From NCBI GenBank assembly GCA_030430385.1, contig JAUIFO010000001.1, positions 372,001-436,000 of the forward strand: a DNA stretch of 64,000 bases, given 5' to 3'. The notes under the pieces were generated by a model that saw only the letters and a list, made by a program, of their open reading frames with translations, had not been told where the DNA came from and did not search any database. Of the stretch, positions 1-64,000 are shown piece after piece (the stretch's first letter is position 1; each line of letters opens with the position of its first letter). The position numbers and the translations under genes are program-made. Source of the DNA: Bacteroidia bacterium (lineage in GTDB: Bacteria > Bacteroidota > Bacteroidia > Flavobacteriales > Flavobacteriaceae).

Positions 1-1
1 C

Positions 2-3000
2 GAGTGTGGTATTAATGGAGAAGTACAAGGCGTGTTGAGCGGAGAGTACACTTCATGTGGAGGATTGTTATTTGTAGATTGGACTTATATCGATGAGTGT
101 GGACGTACCATTACAGCAAGAAAGCAAGTAAAGGTAGCACCAGCACCAGCACCAACAGTAGATGACGTAGAGGATTTTACTTTGTCATGTTCAGATGCAG
201 ATAGCTATCAAGCAGATGGATTAGGATATTCAAACGGATTAGAAGGTACTTGTAACATATCAGGGACTTTAGATCCAGTACAAACTAATAACTTTGATGA
301 GTGTGGAGGAACAATCACTGTGACTTGGAATGGCGAAGATGTATGTGGTAATGTATTAAGTGCATCACAGACAATTACAGTAGATCCAGCACCAATGGCA
401 GAGTTTATCAATCCATTACCAAGTATTGATGTAACATGTGATTTAGCAGATGATTACATTGTAACAGACTTAGCGTATTCAAATGGCTTAGACGGTACAT
501 GTGGAATCAATGGTTCAGTACCAGGAAGCTTATCAGGAGAATATGATGCCTGTGGCGGAACGTTATATGTAGACTGGAAGTTTGTAGATGATTGTGGACG
601 TGAGATAGAATACAGAAAAACAATCACAGTATTACCAGCACCAGCACCAGAGGTAATTGCACCAGAGTTTTCAGATAAGATAGCTTGTGCAGATGCAGCA
701 GGATTTGAAGCAGGTAATGCAACTTATAGTAATGACTTATCAGGATTATGTGAGTTATCAGGCGAGATCGAAGCAGATGTTGTAAAACAATACACAGCAT
801 GTGGCGGCTTGATTACAATCACATATACAGGTATGGATGCATGTGAGAACCCACTAAGTGCAGGACCATTCTACATAGAAGTAGATCCAGCACCAGAAGC
901 GGTAGTAGATGCACCAGAGTTTCCAGAGAGTATTGCATGTGCAGATGCAGACGCATTTGCAGCAGGTAATGCAACATACAGCAATGGATTAGAAGGAACA
1001 GACTGTGAGATCTCAGGCGAGATTGAAGCAGATGTTGTTAAAGAATACACAGCATGTGGAGGTGTTATCACAGTTTCTTACACAGGTAAGGATATTTGTG
1101 ATAGAGACTTATCAGCAGGACCATACTATATAGAAGTAGATCCAGCACCAGCACCAACTGTAAGTGCACCAGAATTCCCAAGTGAAATTATGTGTGCAAT
1201 GGCAGCCGGGTTTGAAGCAGACAATGCAACTTACACAAATGGCTTAACAGGTGACTGTGAGATTTCAGGAGAGTTAGAAGCAGAGGTTGTAAAAGAATAC
1301 AACGCTTGTGGTGGAACGATCACGATTTCTTACTACGGTTATGATGTATGTCAGAACCCACTAAGTGCAGGACCATTTACAGTAACAGTAATGCCAGCAC
1401 CAGAGGCAGATGTAACAGCACCAGAGTTCCCATCGAACATTGCATGTGCAGACGCAGCTGGATTTGAAGCAGGTAATGCAACATACAGTAATGGTTTAGA
1501 ACAAACAGCATGTGAGATTTCAGGCGAGATCGAAGCAGATGTTGTTAAAGAATACGATGCATGTGGCGGAACGATTACGATCACTTACACAGGTAAAGAT
1601 ATTTGTGATAGAGACTTATCAGCAGGACCATATGTAATCACAGTAGATCCAGCACCAGAGGCAGATGTAATGGCACCTCAGTTCCCTGAGAAGATTGCAT
1701 GTGCAGACGCAGCCGGATTTGAAGCAGGTAATGCAACATATAGCAACGGATTGGAAGAGACAGCATGTGAGATTTCAGGTGAGATCGAAGCAGACGTTGT
1801 TAAAGAATACGATGCATGTGGCGGAACGATTACAATCACTTACACAGGTAAAGATGCATGTGATAGAGATTTATCAGCAGGACCATACGTAATAGAAGTA
1901 GATCCAGCACCAGCACCAACTGTAAGCGCACCAGAATTCCCAAGTGAGATTATGTGTGCAATGGCAGCCGGATTTGAAGCAGCTAATGCGACTTACACTA
2001 ATGGCTTAACAGGTGACTGTGAGATCTCAGGTGAGTTAGAAGCAAATGTTGTAAAAGATTACACAGCTTGTGGAGGAACGATCACTATTTCTTACGAAGG
2101 TATAGATGCATGTGATAATCCACTAGCGGCTGGACCATATACAGTTAATGTAATGCCAGCACCAGAAGCAGATGTAACGGCACCTCAGTTCCCTGAGAAG
2201 ATTGCATGTGCAGATGCAGCTGGATTTGAAGCAGGTAATGCTACTTACAGCAATGGATTAGAAGGAACAGACTGTGAGATCTCAGGCGAGATTGAAGCAG
2301 ATGTTGTTAAAGAATACACAGCATGTGGAGGTGTTATCACAGTTTCTTACACAGGTAAGGATATTTGTGATAGAGACTTATCAGCAGGACCATACTATAT
2401 AGAAGTAGATCCAGCACCAGCACCAACTGTAAGTGCACCAGAATTCCCAAGTGAAATTATGTGTGCAATGGCAGCCGGGTTTGAAGCAGACAATGCAACT
2501 TACACAAATGGCTTAACAGGTGACTGTGAGATTTCAGGAGAGTTAGAAGCAGAGGTTGTAAAAGAATACAACGCTTGTGGTGGAACGATCACGATTTCTT
2601 ACTACGGTTATGATGTATGTCAGAACCCACTAAGTGCAGGACCATTTACAGTAACAGTAATGCCAGCACCAGAGGCAGATGTAACAGCACCAGAGTTCCC
2701 ATCGAACATTGCATGTGCAGACGCAGCTGGATTTGAAGCAGGTAATGCAACATACAGTAATGGCTTAGAACAAACAGCATGTGAGATTTCAGGCGAGATC
2801 GAAGCAGATGTTGTTAAAGATTACGATGCATGTGGCGGAACGATTACGATCACTTACACAGGTAAAGATATTTGTGATAGAGACTTATCAGCAGGACCAT
2901 ATGTAATTGCAGTAGATCCAGCACCAGAGGCAGATGTAATGGCACCTCAGTTCCCTGAGAAGATTGCATGTGTTGATGCAGAAGGATTTGAAGCAGGTAA

Positions 3001-4215
3001 TGCAACATACAGTAATGGATTAGAAGAGACAGCATGTGAGATTTCAGGTGAGATCGAAGCAGATGTTGTTAAAGATTACGATGTATGTGGCGGAACGATT
3101 ACAATCACTTACACAGGTAAAGATGCATGTGATAGAGACTTATCGGCAGGACCATATGTAATAGAAGTAGATCCAGCACCAGCACCATATTTCAATGAGA
3201 TTGATGATGCTAGTATAGCATGTGAGGACTTAGCGACTTACGTACCAGAGTACTTAAGCTATACAAATGGAATTGATGGACCATGTGGTATTAATGGAGA
3301 GGTTCAAGGTGTAGCACAACCATTCGATGGAAGCTGTGGAACCTTTGAAGTAGACTTCTCGTATGAGTCATGTGGCGTTACAATTACAGCGAAGCAAGTA
3401 ATTACTGTAATCGATGAGACAGCACCAGTATTGGTAGGCGAGTTACCACAAGGTATCTCAGATGTCAATGGATGTTTATCAGATGCACCAGCAGCTCCAA
3501 CAGAGGAGGAGATTGAGGCATTATTCAGTGATAACTGTGGCAATGTTAATGCAACTTTAGAGGTTGTATCACCAGAGCAAAATACAGATTGTTTATGGGC
3601 CGTATTATACAGATACACGATCCAGGATGACTGTGGTAATTTTGCAGCACCAGTTAAGATTTACCATAATGGTGGTGATATGACAGCACCAGAATTGGTA
3701 GGTGAGTTACCAGAAGGCGTAACAGGTTTACAGTGTAAGGATGAGAATCCAGGCGCACCAGACTTGTCAGCGATCCAGGCAGCTTACACAGATAACTGTG
3801 GTGATGTTATAATCACACCATTTGAGCCAGTAATGGCAGGAGATGATTGTGAGTGGTCATTCACGTATGAGTACGAGATTAAGGATTCATGTGGTAACAA
3901 GTTACCAAACTTAGTGATCGTAAACAGTGGAGCAGATACAATGCCACCAGTGTTAGAAGGAGAGATTCCAATGGGAATGAACTCAGTGAATGCTTGTATA
4001 GATTCAGACTTAGGAGAACCAACAGAGGAAGAGATCGCAGCATTGTTCTCTGATAACTGTGCGGAGATCACAGCTGATAATGTATATAAGATTGAGAAGC
4101 TAGCAATTGGAGACGATTGTGAGTGGATAAGAGTATTTGAATACACAGTATCAGATGACTGTGATAATACATATCCAACATTTAAGATCAATTACCAAGG
4201 TGGTGATACTGAAGA
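2..4215 (+). repeat. Long direct repeat, copy 1 (partner 8503-12716)
   Basis: The two stretches align without any insertion or deletion at offset 8,501, with only a few differences per 60 bases in the lines I compared by eye. The repeat begins before the window edge and ends sharply at the codons for GGDTE, after which the genes are unrelated for about 1 kb or more. Confidence 0.85.
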
Positions 4216-5431
4216 CCCAACATTTGAAGTATTCCCAGATGATATCACTATTGAGTGTTCTGAAATTGAAAACTTAGAATTGTTCAGTATCCTTTCATAT
4301 CTTGATGATAACCAGGTACCATTCCCAGTACCAGCAGATAACTGTTCTGTAACGTTAGATTGGGAAGCAGATGTAGTTGCTGGCCCTCAAGAATGTCCTA
4401 CAATAGCTGTATGTACTAAGAAGTTCATTGCTACTGATGGATGTGGAAATTCAACTGAAAGAACATTAACTGTAACCATTGTTGATACAGAAGGACCAGT
4501 TATAGATTGTCCAGAAGATGAAGACTTTGGTCTTGTTGATGAAGCGCCAACTGATTTTGCTGATAAAGCAACTTGGGTAGATTGTCAAGGTTCAGGAGAA
4601 ACGGCTGACTTTACTGATAGTGAATTAGAAGTATCTCAAGGTCAACAAACTCAAGTAGGATCTGAATTAAGATTCATGTTCTATGAAGGTTATATTTTAA
4701 CGTTTGGTGATGCACCTGCAGGAACTGTAAATGATGCACCATATTACACTGGTATTGTAACAGATCTTAATGGTAATCATTTACCAGCTTATGGATCTTT
4801 TGAATTGATTTTCTATTTTAATAACCAATTCCCTGATTTCAGTGTTGTTCAAAATGGAGAAGAAGTAGGATATGGAGCTCCAGATAATAATGGTAACCCA
4901 TCTTGTGATAGTTTAGATTGGTATTTTGAAGCTGATGGTCATAACAAAGACTTCTATATGGAATGCGCTCAGTTTGAGTACACAACTGAATACTCATTCA
5001 CTCGTACGTTCACTGCTTATGATGCTTGTGGAAATATTGGAGAATGTTCAGTAACTTACACTTGGAATATTGCTGAAATCCTTTACAGAGATGATATGAC
5101 AGTAAGTGATTCTATCGAGTTCAATCCAACTAATAGAGGACAAGAGTCTGAAGTTAGCGAAGAAGAGAAAATCGATTTCAAAGCGTACCCAGTACCATTT
5201 GATAACGAAGTGACTATTTCATACGAGTTTGATTACAGAACAGATGTAACAATAGAGTTATTTGATACTAAAGGCTTATTAGTGTCTAGCGTAACAAATA
5301 ATAGATATGTTGCAGGTTCATCAGATTCTACGAAGTTAGACTTAACTAAAACGCCAAGTCAAGTACTTTACGTGAAGTTAACAACTAACAAAGGAACAGT
5401 TACTAAGAAGATTGTATCTTCAGGTAGATAG
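2..5431 (+). CDS. Giant T9SS-secreted cysteine-rich repeat protein, 5' end outside window
   Basis: The frame is open from the first bases, so the true start lies upstream; the first in-window ATG (position 32) is inside a repeat. The visible part holds most of one and then 13 complete class-B repeats of about 84 residues. Each has the pattern Cys - YSNGL - C.ISG - D.CGG - D.C - SAGP - PAP, with four cysteines. Three class-A repeats (SDNCG, GDDC.W, GGD) follow, then a unique tail and a type A T9SS sorting domain (FKAYPVPFDNEVTI to the end). Family knowledge: such domains direct export across the outer membrane and surface attachment. Role as an adhesin or surface fibre is inference. The downstream gene is a close paralogue; up to base 4215 both align without gaps at an offset of 8,501. 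The repeats prefer GAG, AAG and TTA codons, while the tail uses more GAA and CTT. Confidence 0.9.
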   Translation, partial: ECGINGEVQGVLSGEYTSCGGLLFVDWTYIDECGRTITARKQVKVAPAPAPTVDDVEDFTLSCSDADSYQADGLGYSNGLEGTCNISGTLDPVQTNNFDECGGTITVTWNGEDVCGNVLSASQTITVDPAPMAEFINPLPSIDVTCDLADDYIVTDLAYSNGLDGTCGINGSVPGSLSGEYDACGGTLYVDWKFVDDCGREIEYRKTITVLPAPAPEVIAPEFSDKIACADAAGFEAGNATYSNDLSGLCELSGEIEADVVKQYTACGGLITITYTGMDACENPLSAGPFYIEVDPAPEAVVDAPEFPESIACADADAFAAGNATYSNGLEGTDCEISGEIEADVVKEYTACGGVITVSYTGKDICDRDLSAGPYYIEVDPAPAPTVSAPEFPSEIMCAMAAGFEADNATYTNGLTGDCEISGELEAEVVKEYNACGGTITISYYGYDVCQNPLSAGPFTVTVMPAPEADVTAPEFPSNIACADAAGFEAGNATYSNGLEQTACEISGEIEADVVKEYDACGGTITITYTGKDICDRDLSAGPYVITVDPAPEADVMAPQFPEKIACADAAGFEAGNATYSNGLEETACEISGEIEADVVKEYDACGGTITITYTGKDACDRDLSAGPYVIEVDPAPAPTVSAPEFPSEIMCAMAAGFEAANATYTNGLTGDCEISGELEANVVKDYTACGGTITISYEGIDACDNPLAAGPYTVNVMPAPEADVTAPQFPEKIACADAAGFEAGNATYSNGLEGTDCEISGEIEADVVKEYTACGGVITVSYTGKDICDRDLSAGPYYIEVDPAPAPTVSAPEFPSEIMCAMAAGFEADNATYTNGLTGDCEISGELEAEVVKEYNACGGTITISYYGYDVCQNPLSAGPFTVTVMPAPEADVTAPEFPSNIACADAAGFEAGNATYSNGLEQTACEISGEIEADVVKDYDACGGTITITYTGKDICDRDLSAGPYVIAVDPAPEADVMAPQFPEKIACVDAEGFEAGNATYSNGLEETACEISGEIEADVVKDYDVCGGTITITYTGKDACDRDLSAGPYVIEVDPAPAPYFNEIDDASIACEDLATYVPEYLSYTNGIDGPCGINGEVQGVAQPFDGSCGTFEVDFSYESCGVTITAKQVITVIDETAPVLVGELPQGISDVNGCLSDAPAAPTEEEIEALFSDNCGNVNATLEVVSPEQNTDCLWAVLYRYTIQDDCGNFAAPVKIYHNGGDMTAPELVGELPEGVTGLQCKDENPGAPDLSAIQAAYTDNCGDVIITPFEPVMAGDDCEWSFTYEYEIKDSCGNKLPNLVIVNSGADTMPPVLEGEIPMGMNSVNACIDSDLGEPTEEEIAALFSDNCAEITADNVYKIEKLAIGDDCEWIRVFEYTVSDDCDNTYPTFKINYQGGDTEDPTFEVFPDDITIECSEIENLELFSILSYLDDNQVPFPVPADNCSVTLDWEADVVAGPQECPTIAVCTKKFIATDGCGNSTERTLTVTIVDTEGPVIDCPEDEDFGLVDEAPTDFADKATWVDCQGSGETADFTDSELEVSQGQQTQVGSELRFMFYEGYILTFGDAPAGTVNDAPYYTGIVTDLNGNHLPAYGSFELIFYFNNQFPDFSVVQNGEEVGYGAPDNNGNPSCDSLDWYFEADGHNKDFYMECAQFEYTTEYSFTRTFTAYDACGNIGECSVTYTWNIAEILYRDDMTVSDSIEFNPTNRGQESEVSEEEKIDFKAYPVPFDNEVTISYEFDYRTDVTIELFDTKGLLVSSVTNNRYVAGSSDSTKLDLTKTPSQVLYVKLTTNKGTVTKKIVSSGR
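899..3187 (+). repeat. 1,269-bp higher-order tandem repeat in the first giant gene
   Basis: Five class-B units (899-2167) are followed by four more units of the same series (2168-3187) at a constant offset of 1,269 bp, that is 423 codons. The copies are nearly identical at DNA level; both encode, for example, VSYTGKD and GYDVCQNPLSAGP. These variants are absent at the matching places of the second giant gene. Confidence 0.85.
4216..5170 (+). other. Variable C-terminal cassette of the first giant gene
   Basis: This region differs from the second giant gene apart from a short shared HYR-like frame (DEAPTDFADKA before, TRTFTA-DACGN after). Within that frame, about 4613-4993 encode an inserted domain I do not recognise, rich in aromatic residues (YYTG, FELIFYF, LDWYF). 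Codon choice is closer to ordinary genes of this window than to the repeats. Confidence 0.7.
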
Positions 5432-5502
5432 TTTGATAAATAATTAGGGAAAATTCCCTAAGGGTAAATACAAAAGGCAGCTAGTAATAGCTGCCTTTTT
5501 TT
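5432..5502 (+). repeat. 3' flank shared with the second giant gene
   Basis: The bases after the stop codon match 14554-14624 almost perfectly: a short AT stretch, a perfect 18-base palindrome at 5444-5461 (TTAGGGAAAATTCCCTAA), then a terminator hairpin. Identity continues from the sorting-domain codons (from 5171, partner 14293) and stops in the T-run. Confidence 0.85.
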
Positions 5503-5512
5503 TTTTTTTTTT
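5472..5512 (+). terminator. Rho-independent terminator with 17-T tract
   Basis: Stem GGCAGCTA / TAGCTGCC with loop GTAA is followed by 17 consecutive T residues. It closes the first giant gene. The partner after the second giant gene has the same stem but only 7 T. Confidence 0.9.
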
Positions 5513-5994
5513 AATCATTATTTATCAATAAGATAAGGCGTTATTTTTTGTTACATAGCTAAGAAATAATTATTGTTTTCTTCGTTTCATCGAAGATTTT
5601 CGCATTGAAAATGAGCTACTTTCCGATTAACTGCATAAAAAAGTTGCTCAACTGTTCAATATTCGAAAAATTCTAAATATAATTTGGGAATCAACATTTT
5701 ATCTTCTACTTTTGATGATAAGCGAATTTATACTTTTAAATTCTCTGTGTCATAATTTTGAAGTCTGAAAAGATTACATATTATGATTCTCTTCAAAAGA
5801 TTGTTTAATAGCATAGCAATTGATTATTAGCATTTTATTGATTTAGGAATAGTACATATTCTGATTTTTTAGGTTGTATTGATTACGATACAATTTGAAG
5901 GTATTTAGAATATACTAAAAGGATAATAGCGGTGCATTATTATGTATTGTTATTTAATAAATGTTAAGATAATTTTAATTTAAAACCAAATGTT
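5513..5994 (+). other. AT-rich intergenic leader region before the second giant gene
   Basis: There is no convincing coding frame here. The region contains a good promoter match at 5683-5714. If that promoter is used, the second giant gene has an untranslated leader of about 270 bases. I saw no riboswitch class or further strong hairpin. Confidence 0.5.
5683..5714 (+). promoter_or_regulatory. Predicted Bacteroidota-type promoter for the second giant gene
   Basis: TTTG at 5683-5686, a 20-base spacer, and TACTTTTG at 5707-5714 fit the Bacteroidota consensus TTTG-N19-TAnnTTTG. It lies about 280 bases before the start codon; no better match was found closer to the gene. Confidence 0.5.
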
Positions 5995-8900
5995 ATGTTT
6001 ATGAGCAATTTTACCTTTAGTAGTAGTTTGAAGACTGTTACTAGCTTATTATGTTGTAGCATCGGCCTTACTAAACTACGTGGAAGCATTCAATCAGTGA
6101 TGGTTGTAATGCTTTTATTATTAGGAAGTGTTTCGATGTATGGGCAGGTATCGGAGCGTAGTACGTTTTTCGATCGTTGTTTGGAGGATGCCCCTCCAGG
6201 CCCAAGCGAGTTGGATGTAGCCAATCTGTATTTGAATCAGTGTGGCGATACACCAGCAGAAGTTACAAAGACACCAAATATCACAGGGAATGACTGTGAT
6301 TGGGAAGTCGAGTACACTTATTTTATTAAATGTGGGAACTTCGAAGAGGAGATCAAGATTGGTTATGTAGGCGGTGATCGTACACCACCATCGTTAAATG
6401 ATGGTGCACAAGTACCACAAGGCGGAAGTAACATCAATGCTTGTTTTTCAGAAGCACCTATGGGCCCAAGTGAAGCAGATATCGCAGAGTTATATTCAGA
6501 TAACTGTGGCGATGTTATAGTAACTAAGTCAGGGTCACCACAAGGAGACGACTGTTCATGGACAGCGTATTACAAGTATTCAATTCAGGATACCTGTGGT
6601 AATTTTGCAGCAGAGTTAGATGTAAATTATAGCGGCGGCGATAATGAAGCGCCACAATTAGTTAGTGAGCTACCAGAAGGTGGATCAGGATTAAACTTAT
6701 GTTACAATGACCGTCCATTAGGACCAAGCGAGTCAGATATTGCAGCGTTATATTCAGATAACTGTGGTAACGTAACAGTAGAGAAGACCGAAGAGACTAA
6801 AGGCAGCGATTGTAAGTGGTATGCTATCTATACGTATACGATAGTTGATGACTGTAACAATTATGCCAATCCAGTACAGGTAATTTATTCAGGCGGAGAT
6901 TCAGAGCCACCAGTATTAAATAATGTACCAAAAGATGCGTTTTATTCTTGTATAGATGAAGTACCATCACCAGCCCAAGTATCATATACCGATAACTGTG
7001 ATCAAACGATCAAGATCGAGTATGTAGAGGACTTAAGTGGTTTAGGAGATTACTGTACAGGCGGAAAGATTGTAAGAACATGGACCGCAACAGATCAGTG
7101 TAATAATAGCACATCTTTATCTCAGAACATTACCGTACAAGGCGCACCAGATTCAGAATTAACAGTGCCAGAGTTTCCAGATAGTTTATCATGTTCAGAG
7201 GCTTACAACTATGAGGTGTCAGATGCGACTTACTCTAATGGTGTAACTTCAGGCGCATGTGCAATATCAGGAAGCATTACAGCAACTGTAACTAATGATT
7301 TTGATGTATGTGGCGGAAAGATTGTAATTAGCTATACAGGTGAAGATGCCTGTGGTACTCCATTAAGTGCAGGACCATATGAGATCAATGTAGAAGCAGC
7401 ACCAGCGTCACAATTAGATCCAGTAGAGAACTTTACCTTATCATGTGCAGAGGCAGCAGCTTATGTAGCAGGACCATTAAACTATAACAATGGCGAAGAA
7501 GGTGATTGTAACTTAAGTGGATCAATAGAGCCAGTTCAAAAGAATGAGTTTGATGCCTGTGGTGGAAAGATCACTGTAACATGGGATGGCGAGGATGCTT
7601 GTGGTAATCCATTAAGTGCCTTAATAGATATAACCGTAGAAGCAGCACCAGCACCAGAGTTTGCACCAATCGAGATAGAGTCAAGTTTATCATGTGCAGA
7701 TGCAGCAGGTTATGTAGCTAGTGGATTAAATTATGATAACGGAGAAGAAGGTTTATGTAACATAAGTGGTATTATCGATCCACAGCAGTCAAATGATTTT
7801 GATGCATGTGGTGGAACGATTAACATCACTTGGTCAGGCGAGGATGTATGTGGTAACCCACTAAGTACATCAGCAACGATTCAAGTAGAACCAGCGCCAA
7901 TGGCAGAGGTTACTACACCAGAATTTCCAGAGAGCATTGCTTGTGCAGATGCAGGCGCATTTACAGCAGGAGATGCTACTTATACTAACGGTTTAACAGG
8001 AGACTGTGAGATCTCAGGAAGCTTAACAGCAAACGTAGAGAGTGAGTATGATGCCTGTGGCGGAAAGATCACAATAACATATAATGGTGAAGATGCTTGT
8101 GGACGTCCATTAAGCGCAGGACCATTTGATGTAGATGTAGATCCAGCACCAGAAGCTACTATTACAGTACCAGAATTCCCAGAGAGCATTGCATGTGCAA
8201 TGGCAGCCGGATTTGAAGCAGGAGATGCTACTTACACTAATGGTTTAACAGGAGACTGTGAGATCTCAGGAAGCTTAACAGCAAATGTAGAGAATGACTA
8301 TGATCTATGTGGCGGAAAGATCACAATTACTTATTATGGAGAAGATGCCTGTGGCCGTATATTAAGCGCAGGGCCATATGATGTAGATGTAAATCCAGCA
8401 CCAGAGGCTAGTTTTGCTCCAGCAGGACATGAAGATATTTCATGTGCAGATGCAGAGAACTACCAAGCAGGAACCTTAAGCTATTCAAATGGCTTAGATG
8501 GTGAGTGTGGTATCAATGGAGAAGTACAAGGCGAGTTGAGTGGAGAGTACACTTCATGTGGCGGATTGTTATTTGTAGATTGGACTTATACCGATGAGTG
8601 TGGACGTACCATTACAGCAAGAAAGCAAGTAAAGGTAGGACCAGCACCAGCACCAACAGTAAATGACGTAGAGGATTTTACTTTGTCATGTTCAGATGCA
8701 GATAGCTACCAAGCAGATGGATTAGGATATTCAAACGGATTAGAAGGTACTTGTAACATATCAGGGACTTTAGATCCAGTTCAAACGAATAACTTTGATG
8801 AGTGTGGAGGAACAATTACTGTGACTTGGAATGGAGAAGATGTATGTGGTAATGTATTAAGTGCATCACAGACAATTACAGTAGATCCAGCACCAATGGC

Positions 8901-11900
8901 AGAGTTTATCAATCCATTACCAAGTATTGATGTAACATGTGATTTAGCAGATGATTACATTGTAACAGACTTAGCGTATTCAAATGGCTTAGACGGTACA
9001 TGTGGAATCAATGGTTCAGTACCAGGAAGCTTATCAGGAGAATATGATGCCTGTGGCGGAACGTTATATGTAGACTGGAAGTTTGTAGATGATTGTGGAC
9101 GTGAGATAGAATACAGAAAAACAATCACAGTATTACCAGCACCAGCACCAGAGGTAATTGCACCAGAGTTTTCAGATAAGATAGCTTGTGCAGATGCAGC
9201 CGGATTTGAAGCAGGTAATGCGACTTATAGTAATGATTTATCAGGATTATGTGAGTTATCAGGCGAGATCGAAGCAGATGTTGTAAAACAATACACAGCA
9301 TGTGGTGGCTTGATTACAATCACATATACAGGTATGGATGCATGTGAGAACCCACTAAGTGCAGGACCATTCTACATAGAAGTAGATCCAGCACCAGAAG
9401 CGGTAGTAGATGCACCTCAGTTCCCTGAGAAGATAGCATGTGCAGATGCAGACGCATTTGCAGCAGGTAATGCAACTTACAGCAATGGTTTAGAAGGAAC
9501 AGACTGTGAGATTTCAGGAGAGATCGAAGCAGATGTTGTTAAAGAATACACAGCATGTGGAGGTGTTATCACAGTAACTTACACAAGTAAGGATATTTGT
9601 GATAGAGACTTATCAGCAGGACCATACTATATAGAAGTAGATCCAGCACCAGCGCCAACAGTAAGCGCACCAGAATTCCCAAGTGAGATCATGTGTGCAA
9701 TGGCAGCCGGATTTGAAGCAGACAATGCGACTTACACAAATGGCTTAACAGGCGACTGTGAGATTTCAGGAGAGTTAGAAGCAGAGGTTGTAAAAGAATA
9801 CAACGCTTGTGGTGGAACAATCACGATTTCTTACTATGGTTATGATGCATGTCAGAACCCACTAGCGGCTGGACCATTTACAGTAACAGTAATGCCAGCA
9901 CCAGAGGCAGATGTAACAGCACCAGAGTTCCCATCGAACATTGCATGTGCAGACGCAGCAGGATTTGAAGCAGGTAATGCAACTTACAGCAATGGCTTAG
10001 AACAAACAGCATGTGAGATTTCAGGCGAGATCGAAGCAGATGTTGTTAAAGATTACGATGCATGTGGTGGAACGATCACGATCACTTACACAGGTAAAGA
10101 TATTTGTGATAGAGACTTATCAGCAGGACCATATGTAATTGCAGTAGATCCAGCACCAGAGGCAGATGTAATGGCGCCTCAGTTCCCTGAGAAGATTGCA
10201 TGTGCAGACGCAGCAGGATTTGAAGCAGGTAATGCAACCTACAGCAACGGATTGGAAGAGACAGCATGTGAGATTTCAGGTGAGATCGAAGCAGATGTTG
10301 TTAAAGATTACGATGCATGTGGAGGAACTATTACAATCACTTACACAGGTAAGGATGCATGTGATAGAGACTTATCAGCAGGACCATACTATATAGAAGT
10401 AGATCCAGCACCAGCACCAACAGTGAGCGCACCAGAATTTCCAAGTGAGATCATGTGTGCAATGGCAGCCGGATTTGAAGCAGCTAATGCAACTTACACA
10501 AATGGATTAACAGGAGACTGTGAGATCTCAGGTGAGTTAGAAGCAAATGTTGTAAAAGATTACACAGCTTGTGGTGGAACGATCACGATTTCTTACGAAG
10601 GTATAGATGCATGTGATAATCCACTAGCGGCTGGGCCATATACAGTTAATGTAATGCCAGCACCAGAAGCAGATGTAACGGCACCTCAGTTCCCTGAGAA
10701 GATAGCATGTGCAGACGCAGCTGGATTTGCAGCAGGTAATGCAACTTACAGCAATGGTTTAGAAGGAACAGACTGTGAGATTTCAGGAGAGATCGAAGCA
10801 GATGTTGTTAAAGAATACACAGCATGTGGAGGTGTTATCACAGTAACTTACACAAGTAAGGATATTTGTGATAGAGACTTATCAGCAGGACCATACTATA
10901 TAGAAGTAGATCCAGCACCAGCGCCAACAGTAAGCGCACCAGAATTCCCAAGTGAGATCATGTGTGCAATGGCAGCCGGATTTGAAGCAGACAATGCGAC
11001 TTACACAAATGGCTTAACAGGCGACTGTGAGATTTCAGGAGAGTTAGAAGCAGAGGTTGTAAAAGAATACAACGCTTGTGGTGGAACAATCACGATTTCT
11101 TACTATGGTTATGATGCATGTCAGAACCCACTAGCGGCTGGACCATTTACAGTAACAGTAATGCCAGCACCAGAGGCAGATGTAACAGCACCAGAGTTCC
11201 CATCGAACATTGCATGTGCAGACGCAGCAGGATTTGAAGCAGGTAATGCAACTTACAGCAATGGCTTAGAACAAACAGCATGTGAGATTTCAGGCGAGAT
11301 CGAAGCAGATGTTGTTAAAGAATACGATGCATGTGGTGGAACGATCACGATCACTTACACAGGTAAAGATATTTGTGATAGAGACTTATCAGCAGGACCA
11401 TATGTAATTGCAGTAGATCCAGCACCAGAGGCAGATGTAATGGCACCTCAGTTCCCTGAGAAGATTGCATGTGTTGATGCAGAAGGATTTGAAGCAGGTA
11501 ATGCAACTTACAGCAATGGATTAGAAGAGACAGCATGTGAGATTTCAGGTGAGATCGAAGCAGATGTTGTTAAAGATTACGATGTATGTGGAGGAACTAT
11601 TACAATCACTTACACAGGTAAGGATGCATGTGATAGAGACTTATCAGCAGGACCATACTATATAGAAGTAGATCCAGCACCAGCACCATATTTCAATGAG
11701 ATTGATGATGCTAGTATAGCATGTGAGGACTTAGCGACTTACGAGCCAGAGTACTTAAGTTATACAAATGGAATTGATGGACCATGTGGTATAAATGGAG
11801 AGGTTCAAGGTGTCGCACAACCATTCGATGGAAGCTGTGGAACCTTTGAAGTAGACTTCTCATATGAGTCATGTGGCGTTACAATTACAGCGAAGCAAGT

Positions 11901-14553
11901 AATTACTGTAATCGATGAGACAGCACCAGTATTGGTAGGGGAGTTACCACAAGGTATCTCAGATGTCAATGGATGTTTATCAGATGCACCAGCAGCTCCA
12001 ACAGAGGAGGAGATTGAGGCATTATTCAGTGATAACTGTGGAAATGTTAATGCAACTTTAGAGGTTATATCACCAGAGCAAAATACAGATTGTTTATGGG
12101 CCGTATTATACAGATACACGATCCAGGATGACTGTGGTAATTTTGCAGCACCAGTTAAGATTTACCATAATGGAGGTGATATGACAGCACCAGAATTGGT
12201 AGGAGAGTTACCAGAAGGCGTAACAGGTTTACAGTGTAAGGATGAGAATCCAGGAGCACCAGACTTGTCAGCGATCCAGGCAGCTTACACAGATAACTGT
12301 GGTGATGTTATAATCACACCATTTGAGCCAGTAATGGCAGGAGATGATTGTGAGTGGTCATTCACGTATGAGTACGAGATTAAGGATTCATGTGGTAACA
12401 AGTTACCAAACTTAGTGATCGTAAACAGTGGAGCAGATACAATGCCACCAGTGTTAGAAGGAGAGATTCCAATGGGAATGAACTCAGTGAATGCTTGTAT
12501 AGATTCAGATTTAGGAGAGCCAACAGAGGAAGAGATCGCAGCATTGTTCTCTGATAACTGTGCGGAGATCACAGCTGATAATGTATATAAGATCGAGAAG
12601 CTAGCAATTGGAGACGATTGTGAATGGATTAGAGTATTTGAATACACAGTATCAGATGACTGTGATAATACATATCCAACATTTAAGATCAATTACCAAG
12701 GTGGTGATACTGAAGCACCACAACAACAAAGTTGTGTGAATGAGGTAATGGTTCTTAATACAAATGAGATTGATGGATTGGCTTGTCCAAATGATGCAAT
12801 GATCTCACTTAACGATGGCGATGTAATTACAATCAATAGTGAGTGGACAGTAGCAGGAATTCCTGCAAGTCAAATAGGTTCAATGGAAACATGTTTCACT
12901 GATAACTGTACACCAGTAGATGAATTACAATTCAGAGTTATTGGAAAAGTAGAAGATAAGAAAGAGTGTACAACAACACTTTCAGTATCATTTGAAGTAG
13001 AAGACAACTGTGGTAACAAAACAGAAGAGCCATTTGTATGTACGTTTATCGTAAACGATACAACGGCTCCAGTATTGACTTGCCCAGAAGGTGAAGACTT
13101 CGGACTTGTAGATGAAGCACCAACTGATTTTGCTGATAAAGCATCATGGACAGATAACTGTCAAGGTGAGGGTGAAACAGCTGATTATACAGATGTGATT
13201 TCATCTAGTACTTCATCTGGAGGAGCTTATGTTAATAGATTATTAACTAGTGAAGCAGACTTCAGTGGAAGTGAGACTCTAATTGATTTTGATGATATTA
13301 CCAGAGTGAGTCCATCTGACAATTTTGATGGAAATTCTTATGCAGCTCAAGGTGTAACATTTAGTCATCCTACAGATAATTTAGGATTGTGGTTCGCACC
13401 AACTTACAGTGGTGAAAATTCACTATTTAATCATGATGATGCTTCTTCATTTGGAACAATAACTATTGATTTTGATCAGAAGCGTAACAGAGCTGGTTTC
13501 TATGCGACTTCAAATGCTAATTATGATGCTCAAATCGAGGTTATTTGTATGTCAGGTGGAACAGTATTAGCTACTGATGTTTATGATACAACAAACTCAG
13601 ATTGGATCTTCATTGGAATGGAAAGCGCAGGAGGATTTGACAGAATCGTTATTTCTGCAGTTCAAGTAGCAGGAGGATCATTCGCAGCTGTTGGTATTGA
13701 TGATCTTCGTTTTGAAGGTGATGGTTCAGGAGGATCTCTTGAAGAGTATACTCTAGTACGTACCTTTACTGCAGACGATGGATGTGGAAACATCGCTACT
13801 TGTGATGTAACATATACATGGTCTATTGGCTCACCAGATTCATCATCTTGTGGATATGATCTAATTAGTTGTGGTGATGTAGAAGCAGGTGATACTTCTG
13901 ATCAAGGTGTAGAAGATGTAGAGTTTGCTCTAGAAGGATTCAATTGGTTAGGAAATGTTTACACTTTTGTTGGAACAGGACAAGATGTAGCTACTTTCAG
14001 TACATGTGAAAATTCAAGTTACGATACTCGATTAGTTGTGTTTACAGGTTGTGAAGATAATCCTGTTGTTATTGGAGGTAATGATGATGCTTGTGGACTT
14101 CAATCTATTGTTGAATTCTTTGCAGAAGATGGTGTAGAATACAATATCTTCGTGACAGGGTTTGCGCCTTTAGGAGATAATTTTATTCCTGGCTTAGATA
14201 GTGGAGCTTATTCTCTCACAGTATCATGTGATCCAGCTCAGGCTAGACAGCAGTTACAAGCTCAACAGGAAACTAAATATGAAGATGAACCGATCAATTT
14301 CAAAGCGTACCCAGTACCATTTGATAATGAAGTGACTATTTCATACGAGTTTGATTACAGAACAGATGTAACAATAGAGTTATTTGATACTAAAGGCTTA
14401 TTAGTGTCTAGCGTAACAAATAATAGATATGTTGCAGGTTCATCAGATTCTACGAAGTTAGACTTAACTAAAACGCCAAGTCAGGTACTTTACGTGAAGT
14501 TAACAACTAACAAAGGAACAGTTACTAAGAAGATCGTATCTTCAGGTAGATAG
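5995..14553 (+). CDS. Giant T9SS-secreted cysteine-rich repeat protein, complete (2852 aa)
   Basis: Complete paralogue of the upstream gene. Residues 1-51 form an unusually long leader with its hydrophobic core at about 35-46 and a likely cleavage near SMYGQ. Then follow three class-A repeats (about 52-300), an HYR-like repeat (to 386), nineteen class-B four-cysteine repeats (387-1978) and three more class-A repeats (1979-2240). The variable tail (2241-2766) holds an HYR-like module with a beta-rich inserted domain (about 2402-2584), and a segment resembling a bacterial pre-peptidase C-terminal domain (about 2614-2747). The type A T9SS sorting domain (2767-2852) is identical in protein sequence to that of the neighbour. 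The regular cysteines suggest disulfide-stabilised units outside the cytoplasm (inference). Ligand and function are unknown. The start is the first ATG of the frame; another ATG lies two codons later. Confidence 0.92.
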   Translation: MFMSNFTFSSSLKTVTSLLCCSIGLTKLRGSIQSVMVVMLLLLGSVSMYGQVSERSTFFDRCLEDAPPGPSELDVANLYLNQCGDTPAEVTKTPNITGNDCDWEVEYTYFIKCGNFEEEIKIGYVGGDRTPPSLNDGAQVPQGGSNINACFSEAPMGPSEADIAELYSDNCGDVIVTKSGSPQGDDCSWTAYYKYSIQDTCGNFAAELDVNYSGGDNEAPQLVSELPEGGSGLNLCYNDRPLGPSESDIAALYSDNCGNVTVEKTEETKGSDCKWYAIYTYTIVDDCNNYANPVQVIYSGGDSEPPVLNNVPKDAFYSCIDEVPSPAQVSYTDNCDQTIKIEYVEDLSGLGDYCTGGKIVRTWTATDQCNNSTSLSQNITVQGAPDSELTVPEFPDSLSCSEAYNYEVSDATYSNGVTSGACAISGSITATVTNDFDVCGGKIVISYTGEDACGTPLSAGPYEINVEAAPASQLDPVENFTLSCAEAAAYVAGPLNYNNGEEGDCNLSGSIEPVQKNEFDACGGKITVTWDGEDACGNPLSALIDITVEAAPAPEFAPIEIESSLSCADAAGYVASGLNYDNGEEGLCNISGIIDPQQSNDFDACGGTINITWSGEDVCGNPLSTSATIQVEPAPMAEVTTPEFPESIACADAGAFTAGDATYTNGLTGDCEISGSLTANVESEYDACGGKITITYNGEDACGRPLSAGPFDVDVDPAPEATITVPEFPESIACAMAAGFEAGDATYTNGLTGDCEISGSLTANVENDYDLCGGKITITYYGEDACGRILSAGPYDVDVNPAPEASFAPAGHEDISCADAENYQAGTLSYSNGLDGECGINGEVQGELSGEYTSCGGLLFVDWTYTDECGRTITARKQVKVGPAPAPTVNDVEDFTLSCSDADSYQADGLGYSNGLEGTCNISGTLDPVQTNNFDECGGTITVTWNGEDVCGNVLSASQTITVDPAPMAEFINPLPSIDVTCDLADDYIVTDLAYSNGLDGTCGINGSVPGSLSGEYDACGGTLYVDWKFVDDCGREIEYRKTITVLPAPAPEVIAPEFSDKIACADAAGFEAGNATYSNDLSGLCELSGEIEADVVKQYTACGGLITITYTGMDACENPLSAGPFYIEVDPAPEAVVDAPQFPEKIACADADAFAAGNATYSNGLEGTDCEISGEIEADVVKEYTACGGVITVTYTSKDICDRDLSAGPYYIEVDPAPAPTVSAPEFPSEIMCAMAAGFEADNATYTNGLTGDCEISGELEAEVVKEYNACGGTITISYYGYDACQNPLAAGPFTVTVMPAPEADVTAPEFPSNIACADAAGFEAGNATYSNGLEQTACEISGEIEADVVKDYDACGGTITITYTGKDICDRDLSAGPYVIAVDPAPEADVMAPQFPEKIACADAAGFEAGNATYSNGLEETACEISGEIEADVVKDYDACGGTITITYTGKDACDRDLSAGPYYIEVDPAPAPTVSAPEFPSEIMCAMAAGFEAANATYTNGLTGDCEISGELEANVVKDYTACGGTITISYEGIDACDNPLAAGPYTVNVMPAPEADVTAPQFPEKIACADAAGFAAGNATYSNGLEGTDCEISGEIEADVVKEYTACGGVITVTYTSKDICDRDLSAGPYYIEVDPAPAPTVSAPEFPSEIMCAMAAGFEADNATYTNGLTGDCEISGELEAEVVKEYNACGGTITISYYGYDACQNPLAAGPFTVTVMPAPEADVTAPEFPSNIACADAAGFEAGNATYSNGLEQTACEISGEIEADVVKEYDACGGTITITYTGKDICDRDLSAGPYVIAVDPAPEADVMAPQFPEKIACVDAEGFEAGNATYSNGLEETACEISGEIEADVVKDYDVCGGTITITYTGKDACDRDLSAGPYYIEVDPAPAPYFNEIDDASIACEDLATYEPEYLSYTNGIDGPCGINGEVQGVAQPFDGSCGTFEVDFSYESCGVTITAKQVITVIDETAPVLVGELPQGISDVNGCLSDAPAAPTEEEIEALFSDNCGNVNATLEVISPEQNTDCLWAVLYRYTIQDDCGNFAAPVKIYHNGGDMTAPELVGELPEGVTGLQCKDENPGAPDLSAIQAAYTDNCGDVIITPFEPVMAGDDCEWSFTYEYEIKDSCGNKLPNLVIVNSGADTMPPVLEGEIPMGMNSVNACIDSDLGEPTEEEIAALFSDNCAEITADNVYKIEKLAIGDDCEWIRVFEYTVSDDCDNTYPTFKINYQGGDTEAPQQQSCVNEVMVLNTNEIDGLACPNDAMISLNDGDVITINSEWTVAGIPASQIGSMETCFTDNCTPVDELQFRVIGKVEDKKECTTTLSVSFEVEDNCGNKTEEPFVCTFIVNDTTAPVLTCPEGEDFGLVDEAPTDFADKASWTDNCQGEGETADYTDVISSSTSSGGAYVNRLLTSEADFSGSETLIDFDDITRVSPSDNFDGNSYAAQGVTFSHPTDNLGLWFAPTYSGENSLFNHDDASSFGTITIDFDQKRNRAGFYATSNANYDAQIEVICMSGGTVLATDVYDTTNSDWIFIGMESAGGFDRIVISAVQVAGGSFAAVGIDDLRFEGDGSGGSLEEYTLVRTFTADDGCGNIATCDVTYTWSIGSPDSSSCGYDLISCGDVEAGDTSDQGVEDVEFALEGFNWLGNVYTFVGTGQDVATFSTCENSSYDTRLVVFTGCEDNPVVIGGNDDACGLQSIVEFFAEDGVEYNIFVTGFAPLGDNFIPGLDSGAYSLTVSCDPAQARQQLQAQQETKYEDEPINFKAYPVPFDNEVTISYEFDYRTDVTIELFDTKGLLVSSVTNNRYVAGSSDSTKLDLTKTPSQVLYVKLTTNKGTVTKKIVSSGR
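7153..11928 (+). repeat. Array of 19 in-frame class-B repeats
   Basis: Nineteen units of about 84 codons (mean near 251 bp) run without interruption. Early units (1-8) are diverged; units 10-18 are almost interchangeable, which points to recent expansion. Every unit codes for four cysteines, and all except the last end in a PAP or PAPAP linker (APA in the first). Confidence 0.9.
8503..12716 (+). repeat. Long direct repeat, copy 2 (partner 2-4215)
   Basis: This is the second copy of the collinear block at offset 8,501. Direct repeats of over 4 kb in tandem are strong substrates for homologous recombination and also a place where assemblies may collapse. Confidence 0.85.
9400..11688 (+). repeat. 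1,269-bp higher-order tandem repeat in the second giant gene
   Basis: Copy 1 (five units, 9400-10668) and copy 2 (four units, 10669-11688) are again offset by 1,269 bp. Both copies code for VTYTSKD and GYDACQNPLAAGP, which differ from the pair in the first gene, so copies within a gene resemble each other more than their positional partners. Confidence 0.85.
12717..14292 (+). other. Variable C-terminal cassette of the second giant gene
   Basis: The tail is 621 bp longer than that of the first gene. It includes an HYR-like module split by an inserted domain (about 13197-13747, with LIDFDD and GIDDLRFEG near its ends, a layout seen in carbohydrate-binding-like beta sandwiches). A segment with YDTRLVVFTGC resembles a PPC domain. 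Assignments rest on pattern recognition only. Confidence 0.65.
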
Positions 14554-14624
14554 TTTGATAAATAATTAGGGAAAATTCCCTAAGGGTAAATACAAAAGGC
14601 AGCTAGTAATAGCTGCCTTTTTTT
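14554..14624 (+). repeat. 3' flank shared with the first giant gene
   Basis: Same palindrome and terminator stem as 5432-5502. The downstream sequences then diverge completely. Confidence 0.85.
14594..14624 (+). terminator. Rho-independent terminator of the second giant gene
   Basis: Stem GGCAGCTA / TAGCTGCC at 14598-14617 is followed by seven T. Confidence 0.88.
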
Positions 14625-14751
14625 ATTCATATTATCGGGCTTAAACATTATTATAGAATTGAGATTGAATGCAATACTTTAAATAATGAAGAAGCTTGTA
14701 ATGGAATGTAGTTCTACTATGAGAACGAAAAGTGTACAGAATGATGTCTTT

Positions 14752-14780
14752 CTAATCCTTTAAACTACTAAAAGGATTAG
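14752..14780. repeat. Inverted repeat without T-run
   Basis: Arms CTAATCCTTT and AAAGGATTAG (10 bp, 9-base loop) lie in the spacer between the second giant gene and the small minus-strand gene. No T-run follows on either strand, so a terminator function is uncertain. Confidence 0.35.
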
Positions 14781-14820
14781 TGAAAATATTATGAGATACT
14801 AGAAATTATACTTTTAAAAA

Positions 14821-15189
14821 TTAATCAGCAATCACTTGACTTGCCCAAGTAGTAGCCTCTTCCATAGAATCGAAAATTTCAAAAGGCTTGTTTAGAAATA
14901 ACTTTTCAATTTCAGCATTGCGCTTGGCCTTGTAATCTGAAGAAACCACACAAAATCCAGCAAGATTATTAATTTTAGAAGTTTCTCTGTAAATCGCTGG
15001 ATCTACTGAATAGGAATTTATACGATGTGTAATGTATACAAATGGTCGGTTTCTGTAATAAGTATCTACAATATTTAAAAGAACATTATTGTGTTCTGGT
15101 GTTAGTGTAATGCCTTCATTTATAACCACAATCATGTAGTGGTCATAAATATACATTGTACAGAAATCGTATTTTACAACATCAGTCAT
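14821..15189 (-). CDS. Small conserved protein, possibly SpoIIAA/STAS-like fold (122 aa)
   Basis: A soluble 122-residue protein with no signal peptide or membrane segment. The alternating strands and helices (YDFCTMYIYDHYMIVVINEG near the start, FDSMEEATTWA near the end) resemble small flavobacterial proteins of the SpoIIAA-like (STAS/SEC14) type. That assignment is tentative and no catalytic motif is visible. It is read in the same direction as clpC but is separated from it by a strong terminator, so it probably has its own promoter; none was recognised. Confidence 0.65.
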   Translation of the reverse strand: MTDVVKYDFCTMYIYDHYMIVVINEGITLTPEHNNVLLNIVDTYYRNRPFVYITHRINSYSVDPAIYRETSKINNLAGFCVVSSDYKAKRNAEIEKLFLNKPFEIFDSMEEATTWASQVIAD

Positions 15190-15221
15190 GTTATAAAGTT
15201 AAGCATAAGTCTTGTCAAAAC

Positions 15222-15250
15222 AAAAAAACACCTTGAATTTTCAAGGTGTT
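15222..15250 (-). terminator. Rho-independent terminator of clpC
   Basis: On the minus strand the hairpin AACACCTTGAA / TTCAAGGTGTT runs into a stretch of seven T (plus-strand A-run at 15222-15228). Confidence 0.85.
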
Positions 15251-15273
15251 TTCAATGATTTATGTCTAAGTGA

Positions 15274-17823
15274 TTAAGACTCAGAATGCTTTTTAGGTTT
15301 CTCAATTTTGATGGATAATTCGTTAGTTTTCGAATTTAAATCCATCACAATTTTATCACCTTCCTGAAGTTTAGCATTAATGATTTCTTCAGCAAGCGCA
15401 TCTTCAATATACTTTTGAATAGCACGTTTTAAAGGTCTTGCACCATATTGTTGATCAAATCCTTTATCTGCAATATAATCAATAGCTTTAGTTGTTAATT
15501 TAAGCTCATAACCTAAACCTTTAATACGCTTGATTAAATGCTTTAATTCAATATTGATGATCTTATTAATGTGTTCTTTTTCAAGTACATTGAAAACCAT
15601 AACATCGTCAATTCTATTCAAGAATTCAGGAGCAAAGGCCTTTTTTAGAGCATTTTCAATAATACTTCTTGAATTGTCATTGGCTTGAGCAGTTTTAGCT
15701 GCAGTTCCAAATCCGACACCTTGTCCGAAATCTTTCAGCTTTCGAGCACCAATGTTAGAGGTCATGATAATGATGGTGTTTCTAAAATCAATCTTTCTAC
15801 CTAAGCTATCAGTTAAGTAGCCATCATCTAATACCTGAAGTAACATATTGAACACATCTGGATGTGCTTTTTCAATTTCATCAAGTAAAACAACAGCATA
15901 AGGCTTACGTCTCACTTTTTCAGTTAATTGGCCACCTTCTTCATAACCTACATATCCTGGAGGCGCACCAATGAGTCGAGAAATAGCGAACTTTTCCATA
16001 TACTCACTCATGTCAATTCGAACTAGAGCTTCTTCACTATCAAAAAGTTCACGAGCTAAGACCTTCGCTAATTGTGTTTTTCCAACGCCTGTTTGACCTA
16101 AAAAGATAAATGACCCAATTGGCTTATTCGGATCTTTAAGTCCAGCACGATTACGCTGAATGGCTTTAACAACTTTTGCAACAGCTTCATCTTGACCAAT
16201 GACTTTACCTTTTATAAGCTCAGGAAGTTGAGCTAATTTATTGCTTTCAGTTTGTGCAATTTTATTCACAGGAATACCAGTCATCATAGACACCACATCA
16301 GCAACATTGTCTTCTGTAACAATTTCTCTGTGTTGTTTGGTTTCTTCTTCCCATTTTTCTTGAGCAAGTGCTAATTCTTTTTCTAAGCGTTTTTCGTCAT
16401 CACGCAATTTAGCAGCTTCCTCATATTTTTGTTTTTTAACGACAGAATTCTTGGTCTCTTTAACGTCTTCTAGTTTCTTTTCAAGTTCAAGAATTTGTTT
16501 CGGAACATCAATATTTGTAATATGAACTCTAGATCCAGCTTCATCCAAAGCATCGATAGCTTTGTCTGGTAAAAAGCGTTCAGTCATATATCTGTTGGTC
16601 AATTTCACACAGGCTTCAATTGCGCCATCTGTATAATCAACATTGTGATGTTCCTCGTATTTACCTTTAATATTGTTGAGAATTTCAATGGTTTCTTCAA
16701 CACTTGTTGGCTCAACAATTACTTTTTGAAAACGACGTTCTAAAGCGCCATCTTTTTCGATGTATTGTCTGTATTCATCTAAAGTCGTTGCACCAATACA
16801 TTGAATCTCACCACGTGCAAGCGCAGGTTTGAACATATTTGAAGCATCTAAACTTCCAGTTGCGCCACCAGCACCAACTATGGTGTGAATTTCATCAATG
16901 AAGAGAATGATATCATCGTTCTTTTCAAGTTCATTCATAACAGCTTTCATGCGCTCTTCAAACTGACCTCTATATTTGGTGCCAGCAACAAGGCTAGCCA
17001 AGTCGAGGGTTACCACACGCTTATTAAATAAAATACGTGATACTTTACGTTTCACAATTCTAAGCGCTAATCCTTCAGCGATAGCAGATTTACCAACACC
17101 TGGTTCACCAATAAGTAGTGGATTGTTCTTTTTTCTTCGACTTAAAATTTGAGAAACACGTTGTATCTCCTTTTCACGACCCACTACAGGATCGAGTTTG
17201 CCTTCTTCTGCTAAAACCGTAAGATCTCTTCCAAAATTATCTAAAACAGGTGTTTTTGACTTTTTTGTAGATTTTGAACTAGACTGTCCAAACGGATTTT
17301 GCTTAGCATCATCGTCTTCAATCGGTTCATCATCAGAAAATGATTCCGCTTTAGGCGAATCTATATAATCGTCTTCGTTTGTAATCATAAATTTGAATTG
17401 TTCTTTAACATTATCATAATCCACTTTCAACTTATTCAAAAGTTTGGTAGTAGGATCATTTTCATTTCTTAAAATACACAATAGTAAATGTGCAGTGTTT
17501 ATAGAGGTACTTTGAAATAGTTTAGCTTCTAAGAAGGTTGTTTTTAAAGCACGCTCAGCTTGGCGCGTCAAGTGAAGATTTTTCTTTTCATTTGACGTGT
17601 CTGTAATATTTGGGTTGGCAGGACTCAGAATTTCAACTTTTCGTCTCAAATGACTCAAGTCAATTTCTAAAGCACCTAAAATGTCAATGGCTTTTCCATT
17701 ACCATCGCGAAGTAATCCCAACATTAAATGTTCGGTTCCAATAAAATCGTGACCTAATCGTAAAGCTTCTTCCTTGCTAAACGCAATTACATCTTTAACT
17801 CTTGGGGAAAAATTATCATCCAT
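15274..17823 (-). CDS. clpC: ClpC-type AAA+ ATPase, unfoldase of the Clp protease
   Basis: Two-ring AAA+ unfoldase that feeds damaged or regulated proteins to ClpP in the cytoplasm. In order: a double Clp N-domain (about 1-145), a charged linker, the first ATPase with Walker A GEPGVGKS near 239, a middle domain containing a UVR-like coiled coil (about 460-490), the second ATPase with Walker A GQTGVGKT near 576, and a C-terminal ClpB-D2-type domain. The length (849 aa) fits ClpC. I chose the ATG giving MDDNFSPRVKD because family members start there; the frame extends 12 codons further upstream through another ATG. It is transcribed divergently from gyrA and has its own terminator. Confidence 0.95.
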   Translation of the reverse strand: MDDNFSPRVKDVIAFSKEEALRLGHDFIGTEHLMLGLLRDGNGKAIDILGALEIDLSHLRRKVEILSPANPNITDTSNEKKNLHLTRQAERALKTTFLEAKLFQSTSINTAHLLLCILRNENDPTTKLLNKLKVDYDNVKEQFKFMITNEDDYIDSPKAESFSDDEPIEDDDAKQNPFGQSSSKSTKKSKTPVLDNFGRDLTVLAEEGKLDPVVGREKEIQRVSQILSRRKKNNPLLIGEPGVGKSAIAEGLALRIVKRKVSRILFNKRVVTLDLASLVAGTKYRGQFEERMKAVMNELEKNDDIILFIDEIHTIVGAGGATGSLDASNMFKPALARGEIQCIGATTLDEYRQYIEKDGALERRFQKVIVEPTSVEETIEILNNIKGKYEEHHNVDYTDGAIEACVKLTNRYMTERFLPDKAIDALDEAGSRVHITNIDVPKQILELEKKLEDVKETKNSVVKKQKYEEAAKLRDDEKRLEKELALAQEKWEEETKQHREIVTEDNVADVVSMMTGIPVNKIAQTESNKLAQLPELIKGKVIGQDEAVAKVVKAIQRNRAGLKDPNKPIGSFIFLGQTGVGKTQLAKVLARELFDSEEALVRIDMSEYMEKFAISRLIGAPPGYVGYEEGGQLTEKVRRKPYAVVLLDEIEKAHPDVFNMLLQVLDDGYLTDSLGRKIDFRNTIIIMTSNIGARKLKDFGQGVGFGTAAKTAQANDNSRSIIENALKKAFAPEFLNRIDDVMVFNVLEKEHINKIINIELKHLIKRIKGLGYELKLTTKAIDYIADKGFDQQYGARPLKRAIQKYIEDALAEEIINAKLQEGDKIVMDLNSKTNELSIKIEKPKKHSES

Positions 17824-18079
17824 AGTATAAGCTTTCTGCATTAAAAATAATAAAAACAACCATACAAAGGCAAAAACTGTACCTTAAAATATGTTAATTG
17901 ACGAATTGATAAAAAAACTTTTCAAAATCAAAACAATTAATAATGAACTTATTAAAAAAAAGAGCAAAAATTTGTTAATAAAAAGTCCCAAAAAAGCAAA
18001 TTATATGTACTGTAAACACTAATGAATTGGTTATCTTAGCGTGTTTTGAAAACCTACAAAAAATCTAATATTTTTATTT

Positions 18080-20629
18080 ATGGCAGAAGGAGAAAAACTG
18101 ATTCCAATTAACATTGAAGATGAAATGAAATCGGCTTACATTGATTACTCAATGTCAGTCATTGTGTCACGTGCATTACCAGATGTAAGAGATGGATTAA
18201 AGCCTGTTCACAGACGTGTGCTTTATGGAATGCATGAACTAGGCGTTAAGGCCAATACCGCTCACAAGAAATCGGCTAGAATTGTTGGAGAAGTGTTAGG
18301 TAAGTACCATCCACATGGTGATACTTCGGTATATGACACCATGGTACGTATGGCACAAGAATGGAGTTTACGTTACATGTTAATTGATGGTCAGGGGAAT
18401 TTTGGATCTGTAGATGGTGATAGTCCAGCGGCTATGCGTTATACAGAAGCAAGAATGCAGAAGATTTCTGAAGAGATGCTTGCTGATATCGATAAGGAAA
18501 CTGTAGATCACAAATTGAATTTTGATGATACACTTCAAGAGCCTACAGTGTTACCAACACGTATTCCTGGTTTATTAGTAAATGGTGCCTCTGGTATTGC
18601 TGTTGGTATGGCAACTAATATGCCGCCTCATAACCTTACGGAAGTTGTTAATGGAACCATTGCTTACATCGATAATAATGAAATAGAAGTTGATGAGTTG
18701 ATGCAACACATCAAAGCTCCTGATTTTCCAACAGGAGGAACTATCTATGGTTATGATGGTGTAAAAGAAGCGTTTCATACAGGTCGTGGGCGTATTGTAA
18801 TGCGTGGTAAGGCTAATATTGAAGAAGTTAACGGAAGAGAAACGATCATCGTTACCGAAATTCCATATCAAGTCAATAAAGCTGATATGATCAAGAAAAC
18901 TGCCGACTTGATCAATGATAAAAAATTAGAAGGGATTTCAACAATTAGAGATGAATCTGATAGAAATGGAATGCGCATTGTATACGTATTAAAACGTGAC
19001 GCGATTCCTAATATCGTTCTTAATAAACTTTACAAGTACACCGCTTTACAATCGTCTTTTAGTGTGAACAACATTGCACTTGTAAATGGTCGTCCACAAT
19101 TATTAAACTTAAAAGACCTAATTCACTATTTCGTAGAGCATCGACATGAAGTTGTTGTTCGACGTACTAAGTATGAATTACGTAAGGCTGAAGAACGTGC
19201 TCATATATTAGAAGGACTCATTATTGCATCTGATAATATTGATGAAGTTATAGCATTAATTAGAGCTTCTGCTAATGCAGATGAAGCACGAGCAAAATTA
19301 ATTGAGCGTTTTAAGTTAACCGAAATTCAAGCGAAAGCAATTGTTGAGATGCGTCTGCGTCAATTAACAGGACTGGAGCAAGATAAACTTCGCGCTGAAT
19401 ATGAAGAATTAATGAAAACCATCGAAGATCTTAAAGATATTCTAGATAAGAAAGATCGTAGAATGGACATCATTAAAGAAGAGTTAGAGGTTGTTAAAGA
19501 TAAATATGGTGATGAACGTCGTTCTTTAATCGAATATGCTGGTGGCGATTTAAGTATTGAAGATATGATTCCAGATGAGCAAGTGGTTATCACAATTTCT
19601 CATGCTGGATACATTAAGCGTACTTCGCTTACCGAATATAAAACACAAAATAGAGGAGGTGTTGGTCAAAAAGCATCTACTACCAGAAATGAAGATTTCC
19701 TAGAGCATTTATTTGTTGGAACCAACCATCAGTATATGTTGTTCTTTACACAAAAAGGAAAATGTTTCTGGATGCGTGTTTATGAAATCCCTGAAGGAAG
19801 CAAAACATCTAAAGGTCGTGCTATTCAAAACCTTATCAATATCGAACAAGATGATAAAGTAATGGCATTTATCTGTACACAAGATCTAAAAGATGAAGAT
19901 TATATTAATAATCACTATGTAATCATGGCTACTAAAAACGGTCAGGTTAAGAAAACTTCTTTAGAGCAATACTCGCGTCCGAGAACCAATGGTATCAATG
20001 CTATTACAATTAAAGAAAATGACGAATTGCTTGAAGCCAAATTGACTACTGGAAATAGTCAGGTGATGTTAGCGTTAAAATCTGGAAAAGCCATCCGATT
20101 TGAAGAAGCTAAAACGAGACCAATGGGTAGAAATGCTTCAGGTGTAAGAGGAATTACTTTAGCGAACAATAAAGATGAAGTGATTGGTATGATTGCTATT
20201 GAAAATCCTCAAGAAGAATCTGTTTTAGTGGTTTCTGAAAAAGGATATGGTAAACGTACATACATTGATGATCCTGAAGATGGTGAAGCGGTTTACAGAA
20301 TAACCAATCGTGGCGGTAAAGGTGTGAAAACTATTTCAATTACTGAAAAAACAGGTCATTTAGTAGCGATTAAATCTGTTACAGATGAAGACGATTTAAT
20401 GATCATCAACAAATCAGGAATCGCCATTAGAATGGAAGTCAATAGCTTAAGAGTTATGGGTAGAGCTACACAAGGTGTTAAACTGATCAACTTAAAAGGA
20501 AACGATTCTATTGCAGCTGTTGCTAAAGTTATGAAAGATGATGAAGACGAATCTGATGTTGATGATGTTGTAGAAAACCAAGATGAAGTTCAAGATGGCA
20601 CAACTCTTGATAATAGTTCAGACGAATAA
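18080..20629 (+). CDS. gyrA: DNA gyrase subunit A
   Basis: Breakage-reunion subunit of gyrase, which introduces negative supercoils together with GyrB. The catalytic tyrosine is Tyr121 in AAMRYTEAR. The quinolone region reads [10 protein letters not shown], with Thr82 at the position of E. coli Ser83 and Asp86 at the position of Asp87. The GyrA-box QNRGGVG in the C-terminal beta-pinwheel marks it as gyrase rather than topoisomerase IV. The extreme C-terminus is acidic ([17 protein letters not shown]), as is common in gyrase A. The 31-base gap to the following TPR gene suggests cotranscription. Upstream, TATCTTAG at 18032-18039 is a near match to a -7 box, but no clear -33 element was found. 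Confidence 0.97.
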
Positions 20630-20660
20630 AATTAATAACACTAAACAAATTAAATAACTA

Positions 20661-21932
20661 ATGAAAACGAAAGTAATAATCGCATTAGCACTTTTGGTAA
20701 GTTCATTCTCTTTTTCACAAAAGGATGAATTAAAAGCTGCTGAAAAAGCGCTTAAAAACAATAATTTTGCTGATGCAAAAACAGCAATCCAATCTGCTGA
20801 AGCACTTATAGGTTCTGCTGATGATAAAACGAAGGCAAAGTTTTATTATTTAAAAGGTCAGGCGCTTTATGCAGATGGCAATGGATCTAATGACGATATC
20901 AATGCTGCTATCGAAAGCTTCAATATGGTTAAAACCGTTGAAGAGAAGTCGGGAAAATCTAAGTATAGCACAGGTATTGATGCTTTAAAACAAGATATGT
21001 TGGCTAAGATTTTAACTAAAGCTAACGCAGCACTTCAGGATAAAAAGTATTTAGTTTCCTCAGCTGGATTTAATCAAGCGTACCGTATGTCTCCAAAAGA
21101 CACCTTATACTTGTATTACGCAGCTTCAACAGCAGTAACTGCTCAAGATTATGATATTTCTTTAAAGTATTACGAAGAATTAAGAGATTTGAATTACACA
21201 GGTATTCAAATGGAATATGTAGCTACCAATAAAGCTACAGGTGAAGTTGAACCTTTCGGAAGCAAACAACTACGTGATTTAGCTTTAAAAGGTGGTGATT
21301 ACATCTTGCCTAAAGATGAGAAAACAGATTCTAAAGCTGGAGAAATCATCAAAAATATCGCACTTATTTACAATAGTCAGGGTAAAGATGATAAGGCTAT
21401 TGCTGCGATTAAAGAAGCGAGAGCTGAAAACCCAGACGATTTATCTTTAATTCTTACTGAAGCAGACCTTGAGTCTAAATTAGGTAATGCTGAAAAAGCT
21501 AAAGGATTATACCAAGAGGCTATCGTTAAGGATCCTAACAATCAAAAGCTTAGATATAATATAGGTGTGATGACTATGAAGGAAGGCGATTATGATACCG
21601 CTCGAAAGTCTTTTGAGGAAGCTTTAAAATTAGATCCAACAATGAAGGATGCTGCGCTTAATATTTCTACAACCTATATTGATGAAGGAAATGTTTTGCT
21701 AGAAGAAATGAATAAGCTTTTAGAAAAAGGAACAGATGCAGCTTACACAAAATATGACGAATTAAAAGTTCAGAAATCAAACCTATATCAAGAAGGCGCA
21801 AATGTTCTTGAGCGATTTTTAGAAAACAATCCTAACGGTAGTAATGATGTATATCAACAGTTAAACAACATTTATTTGGCTATTGGAGAGGTTGAAAAAG
21901 CTAAGATGTATAAAGCTAAGATCAAGCAATAA
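20661..21932 (+). CDS. Secreted tetratricopeptide-repeat protein
   Basis: 423 residues with an N-terminal signal peptide (MKTKVIIALALLVSSFSFSQ). Several TPR units follow, clearest in the second half (KDDKAIAAIKEARAENPDD, AEKAKGLYQEAIVKDPNN, YDTARKSFEEALKLDP). TPR proteins act as protein-interaction scaffolds; location is likely periplasmic. It directly follows gyrA and is closed by a terminator, so the two probably form one transcript. A functional link with gyrase is not implied, since the protein is exported. Confidence 0.88.
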   Translation: MKTKVIIALALLVSSFSFSQKDELKAAEKALKNNNFADAKTAIQSAEALIGSADDKTKAKFYYLKGQALYADGNGSNDDINAAIESFNMVKTVEEKSGKSKYSTGIDALKQDMLAKILTKANAALQDKKYLVSSAGFNQAYRMSPKDTLYLYYAASTAVTAQDYDISLKYYEELRDLNYTGIQMEYVATNKATGEVEPFGSKQLRDLALKGGDYILPKDEKTDSKAGEIIKNIALIYNSQGKDDKAIAAIKEARAENPDDLSLILTEADLESKLGNAEKAKGLYQEAIVKDPNNQKLRYNIGVMTMKEGDYDTARKSFEEALKLDPTMKDAALNISTTYIDEGNVLLEEMNKLLEKGTDAAYTKYDELKVQKSNLYQEGANVLERFLENNPNGSNDVYQQLNNIYLAIGEVEKAKMYKAKIKQ

Positions 21933-21946
21933 TTCAAATTAATTGC

Positions 21947-21983
21947 AAAAAAAAAGCCACTCAAATTATGAGTGGCTTTTTTT
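21947..21983. terminator. Bidirectional terminator
   Basis: Stem AGCCACTCA / TGAGTGGCT is flanked by an A-run (9) and a T-run (7), so it serves both the TPR gene and the convergent NlpC/P60 gene. Confidence 0.92.
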
Positions 21984-21997
21984 ATTTATTTATGTAT

Positions 21998-22750
21998 TTA
22001 TGATATGATTTTTTTAATCACTCTTAGTTTATGTGTATGTGTTTTTTTATCCACATTATAAATTCCAGAATGGTCAAGTCGGTCAATTCTAACTTTTCCA
22101 TGTGCATGGATAATGTAATTGTCTTCCATGATAATGCCAACATGTGTAATTAAGCCTTCATTATTATCAAAAAAAGCCAGATCGCCTGGTTCACTTTCTT
22201 CAATAAAACTCAACGGGATTCCTTGAGTTGCTTGTTGCGAAGCATCTCTCAATAGGTCATAACCATTAAGTTTGTAAACCATTTGTGTAAAGCCAGAGCA
22301 ATCTATTCCAAAAGGAGTTTTTCCTCCCCAAAGATAAGGTGCATTAAGATAAGTAAATGCTGTTTTTATAATACTAGGCCTTGAGGAAATACCACTTACA
22401 GAATGACCATCAAAGCTATGCTCTAAGAGTTTTAAACCGTTTAAGGAAGCACCTAACGGAATTGTAATAAGCTGTTGCTTGTTGTCCTGAACATATTCAA
22501 TAAGATCATTAGATAAAATATGTGCTTGAGATGAAATATCGTAGTATTGATCTTCAGAAATCTCAAGGTATTGCTTATTGTCTATCCATCCTTCATAACT
22601 ATCATATGCTAATCGGATTCTACTCCAAGATTTACGTTGTTCCAACACTTTAAATAATTCACCATAAAGCACTTGTGAGACCAATTCAGACATATCTGAA
22701 GGCTCAACTCTCAAAGGAACAATACTTAAATTACAAATGCCGTATTGCAT
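21998..22750 (-). CDS. NlpC/P60 family cell-wall hydrolase with SH3-like N-terminus
   Basis: Cysteine peptidase of the kind that cleaves peptidoglycan stem peptides (gamma-D-Glu to diamino acid bonds). Residues 1-60 form an SH3-like module (VPLRVEPSDMSELVSQ). The NlpC/P60 domain occupies about 125-250 with Cys151 in GIDCSGF, His203 in THVGII, and His215 or His217 in IIHAHG as likely catalytic or polar residues. No signal peptide is visible, which is common for this flavobacterial type, so it may act on imported muropeptides (inference). It follows the thiolase gene by 13 bases and is probably cotranscribed with it. Confidence 0.9.
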   Translation of the reverse strand: MQYGICNLSIVPLRVEPSDMSELVSQVLYGELFKVLEQRKSWSRIRLAYDSYEGWIDNKQYLEISEDQYYDISSQAHILSNDLIEYVQDNKQQLITIPLGASLNGLKLLEHSFDGHSVSGISSRPSIIKTAFTYLNAPYLWGGKTPFGIDCSGFTQMVYKLNGYDLLRDASQQATQGIPLSFIEESEPGDLAFFDNNEGLITHVGIIMEDNYIIHAHGKVRIDRLDHSGIYNVDKKTHTHKLRVIKKIIS

Positions 22751-22763
22751 ACGTTGTTTTTGA

Positions 22764-23939
22764 TTAGCGTTCTAACACCATTGCAGAAGCACCACCACCA
22801 CCATTGCAAATAGCAGCAGCTCCAATCTTTGCATCATTTTGTTCAAGAACACTTAATAAGGTAATTAAGATCCTAACACCAGAACACCCAAGCGGATGAC
22901 CTAATGATACAGCACCACCATTTACATTGACATTGCTATCATTTAGACCTAGTAGTTTCATATTTGCTAAACCAACTACAGAAAAAGCTTCATTAAATTC
23001 AAAATAATCAACATCTTCTATCGCTATTCCAGCTTTTCCTAAAGCCTTAGGAAGCGCTTTGGCAGGAGCAGTAGTAAACCATTGAGGTTCTTGAGCTGCA
23101 TCAGCATAACTTTTAATCGTTGCTAAAGGTTGTAATCCTAGTGATTCTGCTTTGTCTTTACTCATTAAGACCATTGCACCAGCACCATCATTAATAGTTG
23201 AGGCATTGGCAGCAGTCACTGTACCTTCTTTTGTAAAAGCAGGACGTAATGCAGGAATTTTTTCCATTTTTACGTTTGTGTACTCTTCATCTTTAGAAAC
23301 TATAATAGCATCACCACGACGCTGAGGAACTTCAACTGGAACAACTTCATTGTCAAATTTTCCAGCATCCCAAGCTGCAGCAGATCTCTTATAAGATTGA
23401 ATTGCAAAATTATCTTGGTCTTCACGTGAAAACTTGTATTCTTCAGCACAAGCATCTGCACAAACTCCCATAGCGTTATTGTCGTACGCATCGACCAATC
23501 CGTCTTTTTGCATGCCATCTTCCATTGAAGCAGGTCCAAATTTCGTAGCGCTTCTTGCGTGGTAGTAATGCGGAATTAAACTCATATTTTCCATACCACC
23601 AGCAACAACAATTTCAGCATCACCTAAGGCAATAGCTTGAGCAGCTTGCATAACAGCTTTCATACCAGAAGAACAAACTTTGTTAACTGTGGTACAAGGC
23701 ACAGAATCTGGAATACCAGCATAAATAGCAGCTTGTCTTGCAGGCGCTTGACCAGTTCCAGCTTGTACAACATTTCCCATTAATACTTCATCTACCATTT
23801 CTGGTTTAAGATTGATCTTATCTAATGCACCTCGAATGGCAACAGCACCAAGTCTTGGCGCTGGAATAGAAGATAATGCACCAAGGAAACTTCCAATTGG
23901 TGTTCTTGCAGCTGATACGATTACGACGTCTTTACTCAT
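22764..23939 (-). CDS. Acetyl-CoA C-acetyltransferase (thiolase)
   Basis: Thiolase that condenses two acetyl-CoA or cleaves acetoacetyl-CoA, acting in cytoplasmic fatty-acid and ketone metabolism. The nucleophile is Cys89 in NKVCSSGMKA, the general base His348 in SLGHPLGCSG, and the second cysteine Cys378 in CNGGGGAS. The length of 391 aa is typical for the biosynthetic or degradative acetyl-CoA thiolase. The substrate chain length cannot be decided from sequence alone. A promoter match lies about 25 bases upstream. Confidence 0.95.
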   Translation of the reverse strand: MSKDVVIVSAARTPIGSFLGALSSIPAPRLGAVAIRGALDKINLKPEMVDEVLMGNVVQAGTGQAPARQAAIYAGIPDSVPCTTVNKVCSSGMKAVMQAAQAIALGDAEIVVAGGMENMSLIPHYYHARSATKFGPASMEDGMQKDGLVDAYDNNAMGVCADACAEEYKFSREDQDNFAIQSYKRSAAAWDAGKFDNEVVPVEVPQRRGDAIIVSKDEEYTNVKMEKIPALRPAFTKEGTVTAANASTINDGAGAMVLMSKDKAESLGLQPLATIKSYADAAQEPQWFTTAPAKALPKALGKAGIAIEDVDYFEFNEAFSVVGLANMKLLGLNDSNVNVNGGAVSLGHPLGCSGVRILITLLSVLEQNDAKIGAAAICNGGGGASAMVLER

Positions 23940-23964
23940 TTTTTTTCCTTTAAGTTTCTAGGTG

Positions 23965-23997
23965 CAAAACTAATCATTTTTAATAGATTTTTTGCAA
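23965..23997 (-). promoter_or_regulatory. Predicted promoter of the thiolase - NlpC/P60 pair
   Basis: On the minus strand TTG (23997-23995), a 22-base spacer, and TAGTTTTG (23972-23965) fit the Bacteroidota consensus. Confidence 0.5.
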
Positions 23998-24108
23998 TCA
24001 TTATGAGGATGTGAAAACTTTAATCTATTATAATTTCTTACTTTTGAATTATTCGTAGTTGTTTAGTTGTATTTGATAATACAATAGCAAAAACCTTAAT
24101 AGCCTCTT

Positions 24109-26151
24109 ATGGACGATTTAATTAATAAATGGTATAAAAATCATTCGCTTTTATATAAAGTGTTATTGTTTTTAAGTACTACATTTTTAATCGTTTATCT
24201 ATTTCCGAAGACTGGAAAGTTTAAATATAACTTTGATAAAGGAAAACCTTGGCAATCTGAAAATTTATTGGCGCCATTTGATTTTGCTATTGCAAAATCA
24301 TTTGAAGAAATAGAGAATGAGACCGCTGAAATTCAAGACGCTAGTATTATTTATTTTGATGTTGATTCTAATGTGAAGTCAGGTGTCTTAAAGGATTACG
24401 ATGTGGTTTTCAATGAAATGTTCTCAGATTCAATTTCAGAAAAAGAAACATTGTATGATGTAGGAACCTCTGTCATAAATAAAATATATACTCACGGAGT
24501 TTTAGATGAAGATTATTCGTATTCTGATGATAAGACAATCATTCTCATTGATAATCAAGTTCAAATTTCTAAAACTATTTTTAGTGAGCTTACAAAGGCT
24601 GATGAATTTAGAACTGTAGTTGAAGAGGAGTTGTCATCAAATAATCTTTCAAATCATAGAACGAGCTTTGTGTCCTTGTTTTTTGATATCGTAAAACCTA
24701 ATGTTGCTTTAAATTTATCGCTCACAGATCAAGCCCTTCAAGAAGAATTAAATGGAATTTCTCCTGTTAGAGGTAATATTGAAAAAGGAACGTTAATAAT
24801 TTCTAAGGGAGAAATCGTTGATGGCGAAAAGTTTAATATTCTCAGTTCGCTTGAAGCCGAGTATGAATCTCAAGTATGGAGTACATCTACTTATAATCTT
24901 GTCATTTTTGCTTATGCTTTATTAGTAGCTTTAGCATTATTGATGCTTTTATTGTTTTTAAGAAAGTATAGAGTAGAAGTGTTCTTAGACAATACTAAGG
25001 TCACATTTATTTTCTTCAACATCCTGCTTATGATTTTGCTAACAACCTTAGTAATTAATTATAATGCTGAATATGTTTATGTGATACCGCTTTGTATTCT
25101 TCCGCTGGTTTTAAAAGCATTTTTTGATGCTCGACTCGGACTATTTGCTCATGTTTTAACCGTTTTACTTTTAGGGTTTATTGTCCCAAATAGTTATGAA
25201 TATATGTTTCTGCAAATTATTGCTGGAATTGTTACCATACTCACAGTTTCTGAATTGTACAAGCGCGCCAATTTGTTTATATCTGTTGGCCAAATAACGC
25301 TCATTTATATTATTGCCTACTTCGCCTTTTATGTGATTCATGAAGGCAGTATTACCAATTTAGATATGGAAACTTTTGGGTTATTCATTCTTTGTGGTTT
25401 GGCTACGTTGTTCGTACAACCACTTATTTATATATATGAAAAGTTATTTGGGTTGGTCTCTGATGTGTCTTTATTAGAATTATCAGACACGAATACAAAA
25501 CTTTTGAAAGAATTATCAAATAAAGCTCCTGGAACATTTCATCATTCGTTGAATGTAGCCAATTTAGCTGAAGCTTCCGCTAATGAAATTGGTGCTAATG
25601 CAATGCTTGCAAGAGTTGGAGCTCTTTATCATGATATTGGTAAAATGAAAGCACCAACATATTTTACCGAAAATCAGGCAACAGGAATTAACTCACATGA
25701 TGAATTGTCTTCACGAGAGAGTGCTAAAATTATTATTGATCATGTCATTGACGGCATTGAAATTGCTAAAAAATACAATTTGCCAGACCGTGTTATTGAT
25801 TTCATCAGAACACATCATGGTACAAGTACGGTCTATTATTTCTACAGAAAGGAAAAAGAGTTAGATGACAATGTCTCTATTGATGATTTTAGATATCCTG
25901 GACCAAAGCCATTTAGTAAAGAAACAGCTATATTGATGATGTGTGATAGCGTTGAAGCTGCGTCTAAGAGTTTGAAAGAACCGTCATCAACTAAGATTGA
26001 TAAATTTGTTGAATCGATTATCAATAAGCAAATGGAAGACGGACAATTTTTAAACGCTAATATTACCTTTAAAGAAATCCAATCGATCAAGAAGATTCTA
26101 AAAAATAAGCTTGCTAACATATTCCACCTCAGAATCGAATACCCTGAATAG
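24109..26151 (+). CDS. 7TM-HD family membrane phosphodiesterase (PgpH-like)
   Basis: 680 residues: an N-terminal membrane segment (about 15-32), a large extracytoplasmic 7TM-HDED-type domain (about 50-265), a bundle of seven membrane helices (about 270-460), and a cytoplasmic HD domain (about 475-660). The HD domain shows HHSLNVANLAE and YHDIGKM. Proteins of this architecture (PgpH in Firmicutes) hydrolyse cyclic di-AMP; the same substrate here is likely but not shown by sequence. TACTTTTG at 24039-24046 is a possible -7 box. The tRNA cluster follows on the same strand with its own promoter. Confidence 0.92.
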   Translation: MDDLINKWYKNHSLLYKVLLFLSTTFLIVYLFPKTGKFKYNFDKGKPWQSENLLAPFDFAIAKSFEEIENETAEIQDASIIYFDVDSNVKSGVLKDYDVVFNEMFSDSISEKETLYDVGTSVINKIYTHGVLDEDYSYSDDKTIILIDNQVQISKTIFSELTKADEFRTVVEEELSSNNLSNHRTSFVSLFFDIVKPNVALNLSLTDQALQEELNGISPVRGNIEKGTLIISKGEIVDGEKFNILSSLEAEYESQVWSTSTYNLVIFAYALLVALALLMLLLFLRKYRVEVFLDNTKVTFIFFNILLMILLTTLVINYNAEYVYVIPLCILPLVLKAFFDARLGLFAHVLTVLLLGFIVPNSYEYMFLQIIAGIVTILTVSELYKRANLFISVGQITLIYIIAYFAFYVIHEGSITNLDMETFGLFILCGLATLFVQPLIYIYEKLFGLVSDVSLLELSDTNTKLLKELSNKAPGTFHHSLNVANLAEASANEIGANAMLARVGALYHDIGKMKAPTYFTENQATGINSHDELSSRESAKIIIDHVIDGIEIAKKYNLPDRVIDFIRTHHGTSTVYYFYRKEKELDDNVSIDDFRYPGPKPFSKETAILMMCDSVEAASKSLKEPSSTKIDKFVESIINKQMEDGQFLNANITFKEIQSIKKILKNKLANIFHLRIEYPE

Positions 26152-26182
26152 AAAAATCATCTATAAAAAGTTTAAAAAATAG

Positions 26183-26213
26183 TTGCGTTCTTAACAATGA
26201 AAAGTTACATTTG
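26183..26213 (+). promoter_or_regulatory. Predicted promoter of the tRNA cluster
   Basis: TTG at 26183-26185, a 20-base spacer, and TACATTTG at 26206-26213; the expected start of transcription is about 28 bases before the first tRNA. Confidence 0.65.
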
Positions 26214-26247
26214 CATCCGATTTTAAAAGAACGTTCTTTATAAAATA

Positions 26248-26331
26248 GGAGAGGTGCCAGAGTGGTAATGGAGCAGATTGCTAATCTGTCAACGCGTAAG
26301 TGTTGCCCGGGTTCGAATCCCGGTCTCTCCG
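26248..26331 (+). tRNA. tRNA-Ser (GCT)
   Basis: Acceptor arms GGAGAGG / TCTCTCC, anticodon GCT at 26280-26282 in loop TTGCTAA, a long variable arm typical of tRNA-Ser, and T-arm GGGTTCGAATCCC. No CCA is encoded. Confidence 0.97.
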
Positions 26332-26361
26332 CTTTTTTCAATTTAACTAATTAACTCTATT

Positions 26362-26436
26362 CGGAGTGTAGCGTAGCCCGGTTATCGCGCCGCGTTTGGG
26401 ACGCGGAGGTCGCAGGTTCGAATCCTGCCACTCCGA
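26362..26436 (+). tRNA. tRNA-Pro (TGG)
   Basis: Acceptor arms CGGAGTG / CACTCCG, anticodon stem CCGCG / CGCGG with loop TTTGGGA, anticodon TGG at 26397-26399. CCA is not encoded. Confidence 0.97.
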
Positions 26437-26442
26437 CTTTAA

Positions 26443-26516
26443 GGTCGCGTAGCTCAGTTGGATAGAGCATCTGCCTTCTAAGCAGACGGTCACAGGTTCG
26501 AATCCTGTCGCGATCA
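26443..26516 (+). tRNA. tRNA-Arg (TCT)
   Basis: Acceptor arms GGTCGCG / CGCGATC, anticodon loop CTTCTAA, anticodon TCT at 26477-26479. It lies only 6 bases after the tRNA-Pro gene, so the cluster is processed from one transcript. Confidence 0.97.
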
Positions 26517-26520
26517 CATT

Positions 26521-26552
26521 AAGCCATTTCTTAACAGAAGTGGCTTTTTTGT
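26521..26552 (+). terminator. Terminator of the tRNA cluster
   Basis: An 11-bp hairpin AAGCCATTTCT / AGAAGTGGCTT (one G-T pair) is followed by a T-run. Confidence 0.9.
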
Positions 26553-26629
26553 TTGGTGTTATCTCAAGGTTATTAAAACATCATATTAGTATTTCGTCGA
26601 ACAAAATAATCACTTTATCGACGATTTTA

Positions 26630-26660
26630 TTTGTTTTTCTAAAATATTAGTCTACATTTG
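26630..26660 (+). promoter_or_regulatory. Predicted promoter, near-perfect Bacteroidota consensus
   Basis: TTTG at 26630-26633, a 19-base spacer, TACATTTG at 26653-26660, and a start codon 30 bases downstream. Confidence 0.75.
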
Positions 26661-26689
26661 CTCTATAATTTTCATTAAACCCCAAACCG

Positions 26690-27121
26690 ATGAAAAACCT
26701 ACTTAAAGCAATTGCTTTTGCAATTGTTGTTCTTACATGTTATACCTGTTCTGTAGAACCTGCAGAAACAGTACAAGAAGAATCCGTTATTTTACAGGAA
26801 GACCAAAACGCTTTTGTTGCTGATGAAGCTGAAACAAATTGTACTAGTCAAGATCCTCAAGCGCAACTTACAAACAACAGTTTGTTAGATGCTGATATTG
26901 AAGTTTTTGATCATTTCGGTATTCTAATGACTCATGCTTACGGTGTTACTGCTGGAACAGTTTCTCCTGTATTGTCGTTTCCTGATGGTGTGACCACATT
27001 TGTTATTAGTACGTCGCAATCGTCTAAAACGATCACAATTGATATGTCTGATTGTACGATCTATGAAGTTGAGATCAATGAAAACAATCAGCTCAATACA
27101 GACGCACCTACAGCGCTTTAG
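26690..27121 (+). CDS. Secreted hypothetical protein, possible lipoprotein (143 aa)
   Basis: I do not recognise a family. The N-terminus is a clear signal sequence (MKNLLKAIAFAIVVLTCYT) followed by Cys20, so lipidation is possible although the lipobox is poor. After an acidic stretch (residues 23-50) the remaining 90 residues look like a single small beta-sandwich (NNSLLDADIEVFDH, TTFVISTSQSSKTITIDMSD). It has its own strong promoter. The last 14 bases overlap the end of the convergent methyltransferase gene. Confidence 0.75.
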   Translation: MKNLLKAIAFAIVVLTCYTCSVEPAETVQEESVILQEDQNAFVADEAETNCTSQDPQAQLTNNSLLDADIEVFDHFGILMTHAYGVTAGTVSPVLSFPDGVTTFVISTSQSSKTITIDMSDCTIYEVEINENNQLNTDAPTAL

Positions 27122-28289
27122 AACAAACTAACACAATTTTTTTATCAAAATTATTTGTTGTAAAAAACAAATAACAGTCACCTCCATCCCTAATTTTAAA
27201 TAAATTTCGGATGGATTTTACGGTTTCAGGAAAATTTCTTGTTGTAACGTTTGCCTTTTTAGGGAGTACCTTTTTTAGCTGCTTTTTGTGATAAGGCAAT
27301 ATTTCATTTATAGTAAAAACTCTTCCTGGAAAGTCAACCATAGCTTCCGAAGTATACAAATGTGTATTTAATGCTAACTTATATATATGCAGCTCTTGAG
27401 CAATTAGTTTAAAAGCGCCCGATTTTAGTATTGCAGCATTAGGCTCATACAAATATTGCAGTGGTTCATTGAATGTCACTTTAGCTTTTTGTTCACTCGT
27501 TTGAGTAAATGTAAAGGTTTCTAGTTTTGAATCTACAAGATTGACTGCTGTAATTTCTGGTTGTACTTTATGATCTTTTTTTAAAAGCCATAACAACTCT
27601 TTTACTTCATTTTTTACTGCAACAATATGAATGGCTGCAACATTGGTTAATTCTTTCAGTCCAACTGTAATGTCTAATAATGGCGAAGTTTTGATTAGTA
27701 TGTTTTCAGATTTTGAAAATAAAATGTCCAGCTGACTGGGAACATCAGGTATACAATCTTTAAGAAAGAAGACTTTCCCTTTAACATCATGCCGTCTTGA
27801 AGGATCAATGTATATCCAATCAAATTGGTACTTACTATTTTTTAAGTAAGTTATGCCGTCTTGCGCTTCAAACCTAATAGATGTAGCATCTTGCTTTTCA
27901 GCATTGTGTTTTGCAATATGCGATAGCGTGGTGTTAATTTCTGTATGAATAACTTCAAAAAACTGTTTAGAAAAAAAATAACAGTCCACACCAAAGCCAC
28001 CTGTAAGATCTATGATGCGTTCACCCGAAATTAAATTGCTCTTGTATTGCGCAGTTATTTCAGATGACGTTTGCTCAATATTCAATTTATTTGGATAATA
28101 AATACCTTCAGTATTAAACCAAGTAGGTAGCTTGGTTTTACACTTTCGTTTAGCTTCAATTTGTTCAACAATTCGTGTGATTGGAACACCTTCAACTGAA
28201 TTCCCTTTTAATAACAAGGTATTGATATCCGAATTCAGATTCAAGCTAATGAACTCTTGAACCTTAGTATTTAAAATTTCTAGATTCAA
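27108..28289 (-). CDS. Class I SAM-dependent methyltransferase with THUMP-like C-terminus
   Basis: 393 residues. The methyltransferase core begins near residue 95 with IIDLTGGFGVDC (SAM-binding motif I), followed by HTEIN (motif II) and WIYIDPSRR, a DPSRR variant of the NPPY-type motif IV. The C-terminal part resembles the THUMP-like domain seen in this Bacteroidota family. The substrate is unknown; a structured RNA is plausible. The start appears to be TTG, placed 5 bases after the stop of the preceding permease gene, since no ATG occurs in the first 100 codons. It is the last gene of a seven-gene operon. Confidence 0.82.
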   Translation of the reverse strand: MNLEILNTKVQEFISLNLNSDINTLLLKGNSVEGVPITRIVEQIEAKRKCKTKLPTWFNTEGIYYPNKLNIEQTSSEITAQYKSNLISGERIIDLTGGFGVDCYFFSKQFFEVIHTEINTTLSHIAKHNAEKQDATSIRFEAQDGITYLKNSKYQFDWIYIDPSRRHDVKGKVFFLKDCIPDVPSQLDILFSKSENILIKTSPLLDITVGLKELTNVAAIHIVAVKNEVKELLWLLKKDHKVQPEITAVNLVDSKLETFTFTQTSEQKAKVTFNEPLQYLYEPNAAILKSGAFKLIAQELHIYKLALNTHLYTSEAMVDFPGRVFTINEILPYHKKQLKKVLPKKANVTTRNFPETVKSIRNLFKIRDGGDCYLFFTTNNFDKKIVLVCSKAL

Positions 28290-28293
28290 GTTA

Positions 28294-29382
28294 TTATAAG
28301 TCTTTAGTAAGTTTTTTGACGACTTTGTTTTCAGATAGAAATGCCTTCAAAATCACTTTAATTGCGGTGTAGCAAGGGACTGCGACAATCATTCCAACGA
28401 TTCCAAACAATAAGCCAGCAATAATAATAACCAAGAAAATCTCTAAGGGATGCGATTTTACACTTTTTGAGAAAATAAAAGGCTGACTGAAAAAATTATC
28501 AATCAGTTGGGCAATTACAAAACCAATCATAACATAAATAGTCTTAGGTAAAGTAACCTCACTAAAACTTTCGCCAAGATTGCTGGACATGGTTAGAACA
28601 ATCATTAAAATACCGCTTACCAATGGGCCAACATAAGGTATTAAGTTTAATAAGGCACATAAAAATGCGATAACGATGGCATTATCGATACCAAAAATGA
28701 GAAGCACTATGGTATAAATAACGAACAGAATTAATATTTGAAAAATAAGTCCGACAAAATAACGCGACAATAAATCCTTTATTTTTTCTGAAGAAGTCTT
28801 CCATCGTGTTTCTTTAGAATCTGGAATAAATGTAATGATACCGTTTTCAAATAATTTGCTGTCTTTCAAAAAGAAAAAGGAAATGAACAACACCGAAAAC
28901 AAACCAACAAGAGACGAGCCTAAACCACCCAAAAACGAATTTAAAAAGTTAGGTAATATTGAATAATCTAGCTTAGAAAGAATGCCTGAGTCTTTTATAG
29001 ATTGTTCTACATCAACACCTGAAATATTAAAATAGGTTATAATTTCGGTGTAGAGATTTTCTGCATTTTGCTGTAGTTGATTAATATCTAGAAGGGCAAG
29101 GTTTTGTCCTTGTTCTACCACTAACGGAATGAACATTCTTATGAGTCCAAGCAGTAATCCAATAAAAATGACCATCGTAACAATTACTGCTAGTGTATTG
29201 TTAAATTTTAATTTGCGTCGTAAGAATATCACAATTGGTCTACCAATTAATGAAATTACTGCAGCTATAGCAATGTAAACAATCACAGATTGTATTTTAA
29301 AAAGGAAGTAGAGTAGCAGTAAGATTCCAGCGATGATAGCGATGGCTCTTAAAATTCCGTTGGCAATGATTTTAGAATTCAT
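28294..29382 (-). CDS. AI-2E family permease
   Basis: 362-residue inner-membrane protein of the AI-2E (PerM/YdiK) family, with hydrophobic segments at the N-terminus (two helices within residues 10-55, one at 62-82), a soluble middle part, and a C-terminal block of helices including LIPYVGPLVSGILMIV, a hallmark of the family. Some members export small molecules or are Na+/H+ antiporters; the autoinducer role is established for few of them. It lies between the SpoU methyltransferase and the THUMP-like methyltransferase with gaps of 17 and 4 bases. Confidence 0.9.
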   Translation of the reverse strand: MNSKIIANGILRAIAIIAGILLLLYFLFKIQSVIVYIAIAAVISLIGRPIVIFLRRKLKFNNTLAVIVTMVIFIGLLLGLIRMFIPLVVEQGQNLALLDINQLQQNAENLYTEIITYFNISGVDVEQSIKDSGILSKLDYSILPNFLNSFLGGLGSSLVGLFSVLFISFFFLKDSKLFENGIITFIPDSKETRWKTSSEKIKDLLSRYFVGLIFQILILFVIYTIVLLIFGIDNAIVIAFLCALLNLIPYVGPLVSGILMIVLTMSSNLGESFSEVTLPKTIYVMIGFVIAQLIDNFFSQPFIFSKSVKSHPLEIFLVIIIAGLLFGIVGMIVAVPCYTAIKVILKAFLSENKVVKKLTKDL

Positions 29383-29399
29383 GAACTAAAGATATAAAA

Positions 29400-29903
29400 T
29401 CAAGACCACATTTGGCGTGTCATTTCGTATAAAGCTATTGTGGTAGCTTGAACCACATTCATACTGCTGTTTTGACCAAACATATCGATATGTAAAACCA
29501 CATCAGATTGTTTTAAAATAGCATCTGAAACACCGAAATTTTCAGCACCAATAACCAATGCTATGTTTTGGTCTTTCGGAAAAGTATACGACGAAATGGC
29601 TTTGCTTTGATCTGTAATTTCTAAAGCAATGATGATATAACCAAGTGCTTTCAAGTCATAGATGACTTTTAAGGCATCATCAACGATATCATAAGTTATA
29701 TAGTTTTCAGTCGCTCTAGATGTTTTTGTTATTTTTCTTCCTAACGAAATTTGTTCGCCACAGAGAAATAATTTTTCAATACCAAATGCATCTGAGGTTC
29801 TAAATAAACTACCAATATTTGGAGCGTTAGTAATGTTATCACACACTAAAGTGATTGGGAATTTTCTTTTAGAGAATTTTGAATTGTAATGATCGAGTTG
29901 CAA
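29400..29903 (-). CDS. TrmH/SpoU-family RNA 2'-O-methyltransferase
   Basis: 167-residue SPOUT enzyme that transfers a methyl group from SAM to a ribose 2'-OH of tRNA or rRNA. Motif 1 is DNITNAPNIGSLFRTSDAFG near residues 22-41, motif 2 LVIGAENFG, and motif 3 NSSMNVVQA, which form the trefoil knot. No RNA-binding extension is present. TTG is the only plausible start: no ATG occurs in the frame before the core, and an in-frame stop lies about 40 bases upstream. It begins one base after the stop codon of the small ORF in front. Confidence 0.9.
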   Translation of the reverse strand: MQLDHYNSKFSKRKFPITLVCDNITNAPNIGSLFRTSDAFGIEKLFLCGEQISLGRKITKTSRATENYITYDIVDDALKVIYDLKALGYIIIALEITDQSKAISSYTFPKDQNIALVIGAENFGVSDAILKQSDVVLHIDMFGQNSSMNVVQATTIALYEMTRQMWS

Positions 29904-29904
29904 G

Positions 29905-30108
29905 CTAAAAATGTAATCTGTAATTAGTATTGCATTTAACTGCTAAATGAGTTTTCCAACATCCAAAGCAGCCACATTCATAATGATAACTATCTATTCC
30001 AGTTGAATAGGTATGTGAATTTACTTCGTGTAATGAATTAAAAACAAATACAGAAGCTATGATAAAAGCACATATTTTATAAGATAATATTCTAGTTTTC
30101 AAAAGCAT
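29905..30108 (-). CDS. Small cysteine-containing ORF within the operon (67 aa)
   Basis: A possible small protein filling the 188-base gap between two genes of an otherwise tightly packed operon. It overlaps the end of the DUF4159 gene by 17 bases and its TAG is one base before the TTG of the methyltransferase, an arrangement that would allow translational coupling. One membrane or signal segment (ICAFIIASVFVFNSL) precedes a tail with ECGCFGC. I know no homologue; it could also be a chance frame. Confidence 0.4.
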   Translation of the reverse strand: MLLKTRILSYKICAFIIASVFVFNSLHEVNSHTYSTGIDSYHYECGCFGCWKTHLAVKCNTNYRLHF

Positions 30109-30754
30109 ACTTCACTATATTGGCTCCCATTTTAAGGGCTTTTTCTCTAACAGCTGGAGGATCGTTATGGACTTCAGGATCTTCCCAGCCATCACCAAGA
30201 TCACTTTCAAATGTAAATAATATAACTAGTCTACTCTCATGAAAGAGTCCGAATGCCTGAGGACGTTTGCCATCATGCTCATGGATTTTCGGTAAGCCGT
30301 CTGGAAAAGGAAAGGCTGACTTAAAAATAGGATGAGACGCAGGTAATTCGATGAGGTCTTGATTTGGAAATACTTTTTTAAGTTCTTCAGTGATGTATGG
30401 CTCCATACCATAGTTGTCATCAATGTGAAGAAAGCCACCTGAAATAAGATAACTTCTTAAGTTTTCGGCGTCTTCATCACTAAAAAATACATTACCATGA
30501 CCTGTCATATGTAGTAATGGAAATTGAAAAATATCAATACTTCCAACATCAACTACTTCGGGTTTAGAATTCATTTTAGTGTTGATATTCTCGTTGCAAT
30601 AATTGATAAGATTAGGAATTGCTGTAGGATTGCTATACCAATCGCCACCACCTTTATACTTAACAACAGCTAAATCTTGTGCCATTAAAGAAAAGCAAGT
30701 CGTGCACAACACTATAACACAAGGTATTATGGATTTTAGCGTTTTCATCATCAT
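30092..30754 (-). CDS. DUF4159 domain protein, exported
   Basis: 220 residues with a signal peptide (MMMKTLKSIIPCVIVLCTTCFSLMAQ). The DUF4159 domain covers nearly the whole mature part, with LLHMTGHGNVFFSDEDAENLR, GGFLHIDDNYG and ELPASHPIF as recognisable conserved stretches. The fold is related to the class I glutamine amidotransferase-like fold, but no catalytic function is established. It is in an operon with a GNAT protein and an outer-membrane protein upstream. Three ATGs in a row make the exact start ambiguous by two codons. Confidence 0.87.
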   Translation of the reverse strand: MMMKTLKSIIPCVIVLCTTCFSLMAQDLAVVKYKGGGDWYSNPTAIPNLINYCNENINTKMNSKPEVVDVGSIDIFQFPLLHMTGHGNVFFSDEDAENLRSYLISGGFLHIDDNYGMEPYITEELKKVFPNQDLIELPASHPIFKSAFPFPDGLPKIHEHDGKRPQAFGLFHESRLVILFTFESDLGDGWEDPEVHNDPPAVREKALKMGANIVKYAFEN

Positions 30755-30796
30755 TCAAAAATAAATATAAGTTCTAACTAAGGATGCGATTTAACG

Positions 30797-31918
30797 TTAA
30801 TTTAAATTTTTTCGGAAGGTTTTACGCTTTCTATATACTTTAGGATCAAAATGCTTCCAGATCTTTTGAATAGCTTCATTGTCTTCAAGCTCTGGTGTGC
30901 GATAACAGTTTTCAATGTTCTTTTTAGTGAAAATCTCATAATATTCATTAAAGATCACAGCGTGAACACCTTTGTTTTGGTAGTCTGGATGAATACCTAT
31001 AAGATAGAATATCACATCTTTGCTATGTTTTTTAGCTTTTAGAATGTGTCTGAATCCAAACGGAAATAGCTTTCCATTGGCCTTTTGTAAGGCTTTAGAG
31101 AACGATGGCATCACAATTGCAAACCCAATGAGGTCATCATTTTTATCTACTACAAATTTTATGTATTCTGGATTGACGAAGCTGATGAATTTCTTTTTAA
31201 AATATTCTTTTTGAATGTCGGTAATCTTTACAAAAGAGGACAAGGATGAATAACTTTCATTGAACAAGTCAAACATTTTGTCGGCATAAGGCATTACGTC
31301 TTCAGTTTTAGTGAATTTTAATGCTCTTAAATTATAGCGTTTTTTAATGAGTGCTTGTGCTTTGGCAAACGTTTCAGGGTTGACATTAGCGAAAGGGAAT
31401 ATGCTTTCAATGTAGCCTTTTTCAACTGTATAGCCTAAAGCTTCATAATGCTCAACATAATATGGGTGATTATACCAAGTAACCATTGGAGGTATGGTGT
31501 CAAAGCCTTCAGTAATGACACCTACCTTGTCTAAATTAGAAAATCCTACAGGACCTTCAGCATATTCAAGGTTATTGGCTTTTCCAATCTCTTCAACTTT
31601 AGTGAGTAGTGCTTTAGAAACCTCTTGGTCATCAATAAAATCAAACCATCCGAAACGCATCTTCTTCTGATCTTGACCATTGACTTCTAACCAATTAATA
31701 ATGGCAGCAACACGACCTACAATAGTATTGTCTTTGTAAGCCAGAAAAAAACGTGCTTCGGCATCATTAAAAATAGGGTTTTCATCTTTATTGAAAGTTT
31801 GTAACTCTTGACTTATAATAGGAGGTACCCAACATTTGGAGTCTTTGTAAAGCTTAAATGGAAACTTTACAAATTGCTTGAGTTCTTTTTTTGAGAAAAT
31901 TTCTTTAATGGTAATCAT
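30797..31918 (-). CDS. GNAT-fold protein of the type often mislabelled GTP cyclohydrolase
   Basis: 373-residue cytoplasmic protein. The second half has the features of a GNAT acyltransferase (DLIGFAIVMPSFSKALQKA, YLIGIHPDYQNKGVHAVIF, where the QNKG segment is the usual acyl-CoA pyrophosphate loop). The N-terminal half (FFLAYKDNTIVGRVAAIIN) looks like a second, degenerate GNAT unit. Members of this Bacteroidota family are frequently annotated as GTP cyclohydrolase without support. The substrate is unknown. It begins 12 bases after the outer-membrane protein gene. Confidence 0.8.
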   Translation of the reverse strand: MITIKEIFSKKELKQFVKFPFKLYKDSKCWVPPIISQELQTFNKDENPIFNDAEARFFLAYKDNTIVGRVAAIINWLEVNGQDQKKMRFGWFDFIDDQEVSKALLTKVEEIGKANNLEYAEGPVGFSNLDKVGVITEGFDTIPPMVTWYNHPYYVEHYEALGYTVEKGYIESIFPFANVNPETFAKAQALIKKRYNLRALKFTKTEDVMPYADKMFDLFNESYSSLSSFVKITDIQKEYFKKKFISFVNPEYIKFVVDKNDDLIGFAIVMPSFSKALQKANGKLFPFGFRHILKAKKHSKDVIFYLIGIHPDYQNKGVHAVIFNEYYEIFTKKNIENCYRTPELEDNEAIQKIWKHFDPKVYRKRKTFRKNLN

Positions 31919-31930
31919 AAGGGAAACGAC

Positions 31931-32926
31931 TTAAAGGCTACCATCATCATCATCAAAATCGGCGTCATCTTTTTTCTTTTTTCGTTTTTTCTTCTTCTTC
32001 TTTTTCTTTCCATTATCTAATTCATCTCTGGTGTTTCCATTGTCAGTTTCTTTGTCTACATGAAAATCAAAACGGTAGGATGCTCCTAAATTCACACTAA
32101 AAACTGAAGGCGTATCTTTAGTATTTAGTGTTACAGCTGTGTCTAACTGAAAGTCTTTTGTCCAAAGGTAAGCACCTCCAAATCTGAATAAATTATCGGC
32201 GTAAAAATCACTTTTGATACCTTGAGTTTCTGCAAAGATGACCCATTGTGGATTAAACGAGTGCGTTAGCGTAAGAATGTATTGAAAATCTGAATAATCT
32301 GTACCAATTCTATCTTTAATAAGGTTCATTACAAAAACCCATCCACCAGCGAAATTATTTTGCGTAGCAATCATGATTTTTGGACTGAAGCCTTCAACGT
32401 CAGGAGGTAAGAACGAATTATTTTTAGTATCAAGATTTGCACCAGCATAAACCGCTACTGCAGGAATTAACGAACTCCATTTGAATTTTCTATTAGCGTG
32501 ATAGCTATACAAATTAGGCTTATCTTTTTCTTCAGAATTTTTATAAGGATCGTAAACTAAATACTTGGCGCCAATAGTGAAATTTTTAAAATTTGCTCTT
32601 GAATCTTCAACCGAAATAAAACCTCTGTTATCAGTGATCTTATCGTTTTGGTAAGTACCTTCAACATTAATTTCAAGTTGTTCAAAAAGTAAACCGTAGC
32701 GCACAGCGAAATCTGCACCAAAACCTGATACTTCATACATTAAAGGTGTGTGTTCTTCCTTGATGATGTAAGGTCCAACTTCAAATTGTAATACATTCGT
32801 TCCAACTGAAAAAGCACTTCTAGAAACACCAGGTCTGTTAGAATTGATAACTTCTGTGTACTGGGCAAATAGAAACTGAGAGGAAAAGACGAATAATAGT
32901 GCTAAAGCAATTTTTATGAGTTTCAT
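31931..32926 (-). CDS. Outer-membrane beta-barrel protein with poly-Lys/Asp tail
   Basis: 331 residues: a signal peptide (MKLIKIALALLFVFSSQFLFAQ), then alternating aromatic strands as in transporter-like barrels related to the phenol-degradation MetA family (NSNRPGVSRSAFSVG, FQYILTLTHSFNPQWVIFAETQG, VNLGASYRFDFHVD). After the last strand comes a low-complexity tail of about 45 residues: a lysine run broken by one arginine, then an aspartate cluster. First gene of the seven-gene minus-strand operon. Confidence 0.8.
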   Translation of the reverse strand: MKLIKIALALLFVFSSQFLFAQYTEVINSNRPGVSRSAFSVGTNVLQFEVGPYIIKEEHTPLMYEVSGFGADFAVRYGLLFEQLEINVEGTYQNDKITDNRGFISVEDSRANFKNFTIGAKYLVYDPYKNSEEKDKPNLYSYHANRKFKWSSLIPAVAVYAGANLDTKNNSFLPPDVEGFSPKIMIATQNNFAGGWVFVMNLIKDRIGTDYSDFQYILTLTHSFNPQWVIFAETQGIKSDFYADNLFRFGGAYLWTKDFQLDTAVTLNTKDTPSVFSVNLGASYRFDFHVDKETDNGNTRDELDNGKKKKKKKKRKKKKDDADFDDDDGSL

Positions 32927-32945
32927 AGGGTTTTTTCATTTGATT

Positions 32946-32953
32946 CAAATATA
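32946..32953 (-). promoter_or_regulatory. Candidate -7 box for the seven-gene operon
   Basis: TATATTTG on the minus strand, about 20 bases before the start codon. The only -33 candidate (TTG at 32981-32979) is 25 bases away, which is longer than usual. Confidence 0.35.
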
Positions 32954-33008
32954 GAGATTTTATATTTTTTTTAAGTAACAATACACTGTTTTTAAATACT
33001 TATATATG

Positions 33009-33016
33009 TATTTTTG
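33009..33016 (+). promoter_or_regulatory. Candidate -7 box for the polysaccharide operon
   Basis: TATTTTTG lies 16 bases before the ATG used for the DUF4834 gene. It rules against the alternative TTG start inside this box. No good -33 element was seen. Confidence 0.35.
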
Positions 33017-33031
33017 CTTAAATATATATTT

Positions 33032-33313
33032 ATGATACATACAGCATCATTGCCTGGTTTTTTAAGAACGATTTTAATTATACTCTTGGTATATTATGGT
33101 ATCAAGATTTTATCCAGAATATTTGCACCTTTTTTACAACGCTATTTAGCCAAAAAAGTACAAGATAAGTTTGGCGGACAGTTTCAACAGCAACAATACC
33201 GACAATCACCAAAACACAAAGAAGGTGAGACCATCATAGATAAAGTCCCAAAGCGTCAAAAAACTTCAGATAAAAATGTTGGCGAATATGTAGATTACGA
33301 AGAAATTGAGTAA
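33032..33313 (+). CDS. DUF4834 family small membrane protein (93 aa)
   Basis: One membrane helix (residues about 10-28, LRTILIILLVYYGIKILSR) followed by a polar, partly disordered tail rich in Gln and Lys with a conserved-looking acidic end (GEYVDYEEIE). It matches the flavobacterial DUF4834 type, whose function is unknown. ATG start chosen; the frame is open from a TTG six codons upstream, but that lies in a probable -7 promoter box. It precedes yfhO by 28 bases. Confidence 0.8.
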   Translation: MIHTASLPGFLRTILIILLVYYGIKILSRIFAPFLQRYLAKKVQDKFGGQFQQQQYRQSPKHKEGETIIDKVPKRQKTSDKNVGEYVDYEEIE

Positions 33314-33341
33314 ATTTCGACTTCATTGATAATAGCGATTC

Positions 33342-35768
33342 ATGTCATTTTCTATTAAAAAAGTACTTCCTCATTTATTTATTTTAGTTGGTTTTGTAGT
33401 CATATCTCTGGCTTATTTTAGTCCTGTGCTTCAAGGCAAAAAAATATTCCAAAGTGATATTGTTCACTATACAGGAATGGCGAAACAGCAAAACGATTTT
33501 AAACAAAAAACAGGAAAAGAAACCTACTGGACGAATAGTGCTTTTGGAGGTATGCCAACATATCAACTAGGAGCTAAATATCCTCACAATTACATAAAAA
33601 AATTAGATTTAACCATTCGCTTTTTACCAAGACCAGCAGATTATCTATTTATTTATCTTTTAGGGTTTTACGTCTTTTTACTTGCTCTAAAAGTTGAATA
33701 TCGATTAGCAGCACTTGGCGCACTTGCTTTTGGCTTTTCAACTTACCTAATTATTATTCTTGGTGTTGGACATAACAGTAAAGCGCATGCTATTGCATAC
33801 ATGCCTTTGGTACTTAGTGGTATCGTGCTTACATTCCGACAGAAGTATATAGTTGGTTTTTTGTTGACTACTGTCGCACTTGGATTAGAGATTTGTGCGA
33901 ATCATTTTCAAATGACGTATTATTTGCTACTGCTCGTTATCGTTTTAGGAATAGCTTATTTGGTTGATGCTTACAGAAAACAGCTATTACCTCATTTTTT
34001 TAAGGCTGTTGGTATACTCTCAATTGCGGCAATCTTATCGGTCGCTTTAAATGCTACCAATGTTTTAGCAACTCAAGAATACGTAAAGGAAAGCACTCGA
34101 GGGAAAAGTGAATTAACCATCAATCCCGATGGTTCTGAAAAAGAGATTACATCAGGCTTAAGTAAAGATTATATTACAGAATATAGTTACGGACTTTTAG
34201 AAACGTTCAATTTGTACATTCCTCGATTTTTAGGAGGTGGAAGTGGAGAAGATGTTGGTAAAGACTCAGCATCCTATCAATTTTATACCAATATTGGCGC
34301 AAGTCCTGTTGAAGCGCTTAATGAAGTTAAAAACACACCTACGTATTGGGGAGATCAAACTATTGTTGAAGCACCTGCTTATGTTGGAGCAGTGGTTTTG
34401 TTCTTGTTTGTATTTGCGTTGTTTTTAGTGAAAGGTCGTTTAAAATGGTGGCTGGTTAGTGGCACAGTGTTGTCATTACTATTGTCCTATGGTAAGAATT
34501 TATCGTTCTTAACTGACTTTTTTATTGATTACGTGCCGCTTTATAACAAATTTAGAGCAGTAAGTTCTATTCAAGTGATTTTAGAACTGTGTATTCCTGT
34601 TTTGGCGATTTTCGGACTTGTGAGATTATTCAATCAGTTTGAAAATGAAGCTGCAAAAACAAAGGCCTTGAAATGGTCTACAATTATTGCTGGAGGATTG
34701 GCTTTAGGTTTTTTAGTGTTTAAAGGATCGTTTGATTTTGTTGGTGTAAATGATGGCTATTACAGACAAGTCTATGGTCAGTTTGGTGAAGCTTTTGTTG
34801 ATGCTTTACGTGAAGATCGAAAGATGTTCTTTACACAAGACACCTTGCGAACCCTTGTATTGGTCTTACTTTCCGCAGGAACGATTTTTATGTTTTTACG
34901 GAAAAAGATTTCAGAAAATATAGTCATTGTTATTTTCGCTGGATTAATTCTATTTGATCTCGTAGGTGTGGATAGACGATACGTAAATTCTGAAAATTTT
35001 GCGGCTTCAATTAAAGTGGATAAGCCTTACAAAGCCAATTTAGCAGACAAAGAAATTGCAAAAGATAAAGGCCATTTTAGAGTTTGGGATATTTCAGATG
35101 AAGGAAGCAGAGCTCCAGCTAAAGCAGCGTATTTTCATAATTCTTTAAATGGATATCATGCTGCCAAATTGAAACGCTTTGATGAAATTTATGATTTTCA
35201 TATCGCGAAGAATAATATGAATGTCTTGAATATGCTCAACACAAAGTATATTATTGCTGAAGAAGAAGGTCAAGTCTTTCCATATACCAATGACGATGCT
35301 AATGGTAATGCTTGGTTTGTAAAGCGAATTGAACAATTGGAGTCTGCTAATGCAGAAATTAGGGCATTAGATAGTTTAAATACTAAGGAAAAAGCCGTTA
35401 CAACGTCTGCAACTTTAAATTCAAAGCAATACCAAGTAGATTCACTTGCTAACATTACGTTAAAGTCGTTTAAACCTAACTATTTAGCATATCAATCTTC
35501 TAATACTAATGATGGCTTTGCTGTCTTTTCTGAAATGTATTATGGTAATGGTTGGAAGGCTACAATAGATGGTAAGGAAGTTCCTATTGAACGTGTTAAT
35601 TATACGCTTCGAGGCTTAGAAATTTCTGCAGGTAACCATGAAATTATTTTTGAGTTTGATCCTGAAGTTGTAAAAACAGGAAGTTCAATTACTTTGGCGA
35701 GTTCTTTAATTTTTGGTCTATTGTTAGTGTTAGGGATATTCTATAATTTTAAGAAGAAAGATATTTGA
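33342..35768 (+). CDS. YfhO family membrane protein
   Basis: 808-residue polytopic inner-membrane protein with about twelve hydrophobic segments up to residue 550, a soluble domain (about 560-770), and a final helix. Characteristic stretches include GGMPTYQLG near the N-terminus and NGWKATIDGKEVPIERVNY in the soluble part. YfhO proteins in Firmicutes are GT-C type glycosyltransferases for lipoteichoic acid or wall glycosylation, so an envelope sugar-transfer role is likely. It is followed by a glycosyltransferase and a flippase on the same strand, which supports that role. Confidence 0.9.
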   Translation: MSFSIKKVLPHLFILVGFVVISLAYFSPVLQGKKIFQSDIVHYTGMAKQQNDFKQKTGKETYWTNSAFGGMPTYQLGAKYPHNYIKKLDLTIRFLPRPADYLFIYLLGFYVFLLALKVEYRLAALGALAFGFSTYLIIILGVGHNSKAHAIAYMPLVLSGIVLTFRQKYIVGFLLTTVALGLEICANHFQMTYYLLLLVIVLGIAYLVDAYRKQLLPHFFKAVGILSIAAILSVALNATNVLATQEYVKESTRGKSELTINPDGSEKEITSGLSKDYITEYSYGLLETFNLYIPRFLGGGSGEDVGKDSASYQFYTNIGASPVEALNEVKNTPTYWGDQTIVEAPAYVGAVVLFLFVFALFLVKGRLKWWLVSGTVLSLLLSYGKNLSFLTDFFIDYVPLYNKFRAVSSIQVILELCIPVLAIFGLVRLFNQFENEAAKTKALKWSTIIAGGLALGFLVFKGSFDFVGVNDGYYRQVYGQFGEAFVDALREDRKMFFTQDTLRTLVLVLLSAGTIFMFLRKKISENIVIVIFAGLILFDLVGVDRRYVNSENFAASIKVDKPYKANLADKEIAKDKGHFRVWDISDEGSRAPAKAAYFHNSLNGYHAAKLKRFDEIYDFHIAKNNMNVLNMLNTKYIIAEEEGQVFPYTNDDANGNAWFVKRIEQLESANAEIRALDSLNTKEKAVTTSATLNSKQYQVDSLANITLKSFKPNYLAYQSSNTNDGFAVFSEMYYGNGWKATIDGKEVPIERVNYTLRGLEISAGNHEIIFEFDPEVVKTGSSITLASSLIFGLLLVLGIFYNFKKKDI

Positions 35769-35770
35769 TT

Positions 35771-35828
35771 TCAATCCTGTGAGGACAGGAATCCAAAAGA
35801 AATAGATTCTTGCTTTAGTAGGAATGAC
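35771..35828. repeat. Intergenic inverted-repeat element (GTCATTCC type)
   Basis: The left arm (35771-35794) and the reverse complement of the right arm (35805-35828) are related, the latter reading GTCATTCCTACTAAAGCAAG. The left arm has its own small hairpin (CCTGT-GAG-GACAGG). The element fills almost the whole gap between yfhO and the glycosyltransferase and ends 4 bases before its start codon. Similar short repeats are scattered in many bacterial chromosomes. Confidence 0.6.
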
Positions 35829-35832
35829 GTAA

Positions 35833-37119
35833 ATGAGTAAAAAAGTTTTAATTATTTGCTATTATTGGCCACCTGCAGGAGGTCCTGGTGTACAACGATG
35901 GTTGAAGTTTGTAACCTATTTACCTCAGTTTGGTGTTGAGCCTATTGTTTATTGTCCAGACAATCCCAACTATCCAATTGTTGATGCTTCACTCGTTAAT
36001 GAAATTCCTGAAAATATTACCATCTTAAAACAACCAATTAGCGAACCATATCGTTTCGCAAAAGTACTTTCTAAATCCAATACGCAATCCATCAGCTCTG
36101 GTGTTATTCCAAAAGCTAAAAAACAATCTGTAATTCAAAGAATCTTACTTTACATTCGTGGGAACTTTTTTATTCCAGATGCCAGAAAAGCTTGGGTAAA
36201 ACCTTCAGTGGCTTACCTTTCAAAGTATATTTCAGAAAACAACATCGATACGATCATCACAACTGGACCACCTCATAGTTTACATTTGATAGGTTTGGCT
36301 TTGAAAGCGAAGTGTAAGGTGACATGGTTTGCCGATTTTAGAGATCCTTGGACAACCATTGGATATCATAAAGCGCTGAAGCTTTCAAAATCATCAAGAG
36401 ATAAACATTTAGCACTTGAAGCTGAGGTTTTAAACACTGCAGATCATATTGTTGTGACCAGTAAGAATACAAAAATGGAATTTGAAGCCAAAACGTCAAA
36501 ACCAATTTCAGTCATTACTAATGGTTATGATGTGCAACCAATTAACACACCAAAGAAGGATCATAAATTTACATTGTCACATATTGGGTCGTTACTTTCA
36601 GATAGAAACCCGAAGGCTTTGTGGAGCGCAATTTGCGAATTAATTTTAGAAAACAATTCTTTTGCTAATGCCTTTCAATTGAATTTGATTGGTGTGGTTA
36701 GTCATGAGATCTTGAATACCATTGATGAATACGGACTTTCAAAATATGTAAACACTGTTGGTTATGTTAGCCACGAAGACGCCATAAAAGCGCAAAGACA
36801 ATCGCAAGTATTGCTACTTGTTGAGATTGATTCCGAAGCTACTAAAGTGATCATTCCTGGAAAATTATTTGAGTATTTGGTATCAAAAACACCAATAATA
36901 GCGATAGGTCCGAAAGATTCTGATGTAGAGAATATTATAGCTTCAACAAACACAGGACGCTATTTTTACTATAATCAGAAGGAGGCTATCAAATCTCAGA
37001 TTTTATCGTATTTTGAAGCCTATAAAAACAATACCTTACAAGTGAATGCCGTTGGATTAGAACAATATTCTAGAAAATCGCTCACAGCATCGCTTTCAAA
37101 ATTGGTATTAGATGCATAG
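35833..37119 (+). CDS. Glycosyltransferase, GT-B fold (family 4-like)
   Basis: 428 residues. The N-terminus (CYYWPPAGGPGVQRWLKF) is typical of flavobacterial GT4-like enzymes that bind an acceptor in the first Rossmann domain. The second domain holds LSHIGSLLSDRNPKALW and the donor-binding region (SQVLLLVEIDSEATKVIIPGK-LFEYLVSKTPIIAIG). It transfers a sugar to a lipid-linked or polysaccharide acceptor at the cytoplasmic face; donor and acceptor are unknown. It is flanked by yfhO and a flippase gene (18 bases downstream). Confidence 0.9.
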   Translation: MSKKVLIICYYWPPAGGPGVQRWLKFVTYLPQFGVEPIVYCPDNPNYPIVDASLVNEIPENITILKQPISEPYRFAKVLSKSNTQSISSGVIPKAKKQSVIQRILLYIRGNFFIPDARKAWVKPSVAYLSKYISENNIDTIITTGPPHSLHLIGLALKAKCKVTWFADFRDPWTTIGYHKALKLSKSSRDKHLALEAEVLNTADHIVVTSKNTKMEFEAKTSKPISVITNGYDVQPINTPKKDHKFTLSHIGSLLSDRNPKALWSAICELILENNSFANAFQLNLIGVVSHEILNTIDEYGLSKYVNTVGYVSHEDAIKAQRQSQVLLLVEIDSEATKVIIPGKLFEYLVSKTPIIAIGPKDSDVENIIASTNTGRYFYYNQKEAIKSQILSYFEAYKNNTLQVNAVGLEQYSRKSLTASLSKLVLDA

Positions 37120-37137
37120 CCTAACTTAAGGTTTACC

Positions 37138-38595
37138 ATGGGAATAGTTGTTAAACAATCATTTAGAAATACCATAACAACGTATTTGGGTTTCGGACTA
37201 GGTGCAATCAACACCTTGTTTCTTTATACCGAATTTATGAGTGATGCGTATTATGGATTGGTTGCTTACATACTCTCAACTGCTAATATCATGATGCCTT
37301 TAATGGCATTTGGAGTTCATAACACCATCATTAAATTCTACTCGTCTTTTAAAACTAAAAACACACTAAATAGTTTTATGACTTTAATGTTGTTTTTACC
37401 ATTGGTGCTTACGATACCAATTGCTCTCGTAGGATATTTTGGTTACGAAACAATTGCATTATGGTTAACTCAAAAAAACGCTATTGTTGGTGATTACCTA
37501 TGGCATATTTTCTTTACTGCTTTAGCTATGGCTTATTTTGAAGTCTTTTTTGCTTGGGTAAAAGTGCAAATGCAAACCGTTTTTGGAAATTTCATGAAAG
37601 AAGTCTTTCATCGTGTAGGAACAATGCTGCTTTTATTTGCGTTATTTTTTAATGGGATAACGATTCTTCAATTTTTCACAGGATTAGTACTTGTTTATGT
37701 AATACGAATGGTAATGATGTTATTGTATGCGTTTTATGTAAGACTGCCTGTATTTAGGTTTGATAAGATCGAAAAGCTAAGCGCCATTGTTAAATATTCT
37801 AGCCTTATTATTGTTGCTGGTTCTGTAGCTACAATGATTTTAGATATTGATAAGTTTATGCTGAACAATTACATGTCTATTGAAAAAGTAGCTTATTACA
37901 GTGTAGCTGTTTTTATCGCTACAGTGATAGCAGTGCCTCAGCGCGCGATGCATCAAATTATGATGCCTTTAACCGCAAAATTCATCAACGATAATAATAA
38001 AGAAGAACTCTACGATCTATACCGAAGGAGTTCCTTAACTTTGTTTGTTGTTAGTGGTTTTATTTTTTTGTTGATCGTCTTAAACATTAACGAACTATAC
38101 GCCATTATCCCTGAAGAATTTTCAGGCGGATTGATTGTGGTTTTTCTTGTGAGCATTGCCAAGCTTTATGACAATTTACTTGGAAATAATAATGCCATTT
38201 TATTTAATAGTGATTATTACAGAATGGTTTTAGTGTTTGGAGTTGTTCTTGCTGTAAATGCAGTGCTTCTCAATATAATCTTAATTCCTATCTATGGTAT
38301 AAATGGTTCTGCTTTGGCTACAATGTTAGCGGTTTTAATATATAACACCATTAAGGTCATATTCGTTAAACAGAAATTTAAGATGTTGCCATTTACAACA
38401 GATACGCTAAAAATAGTTGTCGTATTGGTGCTGTGTGTGCTTTTGTTTTACTTTTGGGATTTTCAGTTTAATCCTTATGTCAATATCCTTCTGAAGTCGC
38501 TTTGTGTTGGAGTCGTGTATGCTATTGTTATTCTGAAGCTAAATGTCTCTGAAGATATTTCAGAAATGCTAAAAAAATACACTGGAATCAAATAA
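37138..38595 (+). CDS. Polysaccharide (O-unit) flippase, Wzx/MATE-like
   Basis: 485-residue protein with twelve to fourteen membrane helices throughout and short loops, as in the Wzx branch of the MOP superfamily. Conserved-looking charged spots in helices include KYSSLIIVAGSVATMILDIDKFML and the polysaccharide-synthesis C-terminal part near 340-440. It would flip lipid-linked oligosaccharides across the inner membrane. Last gene of the DUF4834 - yfhO - glycosyltransferase - flippase run. Confidence 0.9.
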   Translation: MGIVVKQSFRNTITTYLGFGLGAINTLFLYTEFMSDAYYGLVAYILSTANIMMPLMAFGVHNTIIKFYSSFKTKNTLNSFMTLMLFLPLVLTIPIALVGYFGYETIALWLTQKNAIVGDYLWHIFFTALAMAYFEVFFAWVKVQMQTVFGNFMKEVFHRVGTMLLLFALFFNGITILQFFTGLVLVYVIRMVMMLLYAFYVRLPVFRFDKIEKLSAIVKYSSLIIVAGSVATMILDIDKFMLNNYMSIEKVAYYSVAVFIATVIAVPQRAMHQIMMPLTAKFINDNNKEELYDLYRRSSLTLFVVSGFIFLLIVLNINELYAIIPEEFSGGLIVVFLVSIAKLYDNLLGNNNAILFNSDYYRMVLVFGVVLAVNAVLLNIILIPIYGINGSALATMLAVLIYNTIKVIFVKQKFKMLPFTTDTLKIVVVLVLCVLLFYFWDFQFNPYVNILLKSLCVGVVYAIVILKLNVSEDISEMLKKYTGIK

Positions 38596-38617
38596 GGAAA
38601 GTTCTAAAATGGGAAAA

Positions 38618-38652
38618 TCCTATAAGGTGCTTTGAGGCATACGCTTATAGGA
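38618..38652. repeat. Inverted repeat between convergent genes
   Basis: Arms TCCTATAAG / CTTATAGGA (9 bp, 17-base loop) lie between the flippase gene and the convergent Arg/Ser-rich gene. There is no T-run, so it is at best a weak terminator. Confidence 0.35.
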
Positions 38653-38688
38653 AATTCCACTAACCAACCAAAAATTTATTTACGTTTA

Positions 38689-39903
38689 TTATCGTGATCT
38701 TGTGCGTGATGTTCTAGATGTTGCTCTTTTTTTAGATGCGCTAGAACTGTTTCTTTTTACACTGTTATTTGTTCTACTTCTAGTTTGCGTTGTCGCTCTA
38801 GATGTTCTCTGACTACGATTGTTACTAGATATACGAGAATTAGTTGACTTTGGTTTTTTAATAGTCGAATTATTTCTTGTAGATCTTGTGTCTGTTCTAT
38901 TATTAGACACATCAGAATTGCTTCTGGTCACATTTCTGTTAGAATTTGAGATTCTATCATTACTTCTCGAGCTTCTAACTTCAGAACTTCTAGTCGTATT
39001 CTGTCTTGAAGTAACGGCTCTAGTGTTACTTCTCGATGTATTATTAGATGTTGTATTTGCTCTAGAACTTCTACTATTGTCTCTTGAACTCAACGCTCTC
39101 GAATCTGATCTTGTTGATGCTCCTCTAACAGTCGATCTTGTATTTCTGCGAGTATCTGCATTTGCTCTCGAATTAGATCGTGTTGTACTTGTCATTTCGC
39201 TTCTAGGTGTTGCTTCTTGACGGTATCTCGTATTAATACTGCTTCCGCGTCTACCAGTTGTAGCGACACGACCTCTGGTACTCGTGTATCTAACAGGTTG
39301 TCTAAAGTTATCTCTATAAGGTCTGTAATACGTATGTCTTACAGGTGTGTAATATTGTCTGTAAGGTCTGCTATACACCACACAGAAGTTTACTGGAGGA
39401 ACGACGTAAAAGCGATGCCAAGGTCTGTAAACATACACGCGGTTGTAAACGTTAATAAAGCCTGTGTAGTGAGAGAACACTCGGTTTCTGTTGTAGTGTA
39501 CATATAATCCACCTAAACGCGATACTCTTCCAAAGGTATTATAATGAATATTTACATTTCCAATCTGAGTAACACGACCATAGAAGTCGTAAAAAATTGG
39601 TGTGTTTTCAATTTGAACTACTGCTCCAAAATCATCATACTGTACATAAGGATTGTAGTCGTATCCAGAGTTGAAGCTGATAGAAACTCCTGGAGTATTT
39701 ACAGCAACATTTACATTAGGACCATAGTCCTGTATGAAAAAGTCAAACTGACCATCTGGAAATACTGAAAATTCAATACCACCTTCAACAAAAATGAATG
39801 AATTACCATATCCTCTATAAAGTGTATTAGACGAATTGGTTGCTGCAAAAGCGCTTGTTCCTGAAAGGAAAAAGGTCGCTATAAGTATTACTAAATGTTT
39901 CAT
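38689..39903 (-). CDS. Secreted protein with Arg/Ser/Asn-rich low-complexity C-terminal half (404 aa)
   Basis: Signal peptide (MKHLVILIATFFLSGTSAFA), then a globular part with a repeated YD.FGRV..IGNV.IHY pattern (residues about 95-150, e.g. YDFYGRVTQIGNVNIHY). From about residue 180 to the end the chain is a highly basic run of Arg, Ser, Thr and Asn (SNTRAVTSRQN, SSRSNDRIS). The N-terminal half is paralogous to the gene 2 kb to the right. The basic tail could bind nucleic acid or anionic polysaccharide (inference). I chose the ATG before the signal peptide, 17 codons inside the longest frame. No sorting domain is present. Confidence 0.75.
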   Translation of the reverse strand: MKHLVILIATFFLSGTSAFAATNSSNTLYRGYGNSFIFVEGGIEFSVFPDGQFDFFIQDYGPNVNVAVNTPGVSISFNSGYDYNPYVQYDDFGAVVQIENTPIFYDFYGRVTQIGNVNIHYNTFGRVSRLGGLYVHYNRNRVFSHYTGFINVYNRVYVYRPWHRFYVVPPVNFCVVYSRPYRQYYTPVRHTYYRPYRDNFRQPVRYTSTRGRVATTGRRGSSINTRYRQEATPRSEMTSTTRSNSRANADTRRNTRSTVRGASTRSDSRALSSRDNSRSSRANTTSNNTSRSNTRAVTSRQNTTRSSEVRSSRSNDRISNSNRNVTRSNSDVSNNRTDTRSTRNNSTIKKPKSTNSRISSNNRSQRTSRATTQTRSRTNNSVKRNSSSASKKRATSRTSRTRSR

Positions 39904-40091
39904 AATTGTAAGGTTTTTATTGTTACACTTTATATTAAACAATATGCGTGCCAAAAACTCATATAAGAATTTAACAACCTGTAAAACATATAATTAAATT
40001 CTACTTTTAAAGATTTTTTGATGCGAGTTTGGTTTTTAATTTGTTAAAAACAGTATTTTAGTATTTGTTAACCAACCAATTCAAATATCAG

Positions 40092-40982
40092 ATGAGCACT
40101 ACAATTTCTGAACCACTGGATTTAAGTAGCATTTTTTCGTTTAAGTCTATACTCTTAAAGCTTATAGGTGTCATTTGCGCCGTTGTAGCGATTAAGGGTT
40201 TTATGATTCCAAATCATTTTCTGGATGGTGGTTTGTTAGGGATTTCAATTTTATTGCATGAATTTTATCATATTGCTGTCTGGGTACCTCTATTACTCTT
40301 AAATATTCCCTTTGTTGTTATTGGTTATAAACGAATAGGTAAAAACTTTGCCTTTCATTCGTTATTATCCTTGATATTTTTAGGAATAGCACTTATTTTC
40401 TTACCGATTCCTGAAGTGACCAAGGATCATTTTCTGGTAGCTGCTTTTGGAGGCGTTTTTGTTGGACTCGGAATTGGATTTGTGATTCGTAGTGGAGGTG
40501 TTATTGATGGTTTGGAAATTATCGCAGAGTTCACCAACAAGAAATTTGGTTTGACTACTTCTGAAATCATTATGGCAATTAATACTACTATTTTTTTGAT
40601 TATTGCCATATTCCTTGGACTTGAAAAAGCGATGTATTCTATCTTGACATTTTTTACTGCTGTAAAGGTGTCTGATTATGTGGTGGACGGCTTTGAAAAA
40701 TTAATTTCCTTAACGATTATTTCGCCTAACTCTGAAATAGTAAAATCAATGATTGTCAATGATTTCAATAAAGCTATTACGACCTATAAAGGTGAACGGG
40801 GAAATCTGCCAGGTTCATATGGTGTGAAACACGATTGTGACATTATTGTTGCTGTAGTGACCAGACTGGAGGTTCATAAAATCAAAAAAGCCATTGCTAA
40901 AAAAGATCCAAAAGCATTTATGTTTGTGCAAAATATTAATGAAGTAGGAGGCGGTCTTCTTAGTAAAAAACATGGACATTGA
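40092..40982 (+). CDS. YitT family membrane protein (DUF161 + DUF2179)
   Basis: 296 residues: five membrane helices (about 20-200) form the YitT membrane domain, with GGLLGISILLHEFYH and SGGVIDGLEIIAE as typical segments. The C-terminal cytoplasmic DUF2179 domain (about 205-290) has TTYKGERGNLPG. The transported or sensed molecule is unknown. ATG chosen; a TTG nine codons earlier is also in frame, but it lies in AT-rich, promoter-like sequence (GTATTTG). Its TGA overlaps the ATG of the next gene. Confidence 0.9.
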   Translation: MSTTISEPLDLSSIFSFKSILLKLIGVICAVVAIKGFMIPNHFLDGGLLGISILLHEFYHIAVWVPLLLLNIPFVVIGYKRIGKNFAFHSLLSLIFLGIALIFLPIPEVTKDHFLVAAFGGVFVGLGIGFVIRSGGVIDGLEIIAEFTNKKFGLTTSEIIMAINTTIFLIIAIFLGLEKAMYSILTFFTAVKVSDYVVDGFEKLISLTIISPNSEIVKSMIVNDFNKAITTYKGERGNLPGSYGVKHDCDIIVAVVTRLEVHKIKKAIAKKDPKAFMFVQNINEVGGGLLSKKHGH

Positions 40983-41557
40983 TGCAAGAGCACTTCATAA
41001 ACATAAAAAAACATATTCATTCAGTTCTGTCCTCAAAATTACCAGAATATTTAACTTACCATAGTGTTGAGCACACTAAATACGTACTTGAAAAAGTGAT
41101 TTATATTGCATCAAAAGAAGGGGTTAAAGGTCATGATTTGTTTTTATTAAAAATAGCTGCCTTATATCATGACGTAGGATTTATAAAAACCCATATCGAT
41201 CACGAAAACATAGGGTGCGATATAGCAAGAACGGAATTGCCCAAGTTTGGAATTTCAAAAGATGATATTGAAGTAATTTGTGGTATGATCATGGCTACTA
41301 AAATTCCTCAACAGCCTAAAACCAATTTAGAAGCGATACTAGCTGATGCTGATTTGGAATACTTGGGTACAAAACATTTTAAGACTGTTAGTGAATTACT
41401 GTTTCAGGAGTTAAAACATTACAATCCTAAGCTTACCAGAAATGAATGGAATGCTATTCAAATGAACTTCATAAAAAATCATAATTATCACACGAAGTTC
41501 TGTAAACATTATAAATCTTTCAGAAAACTAAAGCATCTTAAAGAATTACAGAATTAA
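40982..41557 (+). CDS. HD-domain phosphohydrolase (191 aa)
   Basis: Small soluble HD-superfamily metal-dependent phosphohydrolase. The metal ligands are in YHSVEHTKYV, LYHDVGFI and DHENIG, with the later Asp in LADADLEYLG. The substrate may be a nucleotide but cannot be named. The start ATG shares its A with the TGA of the YitT gene (TGATG), so translation is likely coupled. Immediately downstream lies the relic of a nucleotide-cyclase gene. Confidence 0.88.
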   Translation: MQEHFINIKKHIHSVLSSKLPEYLTYHSVEHTKYVLEKVIYIASKEGVKGHDLFLLKIAALYHDVGFIKTHIDHENIGCDIARTELPKFGISKDDIEVICGMIMATKIPQQPKTNLEAILADADLEYLGTKHFKTVSELLFQELKHYNPKLTRNEWNAIQMNFIKNHNYHTKFCKHYKSFRKLKHLKELQN

Positions 41558-41565
41558 TTCTTAGT

Positions 41566-41748
41566 GATATTTGGTGTGATGCGGTAAATACGGCTTCACG
41601 AATAGAAAGTAATGGAAGTGGGTAAGGTCAATATTTCAGAAGCTACTTTTAATTACATGAAAGATGATCTTGATTTGTTTTTGAAAGCAGAGGAAAAGTC
41701 AAAACCAAAGGTAATGGCGAGATTGAGATGTTGTATTATATTAGTCTA
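41566..41748 (+). pseudogene. Relic of a class III adenylate/guanylate cyclase C-terminus
   Basis: Three short frames in series translate to the conserved end of a class III cyclase domain. Frame one gives CDAVNTASRIESNGSG then a stop; a shift at 41621 gives GKVNISEATFNYMKDD; a second shift in a T-run near 41680 gives FESRGKVKTKGNGEIEMLYY. In intact enzymes these join as D.VNTASRMES-G.VNIS-F..RG....KG.GE. The rest of the gene is absent from the window. No database search was run; the call rests on the ordered match to the family pattern. Confidence 0.75.
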
Positions 41749-41786
41749 AAAAAAAATCCCAAAGGCTTGGGGAAGCACTTTGGGAT
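41747..41786 (-). terminator. Rho-independent terminator (minus strand)
   Basis: Hairpin ATCCCAAAG / CTTTGGGAT runs into a T-run on the minus strand (plus-strand A-run at 41748-41756), closing the following minus-strand gene. Confidence 0.85.
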
Positions 41787-41826
41787 GATACAAGTTCATG
41801 TTAGTATATATTGGGAATGAACTTTT

Positions 41827-42495
41827 TTATCGGTTACGTTTTTTGCTCTTTTTGATCTCACCGTTTTTTCTATAGTAATAGAAGTCTTCATCATAATTAT
41901 CAATATCATTAAATCCAAAACTCTCATGACCATAGCCAACGCCACACTCTAACGTTGTGTTGTATTGATTTACAAACCCTGAAGTATGTACAATTTGTCC
42001 CCAACGATTGTAGTTTACTCTTAAGCCACCAACTTGTCTTAATAAACCACTTCTACTTTGGTAGCTCATATATACTGAACCAGCACGTTTAATTCTACCA
42101 AATCTGTCATAATTGATAAACACATTACCTATACGTCTCACTTTTCCATTGGCATCGTGCGTAATAATAACACCTCGAGGAGAGCCAAAATTGTTGTAAT
42201 ATGAACGATTTACGGTTCCAGGTGCTCCATACGTCGTATTTACAGAGCTTCTTCTTGTGTTTCGTCTGTAATACACTTGCGATGTAGTGTTGCTGATCTC
42301 TGTATTGAAATCAAAACTTCCATCTGGGAATATTAAAAATTCTACACCACGTTCAATGAACACAATTGGTTCTGCAAAACGATAGCGTGCAGTATTAAAA
42401 TCTTCCCCATTTGAAACAACATATCCTGTTGTTGTAGCTGTTGCTGATGTTAATCCTAGTAACATCAATGCAATAAAAAGTACTTGCTTTTTCAT
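41827..42495 (-). CDS. Secreted paralogue of the Arg/Ser-rich protein, without the basic tail (222 aa)
   Basis: Signal peptide (MKKQVLFIALMLLGLTSATA), then FIERGVEFLIFPDGSFDF, which lines up with FVEGGIEFSVFPDGQFDF of the neighbour. Repeated RIGNVFINYDRFGRIKRAGSV and QVGGLRVNYNRWGQI units follow. The end is short and basic (KKSKKRNR). The leaders are also related: both have a similar AGGTTTTTA stretch just upstream of the ATG and TGCCAAAA further up. The ATG in front of the signal peptide was chosen over one 12 codons upstream. Function unknown; the repeats may form a beta-helix or small barrel (inference). Confidence 0.75.
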   Translation of the reverse strand: MKKQVLFIALMLLGLTSATATTTGYVVSNGEDFNTARYRFAEPIVFIERGVEFLIFPDGSFDFNTEISNTTSQVYYRRNTRRSSVNTTYGAPGTVNRSYYNNFGSPRGVIITHDANGKVRRIGNVFINYDRFGRIKRAGSVYMSYQSRSGLLRQVGGLRVNYNRWGQIVHTSGFVNQYNTTLECGVGYGHESFGFNDIDNYDEDFYYYRKNGEIKKSKKRNR

Positions 42496-42687
42496 AATGT
42501 ATAGGTTTTTAGATTTTACCTTCGTTTTCAACTCGTTTGAAAACTTTTCGGTTTACGCTATATGCTTTAGACAAAACAAGATGTATGCCAAAATTGTAAG
42601 AAGCTGATTGTTAGTTATTTGTGATGTTGTTGAAAAATAACCCTTGATGATTACATAATAATTTCACTATTTTTATGACAGCTTTTA

Positions 42688-43794
42688 ATGCTTTGTATGG
42701 AAGATCAAGCCTTAACGCCTTCAAACCAACTTCAGCAATGTCAAAATTGTGAATCTGACTTAGAGGATCATTTTGAGTTTTGTCCCTATTGCGGACAAAA
42801 AACAAATGATGAGCTTACACTTGGTGTATTGTTTTACAATACCATAAGCAATTATTTTTCTTTCGATGCTAGATTTTTCAAGAGCTTTATTCCGTTAATG
42901 TTTAAGCCTGGCGACTTAGCAAACAAGTTTTTACAAGGAAAGCGTTTGTTGTATCTGCATCCAGCTCAAATGTATTTATTCGTATCTGTTATCTTCTTTT
43001 TTGTGGTATCCTTCAGTGCTAGAGAATGGGTTTTGGAAGCTGATCAAATCAATGAAAAAGTTGTTCATTCCGATTTTGAAGCTGAAGAAAAGCAGCTAGC
43101 TAAAAACACCTTAGATTCAGCTGAAATTGAGCAGATTATGGAACCTTTGAAAGCGAATAAAGGTGTTATAGGACTTGATGATGAAACTTTACAAATTACA
43201 GATTCTATCATAAAATCTGAAAACGCAAAACCCAAAGGCATAAATTCAAATTGGGGATTTAATAAAAAACAAATCGATTCTTTAATTGCTGCTGGAGCAG
43301 ATGATCAGGTTATATACAAAACAATGGGAATGTCTGATAATCCTGGTTTTTTAGAACAACGATTGTTTGCCAGATTGTTAAAACTAATGGAAGGAAAAGG
43401 TGCAGGTTCTATTGTTCAAGCCTTTTTTGACAGTATTCCAATTTCGATGTTTTTCTTGTTGCCTTTGTTTGCGCTAATCCTAAAGATCTTTTACTTTAAC
43501 AAGGGACGATATGCCTATCATTTGGTCTTCAGTTTCTATTTCTTCTCTTTTCTGTTTACGGTCTTTAGTATATTGTTAGCCATAAATCGATTTGTTCACG
43601 ATATACCAGATGTAATTGATTGGTTGGTTTTTGTGTCCACCTATTTTTATTTCTTAATCGCTTTGATTCGATTTTACAAGCAACATTGGTTTTTATCATG
43701 GATAAAAAGCGGCATCATAACATTTGTATTCTTAATGTTTGTGATTCCTACTGCTTTTGGTCTTTTAGCTGCCTTTTCTTTTTTTACAACCTAA
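42688..43794 (+). CDS. DUF3667 domain membrane protein with zinc ribbon
   Basis: 368 residues. An N-terminal zinc ribbon (CQNCESDLEDHFEFCPYCGQ) is followed by the DUF3667 core (DARFFKSFIPLMFKPGDLANKFLQGKR, split by the conserved Pro-Gly), one membrane helix near 95-115, a charged loop, and three or four helices in the C-terminal third. Function is unknown. The start may be three codons later (MEDQ). The gene ends overlapping uvrA by 4 bases in convergent orientation, so the two share no terminator. Confidence 0.87.
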   Translation: MLCMEDQALTPSNQLQQCQNCESDLEDHFEFCPYCGQKTNDELTLGVLFYNTISNYFSFDARFFKSFIPLMFKPGDLANKFLQGKRLLYLHPAQMYLFVSVIFFFVVSFSAREWVLEADQINEKVVHSDFEAEEKQLAKNTLDSAEIEQIMEPLKANKGVIGLDDETLQITDSIIKSENAKPKGINSNWGFNKKQIDSLIAAGADDQVIYKTMGMSDNPGFLEQRLFARLLKLMEGKGAGSIVQAFFDSIPISMFFLLPLFALILKIFYFNKGRYAYHLVFSFYFFSFLFTVFSILLAINRFVHDIPDVIDWLVFVSTYFYFLIALIRFYKQHWFLSWIKSGIITFVFLMFVIPTAFGLLAAFSFFTT

Positions 43795-46574
43795 AGCTTT
43801 TCTTTTAAAAACGTACCTGTAATCGATTTTGGGTTTTTTACAATCTCTTCAGGAGTGCCTTGAGCCACTAATTGTCCACCACGTTCGCCTCCTTCGGGAC
43901 CAAGATCAATAATATAATCAGCGCATTTTATGAGGTCGATATTATGTTCGATTACGATAATAGAATGTCCTTTTTCAATGAGTGCTTGAAAGGATTTTAG
44001 CAATTTCTGAATGTCATGAAAATGTAATCCAGTAGTAGGTTCGTCAAAAATAAACAAGGCATTATGACTTTTAGAGCCTTTACCTAAAAACGAAGCCAGT
44101 TTTATACGCTGCGCTTCACCACCAGAAAGCGTAGAAGAGCTTTGTCCTAAAGTCACATAACCTAATCCGACATCTTGAAGCGGTTGTAATTTGTTTTGAA
44201 TTTTGGTTTGTTTGTGCTCTGAAAAAAATGCGATGGCATCGTCGATAGTTAAATTTAAGATATCATCAATAGTTTTGTTGTTAAAGGTAACTTCTAGAAC
44301 TTCTTTTTTGAAACGCTTTCCATTACAGGTTTCACAAGTAAGATGAACATCTGCCATAAATTGCATTTCAATAGTTACTTCGCCTTCACCTTTACAAGTT
44401 TCACAGCGTCCGCCATCAACATTAAAACTAAAATGCTTGGCTTGGTAATTTCTAATCTTACTCAACTTTTGAGACGCAAATAAAGCACGAATATCATCAT
44501 AGGCTTTAATGTACGTCACAGGATTAGATCGAGATGAACGTCCAATAGGATTTTGATCTACAAACTCAATATGTTTTATGTTGCTAAAATTGCCTTTTAG
44601 TTCAGTAAACTGACCTGGTTTATCGCCAAAATCGGTTAGCTTTTTCTGCAATGCAGGAAATAATATTTTTTTGACCAAAGTACTTTTGCCACTACCAGAA
44701 ACTCCAGTGATTACTGTTAACATATCTAACGGAAAGACAACATCAATATTTTGAAGATTGTTTTCTCGTGCACCAATAATCTCTACTTGATATTTGGACG
44801 TTCTTCGCGTTTTTGGAATTTCAATTTCAAGTTTGCCATTTAAGTAATTCGAGGTAAGGGTTGATGATTTTAGGATGTCTTTAAATGTGCCTGTAGCAAC
44901 AACTTCACCTCCAAAAGTACCAGCTTCAGGGCCAATGTCTATAATTTCATCTGCAGCTTGCATGATGTCTTCATCGTGTTCTACAACAATAACCGTATTT
45001 CCTAAGTCTCTCAACGATTTTAAGACTTTAATAAGTTTTTGTGTGTCCTTAGGGTGCAAACCAATACTAGGTTCGTCTAAAATATACATCGATCCAACCA
45101 AACTACTTCCAAGAGAAGTTGCTAAGTTAATGCGCTGACTTTCGCCACCTGAAAGCGTATTTGATTTTCGGTTGAGTGTTAAATAGTCAAGACCAACATT
45201 GGTAAGAAATGAAAGTCGATTTGTGATTTCTTTCAATAAGCGATTTGCAATACTTATATCATGATCGTTGAGTTCTAATTGGTTGAAGAAGTTCACTAAT
45301 TTATGAAGCGGCATTTCAACTAAATCTGTTATTGTGGTTTGTCCAATCTTAACGTAATTTACTTCTTCTCTCAGGCGTTTACCATGACATACATTACATT
45401 TAGTTTTTCCTCTGTATCTAGAGAGCATTACACGATTTTGAATCTTGTAGGCTTTCGATTCTAATTCAGAGAAGAACGAATTAAGGCCTTCAAAATATTC
45501 GTTGCCTTCCCAAACAAGTTGTTTTTGTTCTGAAGTCAGCTCAAAATAAGGTTTATGAATAGGAAAATCAAATTTGTGTGAATTGTTAACTAATTGGTCA
45601 CGATACCAACTCATACTTTCGCCTCGCCAAGGAAAAATGGCATTATCATAAATTGATAATCCAGTATTTGGAATAACTAGATCTTCATCAATACCAATAA
45701 CATCTCCATAGCCTTCACATTTAGGACAGGCACCATAAGGATTATTAAAGCTGAATAAATGCACGTTTGGTTCGAGGAACGTCATGCCATCAAGTTCAAA
45801 CTTGTTGTTGAATTCAGTACGCTTTTTGTCTGAAAGATTTTCTATATAGCAAGTGCCTTTGCCTTCAAAGAAAGCCGTTTCAATAGCATCGGCTAAACGA
45901 TTGTAAAAATCTTCTTCGTGTTTAACCACAATTCGGTCAACGACCAGATTCAGATCTTTTTGAATGTTTTTTTCAATGGCCTCATCAATCCTCAATACTG
46001 CATCTTTGTGCTGCACTCTTGCATAACCTTGTTGATTAAGCACATTGAGTTTGTCTTCCATAGAACGACCTTCTTCAAGTAGGATAGGAGACAATAACAA
46101 AAGTTTAGATCTTTCATCAAATGACTTGACCAAGTCTAAAACATCTTTAGTACGATGTTTCTTTACTAAGTTACCTGAAATAGGAGAGTAGGTTTTTCCA
46201 ATTCTAGCAAATAGTAATTTTAAATAATCATATATTTCAGTAGACGTACCAACAGTAGATCTAGGATTTGTTGAGTTTACCTTTTGTTCAATAGCGATAG
46301 CTGGAGCAATTCCTTTGATGAAATCTACTTTAGGTTTATTAAGCCTTCCCAGGAATTGCCTTGCATAACTTGACAAGCTTTCTACATAGCGTCGTTGTCC
46401 TTCAGCATACAACGTATCGAATGCTAAACTAGATTTTCCTGAGCCAGACAAACCAGTAATTACCACAAGTTTTTGTCTTGGTATAACAACATCAATATTT
46501 TTGAGATTGTGCAATTTAGCACCTTTAATAATGATGTTTTCTTTAGGATTTACATCTAAAATATTAGTATTCAT
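43791..46574 (-). CDS. uvrA: Excinuclease ABC subunit A
   Basis: Damage-recognition ATPase of nucleotide excision repair, acting with UvrB and UvrC. Two ABC modules are present: Walker A GLSGSGKSS near the start and GVSGSGKST near residue 630, with signature motifs LSGGESQRINLA and LSGGEAQRIKLA. Zinc-binding cysteine pairs appear as CPKCEGYG, CNVCHGKR, CETCKGEG and CETCNGKRF. The length of 927 aa is standard. A probable -7 box TATCTTTG lies 26 bases upstream. Confidence 0.97.
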   Translation of the reverse strand: MNTNILDVNPKENIIIKGAKLHNLKNIDVVIPRQKLVVITGLSGSGKSSLAFDTLYAEGQRRYVESLSSYARQFLGRLNKPKVDFIKGIAPAIAIEQKVNSTNPRSTVGTSTEIYDYLKLLFARIGKTYSPISGNLVKKHRTKDVLDLVKSFDERSKLLLLSPILLEEGRSMEDKLNVLNQQGYARVQHKDAVLRIDEAIEKNIQKDLNLVVDRIVVKHEEDFYNRLADAIETAFFEGKGTCYIENLSDKKRTEFNNKFELDGMTFLEPNVHLFSFNNPYGACPKCEGYGDVIGIDEDLVIPNTGLSIYDNAIFPWRGESMSWYRDQLVNNSHKFDFPIHKPYFELTSEQKQLVWEGNEYFEGLNSFFSELESKAYKIQNRVMLSRYRGKTKCNVCHGKRLREEVNYVKIGQTTITDLVEMPLHKLVNFFNQLELNDHDISIANRLLKEITNRLSFLTNVGLDYLTLNRKSNTLSGGESQRINLATSLGSSLVGSMYILDEPSIGLHPKDTQKLIKVLKSLRDLGNTVIVVEHDEDIMQAADEIIDIGPEAGTFGGEVVATGTFKDILKSSTLTSNYLNGKLEIEIPKTRRTSKYQVEIIGARENNLQNIDVVFPLDMLTVITGVSGSGKSTLVKKILFPALQKKLTDFGDKPGQFTELKGNFSNIKHIEFVDQNPIGRSSRSNPVTYIKAYDDIRALFASQKLSKIRNYQAKHFSFNVDGGRCETCKGEGEVTIEMQFMADVHLTCETCNGKRFKKEVLEVTFNNKTIDDILNLTIDDAIAFFSEHKQTKIQNKLQPLQDVGLGYVTLGQSSSTLSGGEAQRIKLASFLGKGSKSHNALFIFDEPTTGLHFHDIQKLLKSFQALIEKGHSIIVIEHNIDLIKCADYIIDLGPEGGERGGQLVAQGTPEEIVKNPKSITGTFLKEKL

Positions 46575-46599
46575 AAGAGTTTCAGGAAAATAAGATGTG

Positions 46600-46607
46600 C
46601 AAAGATA
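46600..46607 (-). promoter_or_regulatory. Candidate -7 box of uvrA
   Basis: TATCTTTG on the minus strand matches TAnnTTTG. No -33 partner was recognised. Confidence 0.35.
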
Positions 46608-46803
46608 CTATAAGTATTTTAGCATTTAAAATAGATTTGTCTTCATAAAAATGTTAAAGTTTGGGTGTTTTTTTTGGAATTTCGGAATGATTGTTGTTAT
46701 ATTTGGTTTATAACTCATTAAAAAAGAGACGCCTATTACATAATATTACTTTATAAAGTTTAACCCCAAGCTAAGATTTATTCTTTGCAATAAAGTAATT
46801 ATT

Positions 46804-47388
46804 ATGAGACACGAACTTATCACAGACGCTGTTTTAGTGAGGAACTACATGGATGGAGACGAGAGTGCTTTATCGATTCTAATTCACAGACACAAACAAA
46901 GAATTTACAGTTTTATCTATTCTAAGGTATTTGATAAAGATATCACTGAAGACATTTTTCAAGACGCTTTTATTAAAGTTATCAAGAATTTAAAACTTGG
47001 TAAATACAATGAAGAAGGTAAATTTTTACCTTGGGTAATGCGTATTTCACACAATTTGGTTATTGATCATTTTAGAAAGAATAGCAGAATGCCGAAATTT
47101 GATAATACTGGAGAGTTTAGTATTTTTTCAGTGCTAGGTGATAGTGCTTTAAATGCTGAAAAACAAATCATTAAGGAGCAAGTAGAATGTGACTTACGTC
47201 GTATTATAGAAGAACTTCCAGAAGATCAAAAAGAAGTGTTATTGATGCGTATGTATAAAGATATGAGTTTCAAGGAAATCTCAGAACGTACAGGTGTAAG
47301 TATCAATACTGCATTAGGTAGAATGCGCTATGCACTCATTAATTTAAGAAAGGTGATTGATAAAAATAATATCATTTTAACCAATTGA
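46804..47388 (+). CDS. ECF-type RNA polymerase sigma factor
   Basis: 194-residue sigma-70 family protein of the extracytoplasmic-function group. Region 2 is seen in DITEDIFQDAFIKVIKNL and the -10 recognition part FLPWVMRISHNLVIDHFRK; region 4 in LPEDQKEVLLMRMYKDMSFKE with the helix-turn-helix ISERTGVSINTALGRMRYA. No adjacent anti-sigma factor of usual size exists; instead a 47-codon ORF follows 56 bases downstream and shares the terminator. The regulon is unknown. Confidence 0.92.
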   Translation: MRHELITDAVLVRNYMDGDESALSILIHRHKQRIYSFIYSKVFDKDITEDIFQDAFIKVIKNLKLGKYNEEGKFLPWVMRISHNLVIDHFRKNSRMPKFDNTGEFSIFSVLGDSALNAEKQIIKEQVECDLRRIIEELPEDQKEVLLMRMYKDMSFKEISERTGVSINTALGRMRYALINLRKVIDKNNIILTN

Positions 47389-47444
47389 TACAATAAGTTA
47401 AGTTTTGCAACGTTATTGGGATACACAAACCAAAAAACCAAGAA

Positions 47445-47588
47445 ATGGCAAAACTTTACTCTGAATGTTCACAAACAAATGAAACCCTAAATCCAAAAAA
47501 AGAAACCGTTGATTTTCTTTTAAATTATTCTAAGGCTTTAAGTGTTATACATTGTAATAATTTGAAGTTTGAAGCACTTCAAAACTAA
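47445..47588 (+). CDS. Small protein encoded behind the sigma factor (47 aa)
   Basis: ATG to TAA frame of 47 codons (MAKLYSECSQTNETLNPKKE ... ALQN) between the sigma gene and a strong terminator. It is polar in the first half and amphipathic in the second (VDFLLNYSKALSVI). Codon use is ordinary for this genome. The position on the same transcript makes a role with the sigma factor conceivable, but that is inference. I recall similar short ORFs behind flavobacterial sigma genes, without certainty. Confidence 0.6.
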   Translation: MAKLYSECSQTNETLNPKKETVDFLLNYSKALSVIHCNNLKFEALQN

Positions 47589-47596
47589 ATTGGAAA

Positions 47597-47630
47597 AATC
47601 CTGATTCGTTAGTCATCAGGATTTTTTTTT
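47597..47630 (+). terminator. Terminator of the sigma factor transcript
   Basis: Stem AATCCTGAT / ATCAGGATT is followed by nine to ten T. Confidence 0.92.
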
Positions 47631-47651
47631 GTGTATAGATTTTTGTCTTAT

Positions 47652-47722
47652 GTTATTCCGACCGAAACAGTGGAATCTATTTATTTCAAAGCAAAAGATT
47701 TCTCGACTGCGCTCGAAATGAC
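47652..47722. repeat. Intergenic inverted-repeat element (GTCATTTCGA type)
   Basis: Two 27-base arms (47652-47678 and 47696-47722) are imperfect reverse complements around a 17-base loop; the outer right end reads GTCATTTCGAGCGCAGTCGA on the minus strand. This kind of element is dispersed in Flavobacteriaceae genomes (recollection, not searched). It lies just beyond the 3' end of nth. Confidence 0.65.
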
Positions 47723-47745
47723 AATTGAAGGAGAAATGATAGCTA

Positions 47746-48402
47746 TTATTTTTTCTTCTTGTAATAATCATCAATCACAGACTTTCGTCCAATTGTTATA
47801 GTGATAATGTCTTTATCTAAATCCCATCCTCGTGCTGGTGAATACTCACGACCATACCAAATGATTTGAAGATGTAGATCATTCCATAACGCTTCAGGGA
47901 ATAAACGTTTTGCATCTTTTTCAGTTTGAATCACATTTTTACCATTACTTAAATTCCATCTGTACATTAGTCGATGAATATGAGTATCAACAGGAAACGC
48001 AGGTATTCCGAAAGCTTGCGATAAAACCACAGCTGCAGTTTTATGACCAACAGCTGGTAAAGCTTCTAGGGCTTCGTAGGTTTGTGGTACTTTGCCATCA
48101 TACTTATCAATTAGAATTTGAGATAAGCCATAAATGCCTTTACTTTTCATTGGTGATAAACCTACAGGTTTAATGATCTCTCTAATGTCTTCCACAGAAA
48201 GCTTTACCATATCATAAGGATTGTCGGCTTTCTCAAACAGCAAAGGTGTAATTTGATTGACACGCACATCTGTACTTTGTGCCGACATTAGTACAGCTAC
48301 TAACAATGTGTAAGGATCTTTGTGATCTAAAGGAATTGGAATTGTAGGATAAAGCTCTTTTAACGTATTAATAACAAAATCTACTTTTTCTTGCTTGGTC
48401 AT
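47746..48402 (-). CDS. nth: Endonuclease III family DNA glycosylase lacking the iron-sulfur cluster
   Basis: 218-residue base-excision repair glycosylase/AP lyase for oxidised pyrimidines. The helix-hairpin-helix LPAVGHKTAAVV contains the catalytic Lys121, and Asp139 follows in FPVDTHIHRL; both are as in E. coli Nth. The C-terminal Cys-X6-Cys-X2-Cys-X5-Cys loop that binds 4Fe-4S in most members is missing: the end reads YGREYSPARGWDLDKDII, and the whole protein has no cysteine. It is divergent from bcp with only 35 bases between the start codons. Confidence 0.9.
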   Translation of the reverse strand: MTKQEKVDFVINTLKELYPTIPIPLDHKDPYTLLVAVLMSAQSTDVRVNQITPLLFEKADNPYDMVKLSVEDIREIIKPVGLSPMKSKGIYGLSQILIDKYDGKVPQTYEALEALPAVGHKTAAVVLSQAFGIPAFPVDTHIHRLMYRWNLSNGKNVIQTEKDAKRLFPEALWNDLHLQIIWYGREYSPARGWDLDKDIITITIGRKSVIDDYYKKKK

Positions 48403-48408
48403 AAGTTG

Positions 48409-48416
48409 TATTTTTG
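48409..48416 (+). promoter_or_regulatory. Candidate -7 box of bcp
   Basis: TATTTTTG lies 21 bases before the ATG. It overlaps the upstream alternative start in the same frame, which supports the downstream ATG. Confidence 0.4.
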
Positions 48417-48437
48417 CAACGCGTAAATTTACTAATT

Positions 48438-48893
48438 ATGACACAATTAAAAGTAGGAGATAAAGCTCCGAATTTTTCAGCATTAGACGAACAAGGCAAT
48501 ACAATTTCCTTAGGGGATTACAAAGGTAAAAAGCTTGTGGTTTTCTTTTATCCAAAAGCGAGCACACCTGGTTGTACAGTTGAAGCTTGCAATTTAAACG
48601 ATAATTTTGAGCGATTTCAATCATTGGGTTACGAAATTTTAGGCGTTAGTGCAGATAGTGCTAAAAGACAGTCTAATTTTAAAAATAAATACGGATTTAA
48701 ATATCCGCTATTAGCAGATGAAGATAAATCTGTGATTAAAGCTTTCGATGTTTGGGGACCGAAAAAGTTTATGGGAAGAGTGTTTGATGGCATTCATAGA
48801 ATCACCTTTGTAATTAATGAAAAAGGAATTATTGAAGATATCATCACTAAAGTTAAAACCAAAGATCATGCTAATCAAATATTAAACGACTAG
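48438..48893 (+). CDS. bcp: Thioredoxin-dependent peroxiredoxin (Bcp/PrxQ)
   Basis: 151-residue peroxidase that reduces hydrogen and organic peroxides with electrons from thioredoxin. The peroxidatic cysteine is Cys46 in PKASTPGCTVEAC, and Cys51 five residues later is the resolving cysteine of the PrxQ alpha2 type. The start at MTQLKVGDKAPNF fits the family; the frame extends 8 codons upstream into a promoter box. It has a bidirectional terminator downstream. Confidence 0.95.
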   Translation: MTQLKVGDKAPNFSALDEQGNTISLGDYKGKKLVVFFYPKASTPGCTVEACNLNDNFERFQSLGYEILGVSADSAKRQSNFKNKYGFKYPLLADEDKSVIKAFDVWGPKKFMGRVFDGIHRITFVINEKGIIEDIITKVKTKDHANQILND

Positions 48894-48911
48894 TAGTATT
48901 TGTTATAAGTG

Positions 48912-48957
48912 AAAAAGCCGCTGCATTTTGAGAAACCTCAATGACCAGCGGCTTTTT
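48912..48957. terminator. Bidirectional terminator
   Basis: Stem AAAAAGCCGCTG / CAGCGGCTTTTT with a 22-base loop serves bcp and the convergent gene on its right. Confidence 0.9.
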
Positions 48958-48975
48958 ATTTTTATGATAATCTGT

Positions 48976-50427
48976 TTAATCTCCTAAGTGGACTTGTTCA
49001 GATTCACATCCAAATAAACTTTTTTCTTTAATGAGTTTGGCAACACCTTGAGGAAGCATAGTTTCCCATTCATCATTACCCTCAGCAATCATTTTAAGTA
49101 CTGTTCTAGAGAATATAGTTAAAATAGATTCGTCATAATCTGTAATGTCCACAACTTTTCCGTTGTACTTGAAGAATTTGTAAAGCTCCTTCATTCTTGG
49201 GTGTACTTTTAAGTTTTCACTTGTGGTTAATGTATCATCATCATTCTGCATTGGATATAAGTACACACGTAAATCTTTAAAGAATAATTTTCCGAAGGCT
49301 TCTAAAATACCACCACTTAAATGGCGATAATATTTTTCGTCAAAAATATCTACCAGATTGTTAACTCCCATAGCTAATCCCATTCTGCTCTTCGTATATT
49401 GAGAGAAATATTCAACGAGTTTGTAGTACTCTTGGAAATTAGAGATCAGTACGGTTTGACCTAGAGAACACAACAATCGTGCTCTATCCATAAAGTCTTG
49501 TTCGTCGATTTCTCCTTCTGCTCTTAGATTAGATAGCGTAATTTCAAAGATAACCTGAGTTTTATCAGCATCAACTTTATTCTCTTTAATGAACATATCA
49601 TAAGATTTCTTATACATGTCCATATTCACTTTGGTTACTGGTCTGAAACTTCCACGTAAGGCTAAAATGTTCTTTTTGTATAAGACTCTAGCTGGTAGAA
49701 CATTGTTTCCGTCTGGAGCAAACATGACAGCGTCTGTCATACCATTTTTAACCAATTGTAAACTCATCAAACGATTGTCTACATCTTTAAATATTGGACC
49801 AGAGAAATTAATAGTGTCTATTTCAACCTGATCCTTATGTAAATGATCGTATAGATATCTCAGTAATTTTTTAGGCTCATTGTATTTGTAAAACGCACCA
49901 TAAATAAGATTAGTTCCTAAAACACCTAAGGTTTCTTGTTGTAATCTTGCATCATTTTCTTTGAAACGAATGTGAAGTACGATTTCGTTGTATTCTTCAT
50001 TAGGATCAATTTGATATTTGATTCCAACCCAGCCATGACCTTTATATTTCTTTGCAAAGTCAATTGTAGCAACAGTATTGGCATAAGCAAAGAACATTTT
50101 ATTTGGATGTGCATCTCTAGTAATTCGTTCTTCAACGAGATTAATTTCATGCTCCAACATTTTACGAAGTCTAGCTTCGGTAACGTAACGTTTGTCATCT
50201 TCAATACCATAAATGGCATCACTAAAAGCTTTGTCGTAAGCAGACATCGCTTTTGCGATTGTTCCTGAAGCGCCTCCAGCTCTAAAAAACTGACGTACAG
50301 TTTCTTGTCCTGCACCAATCTCAGCAAAGGTTCCGTAAATGTTCTCGTTGAGGTTAATTCTTAAGCATTTGGTTTTTAACGAAGGAATTTCGTCAAACTC
50401 TCTATCTCCTTTTAAGGTTATTTCCAT
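48976..50427 (-). CDS. Conserved Bacteroidota protein of unknown function (about 483 aa)
   Basis: A large soluble protein that I recognise only as a conserved family in Bacteroidota, sometimes labelled nicotinate-nucleotide adenylyltransferase or TonB-dependent receptor without motif support. I see no HxGH nucleotidyltransferase motif, signal peptide or membrane helix. Well-formed stretches are AEIGAGQETVRQFFRAGGAS near the N-terminus (possible ligand loop), LGVLGTNLIYGAF, and MGLAMGVNNLVDIFDEKYY. The frame opens at a GTG at 50454, but that codon lies in a probable -7 promoter box, so the ATG giving MEITLKGDREFDE is used here. Confidence 0.8.
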   Translation of the reverse strand: MEITLKGDREFDEIPSLKTKCLRINLNENIYGTFAEIGAGQETVRQFFRAGGASGTIAKAMSAYDKAFSDAIYGIEDDKRYVTEARLRKMLEHEINLVEERITRDAHPNKMFFAYANTVATIDFAKKYKGHGWVGIKYQIDPNEEYNEIVLHIRFKENDARLQQETLGVLGTNLIYGAFYKYNEPKKLLRYLYDHLHKDQVEIDTINFSGPIFKDVDNRLMSLQLVKNGMTDAVMFAPDGNNVLPARVLYKKNILALRGSFRPVTKVNMDMYKKSYDMFIKENKVDADKTQVIFEITLSNLRAEGEIDEQDFMDRARLLCSLGQTVLISNFQEYYKLVEYFSQYTKSRMGLAMGVNNLVDIFDEKYYRHLSGGILEAFGKLFFKDLRVYLYPMQNDDDTLTTSENLKVHPRMKELYKFFKYNGKVVDITDYDESILTIFSRTVLKMIAEGNDEWETMLPQGVAKLIKEKSLFGCESEQVHLGD

Positions 50428-50453
50428 TTCTAGTCTGGGTTTTGTCAACTTCA

Positions 50454-50461
50454 CAAAGGTA
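50454..50461 (-). promoter_or_regulatory. Candidate -7 box that decides a start
   Basis: TACCTTTG on the minus strand; it covers the alternative GTG start of the unknown-function gene. No clear -33 element was seen. Confidence 0.4.
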
Positions 50462-50495
50462 TTAAAAACGCAGGTATAACTAAAAAAATTAGTTT

Positions 50496-50503
50496 TATTT
50501 TTG
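50496..50503 (+). promoter_or_regulatory. Candidate -7 box of the MBL hydrolase gene
   Basis: TATTTTTG lies 17 bases before the TTG start codon. No clear -33 element was seen. Confidence 0.35.
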
Positions 50504-50520
50504 TTCCAAACTTTCTTGCA

Positions 50521-51282
50521 TTGAAAATAACATTTTTAGGAACAGGGACATCTCAAGGAATTCCAGTCATTGGAAGTGATCATCCTGTTTGTTTAAGTAC
50601 AAATCCTAAAGATAAGCGCTTGCGTGTTTCAATTTTGGTTGAATGGGATAACTATACCTATGTTGTAGATTGTGGACCAGACTTTAGACAGCAGATGCTA
50701 CGTGCTAACTGCAACGCCATAGATGGCATCTTGTTTACACATGAACATGCAGATCATACAGCTGGTATTGACGATATAAGACCGTTTTATTTTCGGCAAG
50801 GTGATATTCATTTTTATGCGCATGAGCGTGTGTTTGAGCAACTCAGACAGAGATTTCATTATATTTTCACTACAGAACCTAAATATCCTGGTGTTCCAAG
50901 TGTTATTAAAAATGAAATTAAAAATGAACCGTTTACTTTAGGGAATCTGAATATCATTCCTATAAATGGATTCCATCATAAACTTCAGGTGTTTGGTTTT
51001 AGGTTTGGAGATTTTGCATATTTAACAGATATGAAAACCATTCCTGAAGACGAAATATCTAAATTAAAAGGCTTAAAGGTTTTGGTTGTTAATGCTTTGC
51101 GTGAAGCTGAGCATATTTCACATTTTAATGTGACTGAAGCACTTGCGCTTATAGATATTGTAAAGCCTGAAACAGCTTATTTAACACATGTTAGTCATTA
51201 TCTTGGATTTCATGATGAGGTACAACAAAACCTCCCAGAAAACGTTTTTTTAGCATACGATACTTTACAAATAACACTCTAA
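50521..51282 (+). CDS. MBL-fold metal-dependent hydrolase (PhnP-like)
   Basis: 253 residues of the metallo-beta-lactamase fold with the ligand motif THEHADH (His74, His76, Asp78, His79), further ligands in NGFHHKLQV, Asp in AYLTDMKTI, and the last His in YLTHVSHYLG. The CGPDFRQQ stretch is typical of PhnP-type cyclic phosphodiesterases and related phosphodiesterases; the substrate is not certain. TTG is the start, because the conserved KITFLGTGTSQG begins at the second codon. The next gene starts 10 bases later. Confidence 0.92.
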   Translation: MKITFLGTGTSQGIPVIGSDHPVCLSTNPKDKRLRVSILVEWDNYTYVVDCGPDFRQQMLRANCNAIDGILFTHEHADHTAGIDDIRPFYFRQGDIHFYAHERVFEQLRQRFHYIFTTEPKYPGVPSVIKNEIKNEPFTLGNLNIIPINGFHHKLQVFGFRFGDFAYLTDMKTIPEDEISKLKGLKVLVVNALREAEHISHFNVTEALALIDIVKPETAYLTHVSHYLGFHDEVQQNLPENVFLAYDTLQITL

Positions 51283-51292
51283 ATATTCTACT

Positions 51293-51808
51293 ATGAAACA
51301 ACGCATCTTTATGTACTTATTTATTTTCACACTGTTACTTGTGATTTTTCAGTATATCAATTCAAAAAATATTATTGAAGACTATGATCAGAAGTTGACC
51401 AATTATATGGAGCATAATAACAAATTAAAAGATTCTATACAGCTTACACATGATAATTTAGTCACTGATATTTATACGTTCAATTTTGATACGAATGAAG
51501 ATGCAATGATTTATTGGGAAAAGCAAGGATTTCGAATTTCTGAATTTGTGCCTTTTATAAAGGATGAACTAATGAATTTGAATATTTATGATACTGAAGA
51601 TCATCCGTTAGTGCCTTATGCGTCTATGAGCGGACAAAAAATGTTGATTGATCAAATTCGTATGTTGAACCATAAATGGATCATTTGTAGTTTCACTGAT
51701 GGAAAGTATTGGGGAGAAATGCTGTTGGAATACGACTTAGAAACAGTAAATGGTGAAAAGCAACTTAAGTTCAAAATTGTTGAGTCGACATTATATAAAC
51801 CTAGGTAG
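51293..51808 (+). CDS. Membrane-anchored protein of unknown function (171 aa)
   Basis: One N-terminal membrane helix (residues 5-22, IFMYLFIFTLLLVIFQYI), a short coiled-coil-like stretch (IIEDYDQKLTNYMEHNNK), and an extracytoplasmic domain of about 115 residues with several aromatic residues and an ending of alternating strands (WGEMLLEYDLETVNGEKQ). I do not recognise a family. It probably shares a transcript with the MBL hydrolase and ends one base from the convergent esterase gene. Confidence 0.75.
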   Translation: MKQRIFMYLFIFTLLLVIFQYINSKNIIEDYDQKLTNYMEHNNKLKDSIQLTHDNLVTDIYTFNFDTNEDAMIYWEKQGFRISEFVPFIKDELMNLNIYDTEDHPLVPYASMSGQKMLIDQIRMLNHKWIICSFTDGKYWGEMLLEYDLETVNGEKQLKFKIVESTLYKPR

Positions 51809-51809
51809 A

Positions 51810-52457
51810 TTAGATTTTATCAGCTAGCCAATCTCTGAATTCATAAAAATTTTGAGGAGCAACACCATGACCTACAGGAAACTCTGAATATTTGTGTCGG
51901 ATATCAAGCTTATCAAGAAATAGTGGTGTTTTTCTAGCCCAATCTACTGGAATAACTTGATCTGCACTACCATGAGAGCAATAAAAGTTCAAATGAGAAT
52001 AATCTTTTTCGGTAGAATTGTTTGCAATCATATCATCGCTGATATAACCACTTAGAGCAATAACATTCTTAACCTTTTCAGGATAACTCAATGTGACAGC
52101 GAAACTTAATATGGTGCCTTGGCTAAATCCTAGCAAAGTTACGTTCTCTTTGTTTACAGGATACGTTTCGCAAGCCTCATCAATAAACGCAGCAATCTTG
52201 TCACGAGACGCTGTAGCTTGTTCTACATCATTCCATTTGTTTTGTTGTGCATCAAAATTGATAGCATACCAAGCATTGCCAAAAGGTTGCATTGGATAAG
52301 GCGCTCGTAATGAAATGATAAATAATTCTTCTGGAAGCTCATTAGCAAACGAAAACAAATCATTTTCATCGCTGCCATAACCATGACACATAATGAGCAA
52401 AGGTGCATTTTTTTTAAGCGAAGAAGGTCGTGTAAGGTGGTATAACTCTGACTGCAT
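51810..52457 (-). CDS. Alpha/beta hydrolase, phospholipase/carboxylesterase family
   Basis: 215-residue serine esterase. The nucleophile is Ser112 in LGFSQGT; the acid is the Asp in GSADQVIPVDW, and the base is the His in FPVGHGVAPQNF. HGYGSDENDL forms the oxyanion loop. No signal peptide, so it acts in the cytoplasm on small esters. Last gene of the BatA - dihydroorotase-like - DUF4870 - esterase run, with one base between it and the preceding gene. Confidence 0.92.
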   Translation of the reverse strand: MQSELYHLTRPSSLKKNAPLLIMCHGYGSDENDLFSFANELPEELFIISLRAPYPMQPFGNAWYAINFDAQQNKWNDVEQATASRDKIAAFIDEACETYPVNKENVTLLGFSQGTILSFAVTLSYPEKVKNVIALSGYISDDMIANNSTEKDYSHLNFYCSHGSADQVIPVDWARKTPLFLDKLDIRHKYSEFPVGHGVAPQNFYEFRDWLADKI

Positions 52458-52458
52458 T

Positions 52459-52785
52459 TTATTGTCCTATTGATGAAAACAATTTTTGAAAAAACGGACC
52501 TAACACTGGAACTTCATTATATTTTTTAGAAACTGCTCCAGAAATACCATAAATAAACAATACAATAAAGAATATCCAAAACGACATCGAGATCATCCAA
52601 CTGTCAAAAGCACCTATAAAATACCCTAAGAACATCTGTAATAACCAAAGACCAAGCGCTTGTCTAACATGGAATGATACTAGCGGATTTCTATCATCTC
52701 TATTCATAAAGAAAGCGATAAGGGTTCCAATTAATGTGATATAAGCAACAATAGCTAAGCTGTCGTTTTTAGACGTGTTTTGCAT
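52459..52785 (-). CDS. DUF4870-like small membrane protein (108 aa)
   Basis: Three hydrophobic segments (about 11-24, 43-60 and 64-83) with FHVRQALGLWLLQ between the first two, the usual signature of DUF4870-type proteins (sometimes called Tic20-like import component). Function in bacteria is unknown. Gaps of 3 bases upstream and 1 base downstream place it firmly in the operon. Confidence 0.82.
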   Translation of the reverse strand: MQNTSKNDSLAIVAYITLIGTLIAFFMNRDDRNPLVSFHVRQALGLWLLQMFLGYFIGAFDSWMISMSFWIFFIVLFIYGISGAVSKKYNEVPVLGPFFQKLFSSIGQ

Positions 52786-52788
52786 AAT

Positions 52789-54045
52789 TTATTTTGATAT
52801 AATTAATTGATTGTTAGAAACAATGCCATACACAGTTCCTTTTAATTCAGCATCAAGAAACATAGAATTTTTAGACTTAGAACTGATGTGTGCTTCAGAA
52901 AACACATAAGCTTTATCTGGATTAAACAGTGTTAGATCTGCCTTCTCACCAACAGCAATTGGGTTTGAAGTAATTCCAAATCGTTGCTTACCTCTAGTTA
53001 GTAATTCTACAGTTTTCTTTGTGGTAAAGACAGAATTTAATGCACCAAAAGCACTTTCAAGTCCGATAGTTCCGTATTTAGCATGATCAAATTCTATTTT
53101 TTTATCTTCAATATCTATAGGATTATGATCTGAAGTAACCATATCAATAGTACCATCTTTTAGTCCGTCAATAAGCGCTTGCGCATCTTTTTTAGTTCTT
53201 AAAGGAGGAGCAACTTTAAAATTGGTATTGAACGTGGTTAGGTTGTCGTCAGTATAAATAAGATTGTGAATAGCGACACTACAAGTAACATCTAATTTCT
53301 TTTTCTTGGCTTCTCTGATAAGTTCAACCGATTTAGATGTAGATATTGTTGGAATATGGAGTTTCCCTTCAGTATATTCTAATATGAATAGATCTCTTGC
53401 AATTTGAAGCTCTTCAGCTAAAGCAGGATTGCCTTTTAAGCCTAAAGAAGTACTGGTGACATTTTCATTCATAACACCTAATCCGCTAATTTTAGATTCT
53501 TGCGGAAATGAACACACCAAACCATTGAAATTAGAAGCATATTGAAGTGCAAGCTTCATCAAGTTAGGGTTTGAGATAGGTTTTTGATAGTCGTAAAACG
53601 CAACTGCTCCAGCATTGGTCATATCAAAAAGTTCAGCTAAATCAACACTATCGCTATTTTTGGTTAATGCACCAATAGGATAGAGGTTAACGGCGTTTTT
53701 ATCAGCCTTAGATTTCAGGAAGGCTATGTCTGCATTCGAGTCAATTATCGGATTTGTATTCGCGTTAACAGCAACAGCTGTAAACCCTGAATTTGCTGCT
53801 ACTTTTAATCCGTTAGTAATGGTTTCGCGTTCTTCATAACCAGGCTCTCCAAAGGATACGCTGCTATCAAACCAACCTTGTGACACATGAAGGTTGTCTA
53901 ACCTGATTTCTTTGTAATTCTTCGGATTGGTGATGCGCTTTGAAAGTTTTGAAATGCTGCCTTTTTCTATTAAAATGTCGACTACTTGATTATGAAAATC
54001 GCTTTTGGGATCAACAATAGTGGCAGATTTTAAAAGTGCATTCAT
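52789..54045 (-). CDS. Dihydroorotase-like amidohydrolase with degenerate metal site
   Basis: 418 residues related to type I dihydroorotase (third step of pyrimidine synthesis). The HxH metal ligands of active enzymes (D-x-H-x-H) are replaced: GWFDSSVSFGEPGYEERET has Ser62 and Ser64. The later His (VAIHNLIY) and Asp (VTSDHNP) remain, and NFKVAPPLRTKKDAQALIDG matches the family well. It is therefore probably inactive or altered in activity; a regulatory or assembly role, as for PyrC' partners of aspartate carbamoyltransferase, is possible. The start ATG overlaps the TGA of the BatA gene (ATGA); the frame extends further upstream but inside that gene. Confidence 0.87.
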   Translation of the reverse strand: MNALLKSATIVDPKSDFHNQVVDILIEKGSISKLSKRITNPKNYKEIRLDNLHVSQGWFDSSVSFGEPGYEERETITNGLKVAANSGFTAVAVNANTNPIIDSNADIAFLKSKADKNAVNLYPIGALTKNSDSVDLAELFDMTNAGAVAFYDYQKPISNPNLMKLALQYASNFNGLVCSFPQESKISGLGVMNENVTSTSLGLKGNPALAEELQIARDLFILEYTEGKLHIPTISTSKSVELIREAKKKKLDVTCSVAIHNLIYTDDNLTTFNTNFKVAPPLRTKKDAQALIDGLKDGTIDMVTSDHNPIDIEDKKIEFDHAKYGTIGLESAFGALNSVFTTKKTVELLTRGKQRFGITSNPIAVGEKADLTLFNPDKAYVFSEAHISSKSKNSMFLDAELKGTVYGIVSNNQLIISK

Positions 54046-55964
54046 TTTAGGAATTTTAAGATAAGCATTTCTATACACAAAAACACTAGTGCAAAAATAA
54101 CAAACCATTTCCATAGCTCATTAACATTCGTGGCACTTTTTATATCGTTTAGTGTTTCTGATATCGAATCATATACATCTACATTAGCTATGTTAGAGGT
54201 ATCATAATAGTTTAAGTCACTTTCAAGTCGGTTAAAATTAAAGCTAAGTGTCTTTAAGAATTGATCCTTATTTTGAACTGAAATGATCCCAGCATTATTA
54301 GGATATTCATTAGTGTTTAAGGTGACTTTGTTAGTAAAGGTTTGTTGAAGAGGAATAACTGAATTTTCACCATCAACTAAAGTTAAAATATCATCCTGCT
54401 GAAGCTTGGTTGCAATATCAATAGTGTTTTCTTGACCAATGTGGTAATACAATTCAGGAACTTTTAAACTTTGCTTTCCAATATTGTAAAGTACAGGAAC
54501 GATTAAAGGAGAGTTTTTAAAGTTTGAGTTGTTTAAATTTAAAGCAGCTGAAAAAGTAAATGCATTTTGAGATTGTGATAGAAAAGATGTGCCATCTTCA
54601 AAACTTAAAATAGAGGTGCCTATTCGAGATAATGGATAATAGGAATTAACTTTTGGATATTGAAAATTTCTTATCTGTTTGTCAAAAACATTGGCTAATA
54701 AAGGGTGTGAAAAATTAATGGTTGTAATTTTCCTTTCTTGAGATATTGCTTCAGTAAAATTTGATAAATTATAATTTATAAATAATTGATTATAAGATAA
54801 TATGTTTGTTTTATTTGAAGGAATGATTAAAACAAAACCACCATCATCGGTAAAGGCTTTTAAAGCAGTTATTAGTGACAAAGGTATCTCATTCAGTTCA
54901 TTTAATATGATAAGATTTTGATCATCGATGAGGTTGTAATTTAAAGCATTAAATGCCGAAGCAGTGTAATTAAATTCGTCATTTGTATAAAGCTTTCTTA
55001 AGAAACTATCATCACTTTCATTAATAGCTAATACTTTTATTTTTTCGGTGGTATCAATATTAAAATACAAGCTATTATCATATTGAAGATTTGAATCTTC
55101 AATACTAATTTTTCCATTAAACAACGTATTTGCAGGAATTGTAAATACAGTTTTAGCATCGTTTTCTATTGAAACAGCACTTTTAGCAATAAGATTGTCA
55201 TTATTAAAAAGAGACACAGGTAATGTTTCAATAGGATCACCTTGGTTTTTCAATACAACAGTAAGCTCAATGTTTTCTACAGTTGCTCTAGAAATGTAAA
55301 CACTATCAATAGTAATATTGTTTTTATTGACAGGTTTAAGCGATACAAACTTGTTTGAAATCGTTGCATCTAATGGCAATTCTAAAGCGCCTTCTTTTTG
55401 TTGAAAATCTGAGATGAGCACTAAATTCTTAACTGAACTTTGATCACTTGAAAAGGCTTTTTGACCTTTCAAAATTGCGGCTTCATAAGCCATCTGATTA
55501 GGCGAGTGCTGTAATTGTATCAAATCATTTTTAATGGCTTTAATACTTGTATTATAGAAGTTAGCATCGTTAGTAAATAATGAGATGCTCTCATCTTCAT
55601 CAACATAAGAGATGATATCTTGAATCGCACTGTTTAAAAGTGTTCCGTTTGAACCTTGTGCCTGTAAACTAAACGAATTGTCGAGATAGATAACTGTTTC
55701 GCTTTTGGTATTAAAACTTTCAGAATTAGAAATGTAAGGTTGCGCAAAAGCAATAATTATACTAGCTAAAAGGAGTAGTCTTGTGAGTAAAGTCAGCCAT
55801 TTTTTTAGTTGCGAACTTTTTCGTGTTTGAATGGTAAGTTCTTTAAGAAACTTGACATTTGTAAAAGCAACTTTTTGAAACTTTCTAAGTTGAAAAAGGT
55901 GAACAATTATAGGAATGAGAAGCAGTATTAACGCGTAGAGGATTTCTGGGTGTTTGAACTGCAT
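54042..55964 (-). CDS. BatA-domain membrane protein with vWA-like domain
   Basis: 640 residues. The N-terminal BatA domain has two membrane helices (about 7-25 and 57-77) with HPEILYALILLLIPIIVHLF and the conserved AFAQPYI. A vWA-like domain follows (YLDNSFSLQAQGSNG; a MIDAS-type DxSxS would read DNSFS here). Later parts are beta-rich and extracytoplasmic, and a final helix (WFVIFALVFLCIEMLILKF) ends the protein. Proteins of this type belong to the aerotolerance (Bat) group, but a general envelope function is more likely than oxygen defence. First gene of its operon with a good promoter. Confidence 0.88.
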   Translation of the reverse strand: MQFKHPEILYALILLLIPIIVHLFQLRKFQKVAFTNVKFLKELTIQTRKSSQLKKWLTLLTRLLLLASIIIAFAQPYISNSESFNTKSETVIYLDNSFSLQAQGSNGTLLNSAIQDIISYVDEDESISLFTNDANFYNTSIKAIKNDLIQLQHSPNQMAYEAAILKGQKAFSSDQSSVKNLVLISDFQQKEGALELPLDATISNKFVSLKPVNKNNITIDSVYISRATVENIELTVVLKNQGDPIETLPVSLFNNDNLIAKSAVSIENDAKTVFTIPANTLFNGKISIEDSNLQYDNSLYFNIDTTEKIKVLAINESDDSFLRKLYTNDEFNYTASAFNALNYNLIDDQNLIILNELNEIPLSLITALKAFTDDGGFVLIIPSNKTNILSYNQLFINYNLSNFTEAISQERKITTINFSHPLLANVFDKQIRNFQYPKVNSYYPLSRIGTSILSFEDGTSFLSQSQNAFTFSAALNLNNSNFKNSPLIVPVLYNIGKQSLKVPELYYHIGQENTIDIATKLQQDDILTLVDGENSVIPLQQTFTNKVTLNTNEYPNNAGIISVQNKDQFLKTLSFNFNRLESDLNYYDTSNIANVDVYDSISETLNDIKSATNVNELWKWFVIFALVFLCIEMLILKFLK

Positions 55965-55996
55965 ATGTTATAATTGTATTGCTAAGAATTCTAAGT

Positions 55997-56026
55997 CAAA
56001 TATAGGAAACGTATACTGATTATCAA
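55997..56026 (-). promoter_or_regulatory. Predicted promoter of the BatA operon
   Basis: On the minus strand TTG (56026-56024), a 19-base spacer and TATATTTG (56004-55997); transcription would begin some 25 bases before the start codon. Confidence 0.65.
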
Positions 56027-56044
56027 GTTTAGCTTTTGAGAAAT

Positions 56045-58375
56045 TTAACGTTTCAAAGAGAAGTGCCCAGAAAAGGTTCTACCATCTATCAAAGTCGCTA
56101 CAAACCAGTAGTCATCACTAGGAAGGTCTTGTCCGTTTAAGGAACCATCCCAACCAGGACTCGTATGATTGAGTTGTTTTAGAAGTTTCCCATAACGATT
56201 AAAGATTTTAATATCTATTCCAATATTGGTATCTCTATTAACAGCATAAGCATGCCAAGTATCGTTATAGGTGTCGCCATTTGGTGTGAAGAACTTTGGA
56301 AACCCTAATACTGAAATATCTTCTTGAATGATGCCACATCCATTACGATCTATCACAAATACAGTATGGAATCCTGGTGGTACATTTGTAAAAGTCGGAT
56401 TCTCTTGGAACAAATCGCCTAATACATCAATACTGTACTCGTAAGTGCCTTCACCTGAAACTTCTATAGTAATGGTGTTATTACTTGAACCTTCATCAAT
56501 AATGATGTTTTCAATAGTTGCAATATTTGAAGGGTTTACTGTTATAATTCTGCTTGATGAGCAGCCATTTGGATGTGTAACAACAACAGTGTAATCACCA
56601 ATTGCATTGACGTCATAAGTACTCGTAAAAACACCTGTACTTACACCTTCAAAGAACCATTCATATGAATAATTAATACTACTATCTCCAGTAATACCAG
56701 CTTCAAGTGTAATCGTATCTGGAAAAGAATTTATACAATAGATAACAGATTCATTTTCAATCAAGGTAGGAGTAATGAGGACTTCCAAGTCTGCTGGACT
56801 AATTGAAAAGCACTGATTATTACTTTCAACTTTTACAAAAATAGTTTGATTAAATGGTATACTATTTTCGTATTGCACAGGAAGTTCGTTTGTACTCTGA
56901 AAGGCATCTATTTCAGTTTCATAAAAATTAACTAAAGCATTTGCAGGTATTTGAGTCTCTATAGCTGCTGTAATTTGAGATAAATCAAAAGTTGTAAATC
57001 CGTCAATAACATCACCTTCACAGCCTTTAATTGTTGGTATATTTAAGATATTGTTAGAAATTTGAAGTTCAATTGCTGATACATCAAAGCATCGTGCCTG
57101 ATTTTCAACTCTGGCATAAACCGTTTGAGATGGAAATGAATTTTCAAAAATATTAGCACCAACTATGGCATTGGTATTTTGAATAGCCTCTGCTTCCGAA
57201 AGGAAAAAATCTGAAACAATCAGTGAACTATCATTGTTCGTGACATCGCTTTCAGCATTGTATAAATTATATAAGGTTATGCCATCTTGATCTTGATCAC
57301 ATTCTACCAATATCGTATCAAACGCTACTGGATTTTCAGAATATTCAATAACAATTTCACCATAGGAAATGCAATTATTGTCTAAGGTAACTTCAACATT
57401 ATAAGTTCCTGCTTCAGTGACTGTGTAGGTGCTATTAAGTTCAGTTAGAAGTTCTACATCATCTTTAAACCATTTAAAACTATTACTGTTTTGTTGCGAT
57501 GCATCTAAGACAAGTGTGTCATTTTCGCAAATGGCATTACCTGTTGATAATAAGCGATTTGGACCAAGATCTGTAGATAGTTGAAAGCTACCAGCTTCAA
57601 GAAATACAGCCGAATCATATCTAAAGTTTTGCTCGTCGGCAATTACTAACTTCACATGATAGGTTTCATCAGGAACTACATTGGCTGTTGCTGTTAAAAT
57701 TTTAGTTTGGCCATTAAAATTAATAGGCACATTAGTACCATTCCAGCTATCAAAATAAAATTCGTTAATTGGCTCACAAGCGTTTGGGATCCCAGAATGT
57801 ACTGTAGTCACTTTTACAGGTGTCTGTGTATTAGGAACTAGTGCAATGTTCGTGTATTGTTGTTCATCTATTGGGCGAATCAAAAAACCGAATAGATCTG
57901 AGAACTGACAAGTATTTGCGTTACCTTCTTGGTATTCTTCTGAAGCAAATAAGTATCTGAAGCTAATTTGTGAGGCAATGCTGGTAAAATCGAATTCAAT
58001 AATCGTGGCATTAAGCGTATTGGTTTCATTAAGTGCTGTTTCTAGGTCTAGATCACCAGTCCAACCAGGAGCATCATCATCGCTTAAGGTTGAGTTTGGT
58101 CCAGGAACATTACTTAAACGTCCAGTACTGAGTACAATACCACTTTGAAAAGGGAAAGTCGTTCCGCTAGCATCAAAGTAACCATAGCTTTGATCGGAGC
58201 CATTAAAATTTCCACCAACCACGTTTGTCACTGAAACATTCTCAATACAATCACTATCAATTAAAACATCTTCAATAAGCTCTTGTGCAGAATAGGTTTG
58301 GCTATCTACTTGTATGCCTTGCGCACCAATAGATAAACCAACAAACAAATACACAAGTGTGATGAGGTTTTTCAT
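56045..58375 (-). CDS. T9SS type B secreted protein with choice-of-anchor L domain (776 aa)
   Basis: Signal peptide (MKNLITLVYLFVGLSIGAQG), then a choice-of-anchor L domain (about 20-265, with FPFQSGIVLSTG and FRYLFASEEYQEG). One Ig-like domain (about 270-345) and two Asp-containing repeats of about 90 residues (CDQDQDGITLYNL; CEGDVIDGFTTFDL) follow, then another Ig-like domain and a SprB-like repeat. The end (FFTPNGDTYNDTWH to FSLKR) is the gliding-motility type B sorting domain. This indicates T9SS export to the cell surface. The ATG was taken; a TTG two codons earlier is also in frame. First of three tandem paralogues. Confidence 0.9.
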   Translation of the reverse strand: MKNLITLVYLFVGLSIGAQGIQVDSQTYSAQELIEDVLIDSDCIENVSVTNVVGGNFNGSDQSYGYFDASGTTFPFQSGIVLSTGRLSNVPGPNSTLSDDDAPGWTGDLDLETALNETNTLNATIIEFDFTSIASQISFRYLFASEEYQEGNANTCQFSDLFGFLIRPIDEQQYTNIALVPNTQTPVKVTTVHSGIPNACEPINEFYFDSWNGTNVPINFNGQTKILTATANVVPDETYHVKLVIADEQNFRYDSAVFLEAGSFQLSTDLGPNRLLSTGNAICENDTLVLDASQQNSNSFKWFKDDVELLTELNSTYTVTEAGTYNVEVTLDNNCISYGEIVIEYSENPVAFDTILVECDQDQDGITLYNLYNAESDVTNNDSSLIVSDFFLSEAEAIQNTNAIVGANIFENSFPSQTVYARVENQARCFDVSAIELQISNNILNIPTIKGCEGDVIDGFTTFDLSQITAAIETQIPANALVNFYETEIDAFQSTNELPVQYENSIPFNQTIFVKVESNNQCFSISPADLEVLITPTLIENESVIYCINSFPDTITLEAGITGDSSINYSYEWFFEGVSTGVFTSTYDVNAIGDYTVVVTHPNGCSSSRIITVNPSNIATIENIIIDEGSSNNTITIEVSGEGTYEYSIDVLGDLFQENPTFTNVPPGFHTVFVIDRNGCGIIQEDISVLGFPKFFTPNGDTYNDTWHAYAVNRDTNIGIDIKIFNRYGKLLKQLNHTSPGWDGSLNGQDLPSDDYWFVATLIDGRTFSGHFSLKR

Positions 58376-58392
58376 ATACAATTTTTCCTTTG

Positions 58393-58427
58393 CAAAGATA
58401 CGTATCGATCCTCTTTAAAATATCAAA
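58393..58427 (-). promoter_or_regulatory. Predicted promoter of the 776-residue T9SS protein gene
   Basis: On the minus strand TTTG (58427-58424), a 23-base spacer and TATCTTTG (58400-58393), 18 bases before the start codon. Confidence 0.5.
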
Positions 58428-58459
58428 AAATTGTTAACATATATCAGGAAGTTAGAACG

Positions 58460-61400
58460 TCAATAGCGCAACGAAAAGTGTCCTTTAACATCAAAAGCAG
58501 TATTTCCTTTTCTAATTTTGGCGTAGAACCAATAATCTGTTGCAGGCATAAGGTTGCCGTTGTAATAACCATTCCATCCTTCAGAATCCCAACTAAGCGT
58601 TGTAATAAGTTTTCCGAAGCGATCAAACACATATACAATAGATCCTGTAAGCGTTTCTATTCCAGTAATGTGCCAGGTGTCAAAATAGCCATCATCATTT
58701 GGTGTAACAAACTTAGGTGCATCAATAACAACAATATCTTTTGTGACAGAGGTACAACCAAAAAGATCAATGATGGTTATGGTATGATAACCTAAACTCA
58801 CATTTGTGAAAACATTTGATAATTGTGGGTCGCCATCATCAAGTTGATACATATAATTACCAATGCCACTTACCGTAACTACAATATTGTTTGGATCTGA
58901 AAAATCGACAGTTTCTGTAACGTCTATGGTTGCAGCTTCAGATTCTGTGACTTGAAATATTTCTGTGGTTTCACAGCCATCTGCTGAGGTTACTGTAACA
59001 GAATAGGTGCCTATTTCAGTTATTTCAATAGCTGGTGTGGTTTGATTGGTAGACCATAGATACGTGTCATTGGGATTATTGGTATCAGCAGACACCACTA
59101 AAGGCAAATTATCTAAGCATACCACTTGATTGCCAATATCTACAAAAGGTTGGTCATGAATGATGGTCTGAAACGATGTTGTTTCATAACAACCTGTAAC
59201 ACTATTTTCAACACGAATGAATATAACCTCGTTATTTGTAGATAGGTAAGGACTTTCCAAAGGATTTGTATTCTCATTAGCAGATTGCTGATCGTTGTGA
59301 TAACTTACAAGAAAGATGTTTGGGTTTTGAGAACCTAATACTACAGCGTTTTGAACCGTTAGATCAAAAGGATAAAAGCTATCGTAATCGTCATCGCAAG
59401 CAATAAGATCATTGACTGGGTTTGCTATAGGAAGCTCATTTATTAGAATTTCAAACTCATGAATATAGTGACATCGCGTTGTAGTAAATTCAACACGAGC
59501 AAAAAGCGTGTCATTCAAACTTTGATAACTATACAGTTCATCAAGTGCATTGGTTTGGTTTGTGGCATCAATTTCTGAAGGATAATAAACCACCTGAACA
59601 TTTGGAGTTTGTAGTAATAGTTCATCAGAAACTTGAGCGAGATCGACTGTATTAGTTTCAGTTGCACATAAATCAAATTGTTCAATAGGATCAATAGCAG
59701 GCGGTAAATTAACGATAAGGTTAATTGGAAGCGCTACATAACAATCTGAAATGGTATTGTTTATTTTTACATAAACCGTTTGCGGATTTGAAATATTGGC
59801 ATATTGTTCTGGATTCTGAATGATCTCAGTGTGAGAGACAACGCCATCATACGAAGCATGGTACGTGATTTCAATATTATCTTGTCTAACATCTAGAATT
59901 TCTACTTCTATAGTTGTAAGATCAAAGGTGAGTACACCATCATAATCGTTATCACAATACTCTAAATCTGAAGGTGTATTCACTTCAGGAAGTTGGATCA
60001 CATTAATATCAAAATCAACAATCGCTTGACAAAATGTGCCATTGTCTATCCGAACGAAAATTTGTTGCGGATTTGCACTATTGGTATAATTGAGTGGGAC
60101 ACTATTGGTATTTGTTTCAGCATCTTCGTAGCTTTCAAAAAAGGAAACGCTTAAGTTTTCTGGAGATCCAGAAACAATTTCGTTGAGCTTTTCATTTAAA
60201 TCGAAATTTTCAATTCCGTCAGAACTGTCATCATCACACACAAAAATATCAGATGGTGTATTAAAGATAGGAAGCGAACCGACTACAAGTTCAAATGAAT
60301 TCGTCACAAAACAATTAATATCAGTTAGATTCTCAATTCTTACGTATAGCGTTTGCGGACTAGACATATTTTGGTAAGCAATAGTTTTATCGATACTATT
60401 GGTTCTGTTAATCGCATCTTGTTCAGTTTCAAAGTACAGTACCTCTTTGTTGAATTGTCCATTAAGAATCTCTTCATCTTTGTTTATCAGAATGAAATCG
60501 GCAATTAGATTGGTATTTGTGTCACAATTTTCAAACGGGCTGATTGTGCTTGTTATTGGAGTTGTGTTGATGAACACATAAAAATCGATCACTGTTGAAC
60601 AACCAGAAATTGCATCTTCAACTCTTACAAAAATGTGTTGTGTTGCAGTTGTAAAAGTTTCAGGGTTGTCAATAGGATTTGTATTATCTAAGGCATCATC
60701 GTAGTTGGTGAAAAATTTAAAGTTAAAATTGTTTGGGTTTGAAACAATTTCAGGAATCTTTGTCAGTAAATTTACTTCAGCTATTTGGTCATCGTCATCA
60801 TCACAAACCTGAAGGTTAGAAGGGAACAGCACCTCTGGAATTGTAGTAACATTTACCGTTAAAGGTGCAGTATCTTCACAACTAGTTATAGAATTTTCAA
60901 CCCTTACATAAACTGTAAAAGGGTTTGTTGTGTTCTCAAATTCTTCAGTAATGGCATTAATGTTTGCTTCGGCATCTTGAGGTGAGAAAAAATAACTCAC
61001 AGAAGCACCATTGATACCTTCGCTTACATAGGCATTATAAATGTTTAGGTTAATTAATGTAATGCCATCATTATTACCATCTTCTTCACAATAATTTACA
61101 GTGCCTAAGTCTTCCAAATAAAATGGAGGGTTGACAATGAGTTCAATAATCACGTAGCGTGTACATAAATCACTAATAATAGTTACGTACACCTCATCTG
61201 AACCATTGACGTAATACAATTGCGATTTATCTAAGGCGTTAATCTCGTTATCTTGATCAAATTGGTTCTGGTAGAAAATAAAGGTGAAATCATTTTCGGT
61301 GTATTCATTAATCAAATTTGCTTCTACATCATTAAGATCAAAGCCTTCAACACCATCTTGTGAATCGTCATCACAGAGTTGGTAAGGCGAATCGTCAAAT

Positions 61401-63298
61401 CCAGTTTCAACAACATCAGTATGCAATTCTATAGTAACAATACTCGAACATCCAGAAACGGGATCTGTAATTTTGACATAAACAAGTTGAAACTCAGGGA
61501 TTATATTTTCATAATTGGTAATATCTGTAATAGGGTTTAGGTCATTAATGGCATCATTGTAATTTTCAAAAACACTAAAATCAGCATCAGGATGTATGGC
61601 TATGAGTTCGTTTAATTGATCGGTTAAATCAAAAATAGCATGATCTTGTTCAGGTTTACAAGCGTCAATCCATCGTATATCACTACCAACTTGAGGACCA
61701 CTTAGCGCAATGTATGCTAAATACGTTACATTAGCACAACCCGTTGAAGGGTCGACAACTCTTATAAAAATTGCAGTAGTAGAATTTGACGGAATGTCTA
61801 AAGGAGGCGTTATTGGGTTTAACCCAATATTGGCATCTTCTTGTGTGGTATGATAGCTAATGATAAGATTTGGGTTACTCGCAAGTAGTTCAGCGGTTAC
61901 GTCATCAAAATTATCTATCGTAAAAAACTCTTCAGTATTAATACCACAAAATACAGTGTCTTCTGGCTGAACAACTTCAGGAAGCTCATTTACAATGATA
62001 TCAAACGTGCCATAGATCAAACAACCATTAGTAAGGTCTTCAATTCTAATGTAAATGGTTTGCGGACTCGTCGTGTTTTGATAGAATTGAGGTAGTTCGT
62101 TAGTGTCGTTTTGCGCATCTGTTTCAGAAGGATGAAAAGAAATTGAATATAATGCAGGAGGAATAAGTGGTGAGATTTCATCATACTTTGAAAAAAGATC
62201 AAAAAATTCAACACCATCATCTAATAGATCATCACACAGAACGTAATCTGTGAGAGGTTCTAGTACTTGTTGTGAATTTAATTCGATTTGGATTTCATCT
62301 TCAATGAGACACTCTACATTGCTCAGCTCAATAGCAACTTCAACGCGATACGTTCCTGAGGTTGTGGCAGTAAAAGTTGGATTAGTAGCACCAGGAATTA
62401 ACGTGTTATCTAAAAACCAAGAGTAGGTTGCAAGGTTATTATCTATGTCAGCATCAAGATCAGCATTGTCAGCACAAGTAGTAATATCTGGACCTAAGTC
62501 AACCGAGGCATTAAAACTATTGCCTTCAATAAATACCGCAGAATCATAGTTTTCATCGGATTGATCTGCAATGATGAGTTTGATATGGTAGGTCGTGTTT
62601 GGTACAATGGATGCCGTTGCAGTTAATACTGTAGTTCGTCCATTGTAATTGGTGTCTCCAATATTGTAACCTTCAAAATATGCTTCATTTTCTGCTGGAC
62701 AAAATCCTACGATTTCATCGTGAATGGTATTCGTGTTTACGGGAATATTTGTTCCTGGAATCACTGCGATATTTGTGTAAGGATTTGGCGTTCCTGCTTC
62801 TTTGATAAGAAAAGCAAATCCGTCTGAATACTGACAAGGGAAATTGGCATTGTATTCTTCAGAGGCTAATAGATAATTAAATTGAATTAGGTTAGCAGCA
62901 GAAACAAAATCGAACTCAATAGAAGTAGCATTTATAGTTTCCGAAATATTTAAGGCATTTTCAAGGTCAGGATCTGTTAACCAATTGGTGTCGCCTTCGT
63001 TTAAAATATTGGAAATCAATTCGTTTCCAGCCGAATCTATTTGACCAGTTGATAGGATGATGCCATTTTGAAACGGAAAGTTAGAATTGGCTTTTGAGAA
63101 TGAACCATAGCTATCTATACCATTTACCTGGCCATTGGATGCACTTGAGATATTTGAGATCTCAACACAATTTTGCCCTAAATTAGTTTGTACAAGGGAT
63201 TCAAGACTTAGGGTGTTATCTGTACTAATTTGCTGAGCAAAAAAGGTATAAAAAGACATGTATGTAATACACATACATACGTGTTTAACCAATTTCAT
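58460..63298 (-). CDS. Large T9SS type B secreted protein: choice-of-anchor L domain plus 11 Asp-rich repeats (1612 aa)
   Basis: Paralogue of its neighbour, with the same ends and a longer middle. Signal peptide (about 1-22), choice-of-anchor L domain (about 25-275, FPFQNGIILSTGQ and FNYLLASEEYNAN), an Ig-like domain, then about eleven repeats of 85-95 residues. Each typically opens with a Cys followed by an acidic cluster (CDDDSSDGIENFDL, CDNDYDGVLTFDL) and ends in IYVRIE.....C. An Ig-like unit, a SprB-type repeat and the type B sorting domain (FVTPNDDGYFDTWH to FSLRY) finish the chain. The acidic loops suggest calcium binding (inference). ATG was taken as start, three codons inside the frame. 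Confidence 0.9.
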   Translation of the reverse strand: MKLVKHVCMCITYMSFYTFFAQQISTDNTLSLESLVQTNLGQNCVEISNISSASNGQVNGIDSYGSFSKANSNFPFQNGIILSTGQIDSAGNELISNILNEGDTNWLTDPDLENALNISETINATSIEFDFVSAANLIQFNYLLASEEYNANFPCQYSDGFAFLIKEAGTPNPYTNIAVIPGTNIPVNTNTIHDEIVGFCPAENEAYFEGYNIGDTNYNGRTTVLTATASIVPNTTYHIKLIIADQSDENYDSAVFIEGNSFNASVDLGPDITTCADNADLDADIDNNLATYSWFLDNTLIPGATNPTFTATTSGTYRVEVAIELSNVECLIEDEIQIELNSQQVLEPLTDYVLCDDLLDDGVEFFDLFSKYDEISPLIPPALYSISFHPSETDAQNDTNELPQFYQNTTSPQTIYIRIEDLTNGCLIYGTFDIIVNELPEVVQPEDTVFCGINTEEFFTIDNFDDVTAELLASNPNLIISYHTTQEDANIGLNPITPPLDIPSNSTTAIFIRVVDPSTGCANVTYLAYIALSGPQVGSDIRWIDACKPEQDHAIFDLTDQLNELIAIHPDADFSVFENYNDAINDLNPITDITNYENIIPEFQLVYVKITDPVSGCSSIVTIELHTDVVETGFDDSPYQLCDDDSQDGVEGFDLNDVEANLINEYTENDFTFIFYQNQFDQDNEINALDKSQLYYVNGSDEVYVTIISDLCTRYVIIELIVNPPFYLEDLGTVNYCEEDGNNDGITLINLNIYNAYVSEGINGASVSYFFSPQDAEANINAITEEFENTTNPFTVYVRVENSITSCEDTAPLTVNVTTIPEVLFPSNLQVCDDDDDQIAEVNLLTKIPEIVSNPNNFNFKFFTNYDDALDNTNPIDNPETFTTATQHIFVRVEDAISGCSTVIDFYVFINTTPITSTISPFENCDTNTNLIADFILINKDEEILNGQFNKEVLYFETEQDAINRTNSIDKTIAYQNMSSPQTLYVRIENLTDINCFVTNSFELVVGSLPIFNTPSDIFVCDDDSSDGIENFDLNEKLNEIVSGSPENLSVSFFESYEDAETNTNSVPLNYTNSANPQQIFVRIDNGTFCQAIVDFDINVIQLPEVNTPSDLEYCDNDYDGVLTFDLTTIEVEILDVRQDNIEITYHASYDGVVSHTEIIQNPEQYANISNPQTVYVKINNTISDCYVALPINLIVNLPPAIDPIEQFDLCATETNTVDLAQVSDELLLQTPNVQVVYYPSEIDATNQTNALDELYSYQSLNDTLFARVEFTTTRCHYIHEFEILINELPIANPVNDLIACDDDYDSFYPFDLTVQNAVVLGSQNPNIFLVSYHNDQQSANENTNPLESPYLSTNNEVIFIRVENSVTGCYETTSFQTIIHDQPFVDIGNQVVCLDNLPLVVSADTNNPNDTYLWSTNQTTPAIEITEIGTYSVTVTSADGCETTEIFQVTESEAATIDVTETVDFSDPNNIVVTVSGIGNYMYQLDDGDPQLSNVFTNVSLGYHTITIIDLFGCTSVTKDIVVIDAPKFVTPNDDGYFDTWHITGIETLTGSIVYVFDRFGKLITTLSWDSEGWNGYYNGNLMPATDYWFYAKIRKGNTAFDVKGHFSLRY

Positions 63299-63414
63299 AT
63301 ATAGCAATTTTATAGCTACAAGTTCGCGTTCAATGGAATAACGAATTTGTAATCAATTAAAGTACTAAAAATTAATGAGATATGCTAATTGCGTATTCGT
63401 ATTTGTTGATCGTT

Positions 63415-64000
63415 TTAATAGCGAAGTGTGAAATGGCCTTTCACTTCAAAAGATTCTAACCCTCTTTTTACTTTAGCAACGAACCAATAATCTGAAGCAG
63501 GCATGAGATTGCCATTGTAATAGCCATTCCAACCAGGACTCTCAGAGGTTAACGTTTTTACTAGTTTTCCATAGCGATCAAATATGTAAATAATGGTACC
63601 TGGTAAGGTTTCAACTCCTGTAATATGCCAAGTATCAAAATGACCATCATCGTTTGGAGTCATAAATTTAGGCGTATCAATAACGACAATATCTTTGGTG
63701 GCTGAATCACAACCGTTTAAATCTAATATGGTAATGGTATGATATCCCAAACTTACATTTGTAAACACATTAGAGGTTTGGGGATCCAGATCGTCTAATT
63801 GATAGAGGTAATCTCCTATACCTTCAATGGTGACCACAATATTATTTGGGTCTGAAAAATCAATACTTTCAGCAACTACAATATTAGCAGATTGAGATTC
63901 TATCACTTCAAAGGTTTCTGTGTTTTCACAACCTTCAGAAGAGGTTACTGTTACCGAATAAGTACCAATGTTTGTGATTTCTATTTCAGCAGAAGTATCT
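63415..64000 (-). CDS. C-terminal part of a third T9SS type B protein, cut by window end
   Basis: The frame is open to the window edge, so the N-terminus lies outside. Visible are an Ig-like end (GTYSVTVTSSEGC), a SprB-like repeat (NIVVTIEGIGDYLYQLDD), and the type B sorting domain (FMTPNDDGHFDTWHITGVET to FTLRY). It is very similar to the last 190 residues of the neighbouring 1612-residue protein, showing recent duplication. The first possible start in the frame (GTG at 63906) is inside the domain and is not a real start. Confidence 0.9.
   Translation of the reverse strand, partial: DTSAEIEITNIGTYSVTVTSSEGCENTETFEVIESQSANIVVAESIDFSDPNNIVVTIEGIGDYLYQLDDLDPQTSNVFTNVSLGYHTITILDLNGCDSATKDIVVIDTPKFMTPNDDGHFDTWHITGVETLPGTIIYIFDRYGKLVKTLTSESPGWNGYYNGNLMPASDYWFVAKVKRGLESFEVKGHFTLRY

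Follow-up and report, generated by a model that had tools for sequence, protein, structure and literature searches.

Large surface adhesins exported by the type IX secretion system (T9SS), such as SprB and RemA of Flavobacterium johnsoniae, are well known in the Flavobacteriaceae, and silent-cassette antigenic variation, e.g., of msp2/p44 in Anaplasma, moves a variable block lying between conserved flanks by recombination. The pair of genes analyzed here can be likened to SprB and RemA by description alone, as large T9SS surface adhesins, and it shares the block-and-flank plan of msp2/p44, although silent donor copies were not found in its genome. The closest mechanism is offered by RTX adhesins, e.g., AhLap of Aeromonas hydrophila, which carry, close to their C-terminal secretion signal, ligand-binding domains that grow out of Ig-like split domains (PMC12077191, as far as the available portion of that paper describes these adhesins); both they and the proteins described below are giant and fibrous, and one insert found here resembles a solved carbohydrate binding module and split domain of Aeromonas salmonicida. 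On the one hand, RTX adhesins depend on type I secretion and carry RTX extender domains. On the other hand, the present proteins are T9SS cargo with HYR-like domains, are encoded by a tandem pair that appears to evolve in concert, and have relatives with empty sockets. The closest T9SS precedent is the group formed by Kgp, RgpA, and HagA of Porphyromonas gingivalis: the terminal adhesin of Kgp, next to a conserved C-terminal domain, may be K3, K4, or D1, with no correspondence to strain phylogeny, and there too repeats are common to several genes (PMC5266723, available portion). These proteins differ in being joined to proteinases or built of cleaved adhesin domains, and the same portion describes no split HYR socket (PMC5266723). 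The present pair thus combines features of RTX split-domain adhesins and of Kgp, and adds a tandem arrangement with homogenized stalks as well as empty sockets. In one open-licence library, no paper joining “type IX secretion” and “split domain” was found, and no title on a HYR-socket family appeared among the matches listed for HYR domains, Psychroserpens adhesins, or T9SS mosaics. The reading favored here, with a probability of roughly 0.65, is that of two split-domain T9SS adhesins on a homogenized stalk with replaceable heads.

The window, i.e., the whole stretch of 64,000 nucleotides that was analyzed, comes from a genome designated G000, whose host genus we infer to be Psychroserpens in the GTDB sense. 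It holds a tandem pair of giant genes, A (2,645 aa) and B (2,852 aa), between hutH, whose family assignment was confirmed, and a Clp ATPase gene with Clp_N, AAA, and UVR domains, which scores above no NCBIfam cut-off and for which ClpC would be no more than a putative name. Gene A is cut by the window; the whole gene occupies G000:C3:369494-377431, and its start lies 2.5 kb 5′ of the window. In the following list of features, given in window positions, the socket is the putative split domain that surrounds each insert.

2..5431, plus strand: gene A, 3′ part (open reading frame listing and genome contig)
5995..14553, plus strand: gene B, 2,852 aa, T9SS type A cargo with HYR_4C repeats (open reading frame listing, Pfam, NCBIfam)
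2..4213, plus strand: common trunk of A, part inside the window (4,074/4,212 identical to 8503-12714)
5995..12714, plus strand: common trunk of B, 2,240 codons (6,501/6,720 identical to gene A)
635..3182, plus strand: tandem array in gene A, ten 255-bp units
9136..11683, plus strand: tandem array in gene B, ten 255-bp units
4214..4498, plus strand: HYR-like domain 5′ of the socket of gene A (best match only 30.5 bits among the relatives’ proteins searched)
12715..13071, plus strand: module 5′ of the socket of gene B (matches adjoin the trunk in many relatives, among the best 22)
4499..4621, plus strand: socket domain of A, left half (sequence comparison and socket scan)
4622..4987, plus strand: insert of A, type 1, 122 aa, predicted beta barrel (comparison, socket scan, model)
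4988..5071, plus strand: socket domain of A, right half (sequence comparison and socket scan)
13072..13197, plus strand: socket domain of B, left half (sequence comparison and socket scan)
13198..13740, plus strand: insert of B, type 2, 181 aa, predicted carbohydrate-binding-module-like jelly roll (comparison, socket scan, model)
13741..13827, plus strand: socket domain of B, right half (sequence comparison and socket scan)
13843..14235, plus strand: extra module of B (a single or repeated unit in several relatives)
5168..5428, plus strand: T9SS type A sorting domain of A (NCBIfam, comparison)
14290..14550, plus strand: T9SS type A sorting domain of B (NCBIfam, alignment with gene A)
5444..5461, no strand: 18-bp perfect palindrome 3′ of gene A
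14566..14583, no strand: 18-bp perfect palindrome 3′ of gene B, the same as after A
5473..5498, plus strand: terminator-like stem 3′ of A (read in the sequence)
14595..14620, plus strand: terminator-like stem 3′ of B (read in the sequence)
5586..5630, plus strand: remnant of the hutH 3′ end between the copies, duplication joint (42/45 bases as in hutH, counted by eye)

Both proteins end in a T9SS sorting domain of type A (TIGR04183; 24.1 and 24.7 bits against a curated cut-off of 23). A genome-wide search with the same model gave 30.6 bits to each of A and B, which are among the 85 of 86 listed type A matches above the cut-off, and the genome encodes the SprA translocon (2,203 bits, over cut-off). 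Pfam, which likewise recovers the T9SS sorting domain, recognizes HYR_4C (PF23237, cut-off 27) in seven stretches of B (83.4 bits) and in four stretches of the window part of A (39.2 bits); a Pfam search of the same two sequences for RTX families up to E 1 returned none. At the N-terminus, a long leader with a hydrophobic stretch precedes the motif MYGQ. This unusually long leader (5995-6180), which starts with MFMSNFT, is present in most relatives read, is absent from the open reading frame of genome G011 as listed, and has no second match in the genome up to E 10; it presumably resembles an extended signal peptide. A second tandem pair of T9SS cargo genes lies elsewhere in the window on the minus strand (56045-58381 and 58460-63307), each combining choice-of-anchor L with a sorting domain of type B.

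The mosaic structure of genes A and B had been recognized in a sequence-only reading of this DNA, which described an identical trunk, heads that differ almost completely over 955 versus 1,576 bp, and an identical tail. The gapless 4.2-kb alignment of the trunks at offset 8,501 was borne out (reported E = 0), but strict identity was not, since the trunks are 96.7% alike. Taken over both whole genes, the trunk extends for 2,240 codons without a gap, plus ~0.2 kb upstream, and two blocks of ~150 bp upstream of A and B are 64-69% alike (gaps counted) vs. 97% for the trunk. The 3′ ends realign at 5168/14290 with the offset of 9,122 already given in that reading, and remain together to 5505/14627 (330 of 338 bases identical), so that this common 338-bp end comprises, as claimed, the sorting domain, palindrome, and terminator stem, and with them the stop codon. 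Both seams are sharp: 60/60 bases are identical before the left one and 20/60 after it, 22/60 before the right one and 55/60 after it. The parts between them (4214-5167 in A, 954 bp; 12715-14289 in B, 1,575 bp) are indeed unlike, except that they contain two homologous islands, 81% alike over 135 columns and 77% over 35. Judged from the sequences, these islands are the two halves of one HYR-like domain that flank unlike inserts.

That the duplication could be an assembly artefact or a collapsed repeat is scarcely conceivable, even though G000 is a draft of 29 contigs and many draft relatives break inside the gene: 219 of the 6,720 trunk bases, scattered over the length of the gene, distinguish A from B, and the same layout is found in genome G007, which is a single contig. 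Perfect copies of TTAGGGAANNTTCCCTAA in the genome are confined to the two gene ends, with one further site at two mismatches, and the palindrome is kept beside the terminator, with changed spacing or sequence, in most of the Psychroserpens rows printed and in Arcticiflavibacter. Site-specific recombination at this palindrome was considered and rejected, as it lies outside the seams and the seven neighboring proteins scanned with Pfam include no recombinase family.

Structure prediction was applied to each socket with its insert. The model of socket A, built from 14 sequences, has a mean pLDDT of 85.7 and is nearly all beta; it gave weak matches, which over the two halves together (range 1..191) are mostly to Ig and cadherin domains and over ~55..159 to small beta barrels, all at Z < 6 (best match Z 5.8, 67 residues, rmsd 2.5). 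Foldseek found no match to this model at E ≤0.001 (best E 0.08, with poor TM-scores), and a sequence search of the PDB with the socket A profile found none up to E 1. For insert A, the weak matches suggest a small beta barrel. The socket B model, built from two sequences, is poorer (mean pLDDT 62.9), with a left half below 50 and a right half at ~45-59 by block, and block means rise to 77-87 over residues 131-200 of the insert. At E ≤0.001, Foldseek returned 30 matches for this model, whose TM-scores by query length reached no more than 0.35 among the matches listed. In the structural comparison of insert B, the first row is an A. salmonicida protein described as “putative carbohydrate binding module and split domain” (Z 11.1, 142 residues, rmsd 3.2), tied within 1 with the next, CBM29 (Z 10.5, 126 residues, rmsd 3.0); CBM22 modules are also alike, and the fold resembles the K2 domain of Kgp (Z 8.8, 138 residues, rmsd 3.5). 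Insert B is therefore modeled, at low confidence, as a carbohydrate-binding jelly roll, a fold that does not by itself show a function. None of the four head segments has a Pfam match up to E 1, and, in contrast to Kgp and HagA, this includes the cleaved adhesin domain.

In all ten genomes first laid out (G000 and nine others), hutH precedes the gene or the pair, and in nine of the ten the Clp ATPase gene follows 3′ on the same stretch, both neighbors being recognized outside G000 by likeness to its own genes; in the exception, G004, copy B is cut off by the end of its contig, and a different contig (C60) opens with a gene end followed by the Clp gene. The first 302 residues, used as a query, match in 22 of 23 genomes and do so over nearly their full length in 20, with two such matches each in G000, G004, and G007 and one each in the other 17; matches are partial only in G006, where the contig ends at the gene, and in G022, and there is none in G008. 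Copy numbers in drafts are lower bounds, because many of these assemblies break inside the gene. On the hutH tree, which has open forks, copy number requires one change, i.e., a single origin of two copies (19 of 23 genomes scored, G006, G012, G008, and G013 being left out).

A scan for paired socket halves in open reading frames of the genus (≥180 aa) and in 18 loci from outside it revealed 38 sockets, 29 in the former and nine in eight of the latter, the other ten loci giving none. The two socket models were each built from nine hand-picked halves; score floors applied, as did a gap limit of 330 aa, and the scan may have overlooked further sockets. Thirty-five sockets are filled, their halves lying 105-187 aa apart, whereas three, in G002, G010, and Aquaticitalea, are empty, with halves 13-16 aa apart. 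At the level of sequence, the head contains a HYR-like domain interrupted by an insert, as expected of a split domain. Single linkage at E < 1e-3 sorts the 35 inserts into groups of 27, 3, and 2, plus three singletons, the group of three consisting of insert B and the inserts of G009 and G018. Relatives of insert A were found in 15 of the 23 genomes (G000 included), in one place each, and relatives of insert B in four, one of them a weak 52-residue match on another contig. Some relatives lack an insert, and others have one that is unrelated or very divergent. The fewest changes of type 1 subtype on the hutH tree number seven if “none” is counted as a state and three if the genomes concerned are left out (21 of 23 scored). 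A phage origin of the heads was rejected: tblastn with inserts A and B detected nothing in 50,697 phage records, and viral contigs scanned with the socket A alignment contained no relative.

Comparison of the locus in close relatives had been proposed in the sequence-only reading as a check on its mosaic, and two near sisters, G005 and G020 (HutH alike at 496 of 503 residues), do carry heads that differ inside a conserved trunk and sorting domain. A left arm of 3.4 kb that reaches into the insert is 91.4% alike between the two genes, and a right arm of 1.5 kb, which extends from the sorting domain across the intergenic region as far as the Clp gene and enters it, is 94.1% alike; between these arms, a core of 866 vs. 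413 bp has no blastn match among the matches listed. The right seam is sharp, whereas the left one is gradual, the likeness falling across the left half of the socket. Both inserts are of type 1 but belong to different subtypes, and G005 has an extra module of 155 aa that is 66% identical to a head module of Subsaxibacter and 48-59% identical to those of Hanstruepera and Mangrovimonas. The tree of type 1 inserts rejects both G005 + G020 (AU p 9e-4) and G000 + G004 + G006 + G007 + G012 (AU p 5.5e-15), two groups that the hutH tree supports and that were named after both trees had been seen. This incongruence could in part reflect old paralogues sorted by loss. Long branches were kept in the trees, namely G015 (N-terminus and trunk), G022 (tail), and G021 (type 1 inserts).

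The history of the trunks can be followed in the three genomes with two copies. A remnant of the hutH 3′ end lies between the copies in G000, G007, and G004, at nearly the same joint, and marks the joint of a tandem duplication. In the tree of non-coding flanks, the intergenic flank of G007 groups with that of G004 (100/99.9), and pairing the two flanks by genome is rejected (AU p 6.7e-5 for G007 and 3.4e-4 for G004), whereas the coding N-termini pair within each genome with full support. Since the intergenic flanks group across species, the duplication in G007 and G004 is older than the split of these species, and the coding parts compared have been homogenized since; in other words, their trunks have undergone concerted evolution after an old duplication. 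In G007, most of the length of the two copies (G007:C1:2193944-2211955; L032 and L033) is identical or near-identical, and they diverge in three respects: codons ~660-820, a difference in repeat number of ~334 codons, and the socket insert, which lies unlike between blocks of 3,539 bp at 98.6% and 1,029 bp at 100%. The tree does not pair the tails of the two G004 copies, the last of which is inferred from a separate contig.

Synonymous divergence between copies A and B amounts to 0.124 in G000 (2,240 codons), ~0 over most of G007, and 0.055 in G004 (first 640 codons), vs. N-terminal values between species of 0.51 (G007/G004) to ~1.4-2.5 (G000 vs. others, near saturation). Purifying selection alone, acting to keep trunk and tail alike, would agree with a trunk dN far below dS, but the synonymous sites are alike within genomes too, and this explanation can practically be set aside. 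Homogenization most likely proceeds by gene conversion.

The case of G000 is less direct. Its two flanks, upstream and intergenic, group together (100/100), so that the duplication here could be separate or renewed, although homogenized flanks would yield the same grouping. A recent duplication confined to this lineage, with one head later replaced by imported DNA and no lasting concerted evolution, would account for that grouping, for a hutH remnant still so close to hutH, and for the low trunk dS. We nevertheless regard it as rather unlikely, given that G007 and G004 have a hutH remnant at almost the same position, that the hutH tree gives two copies a single origin, and that the upstream blocks are so much less alike than the trunk. 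Homogenization of the G000 trunk is thus probable on the sequence comparisons, and the earlier claim that the two copies are recombination partners is upheld by the homogenized trunks of G007, G004, and probably G000, as well as by the change of head between the sister species G005 and G020.

According to the reading of two split-domain adhesins on a homogenized stalk, a tandem duplication at the hutH-Clp ATPase locus would have made two T9SS-exported adhesins, whose trunks would be kept alike within a genome by gene conversion or unequal crossing-over that leaves out the insert. The insert would act as a ligand-binding tip that, in the manner of RTX adhesins, projects from a split Ig-like domain, and the trunk, socket halves, and sorting domain would serve as homologous arms for the replacement of heads, new ones coming from the sister copy or from DNA of other strains. 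A cell would thereby display two specificities on one type of stalk. We give even odds to the broader proposal that the whole family is a plug-in platform, i.e., a syntenic T9SS locus whose HYR socket, at times empty, receives unrelated binding domains that move between species through homologous recombination via trunk, socket halves, and sorting domain, tandem copies remaining alike outside the plug and giving each cell two specificities.

The sequence-only reading had proposed antigenic or ligand-specificity variation. Ligand specificity fits the split-domain inserts, whereas the antigenic part is not borne out by the genome. Antigenic or phase variation, in which the two genes or further donors would often swap heads within a population, would be favored by the sharp seams, the near-identical arms, and the replacement of heads between sister species, as well as by the position of the type 1 insert, which is found in the first copy in G000, in the second in G007, and in the Clp-adjacent gene in G004, G006, and G012. 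Each insert, however, matches only itself in its own genome (E up to 0.001), and a socket-plus-insert profile detected no third socket in G000, its only other matches being two fragments of 19-21 residues (E 0.02 and 0.2). No silent donor set was therefore found, unrelated donors being beyond the reach of such searches. The neighboring proteins mentioned above lack a recombinase family, and both genes are open and have their own upstream DNA. Exchanging heads between two adjacent open genes would display nothing new. We consider such switching very unlikely; the evidence points to the display of two tips on a single type of stalk and to their replacement in the course of evolution. If this reading of two exchangeable tips is true, the split-domain rule for ligand-binding tips extends from type I (RTX) to type IX giant proteins of Bacteroidota, concerted evolution of the stalk is separated from turnover of the tip, and a natural series of stalks with different tips or none at one locus becomes usable for tip-binding tests.

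A contig scan with a query of trunk and head recovered no relative, whereas the sorting-domain alignment as a query gave 46 loci, of which 35 were used (L060-L094) and the 11 weakest omitted (L095-L105); these 35 supplied the 18 loci from outside the genus that entered the socket scan. In other genera, a recurring “WGW” module precedes the sorting domain (L082, L086, L088, and L090-L093), and the heads of L070 and L072 presumably resemble proprotein-convertase P domains. Two such sorting domains lie ~5-8 kb apart in G046:C2:1649396-1654947, G056:C2:537316-545482, and G136:C22:3932-10569, and these are possibly further tandem pairs.
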